Shown: in pieces, positions 1 through 42,313 of the stretch
Numbering within the stretch: the first letter of the stretch is position 1
Layout of the letters: every line of letters begins with the position of its first letter
Virus record (IMG/VR): IMGVR_UViG_3300034104_003015
Location: 1-42,313 of that record
Direction: 5' to 3' (one strand)
DNA from: a virus
DNA: 42,313 nt
The notes under the pieces: generated by a model
Told to the model about the DNA's origin: nothing
What the model saw: the letters and a program-made list of their open reading frames with translations, nothing else
Database searches by the model: none
Made by a program: the position numbers and the translations under genes

Positions 1-462
1 CCTAAAATTGTTGAATTATTTAAAAACGATCCTATAACTAAAAAAAATGGATATTTTTTAGGTAGTGATGTTAATTGGAATGATTTAACTAATATAGCAT
101 CTATTATAAGTTATTATGGAGGTCATTGTAATTTAAATCCATCTGATTTTAACTATAATGCTGTTAAAGATTTTTTATATTATGATGTATGGGCAGAAGA
201 TAGTCCTACAGATAGTGATATAACTAAAGAAACTTTAGATAAAATATTACCTTTAATAAAAGATTATTTTAAAAAATATGGTAATAATACAACTAAAGAA
301 ACTGAATTAAATTGGATTAAAACTGAATATGATAGAATAGTAAATAAACACGGTAAAGAAGAAGCAAATAAATGGATTAACTTTCAACTTAAAATGGGTG
401 ATTCATTTTGGAAAAGATTAAAATTAACAAATAAAGAAATTAAAGACTTTATAGAAATATAA
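1..462 (+). CDS. Hypothetical protein, C-terminal part only
   Basis: An open frame runs from the first base to a TAA at 460-462, giving the last 153 residues of a protein whose start lies outside the window. It is soluble in composition, rich in Lys, Asn, Asp, Tyr and Trp, with no obvious membrane segment. The C-terminal half (NWIKTEYDRIVNKHGKEEAN, then the WKRLKLTNKEIKDF tail) looks alpha-helical. I do not recognise a family and assign no function. Its reading frame and codon use resemble the other phage genes, and it ends 127 bases before the FAD-dependent dehydrogenase with two hairpins in the gap, so it probably closes a separate transcription unit. Confidence 0.7.
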   Translation, partial: PKIVELFKNDPITKKNGYFLGSDVNWNDLTNIASIISYYGGHCNLNPSDFNYNAVKDFLYYDVWAEDSPTDSDITKETLDKILPLIKDYFKKYGNNTTKETELNWIKTEYDRIVNKHGKEEANKWINFQLKMGDSFWKRLKLTNKEIKDFIEI

Positions 463-475
463 ATTATGACATACA

Positions 476-494
476 GACAGATTCATAGCCTGTC
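476..494 (+). other. Short inverted repeat after the partial gene
   Basis: GACAG (476-480) and CTGTC (490-494) form a 5-bp stem with a 9-nt loop, followed by GATTTTAT. It may be a weak terminator for the upstream gene or part of a small structured RNA together with the larger hairpin at 520-547. Support is limited to the repeat itself. Confidence 0.3.
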
Positions 495-519
495 GATTTT
501 ATAAAACATTATGGAAGCT

Positions 520-561
520 GTGGCTCCGATCGAAAGATTGGAGCCACCTTAGTTTGGCTTT
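520..561 (+). terminator. Strong GNRA-loop hairpin, probable terminator
   Basis: GTGGCTCCGATC (520-531) pairs with GATTGGAGCCAC (536-547) to form a 12-bp stem with a single G-U pair and a GAAA tetraloop. It is the most GC-rich short stretch of this region. It is followed by CTTAGTTTGGCTTTT rather than a clean T tract, so it could be an intrinsic terminator, an mRNA-stabilising 5' structure for the next operon, or part of a small RNA. Confidence 0.6.
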
Positions 562-564
562 TAA
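551..564 (+). promoter_or_regulatory. TTTGGCTTTT box upstream of FAD dehydrogenase operon
   Basis: AGTTTGGCTTTTAA lies 26 nt before the ATG at 590, with a TA-rich stretch (TATATTAAAATATA) between. Closely similar boxes occur at 3566, 27905 and 32617, each just before a gene start. I infer a promoter element by recurrence and position only. Confidence 0.4.
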
Positions 565-589
565 ATAAAAATTAATTATATTAAAATAT

Positions 590-1900
590 ATGAAGAAAAT
601 TGTAATCGTTGGAGCCGGAGTAGCAGGCATTAATGCTGCAACTAAATTAGTAGATAATGGATATCCGGGTGAGTTAATTACTATTATTGACGCTGGAAAA
701 GATCCATATAATCGTCCTAAAGATGAAGTAATGAAAGGTTTTGCAGGTGCTGGGCTTTTCTCTGATGGTAAATGGGCTTACTTGCATAACGCAGTAGGTG
801 GACAATTAGCGAAGTATACAGGTGAAGAAAAAGCAGAACAAATATTAAATGAAGCTTGGTCTTATATTCTACGTTTCCATCCTGATCCATCTAAAGTAAT
901 GTTTTCAAATCCTATAAAGGAACCAGATTTTATTAAACCATATTTTAACTTAAGAATGGCACCTACATATCATATAGGTACTAATTACTTACATGATATG
1001 GGTAAAAAATGGTATGATTGGTTAGTGAATAAAGGAATTAATTTTTGTTGGGAATGTGAAGTAAGAGATATTGATTTTGATAAACAATATGTTAGATTCT
1101 GTTTTTTACAAACAGTAGATCAAGTAGAAGTTAATATAGAATTTGATAAACTTATCTATGGTACAGGTAAATCAGGTATTGATTTAACTCAAAAACTTAT
1201 TAATAAATATAATCTTAAAAAAGAACCAAAAAGTGTCCAACTTGGTGTTCGTATGGAATTACCTCAAAAATATATGCAATCTATAATTGATATAGCATAT
1301 GATTTTAAATTATATAAACGTCATAATAATAAAGTATCTTCACGTTCATTTTGTAGTAATAACTTCGCCGCTTATGTAGCAGAAGAAATAACATATGATA
1401 TGAAATCATATAATGGACATTCTTATAAACAAGATAATATGATTAATAATATGACTAATTTTGGTATTATTATGGAAATTAAAGATATAGATAATCCGTT
1501 CCAATTCCAAAAAGAAATAGTATCAAAATGTCAAATTAATGGAAAAGGTATTCATTATTCACCTAATTTAACTCGTAAACCTTCATTAACAGCTGAAGGT
1601 AAAGAAATGAATGTAATTAGTGTAGGTAATTTAGATTTATTTAAAGAAATATATAAAGAATACGCTGATTATATCATTAATTATATAGATGATTTAAACA
1701 AAGTATTTAAATTTGAAAATGACTATTCATTATATATACCAGAAGTAAAGTTTTTATCAGAAGAAGTATTAGTTAATTATAATAATTTATCATTAATAGA
1801 TTATCCAAATATACATTTTGTAGGAGATAGTTTATCATCTAGAGGTATAGCAGTAAGTGCTGCACAAGGACTATATAGTGTAGAAGGGATATATTTATGA
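590..1900 (+). CDS. FAD-dependent dehydrogenase, COG2509-like
   Basis: This 436-aa flavoprotein opens with a Rossmann dinucleotide-binding fold, KKIVIVGAGVAG, with the GxGxxG motif at residues 8-13. The segment GFAGAGLFSDGK (residues 50-61) matches the GFGGAGxFSDGK signature I know from the COG2509 group of NAD(FAD)-utilising dehydrogenases. Near the C terminus, VGDSLSSRGIAVSAAQG resembles the flavin-contacting GD...RGI...A..G motif of the same group. The substrate is not evident. It is the first gene of a compact operon; the next gene starts 3 nt after its TGA. Such an enzyme is unusual in a T4-like phage and probably an acquired auxiliary metabolic gene. Linkage to the downstream IscA-like gene suggests a redox or Fe-S theme, but that is inference. 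Confidence 0.85.
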   Translation: MKKIVIVGAGVAGINAATKLVDNGYPGELITIIDAGKDPYNRPKDEVMKGFAGAGLFSDGKWAYLHNAVGGQLAKYTGEEKAEQILNEAWSYILRFHPDPSKVMFSNPIKEPDFIKPYFNLRMAPTYHIGTNYLHDMGKKWYDWLVNKGINFCWECEVRDIDFDKQYVRFCFLQTVDQVEVNIEFDKLIYGTGKSGIDLTQKLINKYNLKKEPKSVQLGVRMELPQKYMQSIIDIAYDFKLYKRHNNKVSSRSFCSNNFAAYVAEEITYDMKSYNGHSYKQDNMINNMTNFGIIMEIKDIDNPFQFQKEIVSKCQINGKGIHYSPNLTRKPSLTAEGKEMNVISVGNLDLFKEIYKEYADYIINYIDDLNKVFKFENDYSLYIPEVKFLSEEVLVNYNNLSLIDYPNIHFVGDSLSSRGIAVSAAQGLYSVEGIYL

Positions 1901-1903
1901 TAA

Positions 1904-2554
1904 ATGATAGGAATCTATAAAATAATTTCACCATCAAATAAAATATATATTGGACAATCTACTAATATTAAAAAAAGAAAAAAACAATATATACAATTAA
2001 GTAAAACTTCTATAGGTCCTAAATTATATAACTCATTATTAAAATACGGTTTTGAAAATCATAAATTTGAAATAGTTGAAGAATGTATTTTAGAACAATT
2101 AAATGAACGTGAAATATTTTGGAAACAACAAATATTAAATGAAATAGGATGGTTACATGTTTTATTTTGTGAAATATATGATAAAGGAGGAGGACCTAAA
2201 TCAAAAGAAACTAAATTAAAACAAAGTATATCTCATAAAATAAATTTATCCAAACCAGAAATAAAAGAAAAAAGAAAAATTAATTGTAAAATAGCAGCCA
2301 ATAAACCCGGAGTACAGGAAAAAGCAATTGCTAATACGGATTGGAAACAAAGAGAAATAAATAGAATGTTATCTATGGATTATTCTAAAATTAAAAAACC
2401 TGTTTTACAATATGATTTAGAAGGTAATTTTATTAAAGAATGGACTGGATTTATAGATATTAAAAAAGAATTAAATTATGATCAATCTTTAATCCGTAAA
2501 TGTTGTAAAGAAAAACAAAAAACAGCTTATGGCTTTAAATGGAAATATAAATGA
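1904..2554 (+). CDS. GIY-YIG endonuclease with NUMOD1 domain
   Basis: This 216-aa protein starts with GIYKIISPSNKIYIGQSTNIKK, the GIY-YIG nuclease core, followed by the catalytic-type Arg in IKKRKKQY and a Glu in the NEREIFWKQQ helix (about residues 70-80). The middle is basic and Lys-rich. The C terminus (VLQYDLEGNFIKEW onward, ending KTAYGFKWKYK) matches the NUMOD1 DNA-binding module found in homing endonucleases such as SegA/I-TevI relatives. It acts on double-stranded DNA, and free-standing members spread by double-strand-break-induced gene conversion. It sits between the dehydrogenase and phosphoesterase genes, 3 nt after the former and overlapping the latter by ATGA, so it is translated as part of the operon. 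Lack of flanking intron signals points to a free-standing rather than intron-encoded enzyme. Confidence 0.9.
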   Translation: MIGIYKIISPSNKIYIGQSTNIKKRKKQYIQLSKTSIGPKLYNSLLKYGFENHKFEIVEECILEQLNEREIFWKQQILNEIGWLHVLFCEIYDKGGGPKSKETKLKQSISHKINLSKPEIKEKRKINCKIAANKPGVQEKAIANTDWKQREINRMLSMDYSKIKKPVLQYDLEGNFIKEWTGFIDIKKELNYDQSLIRKCCKEKQKTAYGFKWKYK

Positions 2555-3246
2555 AAACATTAGTAATATCTGACCTACATATAGGTTCTAAAGGTTGTAA
2601 TACTAAAGCTATCATAAACCTACTTAAAACTGAGGAATATGATCGCTTAATATTAGTAGGTGATATTATTGATGGTTGGTTATTTCAACGATATAAGAAG
2701 TTTAGTGAGGCTCATAACAGAGTAATACGTAACTTATTTAAAATATCTAAAGAAAAAGAAATTATTTGGATATCAGGTAACCATGATGAATTCTTAAGAA
2801 AATATACACCTATGCAATTAGGTAATATTAAAATAGTAGATGAATTTACTGAAGGTGGTATTTGGTTTTGTCATGGAGACAAATATGATGGTATTGTTAA
2901 AATGCATTGGTTAGGTATGTTAGGTTCAATTGGTTATGATGCCGCTATTGTTATTGATAGACTATTAAAGAAAATTAATAAGAAAACAAGTTTATCTAAG
3001 TATTTAAAAGATAACGTTAAAGCTGCTGTTTCATTTATGATTGATTTTGAACAGGAAATGGTTAGACAAGCTAAAAAACGAAATTGCCACACTGTTATTT
3101 GTGGACATATTCATACACCAATAGACAAAACTATAGATGGTATTAGATATATCAACACAGGTGATTGGATTGAAAACCAATCATATGTAATATATGAATT
3201 ATCCAATTACAAAATAGATAGTGAGACATTAAAATTATATAAGTGA
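2551..3246 (+). CDS. LpxH-like metallophosphoesterase (COG2908)
   Basis: This 231-aa calcineurin-type phosphoesterase has the full metal-binding set: SDLHIGS (D8, H10), VGDIIDGW (D38), SGNHDEFLR (N77-D79), CHGDKYDG (H108) and VICGHIHTP (H186, H188), ending in INTGDWIEN. The FE..(M)VRQAKKR and NTGDW segments are typical of the UDP-2,3-diacylglucosamine hydrolase group, which in bacteria removes UMP from a lipid A precursor. Whether the phage enzyme acts on that lipid or on another phosphodiester cannot be read from sequence; a role in host envelope change or nucleotide salvage is possible. It overlaps the endonuclease gene upstream (ATGA) and the IscA gene downstream (GTGA), implying translational coupling. 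Confidence 0.88.
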   Translation: MKTLVISDLHIGSKGCNTKAIINLLKTEEYDRLILVGDIIDGWLFQRYKKFSEAHNRVIRNLFKISKEKEIIWISGNHDEFLRKYTPMQLGNIKIVDEFTEGGIWFCHGDKYDGIVKMHWLGMLGSIGYDAAIVIDRLLKKINKKTSLSKYLKDNVKAAVSFMIDFEQEMVRQAKKRNCHTVICGHIHTPIDKTIDGIRYINTGDWIENQSYVIYELSNYKIDSETLKLYK

Positions 3247-3566
3247 TAATTACAGATAAAGCTAGAGATAGAATAAAAAAAATAAAATTAGAATCTAACT
3301 TGGACAATACTTACTTTTTAAGAGTATCTGTCCAAGGTGGAGGATGTTCTGGCCTATCTTATAAATTAGATTTTGATAATGAAACCAAACCAGGTGATCA
3401 AGAATTTGAATCAAATGGTGAAAAATTAGTATTAGATATGAAATCATTCCTATATCTAGCTGGTACAGAATTAAATTTTTCTGATGGATTAAATGGTAAA
3501 GGATTCCAATTTCATAATCCAAATGCAACAAGAACTTGTGGATGTGGTGAAAGTTTTGCTGTATAA
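3243..3566 (+). CDS. A-type Fe-S cluster carrier, IscA/ErpA/HesB family
   Basis: This 107-aa protein has the family length and its three invariant cysteines: C35 in GGGCSGLSY, and C99 and C101 in TCGCGESF near the C terminus. A-type carriers bind an iron-sulfur cluster and pass it to apo-proteins in the cytoplasm. The start is GTG at 3243, overlapping the TGA of the phosphoesterase gene (GTGA), so translation is probably coupled. HesB/IscA-like genes are known in some other T4-like aquatic phages. Here the natural guess is support of a phage- or host-encoded Fe-S enzyme during infection, which is inference. It is the last gene of the operon; the TTTGGCTTTTTA box starts at its stop codon. Confidence 0.93.
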   Translation: MIITDKARDRIKKIKLESNLDNTYFLRVSVQGGGCSGLSYKLDFDNETKPGDQEFESNGEKLVLDMKSFLYLAGTELNFSDGLNGKGFQFHNPNATRTCGCGESFAV

Positions 3567-3579
3567 GTTTGGCTTTTTA
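3566..3579 (+). promoter_or_regulatory. TTTGGCTTTTTA box
   Basis: AGTTTGGCTTTTTA begins on the last base of the IscA stop codon and lies about 38 nt before the ATG at 3618. TATCTTTATTATATTTAAATA follows 26 nt after the TTTG start, much as at 32617-32658. Inferred promoter element. Confidence 0.4.
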
Positions 3580-3617
3580 CCTTATCTTTATTATATTTAA
3601 ATATAAAGAACAATAAT

Positions 3618-3869
3618 ATGGATAAGAAAAAATTAGAACCTACTAAAAAACTTACTCAAAAAGATGGAACAGTAATGTATATTTGGGAAGGTAAATTACA
3701 TCGCTGGGAAGGCCCAGCATTAATACCACAAGGTGATAATAAAAAACGTGAGTATTATTTATATGGTATTAAATATACTGAAAAACAATGGAAAGAACAT
3801 TGTAAACAACGTGAAGGTTTACCATGGTTTAAATCATCATCAGGTAAAACATCAGGTGCTAGAGTGTAA
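3618..3869 (+). CDS. Small hypothetical protein with HRWEGPA motif
   Basis: This 83-aa basic protein contains GKLHRWEGPA (about residues 26-35) followed by REYYLYGIKYTEKQW. It resembles the short HRxxGPA...YxxG repeat proteins frequent in large phages, where each unit looks like a small beta-hairpin similar to MORN-type repeats. No catalytic motif, signal peptide or membrane segment is visible. The start follows an A-rich leader (AAGAACAATAATATG). It stands alone between the TTTGGC box and the terminator at 3895, so it is probably monocistronic. Function unknown. Confidence 0.75.
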   Translation: MDKKKLEPTKKLTQKDGTVMYIWEGKLHRWEGPALIPQGDNKKREYYLYGIKYTEKQWKEHCKQREGLPWFKSSSGKTSGARV

Positions 3870-3894
3870 ATCAACAATATTTCAATTTTAGTTT

Positions 3895-3916
3895 GGCCTC
3901 TTATGAGGCCTTTTTT
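3895..3916 (+). terminator. Intrinsic terminator
   Basis: GGCCTC (3895-3900), loop TTAT, GAGGCC (3905-3910), then six T. It closes the unit of the small gene before it. The preceding AGTTTGGC repeats the first half of the TTTGGC box, and the next gene's ATG lies only 13 nt after the T tract. Confidence 0.85.
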
Positions 3917-3928
3917 ATCATACAATAT

Positions 3929-4459
3929 ATGAAAATAGGATTAACAGGAACTATGAGTGTAGGTAAAACCACTTTGATTAAATCATTAAGTGAATTACCT
4001 GAATTTAAAGATTTTTTTATAGCTACTGAACGTAGTAAATATTTAAGAGATTTAGGGATACCATTAAATACTGATAGTACTATTAATGGTCAAACAGTAT
4101 TTTTAGCTGAACGTGTTAGTGAATTAATGCGACCTAAGTTATTAACTGATAGAACAATTATTGATGTGTTAGCATTTACTAAATGTGCTAAATCTATTAA
4201 TGTTTTAGATAAAGAAGCATTTGAAGACTATGTTAAAATATTTATTGATCAATATGATTACATATTTTACATAAATCCAGTAGGAACTGTCATTGAAAAT
4301 AATGGAGTTCGTGAAACTGATGCAGAATATAGACAAACTATTGATTTTTTTATTCAAAGAATGTTAGATAGATATTCACATCGTATTAAAAATTTAGTAG
4401 AAATATCAGGTTCTAATGAAGATCGTATTAAAAAGATTAAAGAAACAATATCCTTGTAA
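3929..4459 (+). CDS. AAA_28-like P-loop NTPase or kinase
   Basis: This 176-aa protein begins KIGLTGTMSVGKTTLIKSL, with a Walker A motif (GTMSVGKT, residues 7-14). The order (P-loop, ATERSKYLRDLG, then TDRTIIDVLAFTKC, YDYIFYINP and a helical C terminus) fits the AAA_28 group of small ATPases related to NadR-type kinases. It probably phosphorylates or binds a nucleotide or cofactor; the substrate is unknown. An upstream TTG at 3893 would extend the frame through the terminator hairpin, so I choose the ATG at 3929, where the protein begins with the beta strand that leads into the P-loop. The next gene follows after a TATTTAT motif. Confidence 0.75.
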   Translation: MKIGLTGTMSVGKTTLIKSLSELPEFKDFFIATERSKYLRDLGIPLNTDSTINGQTVFLAERVSELMRPKLLTDRTIIDVLAFTKCAKSINVLDKEAFEDYVKIFIDQYDYIFYINPVGTVIENNGVRETDAEYRQTIDFFIQRMLDRYSHRIKNLVEISGSNEDRIKKIKETISL

Positions 4460-4473
4460 TATTTATCATAAAA
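4460..4473 (+). promoter_or_regulatory. TATTTAT-type motif before internal head protein gene
   Basis: TATTTATCATAAAA overlaps the stop of the NTPase gene and lies 21 nt before the ATG at 4481. It is the first of 14 copies in the window. Confidence 0.5.
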
Positions 4474-4480
4474 ATATTCA

Positions 4481-5293
4481 ATGAAACGTTCAGATCTTAA
4501 ATCTTTTATCCGTGAGGAAATAATAAATACATTATCAGAAGATGTAGCTTATCAAGTTACAGGTACTTCAGGTAAAACTGTTCAATCTTTTAAAAATGAT
4601 CAAGAAGCAAGAGATTTTGATGCTAAAGCATCTAATGTCACTGTAAAAAAATTAGAAGAAGATGAATTAGAAGAAATGGCTAGAGCAAAAGTATCATATG
4701 CCTTAAATATTGATAAAGCTCAAGAATTAAAAGATGTAATAGACATGGCTAAAGGTAATGTTAAAAAAGCTTTAGAATATCTATTAGATAAAGAAACTAT
4801 GTCTGTAGCTGACGTAGCTAAAGAATTAGGTTTAAAAGATACAGCTAGTATTAATAACCCTAAATTCAGAGAACTAATGAATACTCTAAAAGAAAGAGGA
4901 ATAGTTTCATTAGTAGGCTCTTCAGAAGTACCTAAAGAAAAATCATCAAAAGAAAAAGTAGCAATAAAAGCAGTAGAAAAAGATATAGAGACAGGTGAAG
5001 AAGAAGCAGATGACTACTATAAAGCAGGTGATGAAGATTCAGCACCAGAAGAATCAGATATTGATAAACAAGCAGCTAAAGCAGCTACTAAATTAACTAA
5101 ACGTACTTCTAAATTAGATAAAGTATTAAAAGGTTTAATTCAAGTAGAAAAAGAAATGAAAGAATTAGCTGGTGAATATAAAAATGCTGAAGGTGAAGAA
5201 AAAGCAAATATTATTGCTAAATTAAAAGAAAAAACAGCTCAAAAGAAAGAATTAGAAGCATTAAAAGATAAATTCGAATTTGATGTGGTATAA
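4481..5293 (+). CDS. Candidate internal head protein, acidic, coiled coil
   Basis: This 270-aa protein has no family I can name. Residues 1-20 (MKRSDLKSFIREEIINTLSE) form an amphipathic helix ending in L-S-E, like T4 capsid-targeting sequences that end at a prohead-protease site (L/I-x-E). The region around residues 107-145 (MSVADVAKELGLKDTASINN, then FRELMNTLKERGIVSLVG) looks like a winged-helix fold that could bind DNA. Residues about 165-205 are very acidic. The C terminus (205-270) is a Lys/Glu-rich coiled coil. It has a TATTTAT motif of its own upstream and lies three genes before the large terminase. I favour a protein packaged with the prohead; a small terminase subunit (wHTH plus oligomerising coiled coil) is an alternative. 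Confidence 0.55.
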   Translation: MKRSDLKSFIREEIINTLSEDVAYQVTGTSGKTVQSFKNDQEARDFDAKASNVTVKKLEEDELEEMARAKVSYALNIDKAQELKDVIDMAKGNVKKALEYLLDKETMSVADVAKELGLKDTASINNPKFRELMNTLKERGIVSLVGSSEVPKEKSSKEKVAIKAVEKDIETGEEEADDYYKAGDEDSAPEESDIDKQAAKAATKLTKRTSKLDKVLKGLIQVEKEMKELAGEYKNAEGEEKANIIAKLKEKTAQKKELEALKDKFEFDVV

Positions 5294-5630
5294 AGAAATT
5301 ATAAAATTTATAGGGATTGTAGGATTAGTATTATTGGTGTTTTTTATCTTTAATATTAGTCCTAACTCTAATTTTAATAAACAAAACGAATTATTAAAAT
5401 TTAAGATTGATTCATTACAGTCAACTATTGATTCTAGTAAAGTTAAAATAGATAGATTAGATTCAATAAATAAAGTATATCAATTAGAAATTAAAAATAC
5501 TAAACAAAAATTATCAGATCTAAAAATAAAATCTGATTTATATAAAAAGAAATACAATGAAGAACATAATCGTATTAATAACTTGTCTAATGATGCCATT
5601 GTTAGCGAGTTCACAAACGCCTTCCAATAA
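5283..5630 (+). CDS. Membrane-anchored coiled-coil protein, possible i-spanin
   Basis: This 115-aa protein has an N-terminal membrane segment (about residues 6-24, FIGIVGLVLLVFFIFNI) followed by a long coiled coil (about residues 33-105). That is the Rz-type inner-membrane spanin layout: N-in, coiled coil in the periplasm. The start is ATG 5283, overlapping the upstream gene by 11 nt; a TTG three bases earlier is less likely. Its 3' end overlaps the next gene by 74 nt in another frame, as Rz/Rz1 pairs often do. A role in host outer-membrane disruption at lysis is inferred from layout, not from sequence similarity. It could instead be another membrane-tethered coiled-coil protein. Confidence 0.5.
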   Translation: MWYKEIIKFIGIVGLVLLVFFIFNISPNSNFNKQNELLKFKIDSLQSTIDSSKVKIDRLDSINKVYQLEIKNTKQKLSDLKIKSDLYKKKYNEEHNRINNLSNDAIVSEFTNAFQ

Positions 5631-5958
5631 TAACGATTTAGTTTCAATCCCAGTAAAAACTTTAAAAGCTGCCTTATTAGTAAAAACTGAAAGAGACTAC
5701 CTAAAAAATCAAATTTCAGTAGTAAGAGACTCTGTTTATAATTTAAATAAAATTATATTTTATCAAGACTCAATAATTACAAATCAAGATTCATCAATTA
5801 AGTTATATAAGAAAATAGACATTGATAGACAATCTCAATTATCATATAAAGACGACATTATCACTAATTATAAACAAGAGTTAAAAAAAGAGAAAAAGAA
5901 AAGTATTTTCATTTTAGGTGGGAGTAGCATAATTCTTTTATTAACTATACTAATATAA
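5557..5958 (+). CDS. Exported coiled-coil protein with C-terminal membrane segment
   Basis: This 133-aa protein starts with a signal-like segment, MKNIIVLITCLMMPLLASSQ, with a plausible signal peptidase I site after ASS. A Cys at residue 10 (LITC) is a poor lipobox. The middle (about residues 35-110) is coiled-coil, and the end (about 115-133, IFILGGSSIILLLTILI) is a membrane segment. If Cys10 is lipidated, the protein would have the u-spanin layout (outer-membrane lipid anchor plus C-terminal inner-membrane anchor). If not, it is a periplasmic partner of the preceding protein. It is nested in the 3' end of that gene and ends 1 nt before the terminase start. Lysis function is inferred. Confidence 0.5.
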   Translation: MKNIIVLITCLMMPLLASSQTPSNNNDLVSIPVKTLKAALLVKTERDYLKNQISVVRDSVYNLNKIIFYQDSIITNQDSSIKLYKKIDIDRQSQLSYKDDIITNYKQELKKEKKKSIFILGGSSIILLLTILI

Positions 5959-5959
5959 T

Positions 5960-7543
5960 ATGAGTCAAAATCCTTCTGATTTAAGAGAAATAATTAAAGC
6001 TGAATATATTAAATGTGCTCAAGACCCAGCACATTTCATGAAAAAATATTGTTATATTCAGCATCCCTTACAAGGAAAAATTATATTCAATCTATATCCA
6101 TTTCAAGGAAAAGTATTAAATTTATGGAAAGATAATCCATATAATATTGTATTAAAATCAAGACAATTAGGTATTTCAACACTATCAGCTGGTTATTCTT
6201 TATGGTTAATGATATTCCATAGAGATAAAAATATACTTTGTATTGCCACAAAGCAAGAAACAGCTAAAAACATGGTTACTAAAGTTAAATTCATGTTTGA
6301 TAATTTACCTAATTGGCTAAAAGTACAAGCCGTAGAAAATAACAAACTAACACTTAGGTTAGCAAATGGTTCTCAAATAAAAGCAGTATCAGCAGCGGGT
6401 GATGCCGGTCGATCAGAAGCAGTATCATTACTACTAATTGATGAGGCTGCATTTATTGAAGGTATTGATTCTATTTGGGCTTCAGCACAACAAACCTTAG
6501 CAACAGGTGGTGGTGCTATTGTGTTATCTACTCCATATGGTACAGGTAATTGGTTCCATAAAACATGGGTAGCAGCAGAAGCAAATGATAATGATTTCTT
6601 ACCTATTAAATTACCATGGTATGTTCATCCTGAAAGAGATGAAGCATGGAGAAAAAAACAAGACGAATTATTAGGTGATCCTAGATTAGCAGCACAAGAG
6701 TGTGATTGCGATTTTAGTACTTCTGGTGATGTTGTATTTTATCCTGAATGGATAGAATTTATTAAAGAAACAACAATACAAGAACCTGTAGAACGTAGAG
6801 GTGTGGATAAAAATTTATGGGTTTGGGAAAGTCCAAATTACACTCAAAATTATATGGTGTTAGCTGATGTAGCTAGAGGTGATGGTAAAGACTTTTCAGC
6901 GGCCCATGTTATTCATATTGAAACAAACACACAAGTAGCAGAATATAAAGGTCAAATGCCACCTAAAGAATTTGGATACTTTTTAGTATCTTTAGCTACT
7001 GAATATAATGATGCTTTATTAGTAATTGAAAATGCTAATGTAGGTTGGTCTACATTAGATTCAGCTATTGAACGAGGTTATAGAAATTTATATTACTCAC
7101 CTAAATCAGATTCAGGTAATTCAGATTCTTATTTTGATCAATTTTCAGATCATTCTAAAATGACACCTGGTTTCACAATGTCTTTAAGAACTCGTCCTTT
7201 AGTAATTAATAAATTTAGAGAATATATTGGTGATAAAAGTGTTACTATTAAATCTAAACGATTACTAGAAGAAATGAAAGTATTCATTTGGAAAAATGGT
7301 AGACCAGAAGCACAATCAGGATATAACGATGATTTAATTATGAGTTTTGCTACAGGTATGTACTTAAGAGATACTTCATTAAAATTTAAATCACAAAACC
7401 TAGAAATGTCTAGAGCAACATTAGGTAATATGTCTGTTAATAGAACAGGATTTACGGGTGCTTATGGTTCTAGTGTTCCTAACCCATATAGTATACAAAA
7501 TGGAATGGGTGGAGCAGAAGATATTAGTTGGTTAATACGATAA
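5960..7543 (+). CDS. 17: Terminase large subunit (gp17-like)
   Basis: This 527-aa protein is the DNA-packaging motor and headful nuclease. The ATPase domain has a deviant Walker A (KSRQLGIST, residues 66-74), Walker B LLLIDEAAF (157-165, catalytic Glu162) and the coupling motif STPYGTGNWF (190-199). The C-terminal RNase H-like nuclease shows acidic residues in ADVARGDGKDFSAA (D303), ENANVGW (about 358) and NDDLIMSFATGMY (about 469). It docks on the portal vertex. It is somewhat shorter than T4 gp17 (610 aa), mainly at the ends. It starts 1 nt after the upstream gene with no motif of its own, so it is probably cotranscribed with the spanin-like pair. No clear small terminase gene lies next to it. 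Confidence 0.97.
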   Translation: MSQNPSDLREIIKAEYIKCAQDPAHFMKKYCYIQHPLQGKIIFNLYPFQGKVLNLWKDNPYNIVLKSRQLGISTLSAGYSLWLMIFHRDKNILCIATKQETAKNMVTKVKFMFDNLPNWLKVQAVENNKLTLRLANGSQIKAVSAAGDAGRSEAVSLLLIDEAAFIEGIDSIWASAQQTLATGGGAIVLSTPYGTGNWFHKTWVAAEANDNDFLPIKLPWYVHPERDEAWRKKQDELLGDPRLAAQECDCDFSTSGDVVFYPEWIEFIKETTIQEPVERRGVDKNLWVWESPNYTQNYMVLADVARGDGKDFSAAHVIHIETNTQVAEYKGQMPPKEFGYFLVSLATEYNDALLVIENANVGWSTLDSAIERGYRNLYYSPKSDSGNSDSYFDQFSDHSKMTPGFTMSLRTRPLVINKFREYIGDKSVTIKSKRLLEEMKVFIWKNGRPEAQSGYNDDLIMSFATGMYLRDTSLKFKSQNLEMSRATLGNMSVNRTGFTGAYGSSVPNPYSIQNGMGGAEDISWLIR

Positions 7544-7557
7544 TATTTATAATTAAT
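7544..7557 (+). promoter_or_regulatory. TATTTAT-type motif before portal gene
   Basis: TATTTATAATTAAT starts on the base after the terminase stop codon and lies 28 nt before the portal ATG (7572). Confidence 0.5.
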
Positions 7558-7571
7558 AAAATAACAATAAA

Positions 7572-9440
7572 ATGGCAGATACAAGTTTATTCTCACGTCT
7601 AAAACGATTATTCTCTACAGACGTAGTAATGAGAAATGAGGGTGGTAATCAACTTAAAGTAATGGATGTTAACACCATTCAACAAACTGGTGATTTAATA
7701 AATAATTCTTTAGCTGATAGATACAATAGAATATACTCTCCTAATGCTTCATCATTATATGGACAGCAATTAAATCTAAACTATCAATACTTACGTACCC
7801 AATTATATTCAGATTATGATATTATGGATGCGGATGCTATTGTAGGTTCAGCATTAGACATTATAGCTGATGAGTCTACATTAAAAGATGATATGAATGA
7901 AGTATTATCTATTCGTTCATCAGACGAAAACATTCAAAGAATATTATATAATTTATTCTATGATGTATTAAATATTGAATTCAACTTATGGTCTTGGATT
8001 CGCCAAATGTGTAAATATGGTGATTTTTTCTTAAAATTAGAAATTGCTGAAAAATTTGGTGTATATAATGTTATACCATATACAGCATATCACATTGAAC
8101 GACAAGAACATTATGATCCTAAAAATCCAGCATCTGTTCGTTTCCAGTATAAAGCTGATGGGTTTTATTCAGGTGATGGTTACTATAGTACACCTACATT
8201 AGGTCAAAAGAATGAGCCAGGTATATTTTTTGATAATTATGAAATTGCTCACTTTAGATTAATCACTGATGTTAATTACTTACCTTATGGTAGATCTTAT
8301 TTAGAACCAGCTCGTCGTTTATATAAACAATATGCATTAATGGAAGATGCAATGTTAATCCATCGCGTAGTTCGTTCACCAGAAAAACGTACTTTCTTTA
8401 TTAATGTTGGTTCTATTCCACCTAATGAAGTTGAAGCATTTATGCAGAAAACTATTAGTTCAATGAAACGTACTCCGTTAATGGACCAAAAGACAGGTGA
8501 ATATAACTTAAAATATAATATGCAAAACTTACTAGAAGATTTTTATATTCCAGTAAGAGGTAATGACCAAGCAACACGTATTGATAATACTAAAGGTTTA
8601 GATTATGATGGTATTCAAGATGTTGAATATTTAAGAGATAAGTTATTTGCAGCGTTAAAAGTACCTAAAGCATTTTTAGGTTATGATAAAGATTTACAAG
8701 GTAAAGCTACATTAGCAGCAGAAGATATTAGATTTGCTCGTACAATTGATAGAATACAACGTATTACATTATCAGAATTATATAAAATTGCATTAGTACA
8801 TTTATATGTACAAGGTTATACTAATGAAGAATTAACAAACTTCGAATTATCATTAACAACACCATCAATCATATACGAACAAGAACGTATTATGCTAATG
8901 AAAGAAAAAGTAGATTTAGCTAAAAATATGATTGAAACTAAATTAATGCCTTCAGATTGGATTTATGATAATTTATTTAGATTCTCAGAAGATCAATTAG
9001 ATGAATATAGAGATTTAATGATTGAAGATGCTAAACGTGAATTCCGTATAACTCAAATTAGAGAAGAAGGTAATGATCCAATAGAAACAGGTAAATCATA
9101 TGGTACACCACACGATCTAGCTAGTTTATATAGTAAAAATGGTGGAGCACCTGGTGAATTACCATTACCATATGATAATGATACTCAATTAGGTCGTCCA
9201 AAAGAAAAAGTATCTAGTATTAATACTCAAGATAATGCGTTTGGTCGTGATAGATTAGGCGTTAAAGATATGAAAACTGATGACCAGTCTGGATATAGTA
9301 ATTCAAAATCAATGATGGAAAATGCTAAAACATCTTTATTAAAGAATAAAAGAATATTAGAAGAGGTTGATAAAAAGTTAGTGTCTTTTAAAAAAGATGA
9401 AGGAAATTCGTTACTTGATGAATCCCAAATTAGAGAATAA
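7572..9440 (+). CDS. 20: Portal protein (gp20-like)
   Basis: This 622-aa protein is the dodecameric portal ring through which DNA enters and leaves the head. It has the gp20 pattern: early LFSRLKRLFSTD, then YDIMDADAIVGSALDIIADE, a region with HRVVRSPEKRTFFINVG, and the characteristic EYLRDKLFAALKVPKAFLGY followed by GKATLAAEDIRFARTIDRIQ (about residues 355-398). The C-terminal 120 residues are polar and likely disordered or head-internal. It is longer than T4 gp20 (524 aa). It is followed by a TATTTAT motif and the next head gene. Confidence 0.97.
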   Translation: MADTSLFSRLKRLFSTDVVMRNEGGNQLKVMDVNTIQQTGDLINNSLADRYNRIYSPNASSLYGQQLNLNYQYLRTQLYSDYDIMDADAIVGSALDIIADESTLKDDMNEVLSIRSSDENIQRILYNLFYDVLNIEFNLWSWIRQMCKYGDFFLKLEIAEKFGVYNVIPYTAYHIERQEHYDPKNPASVRFQYKADGFYSGDGYYSTPTLGQKNEPGIFFDNYEIAHFRLITDVNYLPYGRSYLEPARRLYKQYALMEDAMLIHRVVRSPEKRTFFINVGSIPPNEVEAFMQKTISSMKRTPLMDQKTGEYNLKYNMQNLLEDFYIPVRGNDQATRIDNTKGLDYDGIQDVEYLRDKLFAALKVPKAFLGYDKDLQGKATLAAEDIRFARTIDRIQRITLSELYKIALVHLYVQGYTNEELTNFELSLTTPSIIYEQERIMLMKEKVDLAKNMIETKLMPSDWIYDNLFRFSEDQLDEYRDLMIEDAKREFRITQIREEGNDPIETGKSYGTPHDLASLYSKNGGAPGELPLPYDNDTQLGRPKEKVSSINTQDNAFGRDRLGVKDMKTDDQSGYSNSKSMMENAKTSLLKNKRILEEVDKKLVSFKKDEGNSLLDESQIRE

Positions 9441-9451
9441 GAAATACTACA

Positions 9452-9465
9452 TATTTATAATAAAA
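9452..9465 (+). promoter_or_regulatory. TATTTAT-type motif before head gene cluster
   Basis: TATTTATAATAAAA, the form closest to the consensus, 24 nt before the ATG at 9476. Confidence 0.5.
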
Positions 9466-9475
9466 CAATTTAGGA

Positions 9476-10330
9476 ATGAGTGTAAAACATTCAAAATATA
9501 AGAATACTGGTATATTATTTGAATTACTAGTCAGACAAATAACAGCTGATACATTATCAGGTACTGATTCTAAGGCAGCTAAAATTTTGAAAAAACATTT
9601 TGTCAAAACTGAATTAGGCAAAGAATATAAATTATATGAAACTTTACTTAACCATAATAAGTTAAGTGAAGGTAAAGCTGACTTAATAATTAACACATTA
9701 TTAGAAAACGCTAAGTACCTAAACAGATCAGCATTACGTCGTCAAAAATATAATTTAATTAAAGAAATTAAAGAAAATTATAATATTGATGAGTTTTTCA
9801 AAACAAAATTACCTAACTATAAAACTCAAGCAGCTTTATATACATTATTAGAATTATATAGTGAATCTAAAGCACCTAATCCTAATGAAGTAATAGCTAA
9901 TAAATTAATATTATTAGAACACTTAACATCTACTCCTGTAACTCCTAAAGTAAAAGATACTTTAATGGAAGAATTTAAAACATATGACAAAGATGTTCGT
10001 ATGTTAACATACAGAGTAATGTTAGAAAAATTTAATTCTAAATACTCAGATTTAAATAATGAACAAAAATTAGTATTAAGAGAGTTTATTAATTGTGTAG
10101 ATAATCCAGATAAACTTAAAGAATTTTATAATGTTAAAGTTCAAGAAATTAAAACTAGTTTATCTAAATTAAATAAAAAAGTAGAAGATAAAGCTACAAA
10201 TATTAAAATAAATGAAGTACATAACATGTTAACTATTTTATCTAAAACAGATAGAATAGATAACAATGATATGACTAATTTACTTCATTATTATGAATTA
10301 TTAGCAGAATTATATAAAATTCATGGATAA
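9476..10330 (+). CDS. Hypothetical head-region protein between portal and protease
   Basis: This 284-aa, all-helical, Lys-rich protein begins MSVKHSKYKNTGILFELLVR. I see no enzyme motif, signal or membrane segment. Helical segments alternate through its whole length, with Leu-rich heptad-like stretches near residues 120-150 and 235-280. Uncharacterised virion-associated proteins are common at this place in T4-like phages, between gp20 and gp21, where T4 has the prohead core genes 67 and 68. A role in prohead core assembly or head structure is therefore likely but not shown. It overlaps the next gene by 8 nt (ATGGATAA), suggesting translational coupling. Confidence 0.75.
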   Translation: MSVKHSKYKNTGILFELLVRQITADTLSGTDSKAAKILKKHFVKTELGKEYKLYETLLNHNKLSEGKADLIINTLLENAKYLNRSALRRQKYNLIKEIKENYNIDEFFKTKLPNYKTQAALYTLLELYSESKAPNPNEVIANKLILLEHLTSTPVTPKVKDTLMEEFKTYDKDVRMLTYRVMLEKFNSKYSDLNNEQKLVLREFINCVDNPDKLKEFYNVKVQEIKTSLSKLNKKVEDKATNIKINEVHNMLTILSKTDRIDNNDMTNLLHYYELLAELYKIHG

Positions 10331-10784
10331 GCTAAAAATACTTATTAAAAAAGCTTTAGAAGAAGAATCGGTAACTGGAGCTGGCCCATCAGCTGGTACT
10401 TTTACTCCAGGGACAGGTGCTCAATATGCTACACCAAACGCATTTAAAAAAGGTACTAATTCAAAAGGTACTAAAAATATATACTACTATAAACTGGGTT
10501 TTAAGCCGGTTAAACAAACTAAACTAAGTGAGGCGCAACTAGATACTGATGCGTATATAGACAGTTTAAATATAGAAGATAAGAGCTTAAAAACACATAT
10601 CAAATCAAGATTAGAAGGATTTGATACTATAGAGAAAAAATTAAATGAATTAGTACCATTATTGCAAAAAGCAAAACAACGTACATTAGATTATTATAAA
10701 AATAAACCTAATTACAGTGTAGTATATGGTACAGATTTAGCAAATGATTATTTAACAGACTTAATAGATTTATTCAAAAATTAA
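10323..10784 (+). CDS. Small head protein with capsid-like cleavage segment
   Basis: This 153-aa protein begins with a basic helix, MDKLKILIKKALEEE, then carries TGAGPSAGTFTPG (residues 18-30). That matches residues 63-75 of the major capsid protein at 12 of 13 positions (TGAGSSAGTFTPG). In both, the motif directly follows an acidic L/V-x-E site, consistent with prohead-protease processing. A stretch of low-complexity Gly/Asn/Lys follows, then a helical C terminus (about residues 65-153). I infer that it is delivered into the prohead and cut by gp21, perhaps as a core (gp67/68-like) or internal protein. It overlaps the upstream gene by 8 nt, and the next gene follows after 3 nt. Confidence 0.65.
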   Translation: MDKLKILIKKALEEESVTGAGPSAGTFTPGTGAQYATPNAFKKGTNSKGTKNIYYYKLGFKPVKQTKLSEAQLDTDAYIDSLNIEDKSLKTHIKSRLEGFDTIEKKLNELVPLLQKAKQRTLDYYKNKPNYSVVYGTDLANDYLTDLIDLFKN

Positions 10785-10787
10785 AAT

Positions 10788-11018
10788 ATGGCAACAATAC
10801 CTGTAAACCCATCAGCAACATTATTAAGTGGATCAGCCTCAGTAACTGGTTCTTTTGCTGGTTTCACAGTAGCACAAGCAGTTACTTTTACTGGATTAAA
10901 AGACGCAAATGGTACTAATTTAGTAGGAAATGGATTAACATTCGCTTCAGGAATGACAGTTCCTATTTATGTGACTAGTGCATCAATATCAGCAGGAGCA
11001 ATATTACTTTATAACTAA
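10788..11018 (+). CDS. Small beta-rich structural protein
   Basis: This 76-aa protein is rich in Ser, Thr, Ala, Gly and Val (TLLSGSASVTGSFAGFTVAQ...), with no Cys and few charges, ending ISAGAILLYN. The composition and beta pattern suggest a virion surface protein such as a head decoration or a small trimer, but no family is recognised. It lies 3 nt after the preceding gene and 8 nt before the next, within the head-maturation cluster, and has no promoter motif of its own. Confidence 0.65.
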   Translation: MATIPVNPSATLLSGSASVTGSFAGFTVAQAVTFTGLKDANGTNLVGNGLTFASGMTVPIYVTSASISAGAILLYN

Positions 11019-11026
11019 TTATAAAC

Positions 11027-11797
11027 ATGAAAACATTACAAGAACAATATACTTTAATTAACGAAGGTAAAGGAGATAAAAATTTCTTCTTAAAACAAGC
11101 ACGCCATTTATTCCCTGAGTATGTAAATCAATATACTGACTATAATAATGCTGTAAAAATTTTAAAATCAAAGAGTATTTTACACGAAAATATAAATACT
11201 ATATCTACTTCTACTAAATCTATATTTCAAATATTTAAAGAAAATATAAATGAAATGAATATGGATAAAGTATATAAAGTATTTGATTATTTTAAAGATA
11301 AATCATACGAATTTACAAAAGATGTAAAACCAGTAATGAATAAAATGGGTTTAACATCAGATGAACAACAAGAAGTTGAAGTAATGTTATTTGATTATGA
11401 TAGAGAATATGATGAGATAGATGAGATATTAGCTGAAGCTATTGGTGTTAAAAATAAAAAAGAATATGGTGATCAAAATGAATTTGAATCAATTGATAAA
11501 GATGTTCAAAAAGCATTAGATAACCAATTTGACTATAAAGATAAGAAAAATATTGATAATGTTTATGGTACATCTTTCTTAAATGGCTACTATGCTGAAA
11601 TGAAAGATCCTAAAAATTCTAAAAAAACACCTGACGAAATAAAACAAATTGTTTTAAAAAACATGGATAAAAACATAAATTATTATGCTGAAAATGCTAT
11701 GTTTGGAACAAAAGGTGTTGGATTTAAAGAAATGAAAGATACTGAACCTGTTAAAGGTAAGTATAAATCAAGTGGATATGGCGATTTAAAAAAATAA
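11027..11797 (+). CDS. Candidate prohead core or internal head protein
   Basis: This 256-aa charged, helical protein begins MKTLQEQYTLINEGKGDKNF. This start resembles the T4 internal-protein capsid-targeting sequence (MKTYQEFIAEA), with a possible gp21 site at I-N-E/G (residues 11-14). A middle segment (residues 89-130, KVYKVFDYFKDK...) is followed by an acidic run (YDREYDEIDEILAEAIG) and a Lys/Asn-rich tail. The ARHLFPEYVN...NNAVKILKSKSI segment (about residues 26-52) looks like a conserved block. It lies 1 nt before the protease gene, which fits a core protein. Exact role unknown. Confidence 0.65.
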   Translation: MKTLQEQYTLINEGKGDKNFFLKQARHLFPEYVNQYTDYNNAVKILKSKSILHENINTISTSTKSIFQIFKENINEMNMDKVYKVFDYFKDKSYEFTKDVKPVMNKMGLTSDEQQEVEVMLFDYDREYDEIDEILAEAIGVKNKKEYGDQNEFESIDKDVQKALDNQFDYKDKKNIDNVYGTSFLNGYYAEMKDPKNSKKTPDEIKQIVLKNMDKNINYYAENAMFGTKGVGFKEMKDTEPVKGKYKSSGYGDLKK

Positions 11798-11798
11798 A

Positions 11799-12410
11799 AT
11801 GAAACAAGTATTAATAGAAACGCAATTATTTAGCCCTAAGCCCATTAAATTAACTGAAAGCATTACTGCTAGTGGTAATCCATTAGTTGAAGGTATTTTA
11901 GCTACAGTTGAAGTAAAAAACGGAAACGGTAGATATTATGCTCGTAAATTATGGGAACGTGAATTAGAAAAATATATGCAATCTGTTAATGAAAATAGAG
12001 CATTAGGTGAGTTAGATCACCCTGATTCATCAATTATAAATTTAAAAAATGTATCTCATAATATAAAAAAAGTATGGTGGAATGGTGACAATATATTAGG
12101 TGCTATAGAAATTTTACCTACACCCTCAGGCAATATTTTAAAAGCATTAATTGACAGTGGTGTAACAATTGGTGTATCTTCACGCGGTATGGGTTCGTTA
12201 GAACAAAGAGGTAACGTGATGGAAGTACAAGAAGATTTTGAATTATTATGTTGGGATTTTGTTTCAACACCATCAAATCCAGGCTCATGGATGTATCCAG
12301 TAAAAAGTGCTATGAATGAGAGTTTAATGAGAGATATTAATAAATACTCTAGAATAAACTCAATAGTGACAGAAATTCTATGTGCTAACGGATCTTGCCC
12401 TATATTTTAA
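11799..12410 (+). CDS. 21: Prohead core protease (gp21-like)
   Basis: This 203-aa serine protease matures the prohead by cutting scaffold, core and capsid proteins at L/I-x-E sites. The signature residues are His74 in GELDHP and Ser127/Ser128 in TIGVSSRGMG, spaced as in the gp21/herpes-assemblin-like family (U9/S78 type). GRYYARKLWERELEKY, near the start, is also typical. Length is close to T4 gp21 (212 aa). An N-terminal L-T-E (KLTES, residues 18-20) could be an autoprocessing site. It is followed by a clear terminator, so it is the last gene of the portal-protease unit; scaffold and capsid are transcribed separately. Confidence 0.95.
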   Translation: MKQVLIETQLFSPKPIKLTESITASGNPLVEGILATVEVKNGNGRYYARKLWERELEKYMQSVNENRALGELDHPDSSIINLKNVSHNIKKVWWNGDNILGAIEILPTPSGNILKALIDSGVTIGVSSRGMGSLEQRGNVMEVQEDFELLCWDFVSTPSNPGSWMYPVKSAMNESLMRDINKYSRINSIVTEILCANGSCPIF

Positions 12411-12443
12411 ATTAACCCCTTTATTAATAGTATTAATAAATCG

Positions 12444-12473
12444 ATGCCTCTCAAAAAGAGGCATTTCTTTTTC
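12444..12473 (+). terminator. Intrinsic terminator after protease gene
   Basis: ATGCCTCT (12444-12451), loop CAAAA, AGAGGCAT (12457-12464), then TTCTTTTT. It separates the protease transcript from the scaffold/capsid transcript. Confidence 0.88.
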
Positions 12474-12565
12474 CACTCCTGTGTATTTTTCAAAAATCCG
12501 GACATATGTATATTAGAATATACTGCCCGTTTCCCTTATGCAGTATTTGATATTAACAATTCTAT

Positions 12566-12589
12566 TACACTTCCCCCCTAATAAGTGTA
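12566..12589 (+). promoter_or_regulatory. C6-loop inverted repeat upstream of scaffold gene
   Basis: TACACTT (12566-12572) and AAGTGTA (12583-12589) form a 7-bp stem with a loop containing six consecutive C, rare in this AT-rich sequence. It lies 32 nt before the scaffold ATG. It may be an operator, a promoter-proximal element or an mRNA 5' structure. A related sequence, GTGTATTTTTCAAAAATC, is seen at about 12481. Confidence 0.35.
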
Positions 12590-12606
12590 TTTCCAAAACA
12601 AAATTT

Positions 12607-12610
12607 GAGG
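12607..12610 (+). promoter_or_regulatory. Shine-Dalgarno-like GAGG for scaffold gene
   Basis: TTTGAGG lies 10 nt before the ATG at 12621. It is one of the few SD-like sites in the window; most other starts have A-rich leaders. Confidence 0.5.
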
Positions 12611-12620
12611 ACAAAAAACA

Positions 12621-13694
12621 ATGAGTACAAAAAGAGATTTGCTTAAGGAAGCTATCGAAGATGCTAAAGCAGTTAAAGAAACAGCTATAGCAAACGCAAA
12701 AGCAGTTCTTGAGGAAGCTTTCACACCTCATTTAAAATCTATGTTAGCAGCTAAACTTCAAGAAATGGAAGATGAAGATTTAGACGAAGCTAAAATGGAC
12801 GATTTAGATGAAATGAAAGATGAAAAAGAGCTTGATGAAGCTAGTGAAGAAATCAAAGAAGAAGATTTAATCAATGATCCTAAAGGTCCAACAGCACACG
12901 GTAACGTAGCTGAGGAAGAAGAATCATTAGATGAATTAAACTTAGATGAATTATTAGCTGAATTAGAAGCAGAAGAAATGTCAGAAGCAAAAGAAGAAGA
13001 CATGACTGAAGCTAAAAAAGATGACGAAGATAAAAAAGATCTTAAAGAAGCTGAAGAAGAAGTTGAAACTGAAGAAGAAATCAACATCGAAGACATGACT
13101 GAAGAAGATTTAAAATCATTTATCGAAGACGTTATTAAAGACATGGTTGAAGCTGGCGAATTAGAAGCTGGTGAAGGCATGGAAGGTGAAGAAGGTGAAG
13201 AAATGGCTGGTGAAGAAGAAATGGCTGGTGAAGAAGAAGTTTCAATTGACGAATTATTAGCAGAAATCGAAAAAGAAGAAAAAATGGATGAAGCTAAAGA
13301 AGGTGATATGGATGAAGCATATTCTAAAATGAAAAAAGATTTAGATGAAGCTTACAAAACTATCGAGTCAATGAGAAAAGATATCAATGAAGTAAATTTA
13401 TTAAACGCTAAATTACTTTACACTAACAAAATTTTCAAAGCTAAAAACTTAACTGAATCACAAAAAGTAAAAGTTTTAAACGCATTCGACAAAGCAACAA
13501 CTGTTAAAGAAACTAAATTAGTTTACGAAACATTAACTGAAGGATTAAAAGAAAAATCTAAATCACCAGTTAACGAATCATTAAAAACAAGTTTAGCTTC
13601 TAAAGTTACTACAACATCAACTGCAAAACAACCGATTGTTGAAGTTACTGAAGCATTTAAGAGAATGCAAAGAATTGCAGGAATTATTAAATAA
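12621..13694 (+). CDS. 22: Prohead scaffold / core protein (gp22-like)
   Basis: This 357-aa protein is extremely acidic in its centre (about residues 48-235, runs of Glu/Asp with Ala, Met and Lys), with helical ends. The N terminus (KRDLLKEAIEDAKAVKETAI) is a charged amphipathic helix. The C terminus (VTEAFKRMQRIAGIIK) matches the RMQRxAGI ending I know from T4-like gp22 scaffolds. Scaffolds form the prohead core and are degraded by gp21. Many L/I-x-E sites are present. It is longer than T4 gp22 (269 aa), mainly by expansion of the acidic, partly repeated segment (EEMAGEEEMAGEEE). It directly precedes the capsid gene, as in T4. Confidence 0.92.
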   Translation: MSTKRDLLKEAIEDAKAVKETAIANAKAVLEEAFTPHLKSMLAAKLQEMEDEDLDEAKMDDLDEMKDEKELDEASEEIKEEDLINDPKGPTAHGNVAEEEESLDELNLDELLAELEAEEMSEAKEEDMTEAKKDDEDKKDLKEAEEEVETEEEINIEDMTEEDLKSFIEDVIKDMVEAGELEAGEGMEGEEGEEMAGEEEMAGEEEVSIDELLAEIEKEEKMDEAKEGDMDEAYSKMKKDLDEAYKTIESMRKDINEVNLLNAKLLYTNKIFKAKNLTESQKVKVLNAFDKATTVKETKLVYETLTEGLKEKSKSPVNESLKTSLASKVTTTSTAKQPIVEVTEAFKRMQRIAGIIK

Positions 13695-13729
13695 AAAATT
13701 TAAAAACTAAAAACCAAAAATTAAAAACA

Positions 13730-15394
13730 ATGAGTACAATTCAATCATTATTAGAATCAGCTAATCCTTGGAAATCTCTTCAAAGTGATGCAGCTAAATT
13801 ATCTTCTAAATGGTCTAAGACAGGCTTATTAGAAGGTTTAGCAGAGGTAGAATCAAATAATATGTCAATATTATTAGAAAACCAAGCTAAACAATTAGTA
13901 ATGGAGCAATCAGATACAGGTGCTGGTTCGTCAGCTGGTACATTCACACCAGGTCAATCAGAAAACTGGGCAGGTATTGCTTTACCATTAGTAAGAAAAA
14001 TCTTTGCTCAAATCGCAGCAAAAGAATTCGTTTCAGTTCAACCAATGAATATGCCTTCAGGTCTAGTGTTCTTCTTAGATTTCCAATATGGAACAGCTAA
14101 AGATCCATTCTCAGTAGGTGGTTCATTATATGGTGACAGAAACGCAACAGGTCAGTTCCCATTCGCTACACCAGCTCCAGTAGGTGGTTTATATGGAACA
14201 GGTCGTTTCACTTATTCAACTAACCAATTCTCAGCTTCAGCTACTGTATTATCAGGAAGCGCTGTTACAGATGCTACTTTTGCAGATGTAAACTTTAGCG
14301 CTGCTTACTCAGCTTCAGCTGCTGCAGGTGGTATTAAGAAAATTACTGTTGCTAACGCTACATCAACATTACCTAACTTTGATATGGATGCTGTAAGAGG
14401 TTTCATTATTTCTTCAGGTTCAATTGTAACTGCTGATAACTTAAATGAGTTCTTCTCATTCAACTATACAGCTAACACAATTACATTCTTTGTTACAGCT
14501 TCTACAGCAGAATTTGCTGCTACAAGTTCATTTGTTGTTGAATATAACAAAATGACTTTTGATAATAATAGAGGTGATTTCGAAGATTCATCTTCATACG
14601 CTATTCCAAACGCGGCTTCAAACTCAACAATTGTTATCCCAGAAATTAACATCAAGATGCAATCACAAGCCATCACAGCTAAAACTAAAAAGTTAAAGGC
14701 AGTATGGACACCTGAATTTGCTCAAGATTTAAGTGCTTACCAAAACATTGATGCTGAAGCAGAAGTAACAAACATCATGAGTGAGTATATTTCAATGGAA
14801 ATTGATTTAGAAATCTTAGATATGTTAATCGAAGATGCAGCTGCAGGTACAGAATATTGGTCAGCAGAAAACAACCAAGTAATTAACGCTACTAACACTG
14901 CGTTTGTGAATGCTACTTCAGGATTCTACAATACACAAGGTCAGTGGTTCCAAACTTTAGGTACTAAAGTACAAAAATTAAGCAACAAAATTCACCAATT
15001 AACTTTAAGAGGTGGTGCTAACTTCATCGTTACATCTCCAACTGTAGCTACAATCTTAGAAGCAATTCCAGGATTCGCTGCTAACTCAAATGGTGATGCT
15101 GCTCAAATGGAATACGCTTTCGGTGTACAAAAAGCAGGTTCATTAAATGGTAGATATACAATCTACAAAAACCCTTACATGACTCAAAACATCATGTTAA
15201 TGGGTTACAGAGGTTCACAATTCTTAGAAGCTGGTGCTGTATTTGCTCCATACATTCCATTAATCATGACTCCTCTAGTTTATGATCCAGATACATTCAC
15301 ACCAAGAAAAGGTCTATTAACAAGATACGCTAAGAAAATGTTAAGACCAGAATTCTATGGTAAGATCTATGTAGCTGGTTTAAACACTATCTAA
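13730..15394 (+). CDS. 23: Major capsid protein (gp23-like)
   Basis: This 554-aa HK97-fold capsid protein has the gp23 pattern: an N-terminal propeptide, then NWAGIALPLVRKIFAQ and VSVQPMNMPSGLVFFLDFQYG (about residues 79-120), and the C-terminal LMGYRGSQFLEAGAVFAPYI, PLVYDPDTFTPRKGLLTRYA and RPEFYGKIYVAG. A likely gp21 cut is after Glu59 (VME/Q), where T4 gp23 is cut after Glu65. The segment of about residues 165-285 (Ser/Ala/Thr-rich, beta) is probably the insertion domain. The leader is purely A-rich (AAAACTAAAAACCAAAAATT), as expected for a highly expressed gene in a Bacteroidota host. A terminator follows. Confidence 0.97.
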   Translation: MSTIQSLLESANPWKSLQSDAAKLSSKWSKTGLLEGLAEVESNNMSILLENQAKQLVMEQSDTGAGSSAGTFTPGQSENWAGIALPLVRKIFAQIAAKEFVSVQPMNMPSGLVFFLDFQYGTAKDPFSVGGSLYGDRNATGQFPFATPAPVGGLYGTGRFTYSTNQFSASATVLSGSAVTDATFADVNFSAAYSASAAAGGIKKITVANATSTLPNFDMDAVRGFIISSGSIVTADNLNEFFSFNYTANTITFFVTASTAEFAATSSFVVEYNKMTFDNNRGDFEDSSSYAIPNAASNSTIVIPEINIKMQSQAITAKTKKLKAVWTPEFAQDLSAYQNIDAEAEVTNIMSEYISMEIDLEILDMLIEDAAAGTEYWSAENNQVINATNTAFVNATSGFYNTQGQWFQTLGTKVQKLSNKIHQLTLRGGANFIVTSPTVATILEAIPGFAANSNGDAAQMEYAFGVQKAGSLNGRYTIYKNPYMTQNIMLMGYRGSQFLEAGAVFAPYIPLIMTPLVYDPDTFTPRKGLLTRYAKKMLRPEFYGKIYVAGLNTI

Positions 15395-15420
15395 TCCTAG
15401 ATTATTAGAATAAAAAGAAA

Positions 15421-15447
15421 GGACATGCCAATGCATGTCCTTCTTTT
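15421..15447 (+). terminator. Intrinsic terminator after capsid gene
   Basis: GGACATG (15421-15427), loop CCAATG, CATGTCC (15434-15440), then TTCTTTT. A strong end for the capsid transcript. Confidence 0.9.
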
Positions 15448-15454
15448 GTCTACA

Positions 15455-15467
15455 TATTTATAGAAAA
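15455..15467 (+). promoter_or_regulatory. TATTTAT-type motif after capsid terminator
   Basis: TATTTATAGAAAA lies 25 nt before the ATG at 15480, the usual distance. This supports 15480 rather than the phoH ATG (15608) as the first start of the transcript. It is preceded by TTTTGTCTACA, similar to the sequence before the 33441 copy. Confidence 0.5.
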
Positions 15468-15479
15468 CTAATAAGTTTC

Positions 15480-15689
15480 ATGAGTGGAATTATAATAAAG
15501 CCGCTTAATACTAATAATATTATAGATATAATACCTTATATCATTCTTATCTTATCCGTTTCATTAAACGGTCTAATCAACAAATTTATTAATTTAACTA
15601 TTACATTATGGCTTCAAATCATCATGATGACGAGATCTTCAAAGAAAAGAAGAAACCTAAAAATCCTATCAAGTTTAAAATTCAATTAA
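15480..15689 (+). CDS. Small membrane protein overlapping phoH
   Basis: This 69-aa ORF, starting MSGIIIKPLNTNNIIDIIPY, has a hydrophobic stretch at about residues 15-50 that could form one or two membrane segments, then a basic tail (MMTRSSKKRRNLK). Its last 82 bases overlap the start of phoH in another frame. The frame can be opened upstream to 15435, but that start lies inside the terminator hairpin; ATG 15480 sits at the standard distance from the TATTTAT motif. Small size and lack of a known family keep it uncertain. A holin or antiholin-like role is conceivable but not supported directly. Confidence 0.45.
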   Translation: MSGIIIKPLNTNNIIDIIPYIILILSVSLNGLINKFINLTITLWLQIIMMTRSSKKRRNLKILSSLKFN

Positions 15690-16324
15690 ATGAAGAACAA
15701 AAACTAGCAAAACAAAAAATCTTAGAAAACACAGTAACTTTATTAGCAGGGTCAGCAGGTTCAGGAAAGACATTATTAGCATGTCAAATAGCATTAGAAA
15801 AGCTATTTATGAAAGAAGTTGAAAAAGTAATTATTACACGTCCTACAGTATCTAAAGAAGAAATTGGTTTCCTACCAGGAGATTTAAGAGAAAAAATGGA
15901 TCCTTGGGTTCAACCTATTTACCAAAATATGTATTTACTTTATAATAAAGTAGATATAGAAAAACATATAGCAGAAGGTAATATAGAAATTGTACCAGTA
16001 TCATTTATGAGAGGTAGAACATTTGTTAATTCAATTGTTATAGTAGATGAGGCTCAAAACGTGACACATGAACAAATGGAAATGATTGTCACTCGTATTG
16101 GTCTAAACTCTAAAATGATTATATGTGGTGATGATCATCAAGTAGATTTAAAAAATAAACGTGATTCAGGATTTAAATTTTTATACACAGCAGCTAAAAA
16201 AATTAAACAATTAGAAGCTATTAAATTAACTACTAACCATAGAAATCCAATAGTTGATGATTTACTTGATCTTTATACAGATTTCTACGAAACAAGTAGC
16301 CCAGCTGTTAAGACAACTAAATAA
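15608..16324 (+). CDS. phoH: PhoH-like P-loop ATPase
   Basis: This 238-aa cytoplasmic ATPase has Walker A GSAGSGKT (residues 48-55), TRPTVSKEEIGFLPGDLREK (77-96), Walker B IVIVDEAQN (143-151), an ICGDDHQVDLK sensor motif and a THNHRNP-like arginine motif (LTTNHRNPIVDDLL). This is the core PhoH domain, without extra domains. PhoH is widespread in marine and freshwater phages. Its role is unsettled; RNA metabolism and response to phosphate stress have been proposed. Its position between capsid and neck genes, with the TATTTAT-controlled unit, indicates late expression. Confidence 0.95.
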   Translation: MASNHHDDEIFKEKKKPKNPIKFKIQLNEEQKLAKQKILENTVTLLAGSAGSGKTLLACQIALEKLFMKEVEKVIITRPTVSKEEIGFLPGDLREKMDPWVQPIYQNMYLLYNKVDIEKHIAEGNIEIVPVSFMRGRTFVNSIVIVDEAQNVTHEQMEMIVTRIGLNSKMIICGDDHQVDLKNKRDSGFKFLYTAAKKIKQLEAIKLTTNHRNPIVDDLLDLYTDFYETSSPAVKTTK

Positions 16325-16329
16325 TTGAA

Positions 16330-16344
16330 TATTTATAAATAAAA
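16330..16344 (+). promoter_or_regulatory. TATTTAT-type motif before gp13 gene
   Basis: TATTTATAAATAAAA, 21 nt before the ATG at 16351. Confidence 0.5.
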
Positions 16345-16350
16345 CAAAAT

Positions 16351-17562
16351 ATGAATATTCCTATATGGCCAGGTTCTAGCTCATTTGCAGCAGTATCTGC
16401 TTCTTATTACGCCCCAACATCATCAGGTATTCCTCCAACTCCGTTTGGATTTTATGATAACCAGGCTGATTTTAAGACAGACGCTGATAAAGTAGCTATG
16501 TTTGTTACTCGTAGATTAGGCTATCCAATTATGGCGGTAGAATTACAAGATCTTAATATTTATGCTGCTTTTGAAGAAGCAGTAACTACATATGGTAATG
16601 AATTATATGCTTTTCTTACAAGAGATAATTATTTATCTTTTGAAGGAGCTCCTAATACTGTAAATGTTAATACTTCATTAATTACTCCTTCATTAGATGG
16701 TGTTATTAGATTATCTCAACAATATGGTGCGGAAGCTGGTTCAGGTGGTAATGTTACTTGGCATAAAGGTGAATTACAATTACAACCAGGAGTACAAACA
16801 TATGATTTAAAACAATGGGCTATGTCACAAAGTATATCTGGTGGTATAGAAATTAAAAATATTTGGTACCAACCGCCTCCAGCTGTATCTCAATTATTTT
16901 CTCCTTATTTAGGAACTACAGCAGGTGGATTAGGTGGTGTACCCGCAGCTGGAGCTTATGGTTTAGGATATGGTTATACTAACTATTTAATGATTCCTAC
17001 AAGTTTTACAGCGCAAAGTATTCAAGCTATTGAGATGAATAATCAAATTGTTTTATCTCAATATACATTTAATATTCATAACAATGTTTTAACTATATTC
17101 CCTATACCAGGAACTTCAGATGGTTTATTAGATGGAGACGAATATAGACATTCATTATGGTTTGATTATATTAAATTAGAAGAAAGAATAGCAGCTGTAT
17201 TTGCTTCAGGTTCAACTAAAATAACAAATACATCAAATGTTCCTTATGTTAATCCTGATTATGATACAATAAATTCTGTAGGCCGAAGTTGGACATTTGA
17301 ATATACTTTAGCATTAACTAAAGAAATGTTAGGATATGTTAGAGGAAAATATAGTACTGTTCCTATCCCTGATCAAGAAGTAACTTTAAATCAACAAGAC
17401 TTATTAGCTTCAGCTACAGCAACTAAAGACGCTTTAATAACAAGATTAAGAGAGTATTTTGATCAAACATCTCGTCAAGCTTTACTTGAAAGACGAGCCG
17501 CAGAATCAGAAGCAAGAGTAAAAGAAATTAGTCAAGTACCAATGGTAATATTTATAGGATAA
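16351..17562 (+). CDS. 13: Neck protein (gp13-like)
   Basis: This 403-aa protein fits the T4-type neck protein gp13, which with gp14 closes the filled head and provides the site for tail joining. The FVTRRLGYPIMAVELQDLNI segment (about residues 51-70) with YAAFEEAVTTYGNELY is characteristic. LWFDYIKLEERI (about 265-280) is followed by the region with WTFEYTLALTKEMLGYVRGKY, which matches the conserved C-terminal part. A Gly/Ala/Tyr-rich insertion (about residues 185-215, GTTAGGLGGVPAAGAYGLGY) makes it longer than T4 gp13 (309 aa). Its stop shares a base with the gp14 start (TAATG). Confidence 0.87.
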   Translation: MNIPIWPGSSSFAAVSASYYAPTSSGIPPTPFGFYDNQADFKTDADKVAMFVTRRLGYPIMAVELQDLNIYAAFEEAVTTYGNELYAFLTRDNYLSFEGAPNTVNVNTSLITPSLDGVIRLSQQYGAEAGSGGNVTWHKGELQLQPGVQTYDLKQWAMSQSISGGIEIKNIWYQPPPAVSQLFSPYLGTTAGGLGGVPAAGAYGLGYGYTNYLMIPTSFTAQSIQAIEMNNQIVLSQYTFNIHNNVLTIFPIPGTSDGLLDGDEYRHSLWFDYIKLEERIAAVFASGSTKITNTSNVPYVNPDYDTINSVGRSWTFEYTLALTKEMLGYVRGKYSTVPIPDQEVTLNQQDLLASATATKDALITRLREYFDQTSRQALLERRAAESEARVKEISQVPMVIFIG

Positions 17563-18071
17563 TGGCATTATTTGGATCAGCAAGAGATATTTCAATGTTT
17601 AGATATGTTAACCGAGAGTTGCTTGGTGACATTATTACTCAACAAATTGGATATTATAAATATAATCTAAATCAAACTAGAGTAAACATGTATGGAGAAA
17701 ATGTTGAAGGTAAATACTACATTGGTCCAGTTTTATTAAACTGTTTACTTGAAAGAAATGATCAGGCATTCCCTACAAATGATTTTGGTCCTGATTTAAC
17801 TTGGGGTATTAAAGTAGCATTCTTAAGAGATGATTTAGTAGGTGCTAATGTAGTACCTGAAGTAGGTGATATTATAATGTATCAAGAAGGTTACTTTGAA
17901 GTAGACAATATAATTTCAAATCAACAATTTGTAGGTAAAGATCCAGATTATCCATATAGTGTTAACCCACTAAACCCAGGACTAGGAAACTTTGGTTACA
18001 ATGTTTCTATAGTATGTGAAGCACATTATGTTCCACAAGATAAAGTAAATATTACATTAGCAAGAGGATAA
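17562..18071 (+). CDS. 14: Neck protein (gp14-like)
   Basis: This 169-aa protein follows gp13 with a TAATG overlap, as gene 14 follows 13 in T4. It starts MALFGSARDISMFRYVNREL and contains ITQQIGYYKYNLNQTRVNMY, GKYYIGPVLLNCLLER and DIIMYQEGYFEVDNI. These agree with the conserved part of gp14-type proteins. It is shorter than T4 gp14 (256 aa). The role is head completion and head-to-tail joining. The assignment depends on both the motif pattern and the gene order. Confidence 0.82.
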   Translation: MALFGSARDISMFRYVNRELLGDIITQQIGYYKYNLNQTRVNMYGENVEGKYYIGPVLLNCLLERNDQAFPTNDFGPDLTWGIKVAFLRDDLVGANVVPEVGDIIMYQEGYFEVDNIISNQQFVGKDPDYPYSVNPLNPGLGNFGYNVSIVCEAHYVPQDKVNITLARG

Positions 18072-18075
18072 GAGC

Positions 18076-19392
18076 ATGGCAGGAAGAACACCCATACCTA
18101 AAACACAAAAACAATTAAGTGAAGAGCAAATAAAAGCTACTAGCATTGAATATGGTAATCCTAATAAAGCTAATCAACCTAATAGAGGTACTCAAACTTC
18201 ATTTAGAAATGATGATACTAAACCATTTAGTATAGGTATTCAAGATATTGATGAAGCTATAATGTATTATTTTCAAAATGTTATCAGACCTTTTGTAATA
18301 CAAAATAACGAAAGATTACCAGTACCTGTTATATATGGTTCTCCTGAAAAATGGAAAGCTATGCAAAAAGATGGTTACTATAGAGATGTTAATGGAAAAA
18401 TAATGGCTCCTCTTATTATGTTTAAAAGAGGAAATATAGAAAAAAATAGAGGTATAACTAATAAATTAGATGCTAATAATCCAAATAATTATACTGTAAC
18501 ACAAAAACAATACTCACCAGATAATATTTATAGTAATTTTAATGTCTTAACTAATAGAATACCAACAAAAACATATTATGCTTCAGTAGTACCTGATTAT
18601 TTAACAGTAAGTTATACTTGTACTATATTTACATATTATGTAGAACAAATAAATAAAATAATAGAAGCAATAGAATATGCTTCAGATGCTTATTGGGGTA
18701 ATCCAGAAAGATTTCAATTTCAATCTCGTATTGATTCATTTGATTCAACAACTGAATTACAAGATGCTGAAGAAAGATTAGTTAGAAGTACATTTGAAAT
18801 TAGAGTATATGGTTATATAGTACCTGATGTTTTACAAAAAGATCTTAACTCAATTAAGAAATTTTCAAGTAAAAGTAAAATTATTATTAATTTAGAAACA
18901 ACATCTAATTCAAATGACTTTATAAATGGTACAAATACAGATATAGAAGCAGGAGTATTTAATCCTAATGCTAATGTTGTTAATACAAATATTAGATTCT
19001 TAGATCAAGTATCTTTAGCATCATTTGAAACAGGTCCATCATCAGCCGACGTGACAGTATATAATTATCTAGCTTTAAATACAGTAGTAAGTGGAAGTAA
19101 CTTAACTGGTTCATATTCATCAGTTTATCCTGATGGTACAATAGATGGTATATCAACTGCTATTATAAATAACTTTAATACATCTTCAGTACCAGTAAGT
19201 ATAACGGATACAGGAGTTATGAAGTTTAATTTCTATATAAACGGATTATATTTAGAACCACAAGCTATAGTTTCTATAATTAATAGTGGATCAAATGTAA
19301 TATTAACAGTGGACAATCATTTAGCTAATTTCTCAGAACCATTAGACTCAGGAGATGAATTAATAGGAAATGGTAAATTTATAGCAGTATAA
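18076..19392 (+). CDS. 15: Tail terminator / sheath stabiliser (gp15-like)
   Basis: This 438-aa protein contains LPVPVIYGSPEKWKAMQKDG, RDVNGKIMAPLIMFKR, the KQYSPDNIYSNFNVLTN region and VPDYLTVSYTCTIFTYYVEQ, with IEYASDAYWGNPERFQF. This matches the gp15-type tail-completion protein, which in T4 caps the tail tube and sheath and docks to the neck. It follows gp13 and gp14 as in T4. The C-terminal 170 residues (Ser/Asn/Thr-rich, beta) have no counterpart in T4 gp15 (272 aa) and end in LDSGDELIGNGKFIAV. It may carry a fibre-like or neck-decorating domain. Confidence 0.72.
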   Translation: MAGRTPIPKTQKQLSEEQIKATSIEYGNPNKANQPNRGTQTSFRNDDTKPFSIGIQDIDEAIMYYFQNVIRPFVIQNNERLPVPVIYGSPEKWKAMQKDGYYRDVNGKIMAPLIMFKRGNIEKNRGITNKLDANNPNNYTVTQKQYSPDNIYSNFNVLTNRIPTKTYYASVVPDYLTVSYTCTIFTYYVEQINKIIEAIEYASDAYWGNPERFQFQSRIDSFDSTTELQDAEERLVRSTFEIRVYGYIVPDVLQKDLNSIKKFSSKSKIIINLETTSNSNDFINGTNTDIEAGVFNPNANVVNTNIRFLDQVSLASFETGPSSADVTVYNYLALNTVVSGSNLTGSYSSVYPDGTIDGISTAIINNFNTSSVPVSITDTGVMKFNFYINGLYLEPQAIVSIINSGSNVILTVDNHLANFSEPLDSGDELIGNGKFIAV

Positions 19393-19394
19393 TA

Positions 19395-19649
19395 ATGGCA
19401 AGAGTACGATTTAAAAATATAAACCCAACAGGCTCATTTAACATAACAGGAAGTTTAAATGTAGAAGGAACAACTACATTAATACAAACTGATATATCAG
19501 GTTCTGCTTTAATAGTTTCTGGCACTATGGAAATAGTACAAGCAATGATAGGAGCTGAAATTGAAAAAGCAAAATTAACAATACAAAATTTAGGTTCTTT
19601 AGGTGATACAGGTTCACTTAATATTATAGACTTAGGTGGATTTTTTTAA
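19395..19649 (+). CDS. Small fibre-like structural protein
   Basis: This 84-aa protein begins MARVRFKNINPTGSFNITGS and contains LNVEGTTTLIQTDISGSAL, a pattern seen in tail-fibre shafts (SGSLxVxGTT). The C terminus is LGDTGSLNIIDLGGFF. A similar NITGSL.V.G pattern occurs in the three large fibre proteins that follow. It starts 2 nt after the gp15-like gene and is followed by a TATTTAT motif, so it closes the neck operon. Function unknown; a connector between neck/tail and fibres is possible. Confidence 0.65.
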   Translation: MARVRFKNINPTGSFNITGSLNVEGTTTLIQTDISGSALIVSGTMEIVQAMIGAEIEKAKLTIQNLGSLGDTGSLNIIDLGGFF

Positions 19650-19662
19650 TATTTATTACAAA
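19650..19662 (+). promoter_or_regulatory. TATTTAT-type motif before fibre gene
   Basis: TATTTATTACAAA starts on the base after the upstream stop codon, 26 nt before the ATG at 19676. TATATATTACAAA at 27929 is a near match. Confidence 0.45.
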
Positions 19663-19675
19663 CATAGATTAAGAA

Positions 19676-21169
19676 ATGGCTCAAATAATAAAAAATAGAA
19701 GAGGTAGTATAGGAAACGTAAAAGATGTAACTACACAAAATGGTGAAGTTATAGTTGCGTCTGGTTCAATTGGAGACTTATCAGGTCCTTTTATACTTTA
19801 TGGTTCTCCAACACCTTCAGATAATGGTCTAGCTGGTGTTTACAAACCTGCTTCTAAAATTTATCAAGGAGCTAATGTACCAACTATTGCTGTAGGAACA
19901 TATGGTAATGTTTTAGATGGTACTCCATTTTATTCTTCTGCAAGTAAAGCCTTATATATATTAAATGCTGCTGGAAATACTTTAATGGATCTAGCAGGTA
20001 ACTTAAGTGGTTCTGTATTTCCTTATATCATAGCTTCAGGTTCATTTAGTGGTTCATTTCAAGGTAATGGTAGTGGATTAACTGATATTTCTGCTTCAAG
20101 TATAGTAGGTTTAAATCTATCACAAATAGCAACAGGATCCGTTACTGCTTCGGTTAATGTAGATAATATTAGTTATAGAATTATAAGCTCAAGTGTAGAT
20201 TTATTTAGTGTATATAATAATGGTTTAGTAGGTATATCAGGTTCATTAATTGTAATAAATGGTATAACTGGATCTTTATTAGGTACTGCTTCTTACGCTG
20301 ACCAAGCAACAAGTTCTTCATATGCTTTGAGTGCTTCTTATGCTTTTAATTCAACAACAGCATCTTTTGCGTTAAATGCTTTAACAGCTTCATATGTAGC
20401 CTCAGCTTCATATGTTCCTAATTTACAAGAAGTAACAAATCAAGGATCATCTACAACAAATGCTCTAACAATGTCTGGGGCTTTTATTAATGGTAATACT
20501 ATTATAAGTGGTGATTTAGATGTTAATGGTACTATAACTTATATTTCTTCTTCAACTTTATTAATTGGAGATAATATTATAGAAATCAACGTTAATAAAG
20601 CAGCTGGAAATTCAGGAATGATAGTATATGATACTACAGCTCCTTTCACTGCTTCTTTATTATGGGATGCGGCGATAGATAGATGGATAGCTGGTCCTTA
20701 TGGTTCTGAATCAGTAATTATATTAGCTAGTGACACTAGTTCAATGTCAGTAAATTTTGCTAGAACCGCTTCTTACTCTACAACTTTAGGTGCTAGTTTA
20801 ACATCCTCAGCAAATGATCAAGTAAGATTATTAGCTAGTGATGGAGGTACATTATCTACAATTACAGTAAATAATGTTGCTTCATCTTCTTACGCTTTAA
20901 GTGCATCATATGCTTTTAATGCTACTACAGCTTCTTTTGCTTTAACTTCTTCATATGTAAATCCTTTAATACAAAATTTAATAGTTACTGGTTCAGTGAC
21001 AGCTACAACCGGATTTTTTGATGGCACAGGAGCAGGAGCAATACAGTTCGCTTATCTAAATGCTTCAAAACAATTAGCTTATTTAACTCCATCTACCGCA
21101 GGAGATTTAATCCAATGGAATGGAACTGCAATGACTGCTTCAAACCTAATTGACGGAGGTACATTCTAA
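19676..21169 (+). CDS. Tail fibre-like protein
   Basis: This 497-aa protein begins MAQIIKNRRGSIGNVKDVTT, an N-terminal module like the baseplate-attaching ends of phage fibres. The body is rich in short Ser/Ala/Tyr repeats of the type SSSYALSASYAF and TASFALNALTASYVASASYV (two clusters at about residues 210-250 and 400-425), and beta-strand-rich segments such as GDLDVNGTITYIS and SGSLIVINGITGS. The same SYALxASYA pieces appear in the 1900- and 1228-aa fibres. The C terminus, YLTPSTAGDLIQWNGTAMTA, has no chaperone domain. It probably forms a trimeric fibre or the proximal part of one. Confidence 0.75.
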   Translation: MAQIIKNRRGSIGNVKDVTTQNGEVIVASGSIGDLSGPFILYGSPTPSDNGLAGVYKPASKIYQGANVPTIAVGTYGNVLDGTPFYSSASKALYILNAAGNTLMDLAGNLSGSVFPYIIASGSFSGSFQGNGSGLTDISASSIVGLNLSQIATGSVTASVNVDNISYRIISSSVDLFSVYNNGLVGISGSLIVINGITGSLLGTASYADQATSSSYALSASYAFNSTTASFALNALTASYVASASYVPNLQEVTNQGSSTTNALTMSGAFINGNTIISGDLDVNGTITYISSSTLLIGDNIIEINVNKAAGNSGMIVYDTTAPFTASLLWDAAIDRWIAGPYGSESVIILASDTSSMSVNFARTASYSTTLGASLTSSANDQVRLLASDGGTLSTITVNNVASSSYALSASYAFNATTASFALTSSYVNPLIQNLIVTGSVTATTGFFDGTGAGAIQFAYLNASKQLAYLTPSTAGDLIQWNGTAMTASNLIDGGTF

Positions 21170-21172
21170 GTA

Positions 21173-21179
21173 TATTTAT
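21173..21179 (+). promoter_or_regulatory. TATTTAT-type motif before long fibre gene
   Basis: TATTTAT followed by ATAGG, 43 nt before the ATG at 21216, the longest spacing in the window. The palindrome follows directly. Confidence 0.35.
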
Positions 21180-21196
21180 ATAGGACCTATATAGGT
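21178..21196 (+). repeat. Nested palindromes in leader of long fibre gene
   Basis: ATATAGGACCTATAT (21178-21192) is an inverted repeat with one central base, and ACCTATATAGGT (21185-21196) is a perfect 12-bp palindrome that overlaps it. These could be alternative hairpins or a protein-binding site between the promoter-like motif and the fibre start. Confidence 0.45.
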
Positions 21197-21215
21197 ATCT
21201 TTATAAATCATACAT

Positions 21216-24200
21216 ATGAGCCAAAAAGTTAAATTACGCAGAAGCGCAATTCCAGGAAACAAACCTACAACAACCCAATTAGATTTAGGAGAATTAGCCA
21301 TCAATACTAATGATGGTAAAATATATTTTGAAAAATCCTCTTCTTTAGGAGAATCAATTCAAGAAGTATTTGTAACAGATGCTTGGATAACAGGTTCATT
21401 ACAAGTTACTGGTTCAAATACTTTAATTGGAACTACTTCATTAACTGGCTCACTTAATGTATCAGGTTCAACAACTCAAATTGGTAATAATACATTAATT
21501 GGAGAAACAGTATTATCCGGTAGTATTATTATTTCAGGATCAGGAGCTCCAGGTTCACCTACAGCCTCTGTTCAAATATTTGGTAACACTGAACAAACTG
21601 GATATTTAAGATTTTTACCTGTAACCACTAATATAGATACTTCTATATCAGCTTCATACATTTATGTTTCTGGCTCTACAAATGACTTATATTTTTCCCA
21701 AAATGGTGAAGGATATACTAACGTAACTCGTTTACGTTGGTTAGAAGGTAATTTATACACAGGTTTATTACATGGTGGTGTACTTTCTACAGCTTCATCT
21801 ACTGTTTATCAAATAAGTAGTGGTAGTGGTATTATAGTAAATTTAAATGCAAGTTTAACTGATGATCCATTTCCAACAATACAATATTTAAATTGGGGAA
21901 ATTTAACTGCTAGTATAGCTCCTCTTACAGCTTCATATCAACAAGCTTTTGTTGGTATTGATTCAACTAATAACATTTTTCAACAAGGTACTCCATTTTC
22001 AAATGGTCAGTTTGATGTAATAATTAATATTGGTAATGTGTTATTTCAAAACCAATCAACAATTAATGGTGTTAAAACACAACCTTCAGTTGCTTATGGA
22101 GCTCAACAACAACAAAATGTATTTAATAGAGCATTTGGTCCTTTAAAATTATCTGGATATACTTTAGCACCTAGTGGTTCTTCAACTGGTGGTTTAATAG
22201 TTGGAAGTGGTACAGCTTACGCACCAGGTTCTAACTATATTATAGATCCAAACGAACCTTATTATACTGTTGATAATGGAACTAATATATCTAAAATATT
22301 TAGATACTACCAGTCAGGATCTACTTGGGTATATTTAACAAATGCTGGTGCGGGATTTACTACAATTGACCCTAGCCAATATTCAAATAATGGTACTTTA
22401 ACTCCAGTGCAACCTAATGATTGGTCTATACAACGTGTATTTTGGTTTCCCAATTCAGTAACAAAAGCGATAGTTGTATATTATGGTAATCAATCTTATT
22501 CAACTGAAGCTAATGCTATAGCTAATATAAACATTGAATCATTTGTTGAAGCCCCTAACACAGCGGCAAATGCGATTTATTTAGGAGCAATAATAATTAG
22601 AGGTAACGGTGTGTTTACCAATGCCTCTGATTTTACAATTGTACCAGGAGGCTTATTTAGACAAGTAGGAGGATCAGGAGGTGGAGGTTCTATAATAACT
22701 CAAACTTTAGCAGGCTTATCCGATGTTAATATATCAGGTCCTTTAAATGGACAGCCTTTAGTGTATAATAATATATCAACTAAATGGGAAAACAGTAGTA
22801 CATTAACAGCAAGTTTAGATGGTAATGCTACAACAGCAACATCAGCCTCATACGCTTTAAGTTCATCTTATGCTTTAACAGCATCATTTGCCATCACGCC
22901 TACAGTATCTGGTTTATCAGGTATTTCAGGTTTAAGTGGTATATCTGGTTTAAGTGGCCTTTCAGGCATATCAGGCTTAAGTGGTATATCTGGACTTTCA
23001 GGAACTTCAGGTATCTCAGGTTTAGAAGGTACTTCTGGTATAAGTGGTCTTTCAGGCCAAGTAGGATCTTCAGGTCTTTCTGGTTTAAGTGGTACTTCTG
23101 GCATATCAGGTCTAGAAGGTACTTCAGGAATTTCTGGACTTTCAGGTGCATCAGGCCAAGTAGGTACTTCAGGTATAAGCGGTTTATCAGGTGCAAGTGG
23201 TCAGGTTGGAGCGAGTGGTATTTCAGGTCTAGAAGGTACTTCAGGACTTTCTGGTCTATCAGGAGCATCAGGTGCTTCAGGTCAAGTTGGTACTAGTGGT
23301 ATAAGTGGTCTATCAGGTGCGAGTGGTGCATCTGGTCAAATAGGAACTTCAGGAATATCAGGTTTAAGCGGTGCTTCAGGTATAAGTGGTCTTTCAGGAG
23401 CAAGTGGTGCTTCAGGTCAAGTTGGAACAAGTGGTATTTCAGGTCTAGAAGGTACTTCAGGTATATCAGGTTTATCAGGTCAAATAGGTACATCTGGTTT
23501 ATCAGGTTTAAGCGGTACATCAGGAGCTAGTGGTATTTCAGGTTTATCTGGTGCTTCAGGTCTTTCAGGACTAAGCGGTGCTTCAGGAGCATCAGGCCAA
23601 GTAGGTACTTCAGGTCTTTCAGGATTATCAGGAGCTAGTGGTGCTTCAGGTGCAAGTGGAGCCTCAGGTCAAGTAGGTGCTAGTGGTATAAGTGGTCTTT
23701 CAGGAGCAAGTGGTGCTTCAGGCCAAGTTGGAACAAGTGGTATAAGTGGTTTATCAGCTGCTACATCAATATCTAATAATGTAGATAATTACATTGTAAC
23801 AGCAACAGGAAACTCAGGAACTCCATTTAATGGTGAATCTTTACTTCAATTTGATGGCCAAAAATTAAGTGTATTATATCAATCAGGAGATGAAGGTGGA
23901 GAAATACTTTTAAATAAACCAGTCACTAACACATCACTTACAGGTAGTGGTATAACTATTGACTCATATCAAAATAGAATAAGATTTTTTGAACAAGGAG
24001 GTACAGCGAGAGGAGCTTACATTGATTTAACAGCGTGTTTAGGAGGTGCGGGAACAAATTTACTTTCAGGAGGTGCATCTGGACTTTCAGGTTTATCAGG
24101 TGCTTCAGGTGCTTCAGGACAAGTAGGTACTTCAGGTATCTCAGGACTAAGTGGAGCCTCAGGTGCGAGTGGAGCATCAGGAGCATCAGGTGCAAGCGGT

Positions 24201-26918
24201 ATAAGTGGTCTTTCAGGAGCAAGTGGTGCTTCAGGAGCAAGTGGTCAAGTTGGTACATCTGGTATAAGTGGTTTATCAGGTGCTAGTGGTGCTTCAGGAC
24301 AAATAGGAACATCTGGTATTTCAGGACTAAGTGGTGCTAGCGGAGCTTCAGGTGCAAGTGGTGCGTCAGGAGCAAGTGGAATTAGCGGTTTATCAGGTGC
24401 AAGCGGTGCATCAGGACAAGTAGGAACAAGCGGTATTTCAGGTTTATCAGGCGCTAGTGGAGCAAGTGGTGCTTCAGGTGCAAGTGGTGCTTCAGGTGCT
24501 AGCGGTATTTCAGGTTTATCAGGCGCTAGTGGAGCAAGTGGTGCTTCAGGTGCAAGTGGTGCTTCAGGTGCTAGCGGTATTTCAGGTTTATCAGCTGCTA
24601 CTTCTATAACTAATAATGTTAATAATTATGTAGTAACAGCTACAGGAAATTCAGGTACTCCATTTAATGGAGAAGCAAATTTAACATTTGATGGTTCGAC
24701 ATTAGAAGTAAGTGGTTCAGCTCAAGTTTCTCGAATTTCATCAGCTACTACTACTTTATATAATACATATAGAGCAAATAATATTGAAGTTGGATATATA
24801 GGAAATGGAGAAGGATTAGTTAGTGGTGGTTCAGCTACATCTTTTGGTATTAGAGCAGAATCAGACATGATTTTTGCAATTACAAATACTACAAGAATGG
24901 TAATTTCAAGTAGTGGTAATGTAGGTATTGGTACTACAACTCCACAAGGTAAACTATCTATTGATGGTGGAAATATTAGATTTAACTATAATAATGCAGC
25001 CGCTAATTATTATATGTATTTAAATCATGCTAATGCTCAAGATGGTGGTATATTATTGTCTAGAGATAATTCCACATTAGATTGGCAGATGAGCAATGCA
25101 GCGTCATCAGGAGACTTTTTCTTATATTCATATGGTACTAGTGCTTCACCATTTTATATAACAAGAGCTAATGGTTATGTAGGTGTTGGATTAACATCAC
25201 CTCAAAAACCATTAGATGTATTTTCAAATGCTAATGATTTTGTTACTGTAGGTGCTTATCAATTAGGAGTAGGTCAATGGGCTGGTATACATTTTGGTTA
25301 TAGGGAAAATAATACAAATTATAGAAAATCAGCTATAGTATTCCAAAGAACAGACCTTACATCTGGAAATGCTCAAGGAAAGGTACATATATTAAATGGA
25401 CCACAAGCAGGTGCTGGAAGTGCTACTTTATCAGATGCTAAATTAACTATTGCTGAAAATGGTAATGTAGGTATTGGTTATACAAGTCCAGCAGCATTAT
25501 TACAAATTGGATATCAAAATACATCAGCTGAACTTTTAAGATTAGGTATTAATTACTCTGCTCAAAACTCTGAAAGAGGTGCTATTATTTGGCATGATGG
25601 TTCTGGAATAACAGGTAAAATTTGGAGTGAATATGATGGTACTAATACAAAATTAAATTTTGGTGGATTATATAATGGCTCTTATAATCAAGGAACTGTT
25701 TTAACTATTAATGGAAATAGTAATGTAGGTATAGGAACAGTAGACCCACTTTCTAAATTATATATAGAAGGAGGATCAGCAGATTGGAATGAAACAACTC
25801 CAGGTTTATCAGTAGGTACTATACATTTAGATCCAGGAGTAACTACTGATAACTTTGGAAACGCTATTACATTTGGAACTTCAGATTCAGCAGGTGGTAC
25901 ACAAGCACAAGCTGGAATATATATAAGATCAGATGGTGCGTATGGTACTAAAATGTATTTTGCTACTACAAATGCTTATATATCAGGAGCAAAAACAGCG
26001 ATGATGATAAATTCTGATGGTACTATAGGTGTAGGAACAACATCTCCACTTTCATCATTTGATGTTTTAAATAAAGTATTAATAGGAACTGATGGTACTT
26101 ATGGTTCAGGATATGGAATGATAGGTTTTGGTGGTACTACAAATGGATCAAATAGAATTATAGCTTCTCCCACGGGTACTGATGGTATATATATTATGGC
26201 TGCTACAAGTCGAGCAATATACTTTAGACCAAACGGAGGTACTACAGATACATTAATAGTAGGAGCTAATGGAGAATTAACACAATTAGAAACAATAAAT
26301 ATAAATGACTCAGTACCTTTAGCATTTACTAATACAGGTACTGGTAATAATCAAACATTAATATACGCTAATACAACTAATTACTTATTATTTGATGTTG
26401 CTGCTAATGCTCCTTATGTTAATTTTAAGAAAAGAGGACAAGCAACATCAACAATGTTCTTAGACACTACTAACTTTAGAGTAGGTATCAATAATAACAC
26501 ATCACCTGCTGTATCATTAGATGTTACTGGTGATATAAATGCTACAGGAGATATAGTAGCTTACGCTTCAGATGAAAGATTAAAAACAAATTTACAACCT
26601 ATAGAAAATGCTTTAGATAAAGTTAATACTTTAAGAGCAATTACTTATGAACAAAGTGAATTAGCTAATAAATATATGGAACCTAGACCATATAGACAAG
26701 CAGGGGTTATAGCTCAAGATGTACAAAAAGTATTACCTGAAGTAATAAAATTAGCTCCATTTGATACTACTAGAGATGAAAATAATAATATAGTAAGTAA
26801 AACAGGAGAAAATTATTTAACAGTACAATATGATAAATTAGTACCTTTATTAATTGCTTCAATTCAAGAATTAACTAATAAAGTAAATAGTTTAGAAGAA
26901 CAACTTAAAAATAAATAG
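21216..26918 (+). CDS. 1900-aa collagen-like tail fibre with S74 chaperone
   Basis: Residues 1-60 (KVKLRRSAIPGNKPTTTQLD, LGELAINTNDGKIYF) form the fibre attachment module common in T4-like phages. Residues about 60-545 are beta-rich with TGSL/SYAL repeats. Residues 566-847 are 94 uninterrupted Gly-X-Y triplets, and residues 953-1126 another 58, mostly Gly-(Leu/Ile/Ala/Thr)-Ser with no proline. Each tract ends in the same linker (SAATSIxNNVxNYxVTATGN). Then comes a long beta-structured receptor region with NVGIGTTxP-type repeats (about 1225-1780). The C terminus (S1785 in YASDERLKTN, then AGVIAQDVQKVLPEV) is an endosialidase-type intramolecular chaperone (Peptidase_S74) that trimerises the fibre and then cuts itself off. 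Confidence 0.92.
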   Translation: MSQKVKLRRSAIPGNKPTTTQLDLGELAINTNDGKIYFEKSSSLGESIQEVFVTDAWITGSLQVTGSNTLIGTTSLTGSLNVSGSTTQIGNNTLIGETVLSGSIIISGSGAPGSPTASVQIFGNTEQTGYLRFLPVTTNIDTSISASYIYVSGSTNDLYFSQNGEGYTNVTRLRWLEGNLYTGLLHGGVLSTASSTVYQISSGSGIIVNLNASLTDDPFPTIQYLNWGNLTASIAPLTASYQQAFVGIDSTNNIFQQGTPFSNGQFDVIINIGNVLFQNQSTINGVKTQPSVAYGAQQQQNVFNRAFGPLKLSGYTLAPSGSSTGGLIVGSGTAYAPGSNYIIDPNEPYYTVDNGTNISKIFRYYQSGSTWVYLTNAGAGFTTIDPSQYSNNGTLTPVQPNDWSIQRVFWFPNSVTKAIVVYYGNQSYSTEANAIANINIESFVEAPNTAANAIYLGAIIIRGNGVFTNASDFTIVPGGLFRQVGGSGGGGSIITQTLAGLSDVNISGPLNGQPLVYNNISTKWENSSTLTASLDGNATTATSASYALSSSYALTASFAITPTVSGLSGISGLSGISGLSGLSGISGLSGISGLSGTSGISGLEGTSGISGLSGQVGSSGLSGLSGTSGISGLEGTSGISGLSGASGQVGTSGISGLSGASGQVGASGISGLEGTSGLSGLSGASGASGQVGTSGISGLSGASGASGQIGTSGISGLSGASGISGLSGASGASGQVGTSGISGLEGTSGISGLSGQIGTSGLSGLSGTSGASGISGLSGASGLSGLSGASGASGQVGTSGLSGLSGASGASGASGASGQVGASGISGLSGASGASGQVGTSGISGLSAATSISNNVDNYIVTATGNSGTPFNGESLLQFDGQKLSVLYQSGDEGGEILLNKPVTNTSLTGSGITIDSYQNRIRFFEQGGTARGAYIDLTACLGGAGTNLLSGGASGLSGLSGASGASGQVGTSGISGLSGASGASGASGASGASGISGLSGASGASGASGQVGTSGISGLSGASGASGQIGTSGISGLSGASGASGASGASGASGISGLSGASGASGQVGTSGISGLSGASGASGASGASGASGASGISGLSGASGASGASGASGASGASGISGLSAATSITNNVNNYVVTATGNSGTPFNGEANLTFDGSTLEVSGSAQVSRISSATTTLYNTYRANNIEVGYIGNGEGLVSGGSATSFGIRAESDMIFAITNTTRMVISSSGNVGIGTTTPQGKLSIDGGNIRFNYNNAAANYYMYLNHANAQDGGILLSRDNSTLDWQMSNAASSGDFFLYSYGTSASPFYITRANGYVGVGLTSPQKPLDVFSNANDFVTVGAYQLGVGQWAGIHFGYRENNTNYRKSAIVFQRTDLTSGNAQGKVHILNGPQAGAGSATLSDAKLTIAENGNVGIGYTSPAALLQIGYQNTSAELLRLGINYSAQNSERGAIIWHDGSGITGKIWSEYDGTNTKLNFGGLYNGSYNQGTVLTINGNSNVGIGTVDPLSKLYIEGGSADWNETTPGLSVGTIHLDPGVTTDNFGNAITFGTSDSAGGTQAQAGIYIRSDGAYGTKMYFATTNAYISGAKTAMMINSDGTIGVGTTSPLSSFDVLNKVLIGTDGTYGSGYGMIGFGGTTNGSNRIIASPTGTDGIYIMAATSRAIYFRPNGGTTDTLIVGANGELTQLETININDSVPLAFTNTGTGNNQTLIYANTTNYLLFDVAANAPYVNFKKRGQATSTMFLDTTNFRVGINNNTSPAVSLDVTGDINATGDIVAYASDERLKTNLQPIENALDKVNTLRAITYEQSELANKYMEPRPYRQAGVIAQDVQKVLPEVIKLAPFDTTRDENNNIVSKTGENYLTVQYDKLVPLLIASIQELTNKVNSLEEQLKNK
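22911..23756 (+). repeat. Gly-X-Ser collagen-like tract 1 (94 triplets)
   Basis: A 282-residue tract with Gly at every third position. The Y position is almost always Ser, the exceptions being GLE, GQV and GQI triplets. At DNA level the codons for each triplet vary (tca/agt/tct; ggt/gga/ggc), so the 9-bp unit is far less repetitive than the protein. Confidence 0.95.
24072..24593 (+). repeat. Gly-X-Ser collagen-like tract 2 (58 triplets)
   Basis: A 174-residue tract in the same fibre, dominated by Gly-Ala-Ser blocks separated by GIS-GLS and GQV-GTS units. One block at about 24448-24593 contains a near-exact direct DNA repeat of roughly 75 bases, suggesting a recent duplication. Confidence 0.93.
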
Positions 26919-26920
26919 TT

Positions 26921-27487
26921 ATGACTATAACAGGTTCAGGAGCAATTTTGATGAGTGATTTAAATATAGAGTTTGGAAGAGGAGGTACCTCTCAACTTTC
27001 ATTATCTCAATCATTCGCTGGTACTTATGCTCAATATGGTGCTATAAATAGAAATACTGAAGCAGGTCAAAATGTAACTAGTGTATTTAATGGAGGTACT
27101 GATTTTGCTATAAGTTGGTTTTATGATTATAATGATACAGCTACAGTACATTGGACTTATAATTTTGAAAACGTATCACCAACTTTAATTAACATAAGTG
27201 TTGATTATAATTCTGTTAATTTATATAATATAATGGGATGGGCAGGTGTTGACACTAACTCAGATGTTAATACAGGAACTTCAAGTGGAGCTAGTTTAGG
27301 TGATATAAATTTAACATTAAACGCAGGCGGTATTCCTAATTTTGTAGATATAACTTGTTATGATACTGATACTAGGGATATTATATTTCAAATAACTGGA
27401 GATACACCTAATAATTATGGTGGAGGTTCAATTGGTCAAATTTATGGTTATCAACGCTTTACTTTAGATCTATATTTTTACGATTAA
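26921..27487 (+). CDS. Small adhesin-like structural protein
   Basis: This 188-aa protein starts 2 nt after the long fibre gene. The start TITGSGAILMSDLNIEFGRG resembles the short module (GxISMSDIxxEFG) found at the beginning of many phage virion proteins near fibres. The rest is aromatic and Asn/Thr-rich, with beta character (ISWFYDYNDTATVHWTYNFE), ending YQRFTLDLYFYD. It may be a fibre tip or accessory protein. No enzymatic motif is seen. Confidence 0.65.
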   Translation: MTITGSGAILMSDLNIEFGRGGTSQLSLSQSFAGTYAQYGAINRNTEAGQNVTSVFNGGTDFAISWFYDYNDTATVHWTYNFENVSPTLINISVDYNSVNLYNIMGWAGVDTNSDVNTGTSSGASLGDINLTLNAGGIPNFVDITCYDTDTRDIIFQITGDTPNNYGGGSIGQIYGYQRFTLDLYFYD

Positions 27488-27492
27488 AATAA

Positions 27493-27506
27493 TATTTATA
27501 ATAAAA
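27493..27506 (+). promoter_or_regulatory. TATTTAT-type motif
   Basis: TATTTATAATAAAA lies 18 nt before the ATG at 27511. It is identical to the copy at 9452. Confidence 0.5.
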
Positions 27507-27510
27507 TAAA

Positions 27511-27906
27511 ATGGCAATAGAAATTTCAAATTTTAACCCTGTATGGACTTTTGTTAACTCTAACACAGCTCCTATATCTAATGTTATTCCTCAATTTTAT
27601 GATGGAACTTACTTATTTGTTTTATGCTCTATAAATAATGGAACATCAGTTTCAGTTACAGCTAACTTATATGATAAAAAACCAGGTTATATTACAGGTT
27701 CATTACCTTCAGGTTCAGCATCAGGCTCCCAACCTCCAATAGTTTATAATGGTGCTGTGATGATAGCAAATCTAAACTATGGAAGTATTGAAACAGATGT
27801 TCAAGGTAATATTTTATTAGCCGGACATGAATATATTGTATCTCAATCATTAATACAAAATCCAACAGTAGACTTTACTATAGTTGATCTTTCAGGTTCT
27901 ATATAA
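27511..27906 (+). CDS. Hypothetical structural protein in fibre cluster
   Basis: This 131-aa protein, beginning MAIEISNFNPVWTFVNSNTA, is beta-rich with Ser/Gly segments (TGSLPSGSASGSQPPIVYNG). No signal peptide, membrane span or known domain is visible. Its own TATTTAT motif and its position between adhesin-like and glycosyltransferase genes suggest a virion component of the fibre system. The TTTGGCTTTTTA box begins at its stop codon. Confidence 0.6.
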   Translation: MAIEISNFNPVWTFVNSNTAPISNVIPQFYDGTYLFVLCSINNGTSVSVTANLYDKKPGYITGSLPSGSASGSQPPIVYNGAVMIANLNYGSIETDVQGNILLAGHEYIVSQSLIQNPTVDFTIVDLSGSI

Positions 27907-27920
27907 TTTGGCTTTTTAAA
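27905..27920 (+). promoter_or_regulatory. TTTGGCTTTTTA box before glycosyltransferase operon
   Basis: AATTTGGCTTTTTAAA begins in the upstream stop codon, 40 nt before the ATG at 27947. TATATATTACAAA follows 22 nt after the TTTG start. Confidence 0.4.
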
Positions 27921-27946
27921 GTTAATTTTATATATTACAAACAGTT

Positions 27947-30232
27947 ATGAAACAAATTACAGTTATAATCCATACGGAAAGTGATCTGCTTTTAGATACA
28001 TTAATTGATACTTTAAGAATAAGTAATATAAGGGAGAACATAACTAACCTTTTAATAAATGCTAAAGGATGTACTCCTTGGACTAATGATATATTATTTC
28101 AAAAAATAATCTCTTTACCTAAGAATTATTATGAAATAACTCCTACAGAAAAATCTTCTACAAACTCAATAGTAGAACTTTTAACTAAAGTTAAAACAGA
28201 ACAAGTTTTAATATTACATGAAAATATATTACCGCTTATACCATTTAAAGAATGGGATAAAACGACTAATACTTATTTATTAGCGCCTACTAATGATTTA
28301 TTACGCCTTAATTGGGACAATAAATACAATTATATAAACGGGTTTATTGCGGATTTAATAACACAAAAAACAGGATATATCTTTGATATAAAAGATGAAC
28401 GTTATTTTAAAAAAGCAAAACATCCTTTACTTAATGAAAGAATAATTCATATAGGGGGTGGTTTAGGAGATCATGTTATGGCTTATCCTTTATTAGAAAA
28501 AATAGGAAAAGATGTTTATGTTTCTTGTGTTTATCCATTTGCTATAAGTCATATTAAAACTAAAGGGCAAATAGAATGGTCAGATGAATTATTTGGAGGT
28601 TATAATAGATTTGTTTATAATTATGGTTCTTCAAATAATACTCCTACTATAATAGATGCTTACTTTGAAATGTATGGAGAAAAAAGAGAAGAACAAGATA
28701 TACTAAAATACACAGGTCCTATAACTCCTTATGAAAAATATAAACCAATAGCTCTAATAAGTACAACAGCAGCTAAAATTGGAGGATTAGATTCAAATAA
28801 AGATTGGCCTGAAATTAGATGGTTTAAATTAATATATGAATTAAAACAATTAGGTTATCATGTTATACAAGTAGGTTCTTATAAAGATAATCAATTACCT
28901 TTATCTCCAGCTCCTGGAGGAGTAGATGAAAAATTTTTAGACAGATCAATTCCAGAATTAGCGGGCTTAATTGAAGCCTCAGATTTATGGTTAAGTGTAG
29001 ATACATTCTTTCATCATTTTGCTTCATCAGTAAAACCAGAAGTAGGAATATGTTTAACACCATTTTATAATAATCATGCTAAACATAAAAGAGTTACTTA
29101 CATAGAAAAAGATTGTGGTAAAGATTATTATGATAGAAGATGGTGGCTAGATTCACAACAACCAGAAAGAAAAGATTGTATGAATTTAATTACGGTAGAA
29201 GATGTTTTAAAAAAGATTAATAAACCTAATACTAAAAGAAAATATAAAGTAATATATTATAGTTTAGGACCTAAAGATAATTGTTCTAATTGGAGAGCTT
29301 ATATGCCATTTGATAGGACATCAGAACATATAGAATATAATATAATTGATTTAAATAATGATAAGTTTGATTTAGAAAGAGATAAACAAGTAGATATAGT
29401 AATATTTAATAGACCAGTAATAAATTTATTAGATTATATAAAAACATTACAATCATTTGGAGTTAAAGTTATAGTAGATTATGATGATGTATTTCCTTAT
29501 GTAGATTTAACTGAATCAGTTTTTATAACTGCTTATACAGAAATGTTAAGTATTTTACAACAAACTGATATGGTAATAACCACTAATAATACTTTAAAAT
29601 TTTATTTTGAGAAACATACTAAAAAACCAGTAGTTGTATTTCCTAATATAGTAAATCCTAATTATGTATCTATAAAAGAAGATAGAAAAGATAATAAAAT
29701 AATTTTAGGGTGGTATGGAAGTGGAGGTCATTTACCTTCATTAAAAATGATTAATAAAGATGTTTTAAAAATATTAGATAAGTTTGATAATGTATATTTT
29801 AATTTATATACAGATAATCAAGAAATAATAAATTTATTTAAACATTCTAAAACTACAGTATATCCTTATAATCATAATTTTAATCAATTCCAAAATAATT
29901 TAAATGATATAGATATTAATTTAGCACCATTAGAAGAAAACTATATTAATTTAGGAAAATCAGACATTAGAATACAATTAGCTGCGTTTAAAGAAATAGT
30001 GAGTATAGCTAGTAATTTTGGAGAATATAAAAATTTTGGGAAATTAAATAAAGGAGTTGTTTTAGTAGAAGATGATTGGTATAATGCTATTAAAGAATTA
30101 GTATCTAGTTCTAATAAATTACATAAACTTAAAGTTAACGCTTTAAAGACTATAAATGAATATTATAATTATGAAAAATGGTCTAATATAAAAGATCAAA
30201 CATTAATAAATTTAATAAATGACAAGAATTGA
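27947..30232 (+). CDS. Two-domain glycosyltransferase (GT9-like plus GT4-like)
   Basis: This 761-aa protein has at least two sugar-transfer modules. Residues 1-160 are an unassigned alpha/beta region that may be a degenerate GT-A domain. Residues about 164-420 resemble GT9 heptosyltransferases: RIIHIGGGLGDHVMAYPLLE, then STTAAKIGG...DWPEIRWFKL, VIQVGSYKDN and ELAGLIEASDLWLSVDTFFH. Residues about 425-760 resemble a GT4/GT-B fold: VKVIVDYDDVFPYV, VVFPNIVNPNYV, IILGWYGSGGHLPSL and INLAPLEENYINLGKSDIRI. Cytosolic, with no membrane span. Fusion of different GT families in one chain suggests sequential assembly of a short glycan. It overlaps the next gene by 14 nt. Confidence 0.85.
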   Translation: MKQITVIIHTESDLLLDTLIDTLRISNIRENITNLLINAKGCTPWTNDILFQKIISLPKNYYEITPTEKSSTNSIVELLTKVKTEQVLILHENILPLIPFKEWDKTTNTYLLAPTNDLLRLNWDNKYNYINGFIADLITQKTGYIFDIKDERYFKKAKHPLLNERIIHIGGGLGDHVMAYPLLEKIGKDVYVSCVYPFAISHIKTKGQIEWSDELFGGYNRFVYNYGSSNNTPTIIDAYFEMYGEKREEQDILKYTGPITPYEKYKPIALISTTAAKIGGLDSNKDWPEIRWFKLIYELKQLGYHVIQVGSYKDNQLPLSPAPGGVDEKFLDRSIPELAGLIEASDLWLSVDTFFHHFASSVKPEVGICLTPFYNNHAKHKRVTYIEKDCGKDYYDRRWWLDSQQPERKDCMNLITVEDVLKKINKPNTKRKYKVIYYSLGPKDNCSNWRAYMPFDRTSEHIEYNIIDLNNDKFDLERDKQVDIVIFNRPVINLLDYIKTLQSFGVKVIVDYDDVFPYVDLTESVFITAYTEMLSILQQTDMVITTNNTLKFYFEKHTKKPVVVFPNIVNPNYVSIKEDRKDNKIILGWYGSGGHLPSLKMINKDVLKILDKFDNVYFNLYTDNQEIINLFKHSKTTVYPYNHNFNQFQNNLNDIDINLAPLEENYINLGKSDIRIQLAAFKEIVSIASNFGEYKNFGKLNKGVVLVEDDWYNAIKELVSSSNKLHKLKVNALKTINEYYNYEKWSNIKDQTLINLINDKN

Positions 30233-32618
30233 TATTATCAATGCTTTAATTAAAAAGCATAATTATAAAACCTATGTAGAAATAGGAGTAAGAAATCCAG
30301 ACGATTGTTTTAGTCATATTAATTGTGAAACAAAACACGGTGTAGATCCTGGAGTAGAAGGTTCTTGGAAAGTTACATTTAATATGACTTCAGATGAATT
30401 TTTTAATTCTAATCCTCAAAAGTATGATATTATTTTTATAGATGGTCTTCATATAGATGATCAAGTAGAAAGAGATATTATTAATAGTTTAAATTATTTA
30501 AATGAAAATGGTTCTATAATATTACATGATTGTAATCCACCTACAATACATCATGCTAGAGAAAATTATTATGATGTATCTACACCAGCTTCAGGAGATT
30601 GGAATGGAACTGTATGGAAAGCTATAGTTAAAGTAAGATCTGAACTAGATAATATTTACACAAGTGTAGTTGATACAGATTGGGGAGTAGGAATTATACA
30701 AAAATCAAATAAAGGAAATAAAATTATAAATGATAATCCTTACTATACTTATGAAAAATTTTCATCTAATAGAAAACATTATTTAAATTTAATCACTCCA
30801 GATGAATTTTTAGAACAATATATAGGAGTTGAATTACAGCCTACAAGTTCTAAACCTAATATCACTTGGTTAGCAAAATATGATGATTATTCTTCAATGG
30901 GTATTTTATCTCAAAGAATATTAGAACAGTTAGATAAACGAGATTATAATTTAGCTTGTAAAGCTATAATTGGCACTACTGAAACTGAAAATCCTTTAAT
31001 ATATGATTTATTAAGTAAAACACCTAAAAAGGATATAGGAATAATGTTTTCGTATCCTGATATGATAGGATATTTAGATGAATTTAAAACTAAAGTAATT
31101 TATACAGGTGTTGATACAACAGATGAGGCAGGAAATTTTGTAGAAAATGCTAATAAAGTAGATTATTTATTTACACCTTCAAAATTATCTAAAAAAAGAA
31201 TAGAAAATATGGGTGTTAAAAAACCTGTGTTTGTTTTACCTCATGGTATTGATCCTGAAGTATTTAAATATACTGAAAGAACTAAAACCGATATATTTAA
31301 GTTTTTATATATAGGAGAATGTTCAGATAGAAAAGGTATATTTCATTTATTAAAAGCATTTACTGATTTATTTAAAAATAATCCTAAAGTAGAATTACAT
31401 ATTAAATCAAATACTGATATGTTATTTTATAATAGTAAAGAAGTACAAGATATTATAAAAGATTATAAAAATATATTTTGGCATATTGGTAATGTAGGAC
31501 ATGATGAAGTAATTAAGTTATATAAAGAATGTCATGCTTATGTTTATCCTTCTAGAGGAGATTCATTTGGAATGACTTTATTAGAAGCAATGGCGTGTGG
31601 GTTACCTATAATTACTACTAAATTACCAGGAGCAACAGATGTAGTAGATGGTAAAGTTACTTATATAAAATCAAAAATAGTTCCAGTACAAGGTCATCCA
31701 TGGTTTAAAGGAGAATGGGGTGAACCTGATTTAGAAGATTTAAAATCTAAAATGAAATTATTATATAAAAATTATAATACTTCTAAACTAAAAGAATATT
31801 CTGATTTTATTAGAGAAAATTATTCTTGGGAAAAAATAGCTGATAAATTTGAACAAGAAATATTACCTAGATTAGGTAAAAAAACTAAAGTATTAACATT
31901 ACTTACTTCTTATAATAGACCGCATCATATTAAAAATGTGATTCAATCATTAAAAGAAATTGAAGAACAAGATGTTATAAATGATGTTTATATAGTTGAA
32001 AATTCAAATCCTGAATATAAAGAAGAATGTTTAAATATAATAAATAAAAATACTGACGGTAGATTTATATTATATAATTCTAAATTTAATTTAGGACAAC
32101 GTGGTTCATTACTTCAAATGTTAGATGATATAAATATAGATGAATATGATTATATTCAATTTACAGATCAAGATAATATATTTATAGAACCTATCAGTAC
32201 ATACTGTAATATATTAGATCAATATGATAAATATTTTGTATCAACAGGTTATATGAGTAAAGAACATACTGAAATGAATTGGATAAATAATCAATGGGGT
32301 AATTTATGTGAAAAAAGAACATGTAGAGCAGGACATATGATGTTTAGATCTAATGATATAAAAAGTTTATTACCTATATATTTAGACAGTCAACATAATG
32401 AACCTAGAGTTAACTCATCATGGAATGCCGGTTTAGATTGGGAATTAACTTATTGGAACCCTAAATCACCAGGATTTTTAACTTCAGATAATTTTATAAT
32501 ATGTGTTCCTGGTGGAGTAATACATAAAGGTATAGATAGTACTATATATGAATGGCCAGTAGAAGAAAATGAATATACTTTAGAAGAATTAAAAAAATTA
32601 CGAAATAAGATTAATTAA
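30219..32618 (+). CDS. Methyltransferase-GT4-GT2 fusion protein
   Basis: This 799-aa protein has three domains. Residues 1-165 are a class I SAM-dependent methyltransferase (KTYVEIGVRNPDD as motif I; YDIIFIDGLHIDDQVERDI, GSIILHDCNPP). Residues about 207-540 are a GT4 glycosyltransferase (FLYIGECSDRKGIFHLLKAF; SRGDSFGMTLLEAMACGLPI with the donor-binding E-x7-E pattern). Residues about 548-790 are a GT2/GT-A domain (LTLLTSYNRPHHIKNVIQSL; DYIQFTDQDN as a DxD-like metal site). Together with the preceding gene, 14 nt overlapping, this gives four or five transferase modules and a methyl-capping activity. I infer synthesis of a methylated glycan, with fibre or virion proteins as the nearest possible acceptors. 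Confidence 0.87.
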   Translation: MTRIDIINALIKKHNYKTYVEIGVRNPDDCFSHINCETKHGVDPGVEGSWKVTFNMTSDEFFNSNPQKYDIIFIDGLHIDDQVERDIINSLNYLNENGSIILHDCNPPTIHHARENYYDVSTPASGDWNGTVWKAIVKVRSELDNIYTSVVDTDWGVGIIQKSNKGNKIINDNPYYTYEKFSSNRKHYLNLITPDEFLEQYIGVELQPTSSKPNITWLAKYDDYSSMGILSQRILEQLDKRDYNLACKAIIGTTETENPLIYDLLSKTPKKDIGIMFSYPDMIGYLDEFKTKVIYTGVDTTDEAGNFVENANKVDYLFTPSKLSKKRIENMGVKKPVFVLPHGIDPEVFKYTERTKTDIFKFLYIGECSDRKGIFHLLKAFTDLFKNNPKVELHIKSNTDMLFYNSKEVQDIIKDYKNIFWHIGNVGHDEVIKLYKECHAYVYPSRGDSFGMTLLEAMACGLPIITTKLPGATDVVDGKVTYIKSKIVPVQGHPWFKGEWGEPDLEDLKSKMKLLYKNYNTSKLKEYSDFIRENYSWEKIADKFEQEILPRLGKKTKVLTLLTSYNRPHHIKNVIQSLKEIEEQDVINDVYIVENSNPEYKEECLNIINKNTDGRFILYNSKFNLGQRGSLLQMLDDINIDEYDYIQFTDQDNIFIEPISTYCNILDQYDKYFVSTGYMSKEHTEMNWINNQWGNLCEKRTCRAGHMMFRSNDIKSLLPIYLDSQHNEPRVNSSWNAGLDWELTYWNPKSPGFLTSDNFIICVPGGVIHKGIDSTIYEWPVEENEYTLEELKKLRNKIN

Positions 32619-32642
32619 ATTTGGATTTTTAAAATATCTTTA
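32617..32642 (+). promoter_or_regulatory. TTTGGATTTTTA box
   Basis: AAATTTGGATTTTTAAAA, then TATCTTTA, follows the glycosyltransferase stop. The TTTG starts 25 nt before the TATTTAT motif at 32645, the only site where both elements occur together. Confidence 0.4.
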
Positions 32643-32644
32643 TA

Positions 32645-32658
32645 TATTTATATATAAA
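32645..32658 (+). promoter_or_regulatory. TATTTAT-type motif
   Basis: TATTTATATATAAA, 28 nt before the ATG at 32673. Confidence 0.5.
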
Positions 32659-32672
32659 CACTTAAACTAATT

Positions 32673-32900
32673 ATGTTCACATTCATCATCATTGCTCTTG
32701 TAGTTATTGGAATAATAGGTATTATTATTCACACATCGTCTAAACCATCATTAAAAGAAATTGAAGAAACAAGTAAAAACGAATCTTACACTTCAGATTT
32801 ACCATTTAATGAAGATTTTCCTATTGTAGAAAAAACACCTACAATGAAACCTAAAAAATCTTCAAATTCATCAAAATCAAAAAAAACATCTAAAAAATAA
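32673..32900 (+). CDS. Small single-span membrane protein
   Basis: This 75-aa protein has an N-terminal membrane segment (residues 2-21, FTFIIIALVVIGIIGIIIHT), then a Ser/Thr/Glu linker and a strongly basic Lys/Ser tail (MKPKKSSNSSKSKKTSKK). It lies between the glycosyltransferases and the next structural gene, 2 nt before the latter. It could be a lysis-related protein or anchor. No family recognised. Confidence 0.6.
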   Translation: MFTFIIIALVVIGIIGIIIHTSSKPSLKEIEETSKNESYTSDLPFNEDFPIVEKTPTMKPKKSSNSSKSKKTSKK

Positions 32901-32902
32901 GT

Positions 32903-33361
32903 ATGGCTCATACTAAATTAAAGTTACACGAATATTATAAACTTGAAGGAGAAATTAACGGTTTGGTTAATCAACAAACTGGAGAAAAAGTCTCTTCTGG
33001 TTTACTAAATGAAAAAATTAGCTTTATTACTAAATATTGGTTAACTGATTTAAGTAAAATAGTTACTGAAGAAAAAACAAGTATTGATTCAATTAAAACT
33101 CATTTAATTAAATATTATGGAACTGAAGATGAGAATGGTAATATATCTATTCCACTTTGGATAAATGAACAAAAGGATGAAGAAGGTAATGTCATATCAG
33201 CTGAACCAAATCCAACATTTATTAAATTTCAAGAAGACTTAAATAAATTACTTGAAGAAGAAAAAACTTTAGAACATTATGCATTTAAATTAGATGAATT
33301 CAAAAATATAGAAACTACAGATAATTACTCAGTATTCTATAAATTAATTCAAATAGATTAA
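32903..33361 (+). CDS. Hypothetical helical protein
   Basis: This 152-aa protein, beginning MAHTKLKLHEYYKLEGEING, is charged and helical with a coiled-coil-like stretch (about residues 105-135, FQEDLNKLLEEEKTLEHYAF). The centre has a beta hairpin-like segment (GTEDENGNISIPLWINEQKD). No known domain. It is followed by a terminator and the second collagen-like fibre gene. A fibre-assembly or chaperone role is possible by position only. Confidence 0.62.
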   Translation: MAHTKLKLHEYYKLEGEINGLVNQQTGEKVSSGLLNEKISFITKYWLTDLSKIVTEEKTSIDSIKTHLIKYYGTEDENGNISIPLWINEQKDEEGNVISAEPNPTFIKFQEDLNKLLEEEKTLEHYAFKLDEFKNIETTDNYSVFYKLIQID

Positions 33362-33399
33362 GCTAACTGATTTATAAAATTTACCATCTTATACCTCCA

Positions 33400-33428
33400 G
33401 CTGCCCTTTAAATAGGGCAGCCTTTCTT
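33400..33428 (+). terminator. Intrinsic terminator
   Basis: GCTGCCC (33400-33406), loop TTTAAATA, GGGCAGC (33415-33421), then CTTTCTT. It separates the small-protein unit from the second fibre gene. Confidence 0.87.
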
Positions 33429-33440
33429 CATGTTTGTACA

Positions 33441-33454
33441 TATTTATAATAAAA
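33441..33454 (+). promoter_or_regulatory. TATTTAT-type motif before second fibre gene
   Basis: TATTTATAATAAAA, 21 nt before the ATG at 33462, preceded by GTTTGTACA as at the post-capsid copy. Confidence 0.5.
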
Positions 33455-33461
33455 CTATTTA

Positions 33462-36400
33462 ATGGCAAAAGTACTGTCTAATTCAGGTATTGTAACAGGT
33501 GATATTGTACAAGCTCAACACGTTTCTCAATCAGTAAATGCTTTAACAGGGGTTGAAGCTTATGATATAACAATAAGTGGTTCATTAACTGTAATTGGTC
33601 CTGTAGATGTATCAGGTAATATTACAGCTCCATCATTTACTGGAACTGCTTCATACGCTGGAACTTCATTAACAGCTACAACAGCATCTTATGCATTAAC
33701 TGCTTTATCATCTTCATATGCTCTTACAGCATCATTTGCTGTTACTCCTACTGTATCTGGTTTATCAGGTATTAGTGGTATAAGTGGTATCTCAGGATTA
33801 TCAGGTCTATCTGGTCTTTCAGGTATATCAGGTTTAAGTGGTATATCAGGTCTATCTGGTCTTTCAGGTATATCAGGTTTAAGTGGTATATCAGGATTAA
33901 GTGGTATTTCAGGTTTGTCAGGAATATCAGGTATTAGTGGTATATCAGGATTGTCAGGAATATCTGGTATCTCAGGTATTTCAGGATTAAGTGGTTTATC
34001 TGGTATAAGCGGTATTTCAGGGTTATCAGGTATTAGTGGTATATCAGGATTGTCAGGAATATCTGGTATAAGTGGTTTATCAGGAGCTATAGGCCCAGTA
34101 GCTGGTTCAGCTAATCAAGTAGTTTATAAAGACGGATCTAATAATCCAGCGGGTTCAAATAACTTTACTTATGATGGAACTACAGTAACTATAACAGGTA
34201 ATTTAACAGTTAATGGAACTGGTAGTATAACATATTTAAATACAATATACGAAACAGCATCTGTAATATATTCATCTGGTTCTAATCAATTTGGTGATGC
34301 TACAGATGATATTCAATTATTAATAGGAACTACTAAAATATCAGGTAGTTTACAAGTAACAGGTAGTACTTCTTTATCAGGTAGTTTACAAGTAATAGAT
34401 GTACCTCAAGGTACAAATGAAACTAAAGTAGTAATGTTAGATAATTCTAACAATTTAGTTTATAGAACAAATTTAAGTATTTCAGGTATAAGTGGTATAT
34501 CAGGTATATCAGGATTGAGCGGTGTTTCAGGCTTAAGTGGCATATCAGGTCTAAGTGGAATTTCAGGTTTGTCTGGTATTTCAGGTCTATCTGGTCTTTC
34601 AGGTATATCAGGTTTAAGTGGTATATCAGGTCTATCTGGTATTTCCGGATTATCAGGAGTTTCAGGTTTAAGCGGCATATCAGGATTATCAGGTCTATCT
34701 GGTCTTTCAGGAATATCAGGTCTTTCAGGCATATCAGGTCTAAGTGGAATATCAGGCATCTCAGGACTTTCAGGTCTAAGTGGTATATCAGGATTATCTG
34801 GAGTTTCAGGTTTAGAAGGAACTTCAGGTATTTCAGGTCTTATTGGTATACCAGTATTTACACCTGTATTTTCAAATACTTCTTATGGAGTTGATTCTTC
34901 AACATTTATAAACACTGGAGGTAGTGGAAGTAGTTTTGATGCTTATGTTTATTCAACTCAAGGGTATAGAAGAGGAGCTTATGTCACTGCTAAAACAACT
35001 AGTAACTCACAATTCTCAGCTTTTGGTTTATCTGAGACTATAAGTTCTGCTAATCCTTTAGATATAAGTTTTGGACTTTACTTTGAAGAAACTACAGGTG
35101 ATGTATCTATAATTGAAACAGGTTCAATAGGATCACCAATATCAACATATTCATCAGGAGATACTTTTTATATAACATATGATGGTTATAATATAAGATA
35201 TTATATAAATAATACTTTACTACAAACTACTTCAAGAGCACTAGGTAACTCATTATATTTCAGTTCAGTTTATCGAACAGCCAATGAAGGATTTACTAAT
35301 GTAGGTTTTGGACCTATGGGTGAACAAGGTACTTCAGGTATTTCAGGTTTATCAGGCATTTCAGGCATCTCTGGTTTATCAGGTATTTCAGGTTTATCAG
35401 GCATTTCAGGCCTATCAGGTTTATCAGGTCGTTCAGGTCTTTCAGGTACAGCTGGAACTTTAACTTTAACAGGAACAACAGATAATGGTGTTATAACATT
35501 AAATGGAACTGCGCCTAACGCGACTGTAGAATCTAATTTAACATTTGATGGCACTGTTTTAAATATCACAGGTCGAATAACAAGCAGCGGAGATCTATTA
35601 GTTAATGGTATAGTGGTAGGTAGAGGAAAAGGAAATGATGATTCAAATGTAGTTTTAGGTAGGATAGCATTAGTTTCTAATACATTTGGAATACAAAATA
35701 CAGCAATAGGTACAGCGGCATTAAATGCTAATTTAGGAGGAAGTAATAATACAGCAGTAGGATATTCTACATTATTAAGTAATCAAGGAGGTTCTCAAAA
35801 TACAGCAATAGGTCAATATGCCTTATTAACCAATAGTTCAGCAAATGAAAATACAGCTATAGGTTTTTCTGCAATGTATGAAAATACAGTAGGAGCTAGT
35901 AATGTAGCTATAGGTGTAGATGCTCTAAAAAATAATAAAGGAGGTTCTAGTATTGTTGCTATAGGAAAAGATGCTATGTTATATTATTCAACGTTTACCA
36001 ACGCAACTTTAATAGGTTCAGTAGCTGTAGGAGCAGGAGCATTAGTAGGTTCATCATTTGGAAATAACACAGCACAATATAATACAGCAATAGGATATGA
36101 ATCCTTAGCTATAACTAATACAGGAGCAAATAACACAGCACTTGGAGCATTTGCTTTAAGATATAACATTAATGGTGGTAAAAATACAGCGGTAGGATAT
36201 CAAAGTATATTTTCAAATAATACATCTGTTGAAAATACAGCAGTAGGATACCAAGCTATGTATACTTCAAGTGGTAATTATAATGTTGCTGTTGGTAATG
36301 AAGCTTTATATGGTAGTATTATTTCATCTCCAAATGGTTCTAATAATATAGCTGTAGGATATAGAGCTTTACAATTACTATCCACTGCGAATAATAACAC

Positions 36401-37148
36401 ATCTATAGGTTATACAGCGGGACAAAATATAACAACCGGTTCAAATAATACTCTTTTAGGATATAGAGCAGGAAATGGAATTACTACAGGATTTAACAAT
36501 ACACTTGTAGGATATAATACTGGAACAACTATTAATACAGGAACTCATAATACTATTTTAGGTTTATATGAAGGTGCTAATATAAGTAGAACAGTAATTT
36601 TAGCGGATGGAAATGGTATAATTTATTTATATGCTACTGGAAGTAAAACAGCAATAAATAAATCAGAAACACCTAATGCAACATTAGATGTTAATGGTAA
36701 TACAATAATCACAGGCTCATTAACAGTAACAGGACCTATAAGAAATATTGTAAATGATGGATTTGTAAGTTGTAGTTTATCAACTTCAGGAACTGGAGCT
36801 GATAGAACTATATTAGCTACATTTAATGAAGTAGATGGAACTGCTTTAACTAATCCACGTCAATTAGTACATTGGTGGACGTCAACATCACAATTTGGAG
36901 AAGCGGCTAGAACATTTGGTAGTCCAACTACAGTTACACCGGTTTTCTCAGTGACTACAGGTAGTAATGTGACACCTATAGCAAGTACTTCAGGCTCAAT
37001 AAATCACGCTGTGACTAACACATCAGGTCAATTAGGTTTAAGATTAACAACAAGTAATACAGCAGGATCAGCTACAGTATGGTTTCATACAGAAGTACAA
37101 GGTATAATATATTCAATAAGCACAACTATATTTAATACAGGAGCATAA
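33462..37148 (+). CDS. 1228-aa collagen-like fibre with YadA-like repeats
   Basis: The N terminus (AKVLSNSGIVTGDIVQAQHV) is followed by SYALTALSSSYALTASFAVT, almost identical to the segment that precedes the first Gly-X-Ser tract of the 1900-aa fibre. Three tracts follow: residues 100-207 (36 triplets), 342-458 (39) and 623-661 (13), mainly GLS and GIS with no proline. Between tracts are beta domains (residues about 460-620). Residues about 740-1040 carry many copies of NTAIGxxAL/NTAVGYxxL, resembling the YadA head beta-roll. The C terminus (NPRQLVHWWTSTSQFG to SISTTIFNTGA) is unassigned and lacks an S74 chaperone. It is probably a second, separately evolved adhesin. Confidence 0.88.
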   Translation: MAKVLSNSGIVTGDIVQAQHVSQSVNALTGVEAYDITISGSLTVIGPVDVSGNITAPSFTGTASYAGTSLTATTASYALTALSSSYALTASFAVTPTVSGLSGISGISGISGLSGLSGLSGISGLSGISGLSGLSGISGLSGISGLSGISGLSGISGISGISGLSGISGISGISGLSGLSGISGISGLSGISGISGLSGISGISGLSGAIGPVAGSANQVVYKDGSNNPAGSNNFTYDGTTVTITGNLTVNGTGSITYLNTIYETASVIYSSGSNQFGDATDDIQLLIGTTKISGSLQVTGSTSLSGSLQVIDVPQGTNETKVVMLDNSNNLVYRTNLSISGISGISGISGLSGVSGLSGISGLSGISGLSGISGLSGLSGISGLSGISGLSGISGLSGVSGLSGISGLSGLSGLSGISGLSGISGLSGISGISGLSGLSGISGLSGVSGLEGTSGISGLIGIPVFTPVFSNTSYGVDSSTFINTGGSGSSFDAYVYSTQGYRRGAYVTAKTTSNSQFSAFGLSETISSANPLDISFGLYFEETTGDVSIIETGSIGSPISTYSSGDTFYITYDGYNIRYYINNTLLQTTSRALGNSLYFSSVYRTANEGFTNVGFGPMGEQGTSGISGLSGISGISGLSGISGLSGISGLSGLSGRSGLSGTAGTLTLTGTTDNGVITLNGTAPNATVESNLTFDGTVLNITGRITSSGDLLVNGIVVGRGKGNDDSNVVLGRIALVSNTFGIQNTAIGTAALNANLGGSNNTAVGYSTLLSNQGGSQNTAIGQYALLTNSSANENTAIGFSAMYENTVGASNVAIGVDALKNNKGGSSIVAIGKDAMLYYSTFTNATLIGSVAVGAGALVGSSFGNNTAQYNTAIGYESLAITNTGANNTALGAFALRYNINGGKNTAVGYQSIFSNNTSVENTAVGYQAMYTSSGNYNVAVGNEALYGSIISSPNGSNNIAVGYRALQLLSTANNNTSIGYTAGQNITTGSNNTLLGYRAGNGITTGFNNTLVGYNTGTTINTGTHNTILGLYEGANISRTVILADGNGIIYLYATGSKTAINKSETPNATLDVNGNTIITGSLTVTGPIRNIVNDGFVSCSLSTSGTGADRTILATFNEVDGTALTNPRQLVHWWTSTSQFGEAARTFGSPTTVTPVFSVTTGSNVTPIASTSGSINHAVTNTSGQLGLRLTTSNTAGSATVWFHTEVQGIIYSISTTIFNTGA
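33759..34082 (+). repeat. Gly-X-Ser tract B1 (36 triplets)
   Basis: Residues 100-207 of the second fibre. Only GLS and GIS units, with scrambled synonymous codons. Gly is at every third position without a break. Confidence 0.95.
34485..34835 (+). repeat. Gly-X-Ser tract B2 (39 triplets)
   Basis: GLS/GIS with a few GVS and one GLE-GTS unit near the end. Located between two beta domains of the second fibre. Confidence 0.95.
35328..35444 (+). repeat. Gly-X-Ser tract B3 (13 triplets)
   Basis: Short third tract, GTS-GIS-GLS units with one GRS. It leads into the beta domain that precedes the YadA-like repeats. Confidence 0.92.
35690..36590 (+). repeat. YadA-head-like NTAIG/NTAVG repeats
   Basis: About 14 to 18 degenerate units of the form NTAIGxxAL, spaced roughly 14 to 25 residues apart with variable inserts. 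This pattern is known from trimeric autotransporter heads and some phage fibres, where it forms a left-handed beta-roll. Confidence 0.8.
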
Positions 37149-37160
37149 CAAATAAAATTT

Positions 37161-37412
37161 ATGAAAATAGAAAAATTAACAGAGCAAGAACTTAATTCAA
37201 TTAAAGAAGTTCAAAACAAAAGATCAGTTTTAGTAGAAAAATTTGGAGTTATAGAATTAAATATTCAAGACTTAACTATTAAAAAACAAGAAGTTTTAGA
37301 AGAATTAAAAAACTTATTAATAGACGAAACTACTATTAGCCAAGAATTACAAGCTAAATATGGTTTAGGAACTATTAATGTAGATAGTGGAGAGTTTATA
37401 GGGGCAGAATAG
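37161..37412 (+). CDS. Small coiled-coil protein before tail sheath
   Basis: This 83-aa protein starts MKIEKLTEQELNSIKEVQNK and forms a helical hairpin or coiled coil through residue 65, ending KYGLGTINVDSGEFIGAE. The start follows 12 nt after the fibre gene. It may be a fibre-associated or chaperone-like protein (small coiled-coil partners are common beside fibre genes). No known domain. Confidence 0.65.
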   Translation: MKIEKLTEQELNSIKEVQNKRSVLVEKFGVIELNIQDLTIKKQEVLEELKNLLIDETTISQELQAKYGLGTINVDSGEFIGAE

Positions 37413-37431
37413 TTTTTAACCTCTCCTAATA

Positions 37432-37444
37432 TATTTATGATAAA
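37432..37444 (+). promoter_or_regulatory. TATTTAT-type motif before tail sheath gene
   Basis: TATTTATGATAAA, 39 nt before the ATG at 37471. Confidence 0.45.
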
Positions 37445-37470
37445 CAATAATCTTATTTAATAAAAATAAC

Positions 37471-39171
37471 ATGGCAGAAACATTAATTTCCCCTGGTGTA
37501 TTAGCAAGAGAAAATGATCAATCATTTATCAGACAACAACCAGTTTCAGTAGGAGCAGCAATTATAGGCCCTACAGTTAAAGGTCCAGTTGAAATTCCAA
37601 CTCTTGTTACTTCATATAGTGACTACGTAAATAAATTTGGTGATGTATTAGAAAGCGGAAGTGATAATTATTCATTTTTAACTTCTATAACAGCATATAA
37701 CTACTTTAACAATGGTGGTACTTCATTATTAGTCGCTAGAGTAGTAAGTGGTTCTTACACTTCAGCTACAAGTACAACAATTGGAAGTATAGGAGCTACA
37801 GCTTCAGCGGCAATTGAATTAAAAACTATATCTGAAGGAACTATAATGAATAGTTCATCTTCTTTAGATGTAAGTGGTTCATTAGCGTCAGGATCAACTG
37901 ATAATATTAGATGGCAAATCTTAAATTCTGATACAGCATCAGGAACATTTAGTTTATTAATTCGTCAAGGTGACGATAACACAAACAATCCAGTTGTTTT
38001 AGAAACTTGGACTGGATTATCATTAGATCCATTCTCTCCAAACTTTGTTTCTAGAGTATTAGGTGATCAAGTACAAAATTACAACTCAGCTACAAACCAA
38101 TTAGAAACATCAGGATCTTACTTTAATAATTCACGTTATGTATATGTAAGTGCAGTTAATAATTTAACTCCTCGTTATTTTAATAACAATGGTATAGCAA
38201 AATCACAATATACAGCTTCAATACCTCAAAATGCAAGTGGTTCATTTAGTGGAGCTACAGGTACTATAAAAGCAGGAGCTAATTTTTATAACGCAATCAA
38301 TTCATCTAACACACAAGGATTAGTAGGTGCTAATTATGATGATATGATTGATTTATTAGCTAACCAAGATGAGTATAGATTTAATGTTATATTAACTCCA
38401 GGCTTAATAAATTCAATACATACTACTCAATGTACTTCAATTATAACAAATACTCAAACTAGAGGTGATAGTTTATATGTATTAGATTTAGTAGAATATG
38501 CTAAAACAGTAAATGATGTTACATCACAAGCTAATTCAAGAAATACTTCATATGCTACTTCATACTGGCCTTGGGTTCAAATATTAGACCCAGGTACTGG
38601 TAAGAACGTTTGGGTTCCAGCTTCAACAGTAATAGGTGGTGTTTACGCATTTAACGACTCAGTAGCAGAGCCTTGGTTTGCACCAGCAGGTATAAATAGA
38701 GGTGGATTACAAGTAATTAGAGCAGAACAAAAATTACCACAATCTTCAAGAGATACATTATATACAAATAAAGTAAATCCTATAGCTACATTCCCTGGAA
38801 CAGGTACAGTAGTATATGGTCAGAAAACATTACAAACTCAAGCATCAGCTTTAGACAGAGTAAATGTTAGAAGATTATTAATTGCTCTTAAAAACTATAT
38901 TTCACAAGTTGCTAACACATTAGTATTCGAACAAAATACAATTGCAACAAGAAACGCATTTTTAAGTCAAGTTAATCCATACTTAGAATCAGTACAACAA
39001 AGACAAGGTCTATACGCATTTAGAGTAATTATGGATGATTCAAATAATACAGCAGATGTAATTGATAGAAATCAATTAGTAGGTCAGATTTATATCCAAC
39101 CAACAAGAACAGCTGAATTTATTTACTTAGACTTTAACATATTACCAACTGGAGCAACATTTCCAGCGTAA
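37471..39171 (+). CDS. 18: Tail sheath protein (gp18-like)
   Basis: This 566-aa contractile sheath subunit shows the family pattern: ETLISPGVLARENDQSFIRQ at the N terminus, VGAAIIGPTVKGPVEIPTLV, a FGDVLES...NYFNNGGTSLLVARVV segment (about residues 56-92), WPWVQILDPGTGKNVWVPAS, and the conserved C-terminal core (RLLIALKNYISQVANTLVFE, YAFRVIMDDSNNTADVIDRN, QIYIQPTRTAEFIYLDFNI). The subunits form the sheath around the tube and contract to drive injection. T4 gp18 is longer (659 aa), mainly from surface domains; here the surface insert is roughly residues 95-270. Confidence 0.96.
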   Translation: MAETLISPGVLARENDQSFIRQQPVSVGAAIIGPTVKGPVEIPTLVTSYSDYVNKFGDVLESGSDNYSFLTSITAYNYFNNGGTSLLVARVVSGSYTSATSTTIGSIGATASAAIELKTISEGTIMNSSSSLDVSGSLASGSTDNIRWQILNSDTASGTFSLLIRQGDDNTNNPVVLETWTGLSLDPFSPNFVSRVLGDQVQNYNSATNQLETSGSYFNNSRYVYVSAVNNLTPRYFNNNGIAKSQYTASIPQNASGSFSGATGTIKAGANFYNAINSSNTQGLVGANYDDMIDLLANQDEYRFNVILTPGLINSIHTTQCTSIITNTQTRGDSLYVLDLVEYAKTVNDVTSQANSRNTSYATSYWPWVQILDPGTGKNVWVPASTVIGGVYAFNDSVAEPWFAPAGINRGGLQVIRAEQKLPQSSRDTLYTNKVNPIATFPGTGTVVYGQKTLQTQASALDRVNVRRLLIALKNYISQVANTLVFEQNTIATRNAFLSQVNPYLESVQQRQGLYAFRVIMDDSNNTADVIDRNQLVGQIYIQPTRTAEFIYLDFNILPTGATFPA

Positions 39172-39187
39172 TTTTTAAAAAATAGAA

Positions 39188-39201
39188 TATTTATAATAAA
39201 T
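39188..39201 (+). promoter_or_regulatory. TATTTAT-type motif before tail tube gene
   Basis: TATTTATAATAAAT, 29 nt before the ATG at 39217, leaving an A-rich leader. Confidence 0.5.
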
Positions 39202-39216
39202 AAAAATAAATAAAAC

Positions 39217-39705
39217 ATGGCAATTTTAGATCCAAACGAAATATTTTTCACAGCATTTGAACCAAAACAACAAAATCGTTTTGTAATGTATGTAGATGGT
39301 ATTCCTGCTTACATAATTAAAGGAGTAAGTGCAGTGACTGTAACAAACGATACTGTTGTATTAAACCACATAAACGTTCAACGTTTTGTTAAAGGAAAAA
39401 GCAAATGGGGTCCTATTACAATGACATTATTTGATCCTATCACTCCTTCAGGTGCTCAAGCAACAATGGAATGGTTCAGATTACATCACGAATCAGTAAC
39501 AGGTAGAGATGGTTACTCAGACTTCTATAAGAAAGATTTAACATTTGATGTTATTGGTCCAGTAGGTGATATCGTTTCAGAATGGATTGTTAAAGGAGCA
39601 TTAATTACTGAATTAAATTTTGGTGATTATAACTACGATAACGAATCAGCAGCACAGGAAATAACATTAACTGTACAACCTGACTACTGTATATTAAACT
39701 TCTAA
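39217..39705 (+). CDS. 19: Tail tube protein (gp19-like)
   Basis: This 162-aa protein has the same length as T4 gp19 (163 aa). QQNRFVMYVDGIPAYIIKGV, WGPITMTLFDPITPSGAQAT and the acidic LITELNFGDYNYDNESAAQE stretch with ITLTVQPDYCILNF at the end are typical. Hexamers stack to form the inner tube surrounded by the gp18 sheath. It has its own motif and is followed by a terminator, so it can be expressed at a level independent of the downstream hub genes. Confidence 0.95.
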   Translation: MAILDPNEIFFTAFEPKQQNRFVMYVDGIPAYIIKGVSAVTVTNDTVVLNHINVQRFVKGKSKWGPITMTLFDPITPSGAQATMEWFRLHHESVTGRDGYSDFYKKDLTFDVIGPVGDIVSEWIVKGALITELNFGDYNYDNESAAQEITLTVQPDYCILNF

Positions 39706-39734
39706 TCCCCTCCCTCCCTAAATACAGATTAAGA

Positions 39735-39766
39735 AAGCTCACCCTTTGGTGAGCTTCTTATTTTCT
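39735..39766 (+). terminator. Intrinsic terminator after tail tube gene
   Basis: AAGCTCACC (39735-39743), loop CTTT, GGTGAGCTT (39748-39756), then CTTATTTTC. A strong 9-bp stem. Confidence 0.88.
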
Positions 39767-39770
39767 TGTA

Positions 39771-39784
39771 TATTTATATATATA
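39771..39784 (+). promoter_or_regulatory. TATTTAT-type motif before hub gene
   Basis: TATTTATATATATA, 30 nt before the ATG at 39801, directly after the terminator. Confidence 0.48.
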
Positions 39785-39800
39785 AACTTAGTTATAACTT

Positions 39801-40553
39801 ATGGAAGAAAACAAATTCAAAATCCCTACAGAAACGATTGAATTACCATCAAAAGGATTGCTATATCCTGAATCAAACCCGTTATCAAGCGGTAAAATCG
39901 AAATGAAATATATGACGGCGAAAGAAGAAGATATTCTTACTAACGCGTCTTATATCAAACAAGGTATTGTTATTGACAAACTATTACAATCATTAATTGT
40001 TACTAAAGTTAATTATGGTGATTTATTAGTAGGAGATAAAAATGCTTTAATGATAGCCGCTCGTATTTTAGCTTATGGTGCTAAATATACTTTCTCTTAT
40101 GACGGAGAAGAACAAACAGTAGATTTATCTAATTTAGATGCTAAACCATTAGCTAATGAATTAAAAAACAGTAATGGTAATAATAATTTTAGTTACACAT
40201 TACCTGATTCAGGAAATATTGTTACCTTTAAATTATTAACTCATGAAGATGAGCAAAAAATAGATGCTGAAATAAAAGGTCTTAAAAAAATAAATAAAGA
40301 TGCATCAAATGAAGGTGTAACTAGATTATGTCATATTATAACTTCAATTAATGGTGATAGTGAACAAAAAGCTATTAGAGATTTTGTAAACAATTATATG
40401 TTAGCTAAAGAAGCAAGAGCATTTAGACAATATTATGCCTCTATATCTCCAGACATTAATTTAACAGTTTTAGTTACTAACTCAAATGGTGTTGAGGAGG
40501 ACATTGAGTTACCAATTAATATTAACTTTTTTTGGCCTGACGCCAGAGCATAG
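39801..40553 (+). CDS. 26: Baseplate hub/tail-assembly protein (gp26-like)
   Basis: This 250-aa protein begins with TIELPSKGLLYPESNPLSSG, then KIEMKYMTAKEEDILTNASY and VIDKLLQSLIVTKVNYGDLL, LVGDKNALMIAARILAYGAK. This is the pattern of the T4_baseplate (gp26-type) family, whose members I regard as hub/tail-assembly chaperones. The end, ELPININFFWPDARA, stops at a TAG at 40551. A run of seven T (40527-40533) lies just before the stop and joins the overlapping downstream frame by a +1 (or -2) shift. Placed directly upstream of the tape-measure candidate, this is where tail chaperones with frameshifts occur in other phages. Assignment to gp26 is by pattern. Confidence 0.8.
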   Translation: MEENKFKIPTETIELPSKGLLYPESNPLSSGKIEMKYMTAKEEDILTNASYIKQGIVIDKLLQSLIVTKVNYGDLLVGDKNALMIAARILAYGAKYTFSYDGEEQTVDLSNLDAKPLANELKNSNGNNNFSYTLPDSGNIVTFKLLTHEDEQKIDAEIKGLKKINKDASNEGVTRLCHIITSINGDSEQKAIRDFVNNYMLAKEARAFRQYYASISPDINLTVLVTNSNGVEEDIELPININFFWPDARA

Positions 40554-40785
40554 ATTTTTATTATTTAGCGAAATCCATGATATAGTATTTCATGGTAATG
40601 GTGGATATGATTGGTATACTATATATAACATGCCAATATGGTTAAGAAAATTTACATATAATAAAATAAAAGACTATCATACTCCTAAAAAAGATGATGT
40701 AGTAGAAGAATCTATTAAAAATTTAAAATCGGCTCCAATGCCAATTAGAAAACCATCATATACAACAAGGGCATCTAAAAAATAG
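40486..40785 (+). CDS. Overlapping downstream chaperone frame (gp51-like)
   Basis: This frame holds a 99-aa ORF if started at ATG 40486, overlapping the previous gene by 68 nt in the +1 frame. The compelling part begins after the T7 run: GLTPEHRFLLFSEIHDIVFH, then GGYDWYTIYNMPIWLRKFTY, resembling the short W/Y-and-R-containing C-terminal domains of tail-assembly chaperones (gp51-like in T4-type phages). The first 15 residues (MVLRRTLSYQLILTF) look like random translation of the gp26 frame. So the product may be made mostly as a gp26-fusion by frameshifting at 40527-40533. Alternatively, it starts at ATG 40486 or TTG 40504. The end overlaps the terminator hairpin. Confidence 0.65.
   Translation: MVLRRTLSYQLILTFFGLTPEHRFLLFSEIHDIVFHGNGGYDWYTIYNMPIWLRKFTYNKIKDYHTPKKDDVVEESIKNLKSAPMPIRKPSYTTRASKK
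40527..40533 (+). other. Candidate +1/-2 slippery run of seven T
   Basis: In the gp26 frame it reads AAC-TTT-TTT-TGG. A shift of +1 on TTT gives TTT-GGC-CTG-ACG and continues as the overlapping frame. A -1 shift would not reach that frame. Confidence 0.5.
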
Positions 40786-40794
40786 ATGCCTTTA
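40770..40794 (+). terminator. Terminator overlapping the end of the chaperone frame
   Basis: GGCATCT (40770-40776), loop of seven A/T, AGATGCC (40784-40790), then TTTAATATTT. The stem contains the TAG stop of the frame. The T tract runs into the next TATTTAT motif. Confidence 0.6.
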
Positions 40795-40795
40795 A

Positions 40796-40809
40796 TATTT
40801 ATAACAAAA
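40796..40809 (+). promoter_or_regulatory. TATTTAT-type motif before tape-measure candidate
   Basis: TATTTATAACAAAA, 24 nt before the ATG at 40820. Confidence 0.5.
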
Positions 40810-40819
40810 TACTTAAATA

Positions 40820-42313
40820 ATGGCTGATAATACAGGCAACGAAGCTAAAAAAAATCTAAAAGAAATTAATGAGATAGTAAGTGCTATAGACTCAGGATTT
40901 AGATCAATTTCATCTAGATTAGAAGATGTAGCAGATATTATATCTAATACTAATAATGATGCTCGTGTATTTAAAAATATTATCAATGATGTAGGACGTT
41001 CAATTAATAGGTTAAGTAAACAAAATGAAAGTTTAATTGATAATCAAATTAAATTAAATCAAGGTTTATTAACATCTAAAAAAGTTAGAGAACAAATTAA
41101 TAATCTTGAAGCTACTAGAAATGTTTTAGAAAGTAGATTAAAAACATTAAGAGATCAACAATTAGATGGTTTAATATTAAATAAAGAACAATTAAATGAG
41201 ATTAAAAATCTTGAAACAGAATTAGCACAACAATCTCAGGATGTTACATTACGATATGAAGATCAATTAAAAAAACTTGAAAAAATTGAAACTAAATTAG
41301 GTATATTTGGTAGATTAACTAAAGGTTTATCTAAAATACCATTAGTAGGAGATTTACTTGATGCTGAAGGAGCTTTACAAGCAATGAATAAATCAGCTTT
41401 AAAAAGTGAATCTTTATTTAAAAATTTAGGAGCAGGAATATCAGCTGCGTTTAAAGGTATAGAAAGAGCATCAGTTATATTAACTTTATTTTCTGTTGTT
41501 AAAGAAATTATTGATTTTATCAAAGATGCTATGTTTGCTATGGATGAGCGAACAACAAATATAGCTAAAAATTTAAGTATAAGTAAAGATTCAGCCGCTG
41601 GTTTATATTCTAGTTTAACTAAATTAAAAGGAACATTAGAAACTGAATTAGGTACTACTAAAAATATAGTTGAAGCATTTAATGATTTAGCTGGTATAAC
41701 TGAATTTACTACTATAGCTACAGATAAACAAATTGATGCTCAAATCATATTAACTAAAGAATTAGGTTTATCTAAAGAAGCAGCTTTAGGTTTTCAAGAA
41801 AGTTTAGCAGTATCAAATACTGAAGCAACTAAAGGTGTAGATATAGTTTATGATCAAATAGCTGCATTTGCTAATCAAAATAAAATAGTAGCAGATGGTA
41901 GAAAAATATTTGATCAAATAAATAAAACAAGTAAATTAATTCAACTTAATTTTAAAGGTAATATTCCGTTATTAACTAAAACTATTTTAGAAGCAAATAA
42001 ATTAGGTCTATCTTTAGACCAAGTTGATAAAATAGCAGGTTCATTATTAGATTTTGAATCATCAATATCAGCAGAACTTGAAGCTGAATTACTAACTGGA
42101 AGAAATATTAATTTAGAACGAGCTAGATTATTTGCTTTAAATAATGATATAGCTGGTTTAACTAAAGAAATAGCTAATCAAGGTATTAATGCCGCTAATT
42201 TTGCTTCAATGAATCGAATTCAACAAGAAGCAATAGCTAAAGCTTTAGGAATGAGTGCTTCTGAGTTAGGAGATTCATTATATAAACAAGAATTAATTAA
42301 TAAAGTAGCAGGT
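40820..42313 (+). CDS. Probable tail tape measure protein, N-terminal part
   Basis: An open frame from ATG 40820 runs to the end of the window (498 residues, incomplete). Residues 1-160 are helical coiled coil (NLKEINEIVSAIDSGFRSIS; EQINNLEATRNVLESRLKTL). A hydrophobic helix lies at about residues 205-235 (ASVILTLFSVVKEIIDFIKD). The rest alternates helices of the type TKELGLSKEAALGFQESLAV and AELEAELLTGRNINLERARL. This long helical plan with one hydrophobic region, directly after the tail tube and chaperone genes, is what tape measure proteins show; they set tail length and are ejected with the DNA. I infer this role from architecture and position. Confidence 0.75.
   Translation, partial: MADNTGNEAKKNLKEINEIVSAIDSGFRSISSRLEDVADIISNTNNDARVFKNIINDVGRSINRLSKQNESLIDNQIKLNQGLLTSKKVREQINNLEATRNVLESRLKTLRDQQLDGLILNKEQLNEIKNLETELAQQSQDVTLRYEDQLKKLEKIETKLGIFGRLTKGLSKIPLVGDLLDAEGALQAMNKSALKSESLFKNLGAGISAAFKGIERASVILTLFSVVKEIIDFIKDAMFAMDERTTNIAKNLSISKDSAAGLYSSLTKLKGTLETELGTTKNIVEAFNDLAGITEFTTIATDKQIDAQIILTKELGLSKEAALGFQESLAVSNTEATKGVDIVYDQIAAFANQNKIVADGRKIFDQINKTSKLIQLNFKGNIPLLTKTILEANKLGLSLDQVDKIAGSLLDFESSISAELEAELLTGRNINLERARLFALNNDIAGLTKEIANQGINAANFASMNRIQQEAIAKALGMSASELGDSLYKQELINKVAG

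Follow-up and report, generated by a model that had tools for sequence, protein, structure and literature searches.

Two overlapping genes in a T4-like phage likely form a cytosolic cassette that glycosylates the phage's own collagen-like fibres, acting on the serines of their Gly-X-Ser tracts. Fibre glycosylation is the best-supported of the readings that we weighed, and we consider it probable. The DNA that was analysed (hereafter, the window) is a stretch of 42,313 nt of the virus record IMGVR_UViG_3300034104_003015. It is the structural block of a T4-like myovirus and encodes terminase, portal, capsid, PhoH, neck, fibres, sheath, and tube. Its terminase is 58% identical to that of Flavobacterium phage immuto and 51% identical to that of Microcystis phage Mel-JY01.

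Two enzyme genes flanked by collagen-like fibres

The region between the neck gene and the sheath gene forms an island in which two collagen-like fibre genes flank two enzyme genes (Table 1). A first-pass annotation, made from the letters of the window, had described the latter as overlapping, multi-domain, glycan-building genes, placed between two Ser-rich fibre genes and being the only enzymes there. Our analysis recovers this arrangement. The two open reading frames overlap by 14 nt, and both flanking fibres are of the Gly-X-Ser collagen-like type. The longer fibre has Gly-X-Ser tracts at 22911-23756 and 24072-24593 (152 triplets, 88% with Ser at Y), and the second at 33759-34100, 34485-34853, and 35310-35462 (96 triplets, 91% with Ser at Y). 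The four other genes of the interval had no enzyme match in Pfam or PHROG, so the cassette genes are the only recognisable enzymes between the fibres. No hydrophobic segment of the transmembrane type was found in either chain. One could also imagine that the cassette hypermodifies DNA bases or acts on another intracellular target, because phage glycosyltransferases are able to modify DNA (excerpts of PMC12619734). However, the chains matched no family of DNA glycosyltransferases and their position is structural, not replicative, which makes such a target extremely improbable.

Table 1. Features of the neck-to-sheath island, in positions of the window.
Feature	Position	Strand	Remarks
Neck-like structural gene	18076..19392	+	Upstream island bound; boundary kept in relatives
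Long collagen-like fibre, 1900 aa, S74 chaperone C-terminus	21216..26918	+	Proposed substrate
188-aa fibre neighbour	26921..27487	+	No family; conserved, same place in relatives
131-aa gene directly before the cassette	27511..27906	+	No family; conserved neighbour
Glycosyltransferase chain P0001, 761 aa	27947..30232	+	GT-A-like, GT9, and GT4 modules
GT-A-like N-terminal module, residues 1-165	27947..28441	+	Predicted structure, mean pLDDT 84
GT9 heptosyltransferase-like module, residues 166-428	28442..29230	+	Candidate fibre-serine primer
GT4-like (GT-B) module, residues 430-761	29234..30229	+	PHROG 7162 glycosyltransferase, residues 442-752, E 2.7e-24
Methyltransferase-GT4-GT2 chain P0002, 799 aa	30219..32618	+	Pfam, PHROG
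Class I methyltransferase module, residues 1-205	30219..30833	+	Pfam PF13578
GT4 module, residues 209-552	30843..31874	+	Pfam PF00534; PHROG 2170, E 4.3e-48
GT2 module with DQD motif, residues 555-799	31881..32615	+	Weak Pfam PF00535; kept in relatives
Gene between the cassette and the second fibre	32673..32900	+	No enzyme match
152-aa gene between the cassette and the second fibre	32903..33361	+	PHROG 1401 (unknown function); recurs in relatives
Second collagen-like fibre, 1228 aa	33462..37148	+	Proposed substrate
Tail sheath gene	37471..39171	+	Downstream island bound; Pfam and PHROG matches

The five domains listed by the first-pass annotation (GT9-like, GT4-like, methyltransferase, GT4, and GT2) were all found by Pfam or PHROG in the two chains, with GT2 below the cut-off, but the list was incomplete: it overlooked a GT-A-like domain at the N-terminus of P0001. 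VIA matches of the structure model of this domain include GlfT2 (Z 11.5), the accessory domain of LH3 (Z 11.1), and GalNAc-T2 (Z 10.3). In the alignment, the site of its Asp motif, which we take to be metal-binding from the general meaning of glycosyltransferase motifs, reads HEN in the window and DES or DED in relatives. The motif appears degraded or lost in the window, so this module may be structural. In P0002, Methyltransf_24 (PF13578) matches residues 45-105 (E 1.3e-7), Glycos_transf_1 (PF00534) matches residues 356-479 (E 2.9e-23), and the weaker GT2 match (PF00535, E 0.0022) covers residues 563-656.

The GT9 module of P0001 matches PF01075 at residues 257-364 (E 1.5e-5; 24.9 bits, above the gathering score of 22) and retains the GGLGD and VDTFFHHF motifs. 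Four of its residues (D175, D352, T353, and H356) are invariant across an alignment of nine rows, and the module has the GT9-type GT-B catalytic fold with a GD motif, that of D175. The VIA matches of its predicted structure are 3tov (Z 17.6), TibC (Z 16.9), and WaaF (Z 16.4), and it is close to WaaC; in this model, the fold is tied between TibC and the LPS heptosyltransferases. TibC and Aah (the BAHT family, model TIGR04414, cut-off 200 bits) are also soluble enzymes of the GT9 clan, and they act on a surface protein that is repetitive and contains Ser; true members of the family occur in the islands of sister phages. According to excerpts of PMC4358343, TibC modifies Ser, not Thr, of adhesin repeats and needs four iron-coordinating cysteines. 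P0001 itself is ruled out as a member of TIGR04414, because the model matched neither this chain nor anything else in the window; an orthologue in G003 scored 14 bits. The window GT9 further differs from TibC and Aah by the absence of the four-cysteine iron finger (C390 is the only invariant C-terminal Cys in the nine-row alignment, and a second one is substituted in one L007 copy), by its fusion to a GT4, by a GT-A-like N-terminus in place of a beta-barrel, and by its proposed substrate, a collagen-like fibre. The alignments of window-type and TibC-type GT9 were collinear in hhalign, with a probability of 28% (E 6e-4), which indicates only a clan-level link. Searches of the PDB with P0001 (phmmer) and with the GT9 profile gave nothing useful, and no homologue of the GT9 unit was confirmed in the bacterial genome contigs searched.

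Recurrence of the enzymes beside Gly-X-Ser fibres

Of the 17 loci that a P0002 scan of IMG/VR returned, 13 contain the GT4-GT2 pair. Gly-X-Ser collagen ORFs lie near the cassette in nine of these 13 loci; in the remaining four, the record stops inside the cassette or at most 1.2 kb upstream. Scanning with the GT-A/GT9 alignment, we found two remote matches and 14 loci of the family (the window's own virus included, three being near-identical), 13 of which have a Gly-X-Ser collagen ORF. The closer of the family loci repeat the order neck, fibre, 188-aa gene, 131-aa gene, cassette, 152-aa gene, fibre, and sheath. Since the arrangement recurs in relatives with 51-69% protein identity, it is not the product of chance. 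Every occurrence of the window-type two-gene set seen so far either has Gly-X-Ser fibres or comes from a record truncated at the cassette or close to it. L179 has a window-type cassette with the same domain order, extra sequence, and a different split into genes; it encodes glycine-rich adhesin-like proteins, and the 3.2 kb upstream contained in its record hold no Gly-X-Ser fibre. The cassette is modular in relatives, with the GT-A/GT9 unit first and GT2 last. At the minimal end, L171 has GT-A/GT9 and GT2; at the other, chains of 2287 aa carry extra FkbM, GT17, rhamnosyl-methyltransferase-like, and other domains. This modularity may reflect diversification of the glycan with fixed ends.

Sister lineages encode TibC-type enzymes. 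TIGR04414 scored 329.9 bits in L109, 317.4 in Mel-JY01, 214.6 in L118, and 198.4 in L121. The L109 enzyme matches TibC (4rap) at 1.6e-60, in an alignment that pairs the GD motif (its Asp, by our count, being D110) and all four iron cysteines; the sister-island enzymes retain the catalytic Asp, and their four cysteines are invariant in ten rows. Mel-JY01 encodes a chain that combines GT4, methyltransferase, and TibC domains at most 2 kb after a Gly-X-Ser ORF. Of two huge phages, LR756501 carries a GT4-TibC gene and, 3.7 kb away, a Gly-X-Ser ORF, and LR756504 has a TibC-like gene yet no collagen ORF within 20 kb on either side. TibC-type and window-type GT9 occur in 74 and 26 loci, respectively, and share none. 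Their mutual exclusion suggests that they are alternatives for one job, one replacing the other at one position.

For a survey of the islands, relatives were picked by their tail tube, a marker that depends on neither the fibre nor the enzyme. In this survey, where 38 of 80 loci were read as whole records (those omitted being mostly short, some with little upstream sequence) and island classes were assigned by hand, TIGR04414 was present in 9/9 fibre-bearing islands versus 5/11 complete islands without a collagen fibre (one-sided Fisher 0.012). Across the 38 records, it was present in 11/12 with collagen and in 11/26 without (one-sided p 0.0044), a comparison confounded by fragments and shared ancestry. 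The neck-sheath island is empty in G030, G031, G042, and G045; elsewhere, enzymes or other genes fill it, and collagen fibres are present in some cases and absent in others. The 2601-aa Gly-X-Ser fibre of G045 is located outside the island, and there is no GT4 or TibC match within its 45.7-kb record. In immuto, the closest cultured relative, the structural region is devoid of Gly-X-Y ORFs, and TIGR04414 matches nothing in the genome.

The TibC-type islands devoid of collagen fibres must have another target. This fits a cassette that glycosylates a different virion protein, such as the capsid, the sheath, the tail tube, or a non-collagen domain of a fibre. The capsid and the tail tube of mycobacteriophages are reported to be glycosylated (Freeman 2023, cited in PMC12619734); in excerpts of the latter source, phage-encoded glycosyltransferases act on virion proteins, as we propose here, but at the capsid and the tail-tube C-termini instead of collagen-like fibres. 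The repeated adjacency to Gly-X-Ser fibres argues against this explanation, as does the swap of enzymes with the acceptor that is described below, and we regard it as very unlikely.

Against circularity, further samples of virus records were selected through DNA patterns of collagen and, for a random set, through an arbitrary 14-mer. The pattern sample gathers records of at least 10 kb with clear Ser or Thr tracts, 25 each (surplus Thr records were dropped to reach this number), and loci were dereplicated by ORF ends only. TIGR04414 was found in 7/25 Gly-X-Ser records (5/25 above the cut-off, the others being a match cut by the contig end, 129 bits, and a near-miss, 193 bits), against 0/25 Gly-X-Thr records (p 0.0096; a 10.9-bit match in G092 was left uncounted) and 0/50 random ones (p 3.0e-5). 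In three of these seven records (G055, G059, and G060), the enzyme lies close to the fibre or within the fibre island; in others, it is farther away or at an unresolved distance. The window GT9 profile matched 4/25 Gly-X-Ser and 0/25 Gly-X-Thr records; these matches are short GT9-like frames of 149-168 aa, adjoining the fibre or within 2 kb of it in two records. Generic GT4 (PF13692) proved a weak marker when taken alone (8/25 Gly-X-Ser, 3/25 Gly-X-Thr, p 0.17, and 4/50 random). The first-pass annotation had suggested surveying whether phages with Gly-X-Ser fibres carry such enzymes, and saw equal occurrence in phages without these fibres as evidence against its proposal. Part of the Gly-X-Ser records do carry them, and 14/25 have neither the TibC nor the window-type GT9; the occurrence is unequal in these samples, yet almost half of the complete collagen-free islands in the tail-tube survey carry the TibC type.

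The existence of the latter islands is also compatible with a cassette that remodels a host surface glycan (O-antigen, capsule, or a teichoic-type polymer) against superinfection, its location among fibres being a matter of mere hypervariability. In the excerpts of the papers concerned, this interpretation is given for the glycosyltransferase clusters of pelagimyophages, which lie among tail-fibre genes (PMC7029224), and for those of jumbo phages (PMC7824862), which we liken to the window independently of their fibre composition. Moreover, GT9 and GT4 are common families of LPS synthesis, and the modelled GT9 fold fits WaaF as well as TibC. Several observations oppose this interpretation: TIGR04414 follows Gly-X-Ser and not Gly-X-Thr fibres, the cassette lies among virion structural genes on the same strand, and the enzymes of sister islands (a protein-serine heptosyltransferase family, and a lysyl hydroxylase with a collagen-galactosyltransferase-like domain) are of kinds whose known substrates are proteins. 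We thus find host-surface remodelling unlikely.

Lysine-bearing fibres and their enzymes

Sister islands such as L117, L118, and L123 encode fibres with Lys at Y (in L117 and L118, at 8-12% of the Y positions), together with a chain of GT4, GT25, and lysyl hydroxylase domains. In PDB profile searches, the GT25 domain matches procollagen galactosyltransferase 1 (1.1e-15), and the hydroxylase domain matches best Mimivirus L230 (6ax6; 4.6e-26), followed by LH3 (1.1e-24). The latter has the HxD...H signature of LH-type 2OG-Fe(II) enzymes, with HHD and HLHGG invariant in five rows. A structure model of A6 was useless (pLDDT 40), and the claim on A6 rests on sequence profiles. Mimivirus L230, human LH3, and procollagen galactosyltransferase 1 are linked to collagen modification, and both domains recur in the sister islands, whereas the tracts of the two window fibres have no Lys at Y and a PF25238 search of the window found no LH-type lysyl hydroxylase domain.

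A collagen ORF is visible in 30 of the 43 IMG/VR loci with a lysyl hydroxylase, and all 30 have Lys at Y (some in one triplet only). Of the other 13, eight are cut just upstream and five (L159, L161-L164) are not cut or less clearly so. Conversely, the 12,361 triplets counted in hydroxylase-negative loci never have Lys in the Y position, a count limited to that set, where 39/40 ORFs are Ser-rich. Several hydroxylase loci also hold a Gly-X-Ser fibre and a TibC-type chain, and loci with both types of fibre would have two acceptors and two primers. Six cultured phages were chosen from 31 matching records. CRP-6, S-CAM9, S-8S53, and S-PRM1 encode a hydroxylase-domain chain of 589-621 aa at most 2 kb from a Gly-X-Lys fibre; S-B64 and S-SCSM2R have short oxygenases among replication genes. 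The chain of S-CAM9 matches GT25 (1.4e-28) and the PLOD GT domain (7.6e-47), and PHROGs class it as phrog_61, 2OG-Fe(II) oxygenase.

Among pattern-chosen records, the hydroxylase is present in 4/13 with Lys tracts and 0/37 without (p 0.0031), a count that leaves out L193, L194, L199, and L200 (collagen ORF absent or very short), some of the Thr records, and two records with few Lys (G052, and G059, in which a hydroxylase is present), and to which L225, L248, L276, and L278 (at least 20 Lys at Y) were added after the hydroxylase carriers were known. The idea that Gly-X-Lys fibres always come with a lysyl hydroxylase is therefore false, and these numbers suggest that the hydroxylase accompanies Lys tracts, though such tracts often occur without it.

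Judging from the sequences, the enzyme repertoire of an island appears to follow the acceptor chemistry of the neighbouring collagen-like fibre. Such a match is what a fibre substrate predicts, and it would be unexpected if host polysaccharides were the targets. We extend it from the sister islands to the window cassette based on position, on the exclusivity with TibC, and on membership in the GT9 clan.

A proposed route and its meaning

Late in infection, before assembly, the soluble multi-domain enzymes would build a short glycan on the serines of the Gly-X-Ser tracts in the adjacent fibres. The GT9 module would set the first sugar on Ser, as the related heptosyltransferases TibC and Aah do on adhesins, the GT4 and GT2 modules would lengthen the glycan, and the methyltransferase would put an O-methyl group on it. 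We infer here the fibre as substrate, the order of the steps, the identities of the sugars, and any benefit (shielding, stiffness, or receptor tuning), and the chemistry, methyl cap, and biological role of the cassette are put forward in the same spirit. The first-pass proposal that the phage glycosylates its own Ser-dense fibres is thus favoured by the recurrence beside Gly-X-Ser fibres and by the enrichment of TibC, and weakened by the collagen-free TibC islands.

Chains of this kind resemble A064R and A111/114R of PBCV-1, which have several glycosyltransferase domains each (with a methyltransferase in A064R) and which build and methylate a capsid glycan (excerpts of PMC9614988). PBCV-1 is a eukaryotic algal virus with an N-glycan on its capsid protein, and the likeness concerns domain content. 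From the same excerpts, chlorovirus multi-domain glycosyltransferase-methyltransferases building virion glycans and the collagen modification of Mimivirus were already known. In a mostly open-access literature available partly as excerpts, we found no paper on glycosylated collagen-like fibres of phages, on phage enzymes of the TibC family, or on lysyl hydroxylases from phages.

A broader proposition, on which we see the evidence as evenly balanced, is that tailed phages run acceptor-matched collagen glycosylation. Ser tracts would be served by GT9-clan primers (of the TibC or the window type) and Lys tracts by an LH3/Mimivirus-like lysyl hydroxylase in fusion with collagen-galactosyltransferase-like domains, the primer being swapped with the chemistry of the fibre and the remainder shuffled to diversify the glycan. 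Uncultured T4-like phages, huge phages, and cultured cyanophages would then share sugar-coated fibres as a trait of their virions.

In the excerpted literature, the glycosyltransferases of phage fibre regions have so far been interpreted as tools that alter the host surface. Should many of them modify the fibres of the phage itself, host-range fibres would be glycoproteins, and sugars, besides sequence, may set their stability, shielding, and choice of receptor. This reading is testable in cultured phages, e.g., S-CAM9 and Roseobacter phage CRP-6. If true, phages would be a further setting for the enzymatic glycosylation of collagen, beside animals and giant viruses.

Gly-X-Ser fibres and neighbouring enzymes

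The C-terminal half of the heptosyltransferase-like GT9 module encoded in the window is resembled by a free-standing protein of 149-168 aa, which we found in four records of viruses with Gly-X-Ser fibres. At one of these loci (L448), only 3 nt separate the end of the short frame from the start of the fibre frame. A PHROG search with one of the four proteins returned no match.

The 45.7-kb record G045 encodes a long Gly-X-Ser fibre downstream of the tail genes and has no match to GT4 or to the serine-heptosyltransferase family TibC; it is either a counterexample or an incomplete genome. The GT4-TibC chain of L121 ends in a C-terminal PIG-L deacetylase domain and lies in an island without collagen. 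In Mel-JY01, the existing annotation places two hypothetical proteins on the opposite strand, and one short one, over a Gly-X-Ser frame that is probably a mis-annotated fibre.

Frames recognised by eye in the window

Upstream (5') of the structural block, the window contains two frames identified by eye alone, one NAD(P)/FAD-type oxidoreductase-like and one HesB/IscA-like.

Features discussed in the text and their coordinates
Feature	Locus	Coordinates	Length (aa)	Strand
Oxidoreductase-like frame	window	590-1900		
HesB/IscA-like frame	window	3243-3566		
Gly-X-Ser fibre	G045, L120	12198-20000	at least 2601	
Short GT9-like frame	L448	11052-11513		
Short GT9-like frame	L447	7167-7673		
Short GT9-like frame	L449	10009-10461		
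Short GT9-like frame	L450	5791-6240		
GT4-TibC chain	L121	10979-14710	1243	
Gly-X-Ser frame	L021 (Mel-JY01, PP395634.1)	2-3052	1016	+
Hydroxylase-domain chain	L185 (S-CAM9, KU686205.1)	10639-12483		
Hydroxylase-domain chain	L186	10618-12483		
Hydroxylase-domain chain	L168	10639-12483		
Hydroxylase-domain chain	L184 (CRP-6)	10130-11899		

Hydroxylase chains beside Gly-X-Lys fibres

In cultured cyanophages and one Roseobacter phage (L185, L186, L168 and L184), a chain with a hydroxylase domain, currently annotated as a hypothetical protein or a 2OG-Fe(II) oxygenase, lies close to a Gly-X-Lys tail fibre. The chains of S-CAM9 and CRP-6 additionally carry GT25 and PLOD-GT domains. These phage chains resemble the human lysyl hydroxylase LH3 and collagen galactosyltransferase.

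Follow-up and report, generated by a model that had tools for sequence, protein, structure and literature searches.

Genes 26 and 51, according to what is reported of the work of Vladimirov, Gautam and Davidson (2022, Virology 566:9-15), encode the tail assembly chaperones (TACs) of T4-like phages; frameshifting is said to occur in some T4-like groups, and T4 itself reportedly has separate genes. That study is cited for poly-T −1 signals in PMC12846349, and for T4-like phages with separate short and long genes in PMC10885494. Frameshifts in chaperone genes located 5′ of the tape measure gene are classical and mostly −1, with a −2 shift in phage Mu and a +1 shift thought very likely in the archaeal virus HSTV-2 (PMC5009743). 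Poly-T close to the end of the gp26-type chaperone (TAC-N) has been described, also by comparative inference, in Vandenendeviridae and Andersonviridae such as phage Adele, where the shift is −1 (PMC12846349), unlike the +1 shift considered here.

The locus analyzed here lies in a viral stretch of 42,313 nt (IMG/VR record IMGVR_UViG_3300034104_003015, positions 1 to 42,313; hereafter the window), in which comparative sequence analysis makes it likely that one gene gives rise to two tail assembly chaperones through a +1 ribosomal shift at a U7 tract. The window and the T4-like TACs have in common the TAC-N family, short and long forms (predicted in the window), a C-terminal extension that is probably homologous, being linked via −1-type profiles, and a position adjoining the tape measure gene, which holds for several T4-like members. 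In contrast, T4 uses two separate genes, and other T4-like groups shift by −1 at U_UUU_UUY with a Shine–Dalgarno (SD)-like sequence about 9 nt upstream, whereas the extension in the window is in the +1 frame. A sequence-only reading of the window had taken a frameshift joining this chaperone pair to be undescribed. This is too broad, as T4-like TACs and frameshifting in some of them had been described in 2022; what stands is that the literature searched, which did not cover Vladimirov et al. (2022), contained no description of a +1 version. Chaperone frameshifting itself being well known, any novelty is confined at most to the +1 direction and its signals.

A T4-like structural module with an overlapping frame

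The window represents a T4-like structural module that also encodes the large terminase, the portal and the major head protein. Features at and around the chaperone gene are as follows, with the basis of each assignment in brackets.

37471-39171, plus strand: tail sheath protein, gp18-like (PF17482, PF04984, phrog_23)
39217-39705, plus strand: tail tube protein, gp19-like (phrog_4542, E = 2e-24)
39735-39756, plus strand: terminator-like hairpin 5′ of the chaperone gene (consensus match only)
39801-40553, plus strand: TAC-N, gp26-type tail assembly chaperone of 250 aa in the zero frame, stop TAG at 40551-40553 (PF12322, phrog_150)
39801-40785, plus strand: TAC-NC, predicted frameshift product of 327 aa with the junction NINFF-GLTPEHR (translation of the sequence minus one base of the tract)
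40486-40533, plus strand: spurious N-terminus of the mechanical ORF that begins at ATG 40486 (+1 frame unconserved and often closed by stops in relatives)
40495-40500, plus strand: AGGAGG, SD-like, 26 nt 5′ of the tract (kept by synonymous choice, GAG GAG)
40503-40526, plus strand: hairpin region of relatives, the 24 nt 5′ of the tract, weak or absent in the window (synonym permutation)
40527-40533, plus strand: T7 shift site, TTT TTT TGG in the zero frame and TTT TTT GGC in the +1 frame (sequence and relatives)
40534-40785, plus strand: TAC-C, gp51-C-type helical extension of 83 aa in the +1 frame, stop at 40783-40785 (conservation, model and homology)
40767-40793, plus strand: terminator-like hairpin across the TAC-C stop (consensus match; low folding energy in relatives too)
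40820-42313, plus strand, cut by the window end: gene after the TAC, presumed tape measure (position)

Genes are thus ordered from sheath to tube to TAC to the presumed tape measure gene, whose own family matches are weak. The gene so placed in phage immuto bears the annotation tail tape measure protein, and a tape measure gene is annotated 3′ of the TAC in LIS04 and SP-15 as well. The overlap that the sequence-only reading had described at the end of the gp26-type gene is confirmed: TAC-N ends in NINFFWPDARA*, the second ORF (40486-40785) overlaps it in the +1 frame, and the T7 run lies in the phase TTT TTT TGG. Elsewhere in the window, two long proteins (21216-26918 and 33462-37148) contain collagen-like repeats and are likely tail fibres, the former having an endosialidase-type chaperone domain at its C-terminus, and glycosyltransferase/methyltransferase genes and a dehydrogenase-like gene (27947-32618 and 590-1900) adjoin the structural genes.

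TAC-N matches PF12322 (E = 6e-6; 26.5 bits with a cut-off of 24.5) and phrog_150 (E = 1.8e-12), as do both gp26 and gp51 of T4. Direct comparison of the TAC-N profiles from relatives with +1 and −1 extensions gave a weak match (24.9% probability), and the kinship of these two groups is drawn from PF12322 and phrog_150. No solved structure was matched by the TAC-N sequence, and its AlphaFold2 model (mean pLDDT 92) gave nothing significant against solved structures in Foldseek. In a second structural comparison against 810 chains, 5 of which had a Z score of at least 2, the top match was YqbN (3klu, Z 6.4), with the HK97 tail assembly chaperone second (2ob9, Z 5.2) and a Vibrio PICI-like protein third (5ir0, Z 4.5), all three on residues 1-94. 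These middling scores support rather than prove a chaperone-like fold of the modeled protein. Among viral models the top match was to the SP-15 baseplate hub subunit (E = 4e-18).

The AlphaFold2 prediction for TAC-C is helical, with a domain beginning 4 residues past the shift and block-mean pLDDT values of 83-92 across residues 1-50; comparison with solved structures gave no meaningful match. Profile comparison relates TAC-C to SP-15-type extensions (P = 1.4e-8) and, with a probability of 86%, to −1-type extensions (P = 5e-6), whose profile in turn matches T4 gp51 at its end (P = 1.7e-5). Because the direct comparison of TAC-C with T4 gp51 is not significant (hhalign, P = 0.32), the gp51-like partner named in the sequence-only reading can be upheld only via these intermediates. 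T4 gene 51 holds both domains, TAC-N and the C-terminal extension, and its product is best seen as the fused long form. An unselected open frame of 83 codons would have a chance of about 4e-4 at the base composition found here, and conservation of the extension across the clade makes such an origin untenable.

SD sequences are missing at most of the 28 gene starts checked in the window, where the mean best anti-SD energy is 0.7 versus −1.6 for random 20-mers, which suggests an SD-independent host. Taken together with the binning of related contigs with Flavobacteriales and with the host of phage immuto, which infects Flavobacterium, this indicates that the host of the window virus may belong to the Bacteroidota. 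In Flavobacterium johnsoniae initiation seldom uses SD sequences and prfB shifting is weak (PMC12421855).

Shift site and reading frame in relatives

We retrieved 80 IMG/VR loci with gp26-type relatives, and later scans brought in distant relatives; a scan with the RM378 protein matched RM378 itself and nothing else. All but four of the 80 loci carry TTTTTTTGG in the same phase, and the remaining four (L046, L049, L059 and L066) carry TTTCTTTGG in that phase instead. Loci that extend far enough all have the homologous downstream segment in the +1 frame, starting at or beside the tract. Sorted by the frame of the extension, the dereplicated loci fall into a +1 class of 120 and a −1 class of 82; the class was set by open-frame length past the stop, and nine loci open in both frames were placed in the +1 class after inspection of their +1 peptides. 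The T run is mostly kept across the +1 class, with TTTTTTT in 91 of the 120 loci and mostly TTTTTTC, TTCTTTC or TTTCTTT in the remainder.

The switch of frame is best seen in 89 aligned TGG-type sites. Upstream of the tract the +1 frame contains stops (at codon −4 in 23 of the 89), and the 12 codons directly after the tract contain none, whereas stops in the zero frame follow the tract (47/89 at codon 6 and 67/89 at codon 8). Amino-acid identity in the +1 frame rises at the tract from about 0.2 to 0.85-1.0. This jump, the helical model and the conserved extension agree with the earlier judgment that the second frame resembles a protein domain only from GLTPEHR onward, and the unconserved, often stop-closed frame before the tract bears out the view that the stand-alone N-terminus is spurious.

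Shift sites of the +1 class read UUU UUU UGG, UUU CUU UGG or UUU/UUC UUU CGU, and 117 of the 120 permit cognate or prfB-like +1 re-pairing under a scoring rule that also counts CUU_U. Both +1 and −2 re-pairing are permitted at 110 sites. The −2 alternative is impossible at 10, of which seven, in sister lineages (L089, L180, L185, L190, L197, L203 and L206, with TTC TTT CGT/CGC/CAT), permit +1 re-pairing only, and L083 (AAC TTT CTA, hence UUU_C), judged by hand, is an eighth such site, leaving L194 and L201 as the exceptions to +1 re-pairing; TTTCTTT permits −2 as well as +1 if prfB-like first-position wobble is accepted. UUU_Y is absent from the junction in L194, L200 and L201, which have AAT CCC AGT there and may have gone over to a CCC-type +1 site of the kind used by Listeria phage PSA. 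In prfB (RF2) and at the UUU_Y/CUU_U sites of the YopN-TyeA proposal, a rhizobial ICE and PA-X, a P-site UUU or CUU is followed by a pyrimidine, as it is here. UUU_Ynn is +1-prone in bacteria, and the UUU CGU of the SP-15-like subgroup also forms the core of the PA-X shift site of influenza, UCC_UUU_CGU (PMC5009743).

Among named phages, immuto (site TTT CTT TGG), Mel-JY01, LR756508, RM378, LIS04, SP-15 and GXN1 have a +1-frame extension, and Melnitz, Sf-FS3, RL38J1, IC12, Cygsa01, XacN1 and LR756511 have a −1-frame one; in addition to many environmental viral contigs, the +1 clade, a large and for the most part uncultured group with contractile tails, includes phages of Flavobacterium, Rhodothermus, Bacillus, Listeria and Streptococcus. 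Relatives of genes 26 and 51 elsewhere (cyanophage-like) also have the homologous extension joined by −1. Almost all −1 sites read NNT TTT TTY (U_UUU_UUY), and a T directly precedes the tract at 80 of the 81 −1 sites that could be located versus 7 of 120 +1 sites as located; in the window this base is C. A tree of 108 TAC-N proteins, from which the last 10 residues had been cut off, separates the +1 and −1 classes (SH-aLRT 99), a main split that alone is trustworthy in this quick tree with several long branches; the frame label requires 4 changes on it versus about 32 in shuffles.

Three −1 rows (L090, L091 and L132) sit on the +1 side of the tree. L090 and L091 are relatives from large-genome phages, and L091 (XacN1) has GCT TTT TTT A, a −1-type heptamer. 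In L132 the gp26-like gene end (about 2200-2350) reads TTC TTC TGG, with the extension in the other frame; either a single-base indel or a real change may underlie this. Its use as a natural control, in which the T run is lost and the frame changed, was discarded in view of a possible single-base indel downstream.

Sequence signals upstream of the tract

Within the last 16 codons before the tract, Glu is encoded by GAG in 81 of 125 cases, compared with 126 of 1046 in the gene body. Third-position GC, mostly below 0.25 further upstream, reaches about 0.8 at both codon −10 and codon −9, and codon −1 stands at 0.91. The outcome of this biased codon choice is AGGAGG. In the group of the window, the mean energy of the duplex with the anti-SD sequence is lowest for spacers between 23 and 26 nt (−6.0 versus a background of 0.8 kcal/mol, n = 59). 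The minimum of the Mel-JY01-like group is at 24-27 nt (−3.45, n = 38), that of the SP-15-like group is weak, and that of the −1 class is at 9 nt (−4.8, n = 78). Stimulation of −1 shifting by an SD-like sequence close to 9-nt spacing is known from dnaX, and members of the −1 class (e.g., L092, L093 and L211-L290) show a dnaX-like layout with the SD-like sequence about 9-10 nt 5′ of U_UUU_UUY. The presence of an SD-like sequence upstream is also a point of likeness to prfB; however, prfB has a stop codon in the A site and its SD-like sequence at 3 nt, whereas the sites described here have no A-site stop and an SD-like sequence at 23-26 nt, often with a hairpin between. At the prfB-type spacing of about 3 nt, the +1 class has just a weak anti-SD minimum (3-4 nt).

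In the three +1 subgroups alike, the real sequences of the 24 nt preceding the tract form more stable folds than within-column synonymous permutations do, with z values of −3.6, −4.8 and −3.4 (0/100 permutations each) compared with −1.2 in the −1 class, values that ignore relatedness and are indicative. Control windows were mostly near zero, those at codons −30 to −23 of the SP-15-like subgroup and −45 to −38 of the −1 class being at about −2 to −3. Where both elements occur, the distance from AGGAGG to the tract with the hairpin formed would mostly be 3-10 nt. The window has AGGAGG and almost no hairpin, the last 30 nt before the tract folding at −0.3 kcal (L001, of identical sequence).

A pairing between the AGGAGG region and the sequence 3′ of the tract was rejected, own pairs being no better than swapped pairs in the group of the window. 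RNA structure downstream was also rejected as a stimulator: folding z values in 60-nt windows from +0 to +60 are modest (−0.3 to −1.0), and the strongest downstream signal (z −1.8, at +240) falls in the terminator region. In relatives, too, folding energy is low between about +210 and +300 relative to the tract.

As far as we can tell, these upstream signals of +1 sites are new. We tentatively raise the possibility of a composite +1 signal, in which AGGAGG 23-26 nt upstream is looped to the shift codon by the hairpin, in SD-poor phages whose hosts may lack SD initiation, together with a switch between −1 and +1 at the same junction in the evolution of the family. This raises the question of how AGGAGG could act in hosts such as Flavobacterium, in which SD initiation is rare and prfB shifting weak (PMC12421855).

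Proposed mechanism and alternatives

The frame, the junction, the conserved tract with its upstream elements and the homology of the extension are all supported by the comparison of sequences. From these we infer that the ribosome, rather than RNA polymerase, would shift, and by +1 rather than −2. The majority of ribosomes would stop at 40553 and release the short form, TAC-N, and a minority would move one base forward at the U7 tract, with the P-site tRNA-Phe passing from UUU to the overlapping UUU (UUC in some relatives); reading on in the +1 frame would then produce the long form, TAC-NC, with its 83-aa helical extension. As with lambda gpG/gpGT, in which a short form and a minor frameshift-extended form are encoded 5′ of the tape measure gene, the short copies, in large number, and the few long ones may together coat the tape measure protein and recruit the tube protein. 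AGGAGG, with the hairpin 3′ of it in many relatives, probably tunes the shift rate.

The sequence-only reading had allowed +1 or −2 for the slip, and T7 alone does permit either; the programmed shift into the +1 frame itself has strong support from the comparison of sequences. A Mu-like −2 ribosomal shift at the same tract, for which TTT TTT T allows perfect re-pairing and phage Mu provides a precedent (PMC5009743), would give a fusion with one extra Phe (FFF-GL). We regard −2 as unlikely, since the seven TTC TTT CGT/CGC/CAT sites and L083 re-pair at +1 alone and a single mechanism for the entire clade is simpler; the clade is most simply explained by a +1 move of tRNA-Phe on UUU_Y, which is known to be +1-prone, and this accounts for the sites better than −2 does. 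The T7 run would also in principle allow the polymerase to lose one U, aided by the upstream hairpin, so that normal translation yields the fusion. Loss of one base with a hairpin directly 5′ of a U run occurs in a Roseiflexus insertion sequence (PMC5009743), and each of the three +1 subgroups shows a hairpin signal 5′ of the tract. However, members with TTCTTTC, TTTCTTT or AACTTTC keep the frame with homopolymers of at most 3, the subgroup with TTCTTTC members also has the hairpin signal, and the hairpin of the window itself is negligible, which together render transcriptional slippage distinctly improbable.

There is very little probability that the downstream ORF is a separate gene, expressed from its own start or by re-initiation after the TAC-N stop. 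The earlier statement that the second frame has no good start needs qualification, because ATG 40486 is in frame in the window, and some records annotate separate small ORFs; yet between the last stop and the tract end ATG, GTG and TTG are all missing from the +1 frame in 56 of the 120 relatives. The +1 frame before the tract is unconserved and often closed, and the first internal ATG of the extension is usually near residue 33, within the conserved domain. That the second ORF has no ribosome-binding site proves nothing, since nearly all genes in the window lack such a site.

With the +1 ribosomal shift as the preferred reading, one gene family apparently has three routes to the same chaperone pair, namely two genes (T4), a −1 shift (cyanophage-like groups) and a +1 shift (this clade), and the family offers a natural experiment on how the direction of frameshifting is set and changed. 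The finding also corrects annotations in which the extension is absent or truncated. In the database records examined it is unannotated, truncated or given as a separate ORF: immuto and SP-15 have a truncated separate ORF and Mel-JY01 an overlapping separate ORF, and none of these three records (L081 4157-4267, L082 4007-4243 and L088 2021-2140) joins the extension to the chaperone gene.
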